IMG/VR virus record: IMGVR_UViG_3300035204_002446
Coordinates: 1-22,051 of that record
Source of the DNA: a virus
Reading direction: 5' to 3' (one strand)
Length of the DNA: 22,051 nt
Made by a program: the position numbers and the translations under genes. This document shows positions 1 through 22,051 of the stretch, in pieces (the first letter of the stretch is position 1; every line of letters starts with the position of its first letter). Under the pieces are notes generated by a model. It searched no databases and was not told the origin of the DNA. It was given only the letters and a program-made list of their open reading frames with translations.

Positions 1-186
1 AAACAAATAGATTTAATTATTAATAAAGTATCCATTGTCCTTAATATTGATGAGGATAATTGGACTAAAAGTAACATACTTATACTAAAGCCTGATGCTA
101 AAGACTATGAAGTTATAGATATTATTAATTATTTATATGACGAAGGGTTTATATTAGATAGAAGAATACAATATAAAATAGTGTAA
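1..186 (+). CDS. Partial ORF (C-terminus), weakly NDK-like beta-alpha-beta segment
   Basis: The reading frame is open from the first base and stops at TAA 184-186, giving 61 residues of a protein that begins outside the window. The last 40 or so residues contain NILILKPDA, followed by a predicted helix and then EGFIL. This resembles the first beta strand, helix and second strand of nucleoside diphosphate kinase (TLxxIKPDA...GF). The stop follows directly, so no catalytic His region is present. It could be a ferredoxin-like fold unrelated to NDK, or a truncated NDK-type domain. It is one of only two plus-strand genes and converges on the minus-strand block. Function is not assignable. Confidence 0.5.
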   Translation, partial: KQIDLIINKVSIVLNIDEDNWTKSNILILKPDAKDYEVIDIINYLYDEGFILDRRIQYKIV

Positions 187-198
187 TTATTAAAGTAA

Positions 199-405
199 AT
201 GACACACCCTATGAACATGCCATACATATCATTACAGACAGCTTTTCAAGTTATTGACGAGGTTGTCAATGAGTATGATCATCTGCTACATAAAGGCAAA
301 AATTCTGAAGAAAAGCACGTGGGAAGGGTTGGATTGACAGCCACTTTAAAAATAAAAAAGGGATTACTCCAAGAAGCAAAAAAAAGAGAGAGATCTTTTG
401 ATTAA
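199..405 (+). CDS. Small hypothetical protein, 68 aa
   Basis: An ATG-started frame begins 12 nt after the stop of the preceding plus-strand ORF and probably belongs to the same transcript. The protein is charged and probably helical: the first half reads ISLQTAFQVIDEVVNEYDHLL and the end is Lys/Arg-rich (KKGLLQEAKKRERSFD). There is no signal peptide, no membrane segment and no motif I recognise. ATGs at 211 and 217 are alternative starts, and no convincing Shine-Dalgarno sequence precedes any of them. It ends 3 nt before the stop of the convergent minus-strand gene, and I see no clear bidirectional terminator between them. Confidence 0.5.
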   Translation: MTHPMNMPYISLQTAFQVIDEVVNEYDHLLHKGKNSEEKHVGRVGLTATLKIKKGLLQEAKKRERSFD

Positions 406-408
406 AGG

Positions 409-1137
409 TTATTGAATTTTATTAAGCCTCTCAATTAGTTCAAAAATCTTAGCCTTGGGCACATCGTGAATAGTCTGTATGGACTCTACCTTGTCATAGT
501 TTTCATCCTTTAACCTCTTCAAAACCTTGCTAAATGAGACTTTCTTTTCTCTCATTACTTTCTCAAGTAGTGCAACTGGCGATGCTTGGTTGTCTTCCTC
601 TGCCTCTGGAACCTCTGAGACGGCTTGTGGAGAAAATGGTTTTACAAATTTCTGACGTTCTGCCATCTCGTCCATTCCGACAATATTGATTCTAAGAAAG
701 TTGCGAACTGCTCTAACAAACGCTCTATTTTCAGCAATTGGACCAAGAAAAGCCTGACCAAACCCGTGTGTGTTATGTGTGCCAGCGTCTCCAACGCCAC
801 TAAATACCACTTCTTGATTCTCTGTTTCGTAATTGGGGATAAACTTTATACTGCAAGAAACCGCTACGTAATCTTTAGCGGGAGTTGTCACTTCGTAGCG
901 AACGTCTGTATATCCCCTGATGTGAGCCAAGTCTTTAATCCCTCCTATCAAAATAATAAGTTCTGAATCTTTTAGCTTTGTAACATCCCTTTCTGAAGTT
1001 TTTTGTAAGTTTGGGACAAGAAACTCTGGTTTTATCATTTTTCGCCAGTCAATGAAGCCTTCGTCATTAAATATATAATTAACCGAACCACCTGTGACTA
1101 GTCCGTGCTTATCCCTTTTAACCTCTTTCAACTTCAT
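409..1137 (-). CDS. Putative ssDNA-annealing/recombination protein (Rad52/ERF-like), 242 aa
   Basis: The core (about residues 60-155) is predicted beta-rich and ends in AENRAFVRAVRNFLRINIVG. This is reminiscent of the AExxAxxRALR helix seen in several phage annealing-protein families (Rad52/ERF/DUF1071 type). A Glu/Pro-rich linker (about 170-185) follows. The end is a small helical domain (VSFSKVLKRLKD...IFELIERL) like the C-terminal domain often attached to such proteins. This is pattern recognition, not an alignment, so the family is uncertain. It is the last gene of the minus-strand block and has its own promoter, with the -10 six bases before the ATG. That predicts a leaderless transcript, and there is no Shine-Dalgarno site. 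A role in recombination would fit the replication genes upstream. Confidence 0.45.
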   Translation of the reverse strand: MKLKEVKRDKHGLVTGGSVNYIFNDEGFIDWRKMIKPEFLVPNLQKTSERDVTKLKDSELIILIGGIKDLAHIRGYTDVRYEVTTPAKDYVAVSCSIKFIPNYETENQEVVFSGVGDAGTHNTHGFGQAFLGPIAENRAFVRAVRNFLRINIVGMDEMAERQKFVKPFSPQAVSEVPEAEEDNQASPVALLEKVMREKKVSFSKVLKRLKDENYDKVESIQTIHDVPKAKIFELIERLNKIQ

Positions 1138-1143
1138 ACTTTA

Positions 1144-1171
1144 AGTATACTAGGTTTTTTAATTTTGTCAA
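1144..1171 (-). promoter_or_regulatory. Sigma70-type promoter P1 with A6-CC spacer, predicted leaderless start
   Basis: On the minus strand TTGACA (1171-1166) and TATACT (1149-1144) are separated by 16 nt (aaattaaaaaacctag). The last T of the -10 is followed by six bases and then the ATG at 1137, so the expected +1 is the A of the start codon. The TGA of the -35 box is also the stop codon of the upstream gene. It shares its layout and spacer motif with the sites at 4586, 9043 and 20395. Confidence 0.8.
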
Positions 1172-2316
1172 TCTAATTTAGAAAGAACTTTGAAAAAGGC
1201 TAAATCTTTAAAAAGAACATCACTATCTTCAAGTTTGCATATCTTAAATGGTTCGTCTATTGCCATCATATTCTCTCTAGCGTATTCGCTTGGGTAGTAA
1301 AGCCCACCATCATGGATTACTTTGCAGGATGAATAAAATAAATTATTTATTCCTAATTTTTTAAAGGAATCAATCTCCTTTCGCTTCCTTGATCTTAAGT
1401 TAATGATGGGCATGAAGTCAACATAGTCAAGCTTTTTAGAATTAAGCGTATTATCATCTAAAAAAGAAACTAACTTATAATTAATCGAAAGGTTGCTTAT
1501 CGTTTTCATGAAGGTTGGGTCGTCATCCTCAGACACTATATAAAATACCTGTTGTATTTGGCTTCTGAGAGCTCTAAGTATGTCACTGTTAATTGGTCTG
1601 TCTGTCCATATTTGGTGAGGCTTTATCTTGAGAAGGTTATAGAGATACTCTTCATCGAAATTTAAATCCATTCTTATGGATCGATTATTATTCTCCATAA
1701 CTATGGGTGGGTTTTTGTCTGGAACAATTTCCATCACCACATCATTTCTGTAATAAAACTCTCCTAGATAAGCTGTTTTGTATTCGTAATCGTATTCTGT
1801 ATCTAAGGCTGTAAGTATGGCTTTGGCTATTTCTTCTGGCATGATGGAGTTAACTATCGCATGGTTTTCCTTGGGGTCAAAGGCTGGAGGGCTTGATGGT
1901 TTTATTTCTGTGTCGTTCTCTTGGTTCCAGTAAGGGCTAACATTTTGCGGGTATGCGTTTGAGTATATTGTTACTGTTTTCGTTTTATAGTTACTCGCTA
2001 GGTCGGTGAAAAAAGTTGGTTCGCCAAAGTGAAGCAAGCTCTTTTCTAGGAGATATGCGCATTGGTTGTAATCAATTTCTGAAATCTCATGGCATAGATC
2101 GAAGATCTCTTCGTCCTTATTTTTTAAGTATACTATGTCGATACCCTTGTCTTTTAGTTTGGGGAATATAATATCTATTACGTCTTGGTAGTATTCGTAG
2201 CTACCATGACTAAAGGTAATGTATTTCTCCGAAGAGAGAGAATAATATTTTTGAAAAATATATGGCTTGTCTATCTTGAGGCCGCAATTTAATGCGTATG
2301 TTTCTAGGAAATGCAT
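1168..2316 (-). CDS. C-terminal half of a GT9 (heptosyltransferase-like) glycosyltransferase plus an unknown domain
   Basis: Residues 1-130 look like the second Rossmann half of a GT-B, family 9 (ADP-heptose:LPS heptosyltransferase-like) enzyme. They contain LLHFGEPTFFTDLASNYKT and then ...PYW, matching the family's 'see it in the sky' loop region that binds the nucleotide sugar. The first residues, MHFLETYALNCGL, match the interdomain helix of that family. The N-terminal Rossmann half is encoded at the end of the preceding gene, in another frame. The start codon overlaps that gene's stop (TAATG), and a slippery heptamer lies just upstream, so this part may be made as a fusion, by coupled reinitiation, or both. 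Residues from about 190 to 382 form a separate region I do not recognise. Confidence 0.6.
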   Translation of the reverse strand: MHFLETYALNCGLKIDKPYIFQKYYSLSSEKYITFSHGSYEYYQDVIDIIFPKLKDKGIDIVYLKNKDEEIFDLCHEISEIDYNQCAYLLEKSLLHFGEPTFFTDLASNYKTKTVTIYSNAYPQNVSPYWNQENDTEIKPSSPPAFDPKENHAIVNSIMPEEIAKAILTALDTEYDYEYKTAYLGEFYYRNDVVMEIVPDKNPPIVMENNNRSIRMDLNFDEEYLYNLLKIKPHQIWTDRPINSDILRALRSQIQQVFYIVSEDDDPTFMKTISNLSINYKLVSFLDDNTLNSKKLDYVDFMPIINLRSRKRKEIDSFKKLGINNLFYSSCKVIHDGGLYYPSEYARENMMAIDEPFKICKLEDSDVLFKDLAFFKVLSKLD

Positions 2317-4034
2317 TAGTATTTTAAATCGTATGCAATTTTATCTTCGCCGTTATGGGTAAACGTAATAATTTTTTGGGTATTTATATAAGGTATAAAA
2401 GCTATCTTAAAAAATCCCTCATGAAAGGCTTTTCCCTCAAGCCACAGTAGGTCGTCCATTTGGGGTAAGTATTCTACCGCTTTGTGTACATATGGGTTGC
2501 CTTCTAGTATGGGGAAGTATTTTTTGTTTGTTGCAACATACAGTTTGTGTTCTGGGTATAGGTCATTTATTGATCTAAATAGACTTGTTGATAGAAAAAT
2601 ATCCCTTTCTTTTCCCGGCATAACAAAGAGAATTTTCTCATTTTTGTCTCCTTCTGATAGCTCGTTAAGTGGATCTAAGATATCCATGCTACTCTTCGAA
2701 GGGTATTCGTATTTGGTTTTTGGAGATTTATCTATAAAATTTTCCAAGGTTTTGCATACATTTTTTACAGCGTAGTTATCAATTACCCATTGTCTTGCTT
2801 TCTTGCCGGCGTTTTCTCTCCCTTCTTCGGGCATTTCATACACCTTATGTATACTTTGAGCTATCGACGCTGGTGATGTGGAAGCTTTTATGTATTCAGA
2901 TTTGTGTTCCCTATACTCTGTCCAATCGAGCGGTACTGAGTGTGCTTCAGCCTCACACATTTCTTCTCCACAACTATAGTTTGTAACAAGGGTAATAAGC
3001 TCCGCAAGTTTAGCTTCTTGAATAGGTATCTCTTGACCACCAGAAGTAAACGGGTGGCAGTAGACATCCATAAGGTTATATATTTCATTAAGCTGCGACT
3101 CTGAAACGCCATATGAAGGTATCGGTGTATAGCAAGAATCTTGTAAGCCGCAGAACTCACAAGAGCTGCCTTCCCCTTCGAAGATTTTTACACTATAATT
3201 TTTGCAATTTCTGCAGAAGTGTGTTATCAGTATATCTTCTTTAGGTAGGCTTACTTCTGCTGCCAGCTTATTAATATCCCACCCCTCTGACCAGCTTGTG
3301 TGGAGCAAGAGTTTACTTTTTGTTTTATAATTTTTTTTCCATTCAGAAAATCCTTGAAGCAAGTTCGGCACTGATTTTCTCATCTGATTTCTAAAGACAA
3401 ATCCTACTATAAATGTGTCTTGATCTATTTTATTTTTTTCCCGAAGAGAGAACCTTTCGTGTTTTAACAACCTGTAAAAAAACTTATCTTCTATAGGGCC
3501 GTGAACGGTTTTTGCGTGAGTAAGCCCTAGCTTGTGTAATTCTTTCGTGGCGAAATCAGACCAAATCCAAAAGTTATCACTTTTTTTAGCTGCTTCTATT
3601 GCTGCGGGAAGTATGGGTAAGGAGTCTAGCGTTGTCCATATAATAGATGTAATCTTTTTAAACCAAGGTTTTTCTATTGCGTGTATTAGCCCCCATATGT
3701 CTTGTACACCGATGTAGATATCTGGTTTCTCTTGGTTTATAACTTTGTCTAAATTATATACGCCGTAATAAGCTTTTTTAGACTTGTCTTCGCTTTCTGC
3801 AAGAAGTTTTTTTTCTCTGGGGTCAGATGTTATACAGCCGATTGATTTCCAAGGGGTTTTTTGTAGCTCTATTGAGTCCTCTCGTTCTCCGCAGCAGAAA
3901 TGAACAATATCATATTTGTTTAGATTGTACAAGTAAACCAAAATGGCCTTGGCGGTTCTGCCAAAGCCAGTCTTGGCCAAACTGAAGTCAGTTTGAAATA
4001 GTATTTTTTTTCTACCAGAGGTCATCTTCTTCAT
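2316..4034 (-). CDS. Glycosyltransferase: GT4-like GT-B with a zinc-finger insertion, fused to the N-terminal half of a GT9 domain
   Basis: Residues 8-435 resemble a GT4 enzyme: ILFQTDFSLAKTGFGRTAK at the N-terminus, and a C-terminal Rossmann half with the donor-site stretch HPFTSGGQEIPIQEAK. A Cys-rich insertion at about 273-301 (CRNC, 14 residues, CEFC, then another C) looks like a zinc ribbon. From about 465 to the end (KILFVMPGKERDIFLSTSLF ... NPYVHKAVEYLP) the sequence is the first half of a GT9 domain, and its second half is the next gene. The only longer start is a GTG at 4037; ATG at 4034 is chosen, and ATG 4025 is also possible. The 5' end overlaps the SSB-like gene by 23 nt. Targets could be modified phage DNA, virion proteins or host surface glycans; sequence does not say. 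Confidence 0.65.
   Translation of the reverse strand: MKKMTSGRKKILFQTDFSLAKTGFGRTAKAILVYLYNLNKYDIVHFCCGEREDSIELQKTPWKSIGCITSDPREKKLLAESEDKSKKAYYGVYNLDKVINQEKPDIYIGVQDIWGLIHAIEKPWFKKITSIIWTTLDSLPILPAAIEAAKKSDNFWIWSDFATKELHKLGLTHAKTVHGPIEDKFFYRLLKHERFSLREKNKIDQDTFIVGFVFRNQMRKSVPNLLQGFSEWKKNYKTKSKLLLHTSWSEGWDINKLAAEVSLPKEDILITHFCRNCKNYSVKIFEGEGSSCEFCGLQDSCYTPIPSYGVSESQLNEIYNLMDVYCHPFTSGGQEIPIQEAKLAELITLVTNYSCGEEMCEAEAHSVPLDWTEYREHKSEYIKASTSPASIAQSIHKVYEMPEEGRENAGKKARQWVIDNYAVKNVCKTLENFIDKSPKTKYEYPSKSSMDILDPLNELSEGDKNEKILFVMPGKERDIFLSTSLFRSINDLYPEHKLYVATNKKYFPILEGNPYVHKAVEYLPQMDDLLWLEGKAFHEGFFKIAFIPYINTQKIITFTHNGEDKIAYDLKY
2322..2328 (-). promoter_or_regulatory. Candidate programmed -1 frameshift site (T TTA AAA)
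   Basis: In the frame of the GT4/GT9 gene the codons run GAT TTA AAA TAC TAA, so the heptamer T TTA AAA is in the correct phase for tandem -1 slippage and the stop is two codons further. After slippage the frame reads ATA CTA ATG CAT and continues into the GT9 C-terminal half with no stop, giving a protein of about 955 residues. A weak 6-bp stem (TAATGC/GCATTA, loop 17) starts 3 nt after the heptamer. No strong upstream Shine-Dalgarno-like stimulator is seen. Confidence 0.5.
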
Positions 4035-4578
4035 CACTTAACTCGCTTGACTCGACGGGCGTACGGTCTGGGCTACTTGTTTGAGCGACGTTCTGCTTGA
4101 AGGACTTCTCTATTAACTCGTCTGTAATTTTAAAGCTGTCTACGAGAAGGTGAGAGAGGTGATGTTGTAGAAGCTCTGCTTCCCCGAAACTAAAACCAAT
4201 TAAGAAACTAACTTTCTCTGTTGAATCCTCTTTATTTTCCTTGGTAACGCTAAAGGAAAACCCTCTTTGTTCCTGTTCGCCTTTTCTTGTGTAAGGCCCA
4301 AAAGTGAACCTAACTATCTGATTGCTTCCATGGTATCCTGTAAATGGTTGGTTACGCTTAATCGAATCTATGATTGAAGCTATTTCCAGAGCGCTAAATT
4401 TAACGTTTACTTTTTTGTTTGGGTTATCTTTGTTTTTCTTGAAAGAACCGATCCTTCTCTCGCTATTCCAACCGTCCTGTTTGATTAGGGTACTAAAAAA
4501 TGCGTTGTCTCTCTTGTTCAGATAGAAGGAACAGGCCGTGCCTGTAACTTTAGCTGTTGGCTTGTAGAAATGTATCAT
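4012..4578 (-). CDS. Putative single-stranded DNA-binding protein with acidic tail, 188 aa
   Basis: The first 125 residues are predicted to be mostly beta-strand with scattered basic and aromatic residues (FYKPTAKVTGTACSFYL, GSFKKNKDNPNKKVNVKF). The helix EAELLQHHLSHLL follows. The C-terminus is a flexible, strongly acidic tail ending DEEDDLW. Such a tail with a terminal aromatic residue is typical of phage and bacterial SSBs, where it recruits partner proteins. No specific OB-fold signature is identifiable by eye, so the call rests on composition and context: it lies directly after the polymerase core and has its own strong promoter. The expected +1 is one base before the ATG. The 3' end overlaps the glycosyltransferase start. 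Confidence 0.4.
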   Translation of the reverse strand: MIHFYKPTAKVTGTACSFYLNKRDNAFFSTLIKQDGWNSERRIGSFKKNKDNPNKKVNVKFSALEIASIIDSIKRNQPFTGYHGSNQIVRFTFGPYTRKGEQEQRGFSFSVTKENKEDSTEKVSFLIGFSFGEAELLQHHLSHLLVDSFKITDELIEKSFKQNVAQTSSPDRTPVESSELSDEEDDLW

Positions 4579-4585
4579 AACTATA

Positions 4586-4613
4586 AGTATATGGGGTTTT
4601 TTAGGATTGTCAA
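4586..4613 (-). promoter_or_regulatory. Sigma70-type promoter P2 with A6-CC spacer
   Basis: TTGACA (4613-4608) and TATACT (4591-4586) are separated by 16 nt (atcctaaaaaacccca). Seven bases separate the -10 from the ATG at 4578, so +1 falls at or one base before the start codon. The upstream polymerase gene's TGA stop (4612-4610) lies inside the -35 box, the same arrangement as P1 and P4. Confidence 0.8.
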
Positions 4614-7165
4614 TCGTTTTTTAGCTCAGACAATTTAGTATAAATTTTGTTTGTTTGGACCGCTATCCTGTCTGCAAACACGACTTCATCTTTCTTTACT
4701 CCTTTAACGATAACAATGTTGCTTTCTTTCGGAGGTTCTCCGTTATTTTGGACAACGCATTCTTCAAGCTTTTTGGAAAAAATCATGACTTTGGAGCTTC
4801 CTGTTTCGTCTTCTACAAACATTCTCAAGTAGTCATTTCCGTTCCGAGAAGTCCCTACGTAGGGCTTTGCGTCTACTGTGCCGATAAAGGACACCCTGTC
4901 ATCAACCTCAGAATCTTCCACTTGTCGTAGAGATAGTAGTTCTCTGTTTTTTTCTGAAAAAATATCTCTTAAGTTTTTATTATAGGTATATCCAAGTAGG
5001 TGTTTTTCGTAGTACCAGTTTGCAAATGATTCTGAATATTTATTTTTAAAATAAATTTCTTTGTATGGTTTGGATTTAGTTTTAATTGTGTTAAGTCTAG
5101 ACTCCTTGATTAAGGGCTTTCCTTTTTCATCTTTTTTGTTTGATATTGCTTTAACAACGTCTACCAGATCGTAGTCTTTTTCTTTTGCTAGAAGCATTGC
5201 TGCTTTCTTTTCTTTCTTGGTTAATATGTTCCACAGTTGAGCCTCGTAAACAATTTTGCTGCGAGACATCGCAAATCCCTCAAAAGTCCCCGCTTGAATT
5301 AGGGCTGAAAGAATACCAATAGTTAGACCAGACTCTTTAGCCCCCTCAAAGACTTCAAATTTGTTTGAGTAATGATTTTTAAAGTTGGCTAGTTTTTCGA
5401 TGGACCTGTCTGATATACCTTTGATAGATAGCAGCCCAAATCTGATATTATCTCCTTCAATTTCAAAATCCATGTTAGATTTTATGATGTGTGGGGGTAG
5501 GAGTCTTGTATTAAAGTAATACATTTCTCTTTGAATCTTAGAAATTTCACTAATTGGATCTGGTTCGTGTCGAGTCATCTTAAGTAAACTCAAAAAGAAT
5601 TGCTGAGGATATTTAAACTTAAGATAAATGGTTGTTGCCGCTAAAGCGGCGTATGAAATAGAATGAGATTTATTAAAAGAATAGTTCGCTGAGTCTTCCA
5701 AGACTTTCCATAATATGTCTCCGATTTCTGGCTCAAGATTATTCTCTTTAATCTTGTTTTTGATTTTTCTTTTCCATTTCCGAACTTCTTTTACCTTTTT
5801 CTTGCCTACGATGCGCCTTAACATTTCTGCTTCGTCAAGTGTGAAGCCGATCTTGTTGGCCATCTTCATTAACTGTTCTTGGTATAAAGCTACACCACCT
5901 GTCGATGTTAAGATGTCATCAAAAAATGGGTGGATCGGATCGTAGGTTCCGTCTCCTACGTAGGCTGCATATTGATCGACAAAGTTAAGTGCCCCCGGAC
6001 GAGCCAAAGCTAACACCGCGCTTAGTTCCTCTAGGGTTTTAGGTTTAACTTTTTGGCAGACACGAAAGTTTGTTTCTGCTTCAATCTGAAATAGACCATG
6101 AGGAGTTCTAAGGTGCTGGAGGTTATCATATATAAGCTGATCCTTTAGGTCTATGTCAGACACATCAATGCCGGCGCTTTTGCATACGTCGTCAACAACT
6201 GACACCGCTCTAAGACCAAGTATATCAAGTTTAACATTAAAAATTGAAATCCAATTCATATCGTACGAAGCAACATGACTACTCTTGTCTGAGGTTAATT
6301 CTGTTGGGCAACAGTCGTTAAGCTTTTCGAACGAAAGGGAAATAGCGGATGGGTGAACCCCTTTATTTTTTGTAAGACCCTTTAGTTTGAGGGCTATGTT
6401 GTAACATTCTTCATTTTCGTCACACCAATCCTTGAATTCCTCCTGTTCTGCGTACGCTTCTTTGAGGTCTTTTATCTGTCCGAATACCTTTGGTATAAGA
6501 GACGACACCTTGTTCATTTCTTGCTCGGTTTTTCCTCCCGCGACTTTACCGCATTCCTTAATACAAAGTTTTCCGCTAAGGGTATTGAGGGTGATAATTT
6601 TTGAAGTTTTACCAATGAATTTTTGTTCAAGATACTCAATTACTTTTTGGCGATTGTAGTAACAAATATCAAGGTCTACATCCATCATCAATGAACCATC
6701 AAGATATGTTATTCCGTCTACAACAGATTTTTTCGCTCTTATTTTGGAGATAAATCTTTCAAAATAAAGACCGTGTTCCAGTGGGTCTACTTTTGTAACT
6801 CCAATAAGATATAAAACAAGGCTCCCTGCCGCGCTTCCACGGCCAAGCCCCGTAGGAATTTCATTTTCTTTGCAAAAATTAATTACATCCCAAACAAGGA
6901 GAAGGTAATCAATAAACCCAAGCTCTTTGATTGTCCTAAGCTCATACTCTAACCTTTCTACATACTCTGCTTTATGTTCTTTGCGAATACTGCTCCACAT
7001 TTTCTTCCTACCATCTTCGCATAGCGCCTCTAGAAAATCTTTATTACTGATATCTTCGCTTACGCCAAGTAGTCTTTTATATTTGGTATCGATTTCAAAA
7101 GAGGGAAGTCTAACCCCGTGAAGGGGTATGTCCAGCTCTTTAAATTGTGATAAAAATTTACTCAT
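4610..7165 (-). CDS. dnaE: DNA polymerase III alpha, catalytic core lacking the PHP domain (DnaE-type), 851 aa
   Basis: This is the replicative polymerase core. Numbering starts at the ATG at 7165, which overlaps the exonuclease stop as ATGA; a longer GTG start is less likely. GLGRGSAAGSLV is at 106-117. The catalytic aspartates lie in MDVDLDIC (D164 and D166, matching E. coli D401/D403), and the third is D314 in VKLDILGL (E. coli D555). FNKSHS and a helix-hairpin-helix segment (IRFGLLSIKGISDRSI) follow. An OB fold (DDRVSFIGTVDAKPYVG...) covers roughly the last 100 residues. The protein ends right after the OB fold, so the tau-binding C-terminal domain of bacterial DnaE is absent. The PHP domain is encoded separately about 1.1 kb upstream in the same operon. 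Residue 1 corresponds to the linker just after PHP, so the palm-thumb-fingers are complete and probably active. Confidence 0.95.
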   Translation of the reverse strand: MSKFLSQFKELDIPLHGVRLPSFEIDTKYKRLLGVSEDISNKDFLEALCEDGRKKMWSSIRKEHKAEYVERLEYELRTIKELGFIDYLLLVWDVINFCKENEIPTGLGRGSAAGSLVLYLIGVTKVDPLEHGLYFERFISKIRAKKSVVDGITYLDGSLMMDVDLDICYYNRQKVIEYLEQKFIGKTSKIITLNTLSGKLCIKECGKVAGGKTEQEMNKVSSLIPKVFGQIKDLKEAYAEQEEFKDWCDENEECYNIALKLKGLTKNKGVHPSAISLSFEKLNDCCPTELTSDKSSHVASYDMNWISIFNVKLDILGLRAVSVVDDVCKSAGIDVSDIDLKDQLIYDNLQHLRTPHGLFQIEAETNFRVCQKVKPKTLEELSAVLALARPGALNFVDQYAAYVGDGTYDPIHPFFDDILTSTGGVALYQEQLMKMANKIGFTLDEAEMLRRIVGKKKVKEVRKWKRKIKNKIKENNLEPEIGDILWKVLEDSANYSFNKSHSISYAALAATTIYLKFKYPQQFFLSLLKMTRHEPDPISEISKIQREMYYFNTRLLPPHIIKSNMDFEIEGDNIRFGLLSIKGISDRSIEKLANFKNHYSNKFEVFEGAKESGLTIGILSALIQAGTFEGFAMSRSKIVYEAQLWNILTKKEKKAAMLLAKEKDYDLVDVVKAISNKKDEKGKPLIKESRLNTIKTKSKPYKEIYFKNKYSESFANWYYEKHLLGYTYNKNLRDIFSEKNRELLSLRQVEDSEVDDRVSFIGTVDAKPYVGTSRNGNDYLRMFVEDETGSSKVMIFSKKLEECVVQNNGEPPKESNIVIVKGVKKDEVVFADRIAVQTNKIYTKLSELKND

Positions 7166-7800
7166 AACTCTATTTGCCACTTCAACTTATTCCATACTTT
7201 TAAATTTAGTTCTAAATCAACCAAGGCATCGTGAAGCTTGTTCGGGTTATGTTGTATTTCAAACTCCCTACCTAGGGCAGCAAGGTTAGTTCTGATGCCC
7301 TTCCTTCTTTCGTGATACATTTTGTATTGATATTGTATTAGACTTTCAGCATTCTTGTAATGCATGTCGTACTTTACTCCTTTAGCTATGCAATTCGTAT
7401 CAATGATTTTGTCAACTAAATGTCTATAATCTTTGTTCATGTAGTTGTAGTAGTCTTTTATCAAGTAAAGATCAAAACCAAGAATGTTGTGTCCTACTAC
7501 GTAATCAGAATTATCTAACCAATCTTCTATGGTTGGGAAAATTTCCTCAGGAGTTACCCCTTTTTCTTTTAGGGTCTTGGGGCTAAACCTTGTTATCCTT
7601 GCCGCCTCTGGGCTAATTTCTAGCTTTGTGTCCCACTTGATGTAGAAATTTTTTTCAGCTATTTTTTTATCTCCAACAGCTTTTATCATTGCTATTTGCC
7701 AAGGCAGGTTATGGCAAGAATTAAGACAAAGATTAAATGTCTCACAGTCTATAAAGACGTATTCTTTTTCCTTGTCAAATCTTAAAAAATCTTCGTCCAT
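7162..7800 (-). CDS. DnaQ-like DEDDh 3'-5' proofreading exonuclease, 212 aa
   Basis: All three exonuclease motifs are visible. Exo I is FIDCET (D18, E20), Exo II is VGHNILGFD (D110), and Exo III is HDALVD (H190, D195), which makes it the DEDDh subtype of bacterial epsilon subunits. The length is close to that of epsilon (about 240), but no clear clamp- or alpha-binding tail is seen. It lies 2 nt after the PD-(D/E)XK gene and overlaps the polymerase core start by 4 nt (ATGA), so it is probably co-translated with the enzyme it proofreads. The separate PHP domain lacks key metal ligands, so this protein is probably the only proofreading activity of the replisome. No Shine-Dalgarno site is evident. 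Confidence 0.92.
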   Translation of the reverse strand: MDEDFLRFDKEKEYVFIDCETFNLCLNSCHNLPWQIAMIKAVGDKKIAEKNFYIKWDTKLEISPEAARITRFSPKTLKEKGVTPEEIFPTIEDWLDNSDYVVGHNILGFDLYLIKDYYNYMNKDYRHLVDKIIDTNCIAKGVKYDMHYKNAESLIQYQYKMYHERRKGIRTNLAALGREFEIQHNPNKLHDALVDLELNLKVWNKLKWQIEL

Positions 7801-7802
7801 AA

Positions 7803-8315
7803 TTAATTTAGCTTTGAGATTGGTATGTTATAGCAGTCAGCTTTAAAATAAAAATCTGCACTCGGTGGCGAATCTGGGTCTAACTCTCCTTCTTTATAGA
7901 ATTTCGCTTCTTTATAAAAATCTTCTTTACTTATTTTCCCCAAGTACCATGCGGTGGAATGGTCGTCTAGCACACTTACGAAAGCATACTCGTTGCACTC
8001 TTGTTCGGTGTTGAAGTCTGCTACCGTACAGTTATAATGCTCTCTTGGGGGAACCGTTCTCTCTTTTGTTTTAACGTCCACTTTAATTTTATCTCCGTAA
8101 ACTATGTCGTAATCATAGGTGTCTTCGACTTTACCCTTAAGAACTCTTTCAACAACCGCTTCACCTAGGTAAGCTACTATCGCACCCTTTCCTTTTCTAA
8201 TAGAGTTATTAAGAAGAGGTAATGCTTTTGCTCTGGCCTTTGCTTTTCGGAGGGCTTCTTCTGAGATTTTAAATTTTTTCACATTTTTCCTTCCAGCTTT
8301 CCACACAAAACTCAT
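7803..8315 (-). CDS. PD-(D/E)XK-superfamily nuclease-like protein inserted between the two DnaE parts, 170 aa
   Basis: A Lys-rich helical N-terminus (KISEEALRKAKARAKALP) is followed by GEAVVERVLKGK (E52), then DYDIVYGDKIKVDVKTK with D70 and D80-V-K82. This is the E...D...D-x-K layout of the PD-(D/E)XK fold (restriction enzymes, Vsr, some free-standing phage homing endonucleases). The C-terminal half is rich in aromatic and acidic residues and is not recognised. ATG 8315 lies 47 nt inside the PHP gene; a GTG at 8282 would shorten the overlap. Its place between the PHP and polymerase genes suggests either a replication nuclease or the mobile gene that split dnaE. The product has not been matched to a named family. 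Confidence 0.6.
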   Translation of the reverse strand: MSFVWKAGRKNVKKFKISEEALRKAKARAKALPLLNNSIRKGKGAIVAYLGEAVVERVLKGKVEDTYDYDIVYGDKIKVDVKTKERTVPPREHYNCTVADFNTEQECNEYAFVSVLDDHSTAWYLGKISKEDFYKEAKFYKEGELDPDSPPSADFYFKADCYNIPISKLN

Positions 8316-9036
8316 CGCTGGTCATGTGTTCTATTTCTGGTTTCTCGAGTGTGCTGCGGTTATTAATACAACGAAAAGTTAAATACGCTTTGAAGTCTTT
8401 CTTGTTTTTGTAAAAAATGCTTTGAGTTTTTTGAATCTTAGCGCCTTCCGCTTCGGCTTGGCTTATTACTTTTTCTTTCACTATGTGATCAAAGGGGAGG
8501 TTGTTGTCTTCCATAAAATATGTTAGCTTTGCGAAATCAAATTCCGGCACACAGATGTTACTGTGAAGGGTGTTATTAAAAAGATACGAATCATAAAATG
8601 GTATAACCATGGCAAGGTCTTTATTGCTCCACAACTTTTTCAGATTTTTATGGTCAATTCTCGGTTGGTAGTAAAACCCATCTCTTGAGGCTTTGGAAAA
8701 TATCTTTATTAACCTCTTATATCCTTCCTCATTTTTTAGGAGAATGACTATTTTATTATTTGTCTTTAGGGAGTCTGCATCCTTTTGCTCCATGTCATTA
8801 CAAATCGTAAGCCTTACTCCAAAGATTAATTTGATATTTAGGTCTTTTGAATTTTGGTAGGCTTGTAAGAAACCACTCATGTTGTGATCTATTAGGACCA
8901 TTTCTTCCATATTATTTTCTTTGCAAATATCAAAAATAGAGTCTGCCTCATCAGGTTCAGGAGAGCTATCTTCGAGAGTCAGTATTGACCTACCTAAACT
9001 ATAATGCGACTTAAATAAGGGAACGACCTCATCCAT
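8269..9036 (-). CDS. Stand-alone PHP domain of DNA polymerase III alpha (DnaE N-terminus), 255 aa
   Basis: The order of motifs follows the N-terminus of DnaE: SHYSLGRSI (residues 10-18), VLIDHNMSGF (canonical TDH-nmxG), LIFGVRL (canonical IxGxE) and the NEEGYKRLIKI helix. The C-terminus, CINNRSTLEKPE...TSDEFCVES, matches the end of the PHP region just before the palm. Several metal ligands are changed: the first His of HxH/HSD is Lys, and the Glu of IGxE is Arg. Catalytic PHP activity is therefore probably lost and the domain is structural. The rest of the polymerase is encoded two genes downstream. The gene has its own promoter with -10 TATAAT six bases before the ATG, predicting a leaderless mRNA. 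Confidence 0.85.
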   Translation of the reverse strand: MDEVVPLFKSHYSLGRSILTLEDSSPEPDEADSIFDICKENNMEEMVLIDHNMSGFLQAYQNSKDLNIKLIFGVRLTICNDMEQKDADSLKTNNKIVILLKNEEGYKRLIKIFSKASRDGFYYQPRIDHKNLKKLWSNKDLAMVIPFYDSYLFNNTLHSNICVPEFDFAKLTYFMEDNNLPFDHIVKEKVISQAEAEGAKIQKTQSIFYKNKKDFKAYLTFRCINNRSTLEKPEIEHMTSDEFCVESWKEKCEKI

Positions 9037-9042
9037 AAAACA

Positions 9043-9070
9043 ATTATAAGGCTTTTTTTATAAAGGTCAA
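9043..9070 (-). promoter_or_regulatory. Sigma70-type promoter P4, predicted leaderless start
   Basis: TTGACC (9070-9065) and a perfect TATAAT (9048-9043) are separated by 16 nt (tttataaaaaaagcct). Six bases (tgtttt) lie between the -10 and ATG 9036, so the expected +1 is the A of ATG. The A-tract occupies the same spacer register as in P1-P3. The upstream nuclease gene's TGA stop (9069-9067) is inside the -35 box. Confidence 0.8.
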
Positions 9071-10035
9071 GCCCAATCGAACGGATCTTCTGTGGTTGAC
9101 ACTTCTTCGTATGGATGTGCAGGGCATCCTTCGTATTTTTTCTTAATTATTTTTTGTCCATCCTTAGGTGAACCAAGTTCGCTTTTGGTGAATGATCCTT
9201 TGAGAATCTCACCATCCTCTGATTCAAGAGAGTAATAATCAAATGGCTCTAGGTAGGGACACTTCCAGTGTTTCCCTGCTTTGCAAAAGAATTTCGTTTC
9301 CATTTTATCTTTTGCGTAGTTAGTCTTAGCTTGGCCTTCTGTGAAGGAATTTATTATTTTGTACATGTGAGCAAGATAATGCTCGAAGCCGTCAAGTTGC
9401 TCTTGAGGAATTGTAATTTGTTGCGATGGTTGTCTTGGGAACTTTAAGAATAAAAATTCCACCTCTACATTCTTCGAGGATTTTGGCCATTTTCTTTTGG
9501 CTGCCAGTGTATACGCCATTGCTTGTATGTTAGACTCTAGGTCTTTGGCGGGAAACTTTCTTTTGCTAGACTTGTAATCTACTATTTTGATTTTATCTTT
9601 ATATTTAATTTTTTTGTCAATGAAACCCATGATTTCATACTCGGGGTTTTTGTTCTTGATTGTAAAGCGGATTTCAGGTTTATCAACTGCACCACCTTTC
9701 CCAAAGAAGTCTGAATTTAGGCCAACGTAGACCATGTCTAGGCACATTTCATGGTTTTCTTCGCTGTGACAGCCGCTTTTTAAAAGGAGTGTTTTGATCA
9801 ATCTTGCAACAGGTTTACTTGCTGCGGTAAAGCCTCGCTCCATTATTCGTTCGAAATGTTTTTTGTGTTTTTTGTTGAGTAAAAGCTCAAAAATAGTATG
9901 ACATACCGTTCCGCGACAAGCGCCATCGTTTTGTGTCTGTGGAATTTTCTCGTGATAGTTGCACCAGTATTTCCAAGAACAATCTTCAAGGGTTTTTATT
10001 CTTGATGCCGAGAGTACTTTTTTCTTTTTGTCCAT
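9067..10035 (-). CDS. RecB/Cas4-like PD-(D/E)XK nuclease, possible Fe-S protein, 322 aa
   Basis: The sequence follows the RecB-nuclease pattern: SASRIKTLEDC at the N-terminus, RGTVCHTIFE with H46, E121, GFID (D140), VDYKSSK (D153 and K155) and the motif-III helix SNIQAMAYTLA (Q171). Cysteines at 19 and 25 near the N-terminus, and C251 and C259 near the C-terminus, are placed as in AddB/Cas4-type enzymes that hold a 4Fe-4S cluster around the nuclease fold. This makes a cluster possible but not proven. Phage members usually act as exonucleases in recombination or DNA processing. It has its own promoter and a strong GGGAGG upstream, although 15 nt from the ATG is unusually far for a Shine-Dalgarno site. 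The gene ends inside the -35 box of P4. Confidence 0.85.
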   Translation of the reverse strand: MDKKKKVLSASRIKTLEDCSWKYWCNYHEKIPQTQNDGACRGTVCHTIFELLLNKKHKKHFERIMERGFTAASKPVARLIKTLLLKSGCHSEENHEMCLDMVYVGLNSDFFGKGGAVDKPEIRFTIKNKNPEYEIMGFIDKKIKYKDKIKIVDYKSSKRKFPAKDLESNIQAMAYTLAAKRKWPKSSKNVEVEFLFLKFPRQPSQQITIPQEQLDGFEHYLAHMYKIINSFTEGQAKTNYAKDKMETKFFCKAGKHWKCPYLEPFDYYSLESEDGEILKGSFTKSELGSPKDGQKIIKKKYEGCPAHPYEEVSTTEDPFDWA

Positions 10036-10063
10036 CCAGTTAAATTATTACCTCCCTGTAAAG

Positions 10064-10091
10064 AGTATACTAGTTATTTCTTTTAATGCAA
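10064..10091 (-). promoter_or_regulatory. Promoter P5 for the second replication transcription unit
   Basis: TTGCAT (10091-10086) and TATACT (10069-10064) are separated by 16 nt (taaaagaaataactag). It has the same geometry as P1-P4 but a weaker -35 and an interrupted A-tract. Unlike them it leaves a leader of about 22 nt, beginning near AGGGAGG and ending at ATG 10035. It lies directly after the terminator of the preceding operon. Confidence 0.65.
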
Positions 10092-10102
10092 AACAAAAAA
10101 TT

Positions 10103-10126
10103 AAAAAAATTACCCCGAAGAGGTAA
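10103..10126 (-). terminator. Rho-independent terminator of the helicase-to-lysine-dehydrogenase operon
   Basis: On the minus strand TTACC (10126-10122) pairs with GGTAA (10114-10110) around a TCTTCGG loop, where inner T.G and C-G pairs are also possible. Seven T residues follow (10109-10103). It sits about 46 nt after the stop of the dehydrogenase gene and upstream of promoter P5, which is where an operon end is expected. Confidence 0.7.
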
Positions 10127-10172
10127 AAGAATGTAAGAAGCATTATCCAAAAGAAAGATGCAAGGCTTCTCA

Positions 10173-11270
10173 TTATATAATTTCTAATAATTTTAAATTA
10201 TTATTAAACTCTTCAAATGGCACATCTGAATAAGAAAGGTTTACTGGGTACTGTGTGTGGTAGTCTCTGTGTTCTTCTTTGTTGCCCTCCAGCTTGCCCT
10301 CTGCCATGATTTTAGCCACACTTGATATGGAGAAGGCTGTCGCTTTTTGCATGGCTGAGAACCCACCTGAGTCTCCCCAAATAGCTATTTCTTTTTTCCA
10401 CTCTACATTTTCTCCTTCCACAAAGGCTTTAATTAGGACGACATCATCTACGTCGTCTGTATTTTGGCACCCTCTTTCAATAGCTTCCCTTACACATTCT
10501 TCACTTTGGTTCTCTATTAAGAATCTGACTATATCTCTGTGCCCTTCGTATCTTAGCGTTTTATAGTAGCAATTTGCTACGCCCTTAGCCTTCATGGTCT
10601 GTATTGTGTGAGATGCTCCCCCACTAGTATAGAAAGCCTCTAGTTTTCCGAGTGTATTGCATTCTACTGATTCTAGCCCGCTCATTCCTTTTACTATTTT
10701 TAGTTCTCCGTCTTCTAAAATTTCACAATCATCTTTGTATTCGTTTATCAATCCGTCCACTGACCAAGTAACAACATAGTCTAGGGGGTGGTTTACTTTT
10801 GAATCAGGTAGGCCACCAACCATCATTCTGATTGTCGTCGCTCGCCTGTGTAGCTGTCTACACCCTTCTTCTGCTAAGATATTTACCCATCCCGGCGCAA
10901 GACCAAGGTCTGTAAAGACGGGTGTCTTCCCGTGGTTCTTAGCTGCCTCGTTTATGTTTTGTGATACGTCTACCCTGCCCCCTAGGTCACAGTAACGAAG
11001 TGAATTATTGTTGCACCAGTGCCCAACTTCTTCTGTCTGATGATACGGCAAGCTGCTTATAACGATGTCGGGCTTTTCGAATATCAAGGCGCGCTCGAAG
11101 GTTTTATCTTTATCTGTTAGATAAAATGCGCCATCATCTGGAATATATTTCCTAAAATTGTCTGCTGCTCCAGCGTATGAATCTACACCAACGACATGAA
11201 ACCCCAGCTTGCGCATGGCGTAGCATATAGCTGTGCCCATTCTACCTACACCTAGAACTGCTGCCTTCAT
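10173..11270 (-). CDS. Lysine 6-dehydrogenase / saccharopine-dehydrogenase-like enzyme, 365 aa
   Basis: An N-terminal NAD(P)-binding Rossmann fold starts LGVGRMG (G7, G9, G12), with an acidic end to the second strand (VVGVDS). The pattern then follows the saccharopine dehydrogenase family: VISSLPY, YCDLGG, DLGLAPGWVNILA, VGGLP, TWSVDGLINEY and LEAFYTSGGAS. The last two stretches resemble bacterial lysine 6-dehydrogenase most closely, an enzyme that oxidises L-lysine to aminoadipate 6-semialdehyde. Saccharopine dehydrogenase, which gives the same semialdehyde, is the main alternative, and carboxynorspermidine dehydrogenase is less likely. It is the last gene of the operon, overlaps the 56-aa gene by ATGA, and shares the transcript with an aldehyde dehydrogenase that could use its product. 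A terminator follows. Confidence 0.75.
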   Translation of the reverse strand: MKAAVLGVGRMGTAICYAMRKLGFHVVGVDSYAGAADNFRKYIPDDGAFYLTDKDKTFERALIFEKPDIVISSLPYHQTEEVGHWCNNNSLRYCDLGGRVDVSQNINEAAKNHGKTPVFTDLGLAPGWVNILAEEGCRQLHRRATTIRMMVGGLPDSKVNHPLDYVVTWSVDGLINEYKDDCEILEDGELKIVKGMSGLESVECNTLGKLEAFYTSGGASHTIQTMKAKGVANCYYKTLRYEGHRDIVRFLIENQSEECVREAIERGCQNTDDVDDVVLIKAFVEGENVEWKKEIAIWGDSGGFSAMQKATAFSISSVAKIMAEGKLEGNKEEHRDYHTQYPVNLSYSDVPFEEFNNNLKLLEII

Positions 11271-11437
11271 TTTTCGTAAATCTCTATCTCCCAGTTATCC
11301 ATAACTACTTTAGCTAACCAAAGCTGGAAGGGTATAGCTGCAAATCCTAACGTACAAACTATAGCTACCATCCAAAGAGCGATTTTTCCGTAGTAGTCTC
11401 TCCATTGGATGTTCAATTTGGATTTGTATGTTTTCAT
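11267..11437 (-). CDS. Small single-pass membrane protein, 56 aa
   Basis: A basic, aromatic N-terminus (MKTYKSKLNIQWRDYYGK) leads into one hydrophobic segment at about residues 19-42 (IALWMVAIVCTLGFAAIPF...). A short acidic tail (NWEIEIYEK) follows. ATG 11437 overlaps the stop of the 46-aa gene as ATGA, and its own TGA overlaps the ATG of the dehydrogenase the same way, so the frame is locked into a coupled series. By the positive-inside rule the N-terminus is cytoplasmic. No family is recognised. Confidence 0.7.
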   Translation of the reverse strand: MKTYKSKLNIQWRDYYGKIALWMVAIVCTLGFAAIPFQLWLAKVVMDNWEIEIYEK

Positions 11438-11574
11438 TTTTTTGGTAGCTTAACTCTTTTTCTGTGCCCTCCTTGGCCTCTATATTTTTTCATGCCTTTA
11501 CTGCGATTTCCGCAGCCTTGGCGAGTCTTTTTTCTGGTTTTCCCTTCGTAATTATTTGTTCTTCCGAATGCCAT
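11434..11574 (-). CDS. Small, highly basic phage protein with KYRGQG motif, 46 aa
   Basis: The protein is packed with Lys, Arg, Gly and Gln: KTRKKTRQGCGNRSKG and KKYRGQGGHRKRVK. The KYRGQG element with a preceding KTRQG is a pattern I associate with small conserved proteins in marine phages, of unknown function; binding to nucleic acid is a reasonable inference from charge. A proper Shine-Dalgarno (AAGGA, 5 nt before the ATG) precedes it, one of the clearer ones in the window. It ends in an ATGA overlap with the next gene. Confidence 0.7.
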   Translation of the reverse strand: MAFGRTNNYEGKTRKKTRQGCGNRSKGMKKYRGQGGHRKRVKLPKK

Positions 11575-11589
11575 TTATATCCTTTCTTA

Positions 11590-11733
11590 TTAAAAAAACT
11601 CTAACCACCATAACGTTAATACCGCTATTATTATAGCAATTTCTATAGTGTATTGTCCATTAAAAAACAAAAAAGTAGACAAAAATATCATAGATAACCC
11701 AGCTAGCAAATCTTTCCAATTTTTTTTAGTCAT
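11590..11733 (-). CDS. Small two-pass membrane protein, 47 aa
   Basis: A short basic N-terminus (MTKKNWKD) is followed by two hydrophobic segments, about 9-24 (LLAGLSMIFLSTFLFF) and 29-47 (TIEIAIIIAVLTLWWLEFF), joined by a tight NGQY turn. The ATG overlaps the last 8 nt of the 193-aa membrane protein gene. Small membrane proteins of this size in phages include holin-like, anti-holin and exclusion proteins, but nothing here selects one. No endolysin gene is visible nearby, which weakens a holin call. Confidence 0.6.
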   Translation of the reverse strand: MTKKNWKDLLAGLSMIFLSTFLFFNGQYTIEIAIIIAVLTLWWLEFF

Positions 11734-12307
11734 TTGGTTTATTTAAAAAGTCAGACGGTCTAAGTTCGTGAAACTCCCAGTCCTGCTCTTGAGATTCGCT
11801 ACCCCCTCCTTTGCCGTCGCTCTCTCCTTTGCCAAGTTTTGCTTTTCCTTTTTCTGACTTAGTTATTTTAGATAGGCTCCCTAGAACTGGTTGACCCCTC
11901 TGTAGTTTTTGTCTTATTTGTCTTTCTATTTGTTCATGAAGACCTCTGCTGTAGGGTAGCGCAAATAAGCGAGGCTCAGGCGTATCGCTTTTATAAGTAA
12001 AAACATTAAGCCACGAATCTTTTTTTTCTTCCGCTGACTCAATCAAGAAATAAATGGCCCCTTTAGATTTAGTAACCTTGTTGGGCTCCTTAACAATCAC
12101 CCAATGGATCAATACTTTGTCGGGCATGTCACTTTTAAGGGCTGGCCACCCCAAATATGAATGGATGGTCGACCAAAATACAATAGTAAAAATACAAAAG
12201 GTTGCAATGCAGGCAGACTTGAAATACCACTTAACTGAAGACTCCGTAAGCAGCCAGAAAGTTAGGCTGCCAAAGACTAATAACAAAATTGGTAATGCTA
12301 CGCTCAT
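11726..12307 (-). CDS. Membrane-anchored protein with soluble C-terminal domain, 193 aa
   Basis: Two N-terminal hydrophobic segments (about 2-20 and 29-46) are followed by a soluble domain of about 90 residues. That domain contains a likely beta-rich part (LIHWVIVKEPNKVTKSKGAIYFLI...WLNVFTYKS). A low-complexity, Lys/Gly/Ser-rich linker (KSEKGKAKLGKGESDGKGGG) and a short acidic end follow. No catalytic motif is recognised. It starts in an ATGA overlap with the APS-kinase-like gene. It could be a membrane-tethered host-takeover or envelope protein; this is inference only. Confidence 0.6.
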   Translation of the reverse strand: MSVALPILLLVFGSLTFWLLTESSVKWYFKSACIATFCIFTIVFWSTIHSYLGWPALKSDMPDKVLIHWVIVKEPNKVTKSKGAIYFLIESAEEKKDSWLNVFTYKSDTPEPRLFALPYSRGLHEQIERQIRQKLQRGQPVLGSLSKITKSEKGKAKLGKGESDGKGGGSESQEQDWEFHELRPSDFLNKPND

Positions 12308-12738
12308 ATTTTTAATAAATCCTTTAGTTCTGACCAGCTATCTTCTTCTTTTTGGTCTGTCCTGATAGTATAGTGTGGGTTTCCTACTTCGAAATCCTCA
12401 ACGTGATACTCTTTTCTCAAGTCTCTTTTAGATGTTAGGCACACCTCTGTCACGTGACCCTTGTTGTTTCTTTTTAAATCATTTCTGAGATGTAAGTAAG
12501 GGTTCACAATGCTCATGACTACGTGACCGTAAGGCAAGCTCTTTTTGCTTAAGTAGGTGGCTACGGCGTTTGCGTTTCTAATGTTTTCTTCGCGCCCTTC
12601 GCGGCCATAATTTGTATTAGTAAACATTTCTCTAAATTCATCACCATCAATAATGAATGGTGTACCTAGGTGATCTGCTAACAGTTTCCCTAGGGTTGTT
12701 TTTCCTGACCCGGGTTGTCCGTATATTAAATAAATCAT
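12304..12738 (-). CDS. APS-kinase-like (CysC-type) P-loop kinase, 144 aa
   Basis: Walker A is GQPGSGKTT near the N-terminus. It is followed by IDGDEFREMF (APS kinase DGDNxR), a GREGREENIRNANAVA helix (family DRxENIRRxxEVA) and NPYLHLRN (family SPYxxxR). Adenylylsulfate kinase makes PAPS from APS and ATP. The protein is shorter than CysC (about 200 residues), lacking part of the C-terminus, so the substrate could be another nucleotide or a modified base. ATG 12738 is chosen because it forms an ATGA overlap with the upstream gene; a TTG at 12744 would add two residues. With no other sulfur-assimilation gene in view, its role remains open. Confidence 0.7.
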   Translation of the reverse strand: MIYLIYGQPGSGKTTLGKLLADHLGTPFIIDGDEFREMFTNTNYGREGREENIRNANAVATYLSKKSLPYGHVVMSIVNPYLHLRNDLKRNNKGHVTEVCLTSKRDLRKEYHVEDFEVGNPHYTIRTDQKEEDSWSELKDLLKI

Positions 12739-12959
12739 TTCCAACTAAAATAACCATAAAAATTAAAAATAACCAACACGAAAGACATGGCTGCTGTCGG
12801 ATAGGCTTTTTTGTTTAAACAATAAATACCCACGAGAAGGTTGCCAGCTATCCAAACAAGCCAAGACTGTATCATCTCGTTTGCATTAAGGTAATATCCT
12901 AGGAAAATAAGAAATGCTCCAAGCCACCCCAGTAAATGTCCTTCATAAAATTTTTTCAT
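12735..12959 (-). CDS. Small three-pass membrane protein (PnuC/YgjV-like pattern), 74 aa
   Basis: Three hydrophobic segments at about 9-24, 31-49 and 54-72 are rich in Trp, Tyr and Gly: WLVWIAGNLLVGIYCLNKKAYPTAAM and VIFNFYGYFSW. The spacing of W-x-x-x-N and YGYxxW resembles a half-unit of PnuC-type vitamin transporters or YgjV-like inner membrane proteins. At 74 residues it is far too short for a full transporter unless it oligomerises. Both ends are ATGA overlaps, with the Coq4-motif gene upstream and the APS-kinase-like gene downstream. Confidence 0.6.
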   Translation of the reverse strand: MKKFYEGHLLGWLGAFLIFLGYYLNANEMIQSWLVWIAGNLLVGIYCLNKKAYPTAAMSFVLVIFNFYGYFSWK

Positions 12960-13558
12960 ATTAACCTTTGGCTTTCTGGGTCACTAAAACACTTCTTCTC
13001 TAGCGCATAATATTTTCTTAGAAAACTGGTATCAATTTTAAGTTCTTTTCTGATTGTTCCTATTTGCTTGCCTAAATATTTTTCAAAATTTATCTTAGAA
13101 AGATCAGTGGGACATAGGGAGCCAGCCATAACACCCATGTTAAAAACAAACCTTTCCTCTTCTCCGAATCTATATCCTTTCGGGTAAAAATATTTAGAAA
13201 CAAACATAAAAAGATTTCTTTTCCACCTCGTCATGTTTTTGGTTGATCCCATGGTATACCCTATTACAAAAGCCTCGTCTTTCAAGAGGAGTCCACGTCC
13301 AAGCATTACATGGATGCAATCGTGCGTAAATAAATCCACTGCTCCACTAAATAAATTTGACGTTTTATAATTAGGGTTTTCTGTGAGCTTTATAATTAGG
13401 GGAATGTTTTCTTGGCGGAGTTTGAATGGTTCCATTTCTCCAAGTATACTTTTTAGTTTTCTGCGGGAGGAAGATAGTTTTGGGTGCCACGCTTCGGAAG
13501 CTTCTTGAGCTTTTTGAGCTTCAGCTCTTTCGTGCTCTTTATGTTCGTATGGTGTCAT
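12956..13558 (-). CDS. Protein with Coq4-type metal motif HDxxH-x11-E, 200 aa
   Basis: A charged, Ala/Glu/Lys-rich helical N-terminus (about 5-40) precedes a mainly alpha-helical body. At 79-95 it contains HDCIH, then exactly 11 residues, then E. This is the spacing of the zinc-binding motif that defines Coq4 proteins of ubiquinone biosynthesis. The surrounding sequence (LFTHDCIHVMLGRGLLLKDEAFVIGYTMG) is Gly-rich and hydrophobic, as in that family. Overall similarity has not been tested, so the fold is inferred from one motif. ATG 13558 is chosen for its ATGA overlap with the 88-aa gene; the longer frame starts with TTG. Its neighbours are small membrane proteins, which would suit a membrane-lipid substrate. 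Confidence 0.55.
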   Translation of the reverse strand: MTPYEHKEHERAEAQKAQEASEAWHPKLSSSRRKLKSILGEMEPFKLRQENIPLIIKLTENPNYKTSNLFSGAVDLFTHDCIHVMLGRGLLLKDEAFVIGYTMGSTKNMTRWKRNLFMFVSKYFYPKGYRFGEEERFVFNMGVMAGSLCPTDLSKINFEKYLGKQIGTIRKELKIDTSFLRKYYALEKKCFSDPESQRLI

Positions 13559-13821
13559 TTTGGGTCGTTCCAATCCCAGACTTTTCGTGGTCGGGTAGCT
13601 GTTGCTAGGTCTTTATTTCTTTGCTCTAACGTGTTTGGTTTTGTGTTTTCATTCTTATCAAAACTTTTCCACCACGCAGGGATTTCTTTAAGTAAAAAGT
13701 AGGTAGTCATTCCCCATAAAGATGCCGCCATGCAAACTAAAGCCCATTTTATATGAACCATGTTTGCGTGGCTTTCTTGCGCTATCCTTATGCTTTCTTC
13801 GTATATTTGTTGTGCGTCCAT
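13555..13821 (-). CDS. Single-pass membrane protein, 88 aa
   Basis: An N-terminal amphipathic part (DAQQIYEESIRIAQESHANM) is followed by one membrane segment at about 25-45 (WALVCMAASLWGMTTYFLL). A polar, basic C-terminal half (DKNENTKPNTLEQRNKDLA...) ends the protein. A GAGGG lies upstream of ATG 13821 at a usable distance. It sits between the ExbB/ExbD-like pair plus a 70-aa gene and the Coq4-motif gene, and could be an accessory subunit of the channel; there is no direct evidence for that. Confidence 0.6.
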   Translation of the reverse strand: MDAQQIYEESIRIAQESHANMVHIKWALVCMAASLWGMTTYFLLKEIPAWWKSFDKNENTKPNTLEQRNKDLATATRPRKVWDWNDPK

Positions 13822-13824
13822 TGT

Positions 13825-14037
13825 TTACCCTCGCCAATTCCAATCCTCTTCTAAGGCGGATGTTATTAAGCTGTTTAGCCATTCATCTAGAGTTTTCTGT
13901 TGGGGTGGGTCTTCGTAGTCTCCCGTCTCAGATTGATATGCCTCAAGTAATTCATCGTCTACCTCCATTAATAGTTCTACAGAAGACCCTCCTGCTGTTC
14001 CTTTTATCATCCGTTCTCTTATTATATTTATTTTCAT
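13825..14037 (-). CDS. Small acidic protein, 70 aa
   Basis: The protein is acidic, soluble and unrecognised. It starts MKINIIRERMIKG, has a Gly-rich turn (TAGGSS), and then a mainly acidic helical part (ELLMEVDDELLEAYQSE...DEWLNSLITSALEEDW). The gene lies 6 nt downstream of the ExbD-like gene and 3 nt upstream of the next start, so it is part of the same coupled cluster. No motif suggests a function. Confidence 0.6.
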   Translation of the reverse strand: MKINIIRERMIKGTAGGSSVELLMEVDDELLEAYQSETGDYEDPPQQKTLDEWLNSLITSALEEDWNWRG

Positions 14038-14043
14038 GATTTG

Positions 14044-14658
14044 TTATTCTGCCTGCTCTAAGGGCTTAACTAAGTTTGCAGGTAGTTCGTTTATTTCTGT
14101 AATCTCTCCATTCTTGTTCGTTTGGAATCGGAAAGCTATCTTTTCGTCACCCGTTTCCTTAAATATTCTTTTTTTTGTTACCACTTGTTTAAAGGGTTTA
14201 ATTTTAACAAGAGTAATGGTTGCCTCCACGGGTTTCTCATCTTTTTTTCTATACACATGTACTGTTACAATATTTTCCCCTTTCGTTGCTCCGCGAAAGG
14301 CAACAATTTCCTCATTAAATCCGACGACCGTTCCTTCTGTGTTTGTGGCTAGGCTATTGTTTCTTGACTTGCCAAGAGCGTCGTGATTTAAGCTGATTAA
14401 GCTACCTTCTCCCCCTTCTCTATTGTTAAAGCTTACTACGTGACCTGTTGAAGCTTGCACGTATAAGTCTAGATCGTCTTCACTGTTGCCATCCCAAGTT
14501 AATATGACCTCGTACAAGGTATTTGGTGGGCGCATTTTTACTTGTTCTTCGTCGGCCTTTAGGAGGAATAAAATAGCGACCAACATTAACAAGCAGCAAA
14601 AAAGCGCGTCAATGAATGGCCTAAACGAAAAGAATTTTCTGTATCCTTTATTAATCAT
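14044..14658 (-). CDS. ExbD/TolR-like proton-channel subunit with a DUF2135-like C-terminal domain, 204 aa
   Basis: The N-terminus has a cytoplasmic basic stretch and one membrane segment, FRPFIDALFCCLLMLVAILFL. D17 sits at the cytoplasmic end of that helix, the place of the proton-carrying Asp in ExbD, TolR and MotB. Residues about 45-150 (VILTWDGNSEDDLDLYV ... NHDALG ... ENIVTVHVYR) resemble the DUF2135/YfaP-type beta domain rather than the small ExbD or OmpA-like periplasmic domain. A beta-rich tail follows. The ATG overlaps the end of the ExbB-like gene by 8 nt, supporting a two-subunit complex in the inner membrane with its sensor or effector domain in the periplasm. A DUF2135-type end on an ExbD stem is unusual. 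Confidence 0.75.
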   Translation of the reverse strand: MINKGYRKFFSFRPFIDALFCCLLMLVAILFLLKADEEQVKMRPPNTLYEVILTWDGNSEDDLDLYVQASTGHVVSFNNREGGEGSLISLNHDALGKSRNNSLATNTEGTVVGFNEEIVAFRGATKGENIVTVHVYRKKDEKPVEATITLVKIKPFKQVVTKKRIFKETGDEKIAFRFQTNKNGEITEINELPANLVKPLEQAE

Positions 14659-15112
14659 TTGGGTTTAACTTAAATTTTAAAATCATCAACTGAACTTGGA
14701 GTAAAAGGCTAAAAACAATCCCACAAATAGTTGTATAAAATGCGGTATTCAATCCCACCTTGAGTCCTGACACAATGTCTGATACTTCGGACCCCTCTTT
14801 GAGACTGGTGCTAGTAGCTACGCAGAGGCCAAAGACTGTTCCGAGTAAGCCGAGCGAAAAAAAGTGCTCTGCCGCAAACCAACCTACTTCTGCGCGTTTT
14901 AGGATTTTGCCTCTAGTCTCTTTCTTTCTGTCAGCTAAGTAACATAATTTTCCAACAAGAGCAGACGCAATCACGTACAACACTATGATAACTATAGTTA
15001 AATAACTTACGTCATTCTTAACCATCGTGGAGATCGCTCCTTTTGTTTCAGAGAAGAAGATTGCGGTCAACAATACCGCATTAAGTAGAAACCATTTTGT
15101 AAAAGTCGTCAT
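14651..15112 (-). CDS. MotA/TolQ/ExbB-family proton-channel subunit, 153 aa
   Basis: The family signature is in the last third: AEHFFSLGLLGTVFGLCVATSTS (about 81-103), then SGLKVGLNTAFYTTICGIVFSLLLQ (115-139). The latter has the paired Thr residues that line the proton path in TolQ and ExbB. Four hydrophobic stretches are visible (about 7-20, 36-58, 84-100, 120-146). The protein is short for the family (TolQ is about 230) and lacks most of the cytoplasmic loop. A Shine-Dalgarno AGGAAA precedes the ATG. The next gene is the matching ExbD-like partner. A phage-encoded stator pair could energise an envelope function or protect against superinfection; this is inference. Confidence 0.8.
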   Translation of the reverse strand: MTTFTKWFLLNAVLLTAIFFSETKGAISTMVKNDVSYLTIVIIVLYVIASALVGKLCYLADRKKETRGKILKRAEVGWFAAEHFFSLGLLGTVFGLCVATSTSLKEGSEVSDIVSGLKVGLNTAFYTTICGIVFSLLLQVQLMILKFKLNPND

Positions 15113-15123
15113 TTTTGTTTCCT

Positions 15124-15207
15124 TTATTTTAATTCTGTAAAGTTCATTATCCAGACACCTATAATAACTGTCGCACCGACAGCTAGACCTACCACAATTA
15201 GTGCCAT
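15124..15207 (-). CDS. 27-aa transmembrane micropeptide
   Basis: The reading frame (MALIVVGLAVGATVIIGVWI...) is almost entirely one membrane helix with a short polar tail (NFTELK). Its ATG overlaps the stop of the Lys-rich ORF as TAATG, and it ends 11 nt before the ExbB-like gene, whose Shine-Dalgarno follows directly. Position and coupling argue that it is translated, perhaps as a third component of the channel complex. Its tiny size keeps confidence moderate. Confidence 0.5.
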   Translation of the reverse strand: MALIVVGLAVGATVIIGVWIMNFTELK

Positions 15208-15305
15208 TACTTCCCCTTCTTCTCTCTTTTCTTCTTTCTTTTTTCTGCCGGTGTAAGTTTGGGTGATTTCTTTTTTTCTTTTTTTCTTTTTTCTTTGTTC
15301 GCCAT
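15207..15305 (-). CDS. 32-aa lysine-rich micropeptide
   Basis: Eighteen of 32 residues are Lys or Arg (NKEKRKKEKKKSPKLTPAEK...), with no hydrophobic core. A Shine-Dalgarno-like AAAGG lies at a good distance before ATG 15305, and the TAA overlaps the next ATG (TAATG). The A-rich sequence could by chance produce Lys codons, so a spurious ORF cannot be ruled out. The Shine-Dalgarno site and the coupled overlap favour a real gene, possibly binding nucleic acid or acidic lipid. Confidence 0.5.
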   Translation of the reverse strand: MANKEKRKKEKKKSPKLTPAEKRKKKREKKGK

Positions 15306-15326
15306 GATTATTTTACCTTTCTAAAA

Positions 15327-15509
15327 TTATAAATATCTTTTATACCCCCACCAAACATTTCTCAAAACGTACCCCAAGTGGGCAGCTTCTTTCCATTTGC
15401 ATTTATTTTTAAGCTCTTGTATTTCTTTCTCCGAGTCTCTGATTTTCCTGCAAAATTTTTTACGATTATTATATGGCACTAAATAGGGAGGAAGCTTCAT
15501 GTCTTTCAT
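15327..15509 (-). CDS. Small basic hypothetical protein, 60 aa
   Basis: ATG 15509 is chosen because it forms an ATGA overlap with the upstream gene; a longer frame would need a TTG start. The protein begins MKDMKLPPYLVPYNNRKKF and continues with a charged helix (IRDSEKEIQELKNKCKWKEAA). It ends with an aromatic, basic tail (WWGYKRYL). No domain is recognised. It belongs to the coupled series between the aldehyde dehydrogenase and the proton-channel genes. Confidence 0.6.
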   Translation of the reverse strand: MKDMKLPPYLVPYNNRKKFCRKIRDSEKEIQELKNKCKWKEAAHLGYVLRNVWWGYKRYL

Positions 15510-15913
15510 TCCCAGTGCTCCTTTATTTGATTCATTGTTGTTTCTCCTAGGTACCAAACTTGGCAGCTAAACTTATCAAGCTGAGGCCAGTCCATTACGC
15601 TTTGTACCATGTAAATATGGTTTAAGTATTCATTGTCGTTTATCTTTGTGAAGGAACATTCTAATCTAGTTGTATTATCTTCTGTTAGTTTGACTATTAT
15701 TTTTGGCTTTAGATTGACTAGTCCTCCTACTACTCTTTCACAATATTTTTTATTTATTCTAGGAGACTTTGTCATTTTAATTGACTCTAAATCTGTGTCC
15801 TTGGGTGCAACACCGCTCAGTAATAGGTGGTATACGTATTTATCATGTAGGTCATCTAGCTTTTCGTAGAATATTTTTCCTGCGTCGGCGTTAAATATGT
15901 ACTGTTCCGCCAT
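15506..15913 (-). CDS. Hypothetical protein, 135 aa
   Basis: A helical N-terminal half (AGKIFYEKLDDLHDKYVYHLLL) is followed by a segment with basic patches (KSPRINKKYCERVVGG). The C-terminal half is probably beta-rich (KIIVKLTEDNTTRLECSFTKI ... CQVWYLGE). GAGAGGG upstream of ATG 15913 is a plausible Shine-Dalgarno. The 5' end overlaps the coiled-coil ORF by 58 nt, a long overlap even for this genome. No membrane segment and no known motif are present. Confidence 0.6.
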   Translation of the reverse strand: MAEQYIFNADAGKIFYEKLDDLHDKYVYHLLLSGVAPKDTDLESIKMTKSPRINKKYCERVVGGLVNLKPKIIVKLTEDNTTRLECSFTKINDNEYLNHIYMVQSVMDWPQLDKFSCQVWYLGETTMNQIKEHWE

Positions 15914-16029
15914 TTTCTGGCCCTCTCTACCTTTAGTCTTCTTTTAAGGCTGGCTGCTTCTGTTTCCAGCTTGCTTATTTTAGACTCTAGAGTAGAGATT
16001 TTCCATTTTAACGCACTCAAATTTGTCAT
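15856..16029 (-). CDS. Small coiled-coil protein, 57 aa
   Basis: Starting from ATG 16029, whose A is shared with the TAA stop of the aldehyde dehydrogenase gene (TAATG), the frame reads LKWKISTLESKISKLETEAASLKRRLKVERAR. This is three to four heptads with Leu/Ile at a/d positions, a likely coiled coil, followed by a polar tail. The last 58 nt overlap the start of the 135-aa gene in another frame. If translated, coupling to the dehydrogenase is the likely route. It was found by reading the gap between the larger genes. Confidence 0.5.
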   Translation of the reverse strand: MTNLSALKWKISTLESKISKLETEAASLKRRLKVERARKWRNSTYLTPTQEKYSTKS

Positions 16030-17642
16030 TATTTCATTCCCTGAGGGAAGGTTAGTTTATCTGCGTGGTTGACAGTCCAGCTAACCTCGTGAGTTACTGC
16101 CCTGTACGTTCGTGCTGCGCTTGGAAATCCGTTTCCAGACTTCTTTACGCCTCCGAAAGAAAGATGCGATTCTGCGGCGATCGATCCACCATTCCAGTAG
16201 ATCATTCCTGCTTCACATTCGTCCCGTAAGACTCGCGCTTTTCTAAAGTCGTTTGTAAGAACTCCAACTGCAAGCCCGTAATCAGTATCGTTATAGATAC
16301 GAATGGCATCTTCGAGATCGTTAAAAGGAATAATAGCAACGTGGGGCCCGAATACTTCATTCTTTAAGTAAGGTGCGTCGCGCCACTCGCTTTTGTAAAC
16401 CATAAAAGAAGAAAAGAATGCTCTGTCATTTATGTTTTCGTATTCAGGTTCGAGCAAGACTTCTGCTTCTACGTCAGCTAGAACCATGTCATTGTATTTT
16501 TTTACTTTTTCAAATCCCTGCTTGTTGATTAGTGGTCCATAGTTCTGAGTTTCGTCTGGCTTGTAGTCTACCCAGCCGAGCGCGTCTGGCGTGCCTGAAG
16601 TACTAACTACCTTTTGGAAAGGGCTACCAGTCTTTAAATTAGCTGCAGCTTTTGCAAAATCTTTGGCGAATTGGTCTACTATAGATCTTTGCACTATCAT
16701 TCTACCAGATGAAACGCAGCGTTGCCCAGAGAGCTTGTGAGCGCTTGCAATGGCTGCTTCAAGAGCTAGCTTAGCCTCGACATCATCAAAGATTATACAT
16801 GCAGACTTGCTACCCATTTCGCATGAAGTTGTCTTGTGCCAGCTTTCTGCCGCTACCTTTCTAACGTGTTGCCCAACTTCGGCAGAACCAGTAAAGCAAA
16901 TATGATCGACGTCAGCGCGAGCCAGAAGATCACCACTATCACCATCGCCATGCACCAAGCTAACGACTCCATCAGGTAGCCCAGCTTCCTGATAAATTTC
17001 GACAGCCATTTGCGTTGACATTGGTGCGTCTTCACTTGGTTTAATTACTACCGTATTTCCCTCTACTATAGCTGGCGCTGCGCACCAGTACGCTCCGATA
17101 GCTAAAGGAAAATTAAACGGAGATATAATTGCTATTACACCTTTTGGCTTACGGAGCATATATGCATCTTTATCTTCTATCTCAGACGCCACAGCTTCAC
17201 CGTGAGAATATCTACCAGAACCGAACGCAAATTGAGCCATATGTAAAGCCTCATTTACTTCCGCTATTGATTCGTTGTAGTTCTTTCCTGTCTCTAGGGA
17301 AATTACTGTAGCGAGCTCTTCTCTTCTTCTCTCAATTATCTGAGCAACTTTATACATGTAGTCTGAGCGTACAAAGCGACTTACTTTTTTCCATTTGTGA
17401 AAAGTCCTCCTTGCTGATTCAACCGCCGTCTCGACTTCTATGTGTCCGCTTAACGGGAACGCTCCTTGAGCCTTCCCTGTTGAGGGGTTCAGCTTGGTAT
17501 ACATATGGTGGGCTTCTTGCCACTTACCGTTGATATAATTTTTACCTTCGAATTGCATAAAGTGATAATTATTTGGTTGATTCCATAAGCTCTTTAACAC
17601 TGTCCTTGCAGAACCCAACGCCTTCTCTATTAATGAATTCAT
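16029..17642 (-). CDS. NAD(P)-dependent aldehyde dehydrogenase, candidate aminoadipate-semialdehyde dehydrogenase, 537 aa
   Basis: This is a full-length ALDH with all catalytic elements. SPFNFPL holds N177, KPSE holds K201, FTGSAEVG (250-257) binds the cofactor, E275 is in SCEMGSKS, and the nucleophile C309 is in SGQRCVSSGRM. NEVFGP and SFGGVKKSGNG follow near the end. The Glu loop reads EMGSKS instead of the usual ELGGK. Substrate cannot be read from motifs; ALDH7-type, succinylglutamate- and ketoglutarate-semialdehyde enzymes are all possible. The operon also contains a lysine 6-dehydrogenase-like gene, whose product is an aminoadipate semialdehyde. Two 60-nt samples near its 3' end are 52-53% GC, richer than most of the window, which hints at fairly recent acquisition; a third sample is 33%. 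Confidence 0.85.
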   Translation of the reverse strand: MNSLIEKALGSARTVLKSLWNQPNNYHFMQFEGKNYINGKWQEAHHMYTKLNPSTGKAQGAFPLSGHIEVETAVESARRTFHKWKKVSRFVRSDYMYKVAQIIERRREELATVISLETGKNYNESIAEVNEALHMAQFAFGSGRYSHGEAVASEIEDKDAYMLRKPKGVIAIISPFNFPLAIGAYWCAAPAIVEGNTVVIKPSEDAPMSTQMAVEIYQEAGLPDGVVSLVHGDGDSGDLLARADVDHICFTGSAEVGQHVRKVAAESWHKTTSCEMGSKSACIIFDDVEAKLALEAAIASAHKLSGQRCVSSGRMIVQRSIVDQFAKDFAKAAANLKTGSPFQKVVSTSGTPDALGWVDYKPDETQNYGPLINKQGFEKVKKYNDMVLADVEAEVLLEPEYENINDRAFFSSFMVYKSEWRDAPYLKNEVFGPHVAIIPFNDLEDAIRIYNDTDYGLAVGVLTNDFRKARVLRDECEAGMIYWNGGSIAAESHLSFGGVKKSGNGFPSAARTYRAVTHEVSWTVNHADKLTFPQGMK

Positions 17643-17655
17643 ATCTCATGATGTT

Positions 17656-17931
17656 TTAGTTGTCTTTATTTTGCGCTAGTAGGAGGAGATAGTCAACTAA
17701 GTTTCTTATCTTTTTAAGTTTAATTATTTCATTGTAATATTCTTCCCCAGATTTAGAGTTATACCCTATGGAATAGTTTTCTCCTAGGCTTCTTCCGTAC
17801 CTAAAAGAATTAAAAGACAGTTCTTCTTCCCGTTTTTCTAGGCATCGTTTGATTATTTTTACAGAGTCTTCTTCTTTTACGATCTCAGCGAGCGTAAGTT
17901 CTATTTCTTTAAGATATTTGCCTCTTTCCAT
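17656..17931 (-). CDS. Helical hypothetical protein, 91 aa
   Basis: Two charged helices flank a central polar loop: residues about 3-37 (LKEIELTLAEIVKEEDSVKII...) and 63-86 (GEEYYNEIIKLKKIRNLVDYLLLL). The loop is rich in Ser, Tyr, Gly and Asn. No known domain is recognised. The start overlaps the primase gene by 31 nt, and a GGGAAGAGAT stretch just upstream can serve as Shine-Dalgarno. It could be a primase or helicase accessory protein by position only. Confidence 0.6.
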   Translation of the reverse strand: MERGKYLKEIELTLAEIVKEEDSVKIIKRCLEKREEELSFNSFRYGRSLGENYSIGYNSKSGEEYYNEIIKLKKIRNLVDYLLLLAQNKDN

Positions 17932-18824
17932 TCCAGTATCTCTTCCCGATTCATGTCTCCAAAGTCGTTCTGCGTGGGGAAGGCGACCTGTATTTGGTGG
18001 GGATCAAAGTGACTTTTAAGTTTTTTTATCGCCAGCTCAACGCCTTTGTTGCCCGCACTATTATTATTGGAGTCATCGTTAAAAGATACAAAAATTTTAT
18101 TTGGATCAAGCTTAATTAACAAGCTAACTAAAGACGGGCTTACGTTGAGCCCGAAGATTACCATTGTATTTTTGATGCCACAATCCCATAGAGCAAGCAT
18201 GTCTCCTATACTTTCTATTAATATTACTTCTTTTTCTTCTCTTAGTATTTTTTGGTTTACTTGAAGGGGGTATTTCCATTCTGAGGTTCTCCCCCTGTGT
18301 AACCATTTAGGAGTGTTTTTGTCTTTTGGTATTTCCTTTATATACCTTCCTGTTACTCCTATTAGGTCTTTCTTGGAGTTGAATATAGGAAAAACATATC
18401 TGTTAGCCATCGTGCCGCCGCTTACTATCCCTCCACTAAACAGCTTGAGTGTGTCTCTTGATACTCCTCTACTCTCCCAGTAGGAATGATCTTGAATAAT
18501 TTTTTCAAGGTAGGATTTTGGGAAAGTCTTTGAACCAGAAACAGAAGGGCGATGAGCTCTCTTAATTTCGCCATTCATTTCCCATTTCTCTTTAAGAATT
18601 GTCTTTGCTTCGTCTGCGTTCTTTAACCCTAGGGAAAGCTGTATTAGGTATTCGAAAGAGCCGCTAATCTGTTTACTGAAATCAATAAAATGACCTGTGT
18701 CTTTCCTAACAGAGAGAACCGTATCGCTGCTAGAATCACGATACAGGGGTTTCATTCGGAATTCTCTTCCGTTATCCTTGATGTTAGAGTAACCAACATC
18801 TAGAAGAATATTTTTGAAATCCAT
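17901..18824 (-). CDS. DnaG-like primase with degenerate zinc domain and Toprim domain, 307 aa
   Basis: The Toprim core is clear: ILIESIGDMLALWDCG (E204, D208), VIFGLNVS, and FVSFNDDSNNNSAGNKG (D250, D251). The middle region (about 110-165) matches the RNA-polymerase N-lobe of phage DnaG-like primases (NRYVFPIFN...LIGVTGR). The N-terminus keeps the order of the CHC2 zinc domain (YRDSSSDTVLSV ... FIDFSKQISGSFEYL), but all four zinc ligands are replaced, so template recognition must work without zinc or by a partner. It has no C-terminal helicase-binding domain of DnaG size. The ATG follows directly on the TAA of the helicase gene, supporting a helicase-primase pair. Confidence 0.85.
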   Translation of the reverse strand: MDFKNILLDVGYSNIKDNGREFRMKPLYRDSSSDTVLSVRKDTGHFIDFSKQISGSFEYLIQLSLGLKNADEAKTILKEKWEMNGEIKRAHRPSVSGSKTFPKSYLEKIIQDHSYWESRGVSRDTLKLFSGGIVSGGTMANRYVFPIFNSKKDLIGVTGRYIKEIPKDKNTPKWLHRGRTSEWKYPLQVNQKILREEKEVILIESIGDMLALWDCGIKNTMVIFGLNVSPSLVSLLIKLDPNKIFVSFNDDSNNNSAGNKGVELAIKKLKSHFDPHQIQVAFPTQNDFGDMNREEILEWKEANILKK

Positions 18825-20312
18825 TTACATTAGGTCTCCATCTCTGTCACTTCCATCTTGTAGAGAGTACTGCATTCTTTCTCTTTCCGCAAGGTCGGCG
18901 GCGCTCCCAACCTCTTCAACGTTGAAATTTCTTACGTCAAAATTAAGAAAATTATTCTCGAATCTTACATTCCCGTTTTCGTCTGTTCTTCTCACTAGAT
19001 CGTGATGTCCCGCTGCGTCTTTCCCTTGGAACCTTGTTTTAAGGGTGATAAGCTTATGTGTTCCGAAGTCTTCTCCATCGCTAGCAATTTCATCTACAGT
19101 TTTTCTTCTGAAAATCCCGACGAAAGAAGCAAACCACTGAAGTCTGTCTGACTGAGCTATCGCAGAGCTATCATCTGTAACTCCCCCAGCGCGTCGGTTA
19201 AAGTTTTCTCCACTTCTGTTCATTTGCATCGCTGTTATTATTGGGCAGTTTAATTCTTCAGCCAGTTTCTTGAGTTTGTCCACCTTGTCTCCTATGGCTT
19301 GGTATTCGGCCCAGTTGCTGCCTACTCTTTCTCCTGTTAGCTTTACGTAATCATACCCAAGCACAAATGATTCACCTCTTTTTACGTGGGTCATTTTCCA
19401 TCTTCTCGCGAAGGAACATAGTTGATCTATGGTCTTGTTGCCTACGGGGTAATGGTAAAGTTCGCAATTGCCTATTTTTTTAAAAGCTTCTCTAACTTTT
19501 TCTACCAGCTCTGGGACTTGGCGCCACTTACCGGTCTCAAGATGCCATAGGGACGCTCCTGTTAGTGCTGATGCAATTCTGAATTTTACGTCCTGAGTGT
19601 CCATTTCTGTATCAAGGATTAGGGCTTTCACTTTATTGTTCGTGGAAATTTTTCTACATAAGTCCATTATGAATGTGGACTTACCCTGACCGGGTCTTGC
19701 TACAATGGCGTATAGATTTCCGGGACGTAATCCTCCATACATCCTGTTGAATTCTTCATAGGGGGTAGAAAACCCAGACTCTTCTTGAGGGTTGTCTCCT
19801 CTTTCCTCTATCATTGCTTCTATGTCGTTTAGAAGCAACTCGGGTTCTTTTTCTAAAACTTCAATCTCTTTTAGGTGGTCTCCATAAAGAGAGTCAACTG
19901 TAGAAACTATTTCGTCAATTTCTTTTTCCCCGTTTTCTAGTAGGAACTTTTGAATGTCTGAACATTTATGATGAAGGTTTCTCCTGACTGATAGTTTAGC
20001 AAGTTCTTGAGCTGATTCAAACAGCCCTTTCGCGTTTATTGAGGTGAAGGAGATTGACTCTAAGTAATCGTATATATTGATGTCATCCTTGAACCCTATT
20101 CCCATAAGGTCTATTTTTTGAGCAAGGATTACTGTGTCAACGCTTTCGTTTTTTGTTATAGTGTTTCTTAGAACGCAGAAGATGCAGTTATGTACTTCGT
20201 TTATAAAGTCGTGTTCAGAAATGTATCTTTCTATATCTGCAAAAAGTTTGGGGTTCTTGATTATTCCACCTAGGACGTGTCTTTCTATCTGTATCGAGTA
20301 TATTTCGTTCAT
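18825..20312 (-). CDS. dnaB: DnaB-like replicative helicase, 495 aa
   Basis: The N-terminal domain matches DnaB (SIQIERHVLGGIIKNPKLF, residues 6-24, and the helical bundle to about 110). The RecA-like C-terminal domain has Walker A ARPGQGKST at 205-213. Motif H1a is LILDTEMD, Walker B is VLGYDYVKL, H3 is MQMNRSGE and H4 is SDRLQWFASFVGIF. An arginine-containing KTRFQGKDA near the end is the likely Arg-finger region. The protein unwinds the fork as a hexamer and should load or partner the primase encoded next. A stop lies six bases upstream in frame, so ATG 20312 is the only reasonable start. No Shine-Dalgarno precedes it, and the promoter at 20395 gives a leader of about 76 nt. Confidence 0.93.
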   Translation of the reverse strand: MNEIYSIQIERHVLGGIIKNPKLFADIERYISEHDFINEVHNCIFCVLRNTITKNESVDTVILAQKIDLMGIGFKDDINIYDYLESISFTSINAKGLFESAQELAKLSVRRNLHHKCSDIQKFLLENGEKEIDEIVSTVDSLYGDHLKEIEVLEKEPELLLNDIEAMIEERGDNPQEESGFSTPYEEFNRMYGGLRPGNLYAIVARPGQGKSTFIMDLCRKISTNNKVKALILDTEMDTQDVKFRIASALTGASLWHLETGKWRQVPELVEKVREAFKKIGNCELYHYPVGNKTIDQLCSFARRWKMTHVKRGESFVLGYDYVKLTGERVGSNWAEYQAIGDKVDKLKKLAEELNCPIITAMQMNRSGENFNRRAGGVTDDSSAIAQSDRLQWFASFVGIFRRKTVDEIASDGEDFGTHKLITLKTRFQGKDAAGHHDLVRRTDENGNVRFENNFLNFDVRNFNVEEVGSAADLAERERMQYSLQDGSDRDGDLM

Positions 20313-20394
20313 GTTTATTATTGTTATTGCATCTCATCACGGCGCATCTTGAAGTTGTTCCAATCCTGCTTGTCGTTTCTGTTCGCATGTATTG

Positions 20395-20422
20395 AGTATA
20401 CATGGTTTTTTACCTTGATCAA
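20395..20422 (-). promoter_or_regulatory. Sigma70-type promoter P3 for the helicase-primase operon
   Basis: TTGATC (20422-20417) and TATACT (20400-20395) are separated by 16 nt (aaggtaaaaaaccatg), the same geometry and A6-CC spacer as P1 and P2. Six bases after the -10 there is again an ATG (20388). It opens a 57-codon frame that overlaps dnaB and does not look like a real protein, while dnaB itself starts at 20312. The 118-nt gap from 20313 to 20430 holds only this promoter and its leader. Confidence 0.75.
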
Positions 20423-20430
20423 CAAAAAAA

Positions 20431-20847
20431 TTAAATTTTTATTTTGAAAGTATCTTCGATAAACTTTTTTGAAAGGCTTTGCATGTCACTCTCTTCCAGT
20501 TCTATCAATTTGTAGTTATTTTTTTCAAGCCAAAGCTGCTTTTCATGATCTCTTTTTATGGAGGCAAGGTATTTAGCTCTCGAGTTTCCGTGAAAAAATT
20601 TATTGAAAGAAGAGTGCTGCGGCCCGTTTACTTCAATGGCTACTTTGATTGTCGCGTTTAGAATATCTACCTTAAGTCTTGTTCCGTAAACGGGGAACTC
20701 TTCGTACACTATATGACCAAGCCAATAAGGTTTAAAAAAATCCTTGACTTGCTTTTGGAGTTTTGATCTGGATTTCTTGTCCCAATCTATGAGGTATTTA
20801 GAAACATTTCTGTTTTGTAGTCTGCCGTATGCGTTAAATAACCTCAT
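20431..20847 (-). CDS. DUF559/Vsr-like endonuclease, 138 aa
   Basis: The core is typical of the Vsr/DUF559 branch of the PD-(D/E)XK fold: LKVDILNATIKVAIEVNGPQH with D61, E72, N74-G75 and Q77-H78. It is followed by RDHEKQLWLEKNNYKLIELEESD, the helix and last strand of that fold. The N-terminus (about 1-45) is basic and helical and may bind DNA. Such enzymes in phages can nick mismatched or branched DNA or act as free-standing homing nucleases; the sequence does not decide. The ATG shares bases with the TAA of the glycosyltransferase gene (TAATG). The stop is 8 nt before promoter P3. Confidence 0.75.
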   Translation of the reverse strand: MRLFNAYGRLQNRNVSKYLIDWDKKSRSKLQKQVKDFFKPYWLGHIVYEEFPVYGTRLKVDILNATIKVAIEVNGPQHSSFNKFFHGNSRAKYLASIKRDHEKQLWLEKNNYKLIELEESDMQSLSKKFIEDTFKIKI

Positions 20848-21587
20848 TAAATTAATTTACTGTAGCTGTTTTGGAAGGTCAAGAGTGGTCTTTCGGGGTC
20901 TTGGGCTTTAGTTCTGTTGATTGATAGGTCTCTCTTCAGTTCTGGCATGTACGACACTTCTCCTGTTCCTGTCCCGAACTCTGTTTTTTCTCCTATTTCA
21001 AGGTTTCCTATAGTGTATAGGTGTATGTCTGTTTCAATATAATTTGCTTTAGAGAAGAGTCTGGGTCTAAATTCGAAATCGTCTCCATAATTACCACTAA
21101 GGTATTCGTTTGAACCTCCTGTCTTCCAGTAGTCTGATTTGTCTATTATGTATATGTTTTCGTGTACGGGGAATTGTTCTGGATAACTGGTTATGTTTTT
21201 TTCTTTATCACAATATGCAATGCGAAAGAAATAGGCGTTACTTTTTTCTAAATTTAAATTACTAATTTTTAAAAATTCTTCCTCTATAAGAAAATGGTCT
21301 ATGTCTGATCTGATTACCCAGTTTGTTTTAGTTTCTTTAAATGCAATGTTATTTGCTTGCGGCATGTTAAATGGAATGTCGACATCAATTCTATATAGGT
21401 TTAGGTTTAGTTTGTCTATGTAGTCTTTCGCAACGTCAAACGCGTGCTCTCTTTGGGATCCGTCGTCCACTATTAAGAGATTAAGTTTGTTTAATATTTT
21501 TTTATTAAAAGAAGAGTATAACTTTAGATTATAGTCCAAAGCTTCACACTGATTGTAAAAAGGAAAATAAAGTGTTATGTCTTTCAT
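20847..21587 (-). CDS. GT-A (GT2-like) glycosyltransferase, 246 aa
   Basis: The N-terminal Rossmann-like half has ITLYFPFYNQ (the usual P-x-YN start of GT2) and LLIVDDGS (D41, D42) for nucleotide binding. IRSDIDHFL (D95, D97) is the DxD-type metal and sugar-phosphate motif. The C-terminal part (GGSNEYLSGNYGDDFEFRPRLF) resembles the acceptor-side region with its ED/DD catalytic base. Length is normal for a single-domain enzyme. It is the first protein gene after the tmRNA and the cloverleaf-like element. The leader before the ATG (CCCACCCTTAAA) has no Shine-Dalgarno. The acceptor is unknown and may be shared with the GT4/GT9 genes at the other end of the block. Confidence 0.75.
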   Translation of the reverse strand: MKDITLYFPFYNQCEALDYNLKLYSSFNKKILNKLNLLIVDDGSQREHAFDVAKDYIDKLNLNLYRIDVDIPFNMPQANNIAFKETKTNWVIRSDIDHFLIEEEFLKISNLNLEKSNAYFFRIAYCDKEKNITSYPEQFPVHENIYIIDKSDYWKTGGSNEYLSGNYGDDFEFRPRLFSKANYIETDIHLYTIGNLEIGEKTEFGTGTGEVSYMPELKRDLSINRTKAQDPERPLLTFQNSYSKLI

Positions 21588-21596
21588 TTTAAGGGT

Positions 21597-21671
21597 GGGA
21601 CTAGGCGCCGGTTAGCTAATCCGGTCTTCCTACTTGCTGAAGGCGTGCAAGCTCACACTACGCCTAGACCC
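21597..21671 (-). ncRNA. 75-nt cloverleaf-foldable structured element next to the tmRNA
   Basis: On the minus strand GGGTCTAGGCG (21671-21661) pairs with CGCCTAGTCCC (21607-21597), 10 of 11 positions. Inside are three hairpins: GTG/CAC with an 8-nt loop, CTTC/GAAG with a 9-nt loop, and CCGG/CCGG with a 9-nt loop. The last abuts the closing stem as a T arm would. Arm lengths of 14, 17 and 17 nt resemble D, anticodon and T arms. A tRNA identity is not supported: there is no T-loop TTCRA, no T33, no 3' CCA, and the variable loop is about 1 nt. An alternative fold uses CTTGC/GCAAG. It may be a degenerate tRNA, a processing element or a 5' UTR structure. Confidence 0.4.
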
Positions 21672-21679
21672 AAAAAAAA

Positions 21680-22051
21680 TGGTGGAGGCGGTGGGAGTTG
21701 AACCCACGTCTTTGGAGCCATTGGCTCAGATATACTACAAGCTTAGTCGGTATTATGTACTTGCTTTGGCATGTTACCGACAAACGGCCTACAGCAAGTT
21801 GCCAAAAAGTTGGATTATACTGAGCCTCTTCGACGTTACCCAGTTTTTTGCTCGCTGTCGTCGCCCTATCTCTTTAACGAGCATCCAGAGTAGGACGGGT
21901 GTCCGCTACGCAGCCACAGCAGCCTCTTCGGCCCAACCAAAACGAGCGAGAATCTCGTCCGCTTCAGCTAGTGAAGGAGCCATGTCAATATTGCTATTGG
22001 CATATATGTTTTTGACGGTTTTTTTAAGAGGCCAACCATCATCCTCTGCTT
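21680..22051 (-). ncRNA. ssrA: tmRNA (ssrA), 3' part; the 5' end lies outside the window
   Basis: The 3' end reads GTGGGTTCAACTCCCAC followed by CGCCTCCACCA, a tmRNA T-arm and acceptor strand with encoded CCA. GACTAAGC.TGTAGTA before it matches the conserved 3' helix-5 side of bacterial tmRNAs. Upstream, GGTTGGCCTC...AAAAAA matches the pseudoknot-1 region and resume-site context of E. coli tmRNA. The tag stop lies 226 nt from the 3' end, as in one-piece tmRNAs, so this is not the permuted two-piece type. The RNA rescues stalled ribosomes and tags incomplete proteins. The 5' acceptor strand and D-like loop are missing only because the window ends. Eight T residues follow the CCA. Confidence 0.92.
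21906..22001 (-). other. Proteolysis-tag reading frame of the tmRNA, 31 aa
   Basis: The resume codon is GCC (22001-21999), placed by alignment with the AAAAAATAGTC-GCA context of E. coli, with A at position -4. The tag begins ANSNIDMAPS, continues through a helical part (LAEADEILARFGW) and ends AEEAAVAA before TAG (21908-21906). The C-terminal AVAA fits ClpX/ClpA-type degron recognition. Thirty-one residues is much longer than the 10 or so usual in proteobacteria. Confidence 0.8.

Follow-up and report, generated by a model that had tools for sequence, protein, structure and literature searches.

According to published descriptions, a C-family replicase invariably has its PHP, palm, thumb, and fingers on a single chain, and it has long been asked what a PHP domain does once its metals are lost (PMC3666897, PMC12926913). 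The locus considered here bears on both points. The window, a whole IMG/VR record of 22,051 bases that is itself a fragment, encodes a PHP domain and the remainder of a DNA polymerase III alpha subunit in separate genes (Table 1). This raises the question of whether such a split is a property of a phage lineage or of a single contig, and whether the detached PHP protein is still part of the polymerase.

Table 1. Replication-related features of the window
Feature	Position	Strand	Basis
188-aa protein with acidic C-tail ending EEDDLW; candidate single-strand DNA-binding protein	4012..4578	-	alignment
Polymerase core (palm, thumb, fingers, HhH, OB), 856 aa from GTG 7180; alternative start ATG 7165	4610..7180	-	PF07733, PF17657, PF14579, AF2
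DnaQ-like DEDDh 3'-5' exonuclease, 212 aa, without epsilon-type C-terminal tail	7162..7800	-	PF00929 E 1.1e-15
Accessory PD-(D/E)XK-like protein, 170 aa, pattern E52, D70, D80-V-K82	7803..8315	-	family alignment; in 21/171
PHP subunit: stand-alone degenerate DnaE PHP domain, 255 aa	8269..9036	-	Pfam PHP, phrog_405, AF2
RecB/Cas4-like PD-(D/E)XK nuclease, conserved operon neighbour	9067..10035	-	PF12705 E 5.3e-20, phrog_69
DnaG/TOPRIM-type primase, same replication module	17901..18824	-	phrog_47 E 5e-21; dnaG model E 1e-13
DnaB-type replicative helicase, same replication module	18825..20312	-	phrog_19 E 1e-57; DnaB_C E 2.9e-27

The PHP protein and the polymerase core

The open reading frames and coordinates of a preliminary description of this locus were confirmed. 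Its assignment of the 255-aa protein to the PHP domain of DnaE agrees with profiles and predicted fold alike: the protein matches Pfam PHP (E 2.9e-17), aligns to positions 62-292 of phrog_405 and 12-252 of the full-length DnaE model PRK05673, and its AF2 model (pLDDT 89.8; all models are single chains of unaltered proteins) has E. coli DnaE as top PDB match (E 4.2e-14, TMq 0.78). The metal ligands of this domain had been regarded as partly lost, which understates the loss. Eight of the nine are gone in the window, where only H51 is kept, and all nine are gone in 58 of 63 relatives. An active metal site with nine ligands is a trait of only some C-family polymerases. The former ligand positions are now fixed, mostly as basic residues (K9, R/K16, R75, K95, D149, S206), and conservation at the replaced positions among the 63 sequences is high (K 61/63, R/K 63/63, R 62/63, K 62/63, S 60/63). 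The motif FYDS at 147-150 is invariant in the family, and the alignment of the 63 sequences holds 21 invariant and 30 nearly invariant positions. The PHP protein is under strong purifying selection, with a dN/dS of about 0.04 where synonymous sites are unsaturated. It evolves faster than the core and the exonuclease, the identities between window and relatives being 31-84% for PHP and 44-90% for the core, and further PHP segments have been lost in a deep subclade. Nevertheless, no locus whose upstream DNA reaches far enough lacks an intact PHP, even where core identity to the window falls to 44%.

The core matches PF07733 (E 4.4e-60), the finger domain PF17657 and HHH_6 (PF14579), and DnaE models rather than PolC models score highest. 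It aligns to positions 316-1080 of phrog_405, and its AF2 model (pLDDT 87.2) matches DnaE in the PDB (E 2.5e-40). The OB region is represented by a modelled beta-barrel at 760-842 and by matches to SSB-like folds, and the first 20 residues have low model confidence without PHP (pLDDT 54-64). In the 856-aa numbering, the catalytic residues D167, D169, and D319 align with E. coli D401, D403, and D555 and are invariant (52/52). Their preservation had been recognized before; counted from ATG 7165 they are D162, D164, and D314, so that the previously given pair D164/D166 was one step off. Alignment to PRK05673 covers positions 277-1054 of 1146 and leaves the last ~90 model positions uncovered; thus, the C-terminal tau-binding domain is absent, as had been proposed. 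No clamp-binding motif of the QADMF type (Q-x-x-[LM]-F) was found in the aligned region of the split cores shown there, while fused relatives have QxxxF. Judged by the palm aspartate triad and the Pol3 alpha and finger domains, the core is a C-family polymerase of the DnaE type. It departs from the description of this family in that PHP, palm, thumb, and fingers do not form a single polypeptide.

Position, constancy, and origin of the split

Relatives were found at 232 viral loci, which represent 171 distinct pairs of PHP and core sequences with core identities to the window down to 44%. A reading frame common to PHP and core occurs in 0 of the 232, and the search for an unsplit version in related phages thus returned separate open reading frames in every case. 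Because of this, an assembly error, a frameshift, or a recent break is rejected. By the same kind of one-ORF test, PHP and core share a single frame in 73 of 80 viral control loci, with a separate PHP in none of the 80, and lie within one ORF in 58 of 80 control loci from bacterial genomes. No protein of an isolate phage exceeded about 33% identity over a long match in the search for close relatives. The number and order of parts had been called unusual, which is true in comparison with isolates and bacteria but not within this phage clade, where the split is a fixed rule and not an accident of the window contig.

The gene for the DnaQ-like exonuclease lies between PHP and core, all on one strand, in each of the 171 distinct pairs. 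Two genes had been described between the halves, which holds for the window, but only the exonuclease is constant. The PD-(D/E)XK-like gene is present in only 21 of the 171 pairs, and homing insertion is therefore not the general cause of the split. The genes of the unit overlap or abut, which suggests translational coupling.

Alignment of both parts to full-length DnaE places the break near E. coli residues 250-260 and shows that no large piece has been lost; the N-terminus of the core holds the equivalent of about residues 256-278. The core had been described as beginning in the linker after PHP, but the cut lies inside the last PHP helical segment and not in a free linker. The C-termini of PHP and the N-termini of the core vary among relatives in length and sequence, and there is no conserved junction. 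The previously reported lack of an intein at the ends is in agreement with this, as no intein domain was found on PHP or core.

The claim that no unsplit dnaE exists elsewhere is supported by a single core match in the window and by exactly one Pol III alpha core and no more than a single PHP match per record in 26 longer relatives (contigs of 44-178 kb, none a proven complete genome), among which no hidden unsplit dnaE was detected. The split group forms one clade (support 100/100) that is recovered in 100% of bootstrap trees, and a single origin of the split in the clade's ancestor is the most likely history. The only family member in genome contigs (L093, 52%) belongs to a bin labelled 'Lokiarchaeota'; it has the same phage genes adjoining and is most probably a phage contig assigned to the wrong bin, so that a host origin was rejected. 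The family phrog_11165 was considered as a family of PHP-less cores and dismissed, its best match being a mycobacteriophage enzyme of the ordinary fused kind (1111 aa). A description of a separate PHP gene was not found in the literature searched, which was covered in part.

A proposed replicase of three chains

The DEDDh residues D18, E20, D110, H190, and D195 are invariant in 81/81 exonucleases. At most 17 residues follow the last catalytic aspartate D195 in the family, so there is no PHP-binding C-terminal tail. The RecB/Cas4-like nuclease gene is found upstream of PHP in 152 of 171 pairs, and in 122 of 171 the core is followed downstream by the gene for the 188-aa protein; the latter protein has a sub-threshold Whirly match only (E 0.038), with no family or PDB relative found. 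The 170-aa PD-(D/E)XK-like protein has no match in Pfam, PHROG, NCBIfam, or PADLOC. In the 26 longer records, there is no match to the beta clamp (PF02767) or to PolA (PF00476).

The best explanation, with a probability of roughly 75%, is that alpha of this uncultivated tailed-phage lineage consists of a PHP subunit and a core of palm, thumb, fingers, HhH, and OB, with the gene of a DnaQ-type proofreader always between them, and that PHP is a non-catalytic scaffold in a replicase of PHP, exonuclease, and core. Assembly of the three proteins into one replicase is suggested by the invariant gene order and strand (171/171), by selection, and by what is known biochemically of PHP and epsilon in E. 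coli. The PHP chain would dock on the core at the site of the tethered PHP in DnaE, where it would stabilize the core and help to position the exonuclease, with the DEDDh protein presumably performing proofreading. The basic residues at the lost ligand positions probably fill the structural place of the metal ions, which has also been proposed for PHP domains that have degenerated elsewhere. Loss of PHP ligands accompanies a separate epsilon-type exonuclease, a basic residue being the usual replacement, and the integrity of PHP determines stability and activity of Pol III (PMC3666897). Since the exonuclease lacks the C-terminal tail with which epsilon wraps PHP, its attachment must differ from that in E. 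coli. A more specific version is only tentatively put forward and is more doubtful than not: an obligatory trans-acting PHP scaffold with a rebuilt basic pocket and a tailless proofreader, lacking a canonical sliding-clamp contact, in a three-chain replicase core fixed in a large uncultivated phage lineage.

In E. coli, PHP alone (residues 1-270) is a stable, soluble module that binds epsilon fully, whereas the fragment 1-255 is insoluble (PMC3642679). This insolubility, close to the phage cut, has been counted against the three-chain reading, as have the missing tail of the exonuclease, the unproven completeness of the long related contigs, and the faster evolution of PHP relative to the core.

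Other roles of the PHP protein were considered. It might no longer be a part of the polymerase, the remodelled pocket being a new active or ligand site for, e.g., DNA ends, nucleotides, or pyrophosphate. The strict conservation of new residues at the replaced positions, the invariant FYDS motif, and the pyrophosphatase activity claimed for E. coli PHP (PMC4822814) would fit this; however, inactive DnaE PHP domains are known to have basic residues as structural substitutes for the ligands (PMC3666897), the new pocket residues show no obvious catalytic pattern, and the gene is always in the operon of a core that is otherwise without PHP, which makes this reading unlikely. That PHP is a dispensable, decaying remnant of a once fused polymerase is very improbable: loss of all metal ligands, the faster evolution, and the missing segments in the deep subclade agree with decay, but the gene's persistence in all loci with sufficient upstream DNA, the purifying selection, and the conserved positions do not.

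Joining of the halves into one working chain, post-translationally or at the RNA level (through a split intein, an intron, or a frameshift), has a precedent in the intein-split DnaE of cyanobacteria (PMC3919608), but with no intein domain, variable ends, and complete unrelated genes between the halves in all loci, it has hardly any probability here. It is also rather improbable that the split enzyme serves in repair or lagging-strand synthesis while the genome is replicated by another polymerase. Some jumbo phages do have a PolB replicase next to a split minimal Pol III (PMC7824862), but neither PolA nor a second Pol III was matched in the 26 records (0/26 each), and the neighbours are a DnaB helicase, a DnaG-type primase, and the SSB candidate.

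Comparison with known systems and implications

Single-chain phage DnaE proteins (phrog_405; Streptomyces phage NootNoot, Geobacillus phage GBK1, gut phages MT835632 and MT836290) share with the window the PHP-palm-thumb-fingers-HhH-OB domains, the catalytic aspartates, and the setting in a phage replication module. They differ in having PHP and core in one ORF of 1028-1208 aa, their cores are only 26-29% identical to that of the window, and several keep a PHP site of the active type, unlike the split clade. E. coli DnaE1 with DnaQ resembles the split system in its inactive PHP, separate DEDDh proofreader, and homologous palm, but its PHP is covalently part of alpha, and a PHP-wrapping epsilon tail and the clamp-binding motif and tau-binding domain of alpha were not seen in the split clade. 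The order PHP, exonuclease, polymerase is reminiscent of PolC, which is, however, a single polypeptide whose PHP domain harbours the exonuclease as an insertion; in the split clade, a separate exonuclease gene follows the end of PHP and the core matches DnaE profiles.

Cyanobacterial DnaE is also encoded by two genes, but a split intein joins the halves. Group 2.2 jumbo phages, with their split minimal Pol III (Iyer et al. 2021, PMC7824862), likewise distribute a C-family polymerase over separate proteins; there, the split is inside the catalytic region, the genes are distant, PHP and other Pol III domains are missing, and a PolB replicase is present, whereas in the split clade the core is intact and PHP is present and linked. 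In Rossellomorea phiT1, Mycobacterium Cuke, Cellulophaga phiST, and Escherichia Ro157lw, dnaE also occupies more than one ORF, but the break is within or after palm or fingers, PHP stays with the palm, and no exonuclease lies between.

PHP thus occurs as a natural separate subunit in a large group of uncultivated tailed phages, against the description of this domain as always built in. The replicase tolerates the break between PHP and core in a clade whose cores can differ at over half of all positions. As PHP is encoded separately, its share in polymerase activity, stability, and proofreading is therefore measurable by adding or omitting PHP.

Distribution of the split polymerase

Three overlapping searches with the core and the PHP protein returned 433, 566, and 575 viral contigs, and 232 of the fetched loci held both genes, 171 of them with distinct sequences. 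The preliminary description had proposed looking for an unsplit version in related phages; PHP and core are encoded in one ORF in none of the 232 loci. The exonuclease gene lies between the genes for PHP and core on the same strand in 171 of 171 loci, and the commonest order is nuclease, PHP, (170-aa gene), exonuclease, core, and 188-aa gene. Of the two genes originally placed between the halves, the exonuclease gene is thus constant, whereas only 21 of 171 loci, scattered over the clade, have the gene for the 170-aa PD-(D/E)XK-like protein at the PHP-exonuclease junction; that gene is therefore accessory. The split is retained in the most divergent core used (locus L264, 44% identity to the window).

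Gene layout of the module in the window, which is the entire 22,051-base IMG/VR record
Transcription order	Product	Position	Strand	Remarks
1 of 6	RecB/Cas4-like nuclease	9067-10035	minus	
2 of 6	PHP protein, 255 aa	8269-9036	minus	PHP and DnaE model matches
3 of 6	PD-(D/E)XK-like protein, 170 aa	7803-8315	minus	in no family library
4 of 6	DnaQ-like exonuclease, 212 aa	7162-7800	minus	
5 of 6	Polymerase core, 856 aa	4610-7180	minus	DnaE model matches
6 of 6	188-aa protein	4012-4578	minus	

Among 80 viral controls of the nearest single-chain kind, a separate PHP gene occurs in none, and a single ORF encodes both PHP and core in 73. Of the other seven, two are truncated where the contig ends, and in five the core ORF, about 1040-1055 aa long, has no PHP model match. 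Of the 80 bacterial-genome controls, 58 were scored as fused by the same profiles, 21 have a core ORF without a match to the phage PHP profile, and one (L093, core identity 52%) is a split-clade member, whose contig carries the phage replication module, was binned as 'Candidatus Lokiarchaeota' and is probably a misbinned phage contig. In a maximum-likelihood tree, the split cores group together with a support of 100/100 on a stem of 2.18 changes per site; the tree is read without a root and therefore names no sister group.

An unsplit dnaE elsewhere in the genome, which would have spoken against the split, was not found, as each of 26 long relatives (G001-G026, 44-178 kb, completeness unproven) encodes exactly one Pol III alpha core. 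Pfam PHP matches never exceed one per record, and the two records lacking such a match represent a deep subclade in which PHP is more diverged. Neither a bacterial-type beta clamp nor PolA was found in these 26 records of up to 178 kb. The 178-kb member encodes the lambda-like tail proteins J and L, RIIA/RIIB, ribonucleotide reductase, PhoH, and ThyX, a gene content that fits a large siphovirus-type tailed phage.

Identity of the halves and position of the break

The 255-aa protein has a PHP domain match in profile searches (E 2.9e-17) and covers the PHP part of full-length DnaE models (phage phrog_405, 62-292; bacterial PRK05673, 12-252), and the core covers the rest of the same models (316-1080, and 277-1054 of 1146). 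This complementary coverage bears out the described division of DnaE into a PHP protein and a core. The reported absence of the tau-binding domain also holds, with about 90 C-terminal model positions missing from the core in the PRK05673 comparison. The AlphaFold2 model of the PHP protein (pLDDT 89.8) is matched best in the PDB by E. coli DnaE (E 4.2e-14, TMq 0.78) and by the alpha-epsilon chimera 4gx9 from E. coli, so that profiles and predicted fold agree on a DnaE PHP domain.

The break was mapped by aligning the two halves to E. coli DnaE and to 19 further single-chain DnaE proteins. On the PHP side the last residue corresponds to E. coli ~250-255, and the core starts at ~256-260. The core thus still contains the final one to two turns of the PHP domain ahead of the LPxF motif (E. 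coli L278), and the break lies inside the PHP domain, not in the linker after it. Across the junction, the total length differs little from that of single-chain enzymes, with some relatives being about 10 residues shorter. Residues 1-270 of E. coli Pol III form a soluble module with fully retained epsilon binding, whereas residues 1-255 are insoluble (PMC3642679); the phage PHP is thus cut near the limit. Presumably it leans on the helix predicted at its own C-terminus (245-253).

Properties of the module proteins and their neighbours

The nine metal ligand positions of PHP, which are R10, H12, D19, F44, D69, H83, G134, D201, and R203 in E. coli (PMC3666897), are occupied by P6, K9, R16, H51, R75, K95, F147, S206, and F208 in the window. 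In 63 relatives, the first five of these nine positions carry P (62), K (61), R/K (63), D (58; H in 3), and R (62), and the last four carry K (62), F (63), S (60), and Y/F (62). Judging from these residues, a new set is fixed at the ligand positions, for which random decay is not the cause, and the PHP protein is predicted to be inactive as a metal enzyme. The pattern agrees with published degenerate PHP domains, in which positively charged residues able to substitute for the metal have mostly taken the place of lost ligands (PMC3666897). PHP is conserved, and among close relatives its dN/dS is ~0.04, a value that applies only where synonymous sites are unsaturated.

The exonuclease retains D18, E20, D110, H190, and D195 in 81 of 81 relatives. 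It ends 17 residues after D195 and thus has no epsilon-type tail, in contrast to E. coli epsilon, whose tail wraps around PHP (PMC3642679). In the core (pLDDT 87.2; PDB match E 2.5e-40), D167, D169, and D319 are kept in 52 of 52 sequences; the first twenty residues, part of the PHP domain in single-chain enzymes, have low confidence when the core is modelled alone. Alignment revealed no clamp-binding motif in the core at the place of E. coli QADMF.

The gene for the 188-aa protein lies 3' of the core gene in 122 of 171 relatives, and the protein has an acidic C-terminal tail ending in EEDDLW; in relatives, this tail is mostly acidic with a terminal W. Its N-terminal domain has only a sub-threshold Whirly match, and the protein is a candidate for a new single-strand DNA-binding protein of the replisome. 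Elsewhere on the minus strand of the window, metabolic genes (10173-11270, 12304-12744, 12735-12959, 16029-17642) encode a saccharopine-dehydrogenase-like protein, an APS-kinase-like P-loop kinase, a PnuC-like transporter fragment, and an aldehyde dehydrogenase (Pfam E 3.5e-120). The same strand encodes a MotA/TolQ/ExbB-like membrane protein (14651-15112, E 3.8e-5), which is unusual for a phage contig, and a DUF559/homing-endonuclease-like protein (20431-20847; phrog_9084, E 7.5e-7) near the dnaB helicase gene.

Relation to known polymerases and proposed assembly

According to published statements, one polypeptide contains PHP, palm, thumb, and fingers in all C-family polymerases (PMC3666897), and PHP is universal in these enzymes (PMC12926913). 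Known exceptions to one-chain DnaE are the cyanobacterial enzymes split by an intein (PMC3919608) and the PHP-less, split minimal Pol III of some jumbo phages (PMC7824862). The isolate phages phiT1, Cuke, phiST, and Ro157lw also have a broken dnaE, but PHP remains with the palm. In Rossellomorea phiT1 (locus L086, 4885-5037) and Mycobacterium Cuke (locus L345, 4436) the break is at the identical point, phrog_11165 positions ~295-300 at the palm/finger border, which is possibly a recurrent break site; that of phiST lies elsewhere. PolC shares the order PHP, exonuclease, polymerase with the phage locus. However, its exonuclease lies inside PHP in one chain and the phage core is DnaE-like, so that this likeness is a resemblance only. 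The literature searched, which was covered in part, yielded no account of PHP as a separate subunit.

In the proposed assembly, PHP would bind the palm/thumb side of the core in trans and complete the DnaE fold, having given up its chemistry. In E. coli, this fold unfolds cooperatively, and the integrity of PHP sets the stability and activity of the polymerase (PMC3666897). The DEDDh protein would proofread, and its attachment to PHP and/or core would differ from that of E. coli epsilon. The genes of the module overlap or abut, which would hold the subunit amounts in balance. Their invariant order suggests that the split arose by a single ancestral event at the PHP-palm junction, which may have been, for instance, the capture of an exonuclease gene at this site.
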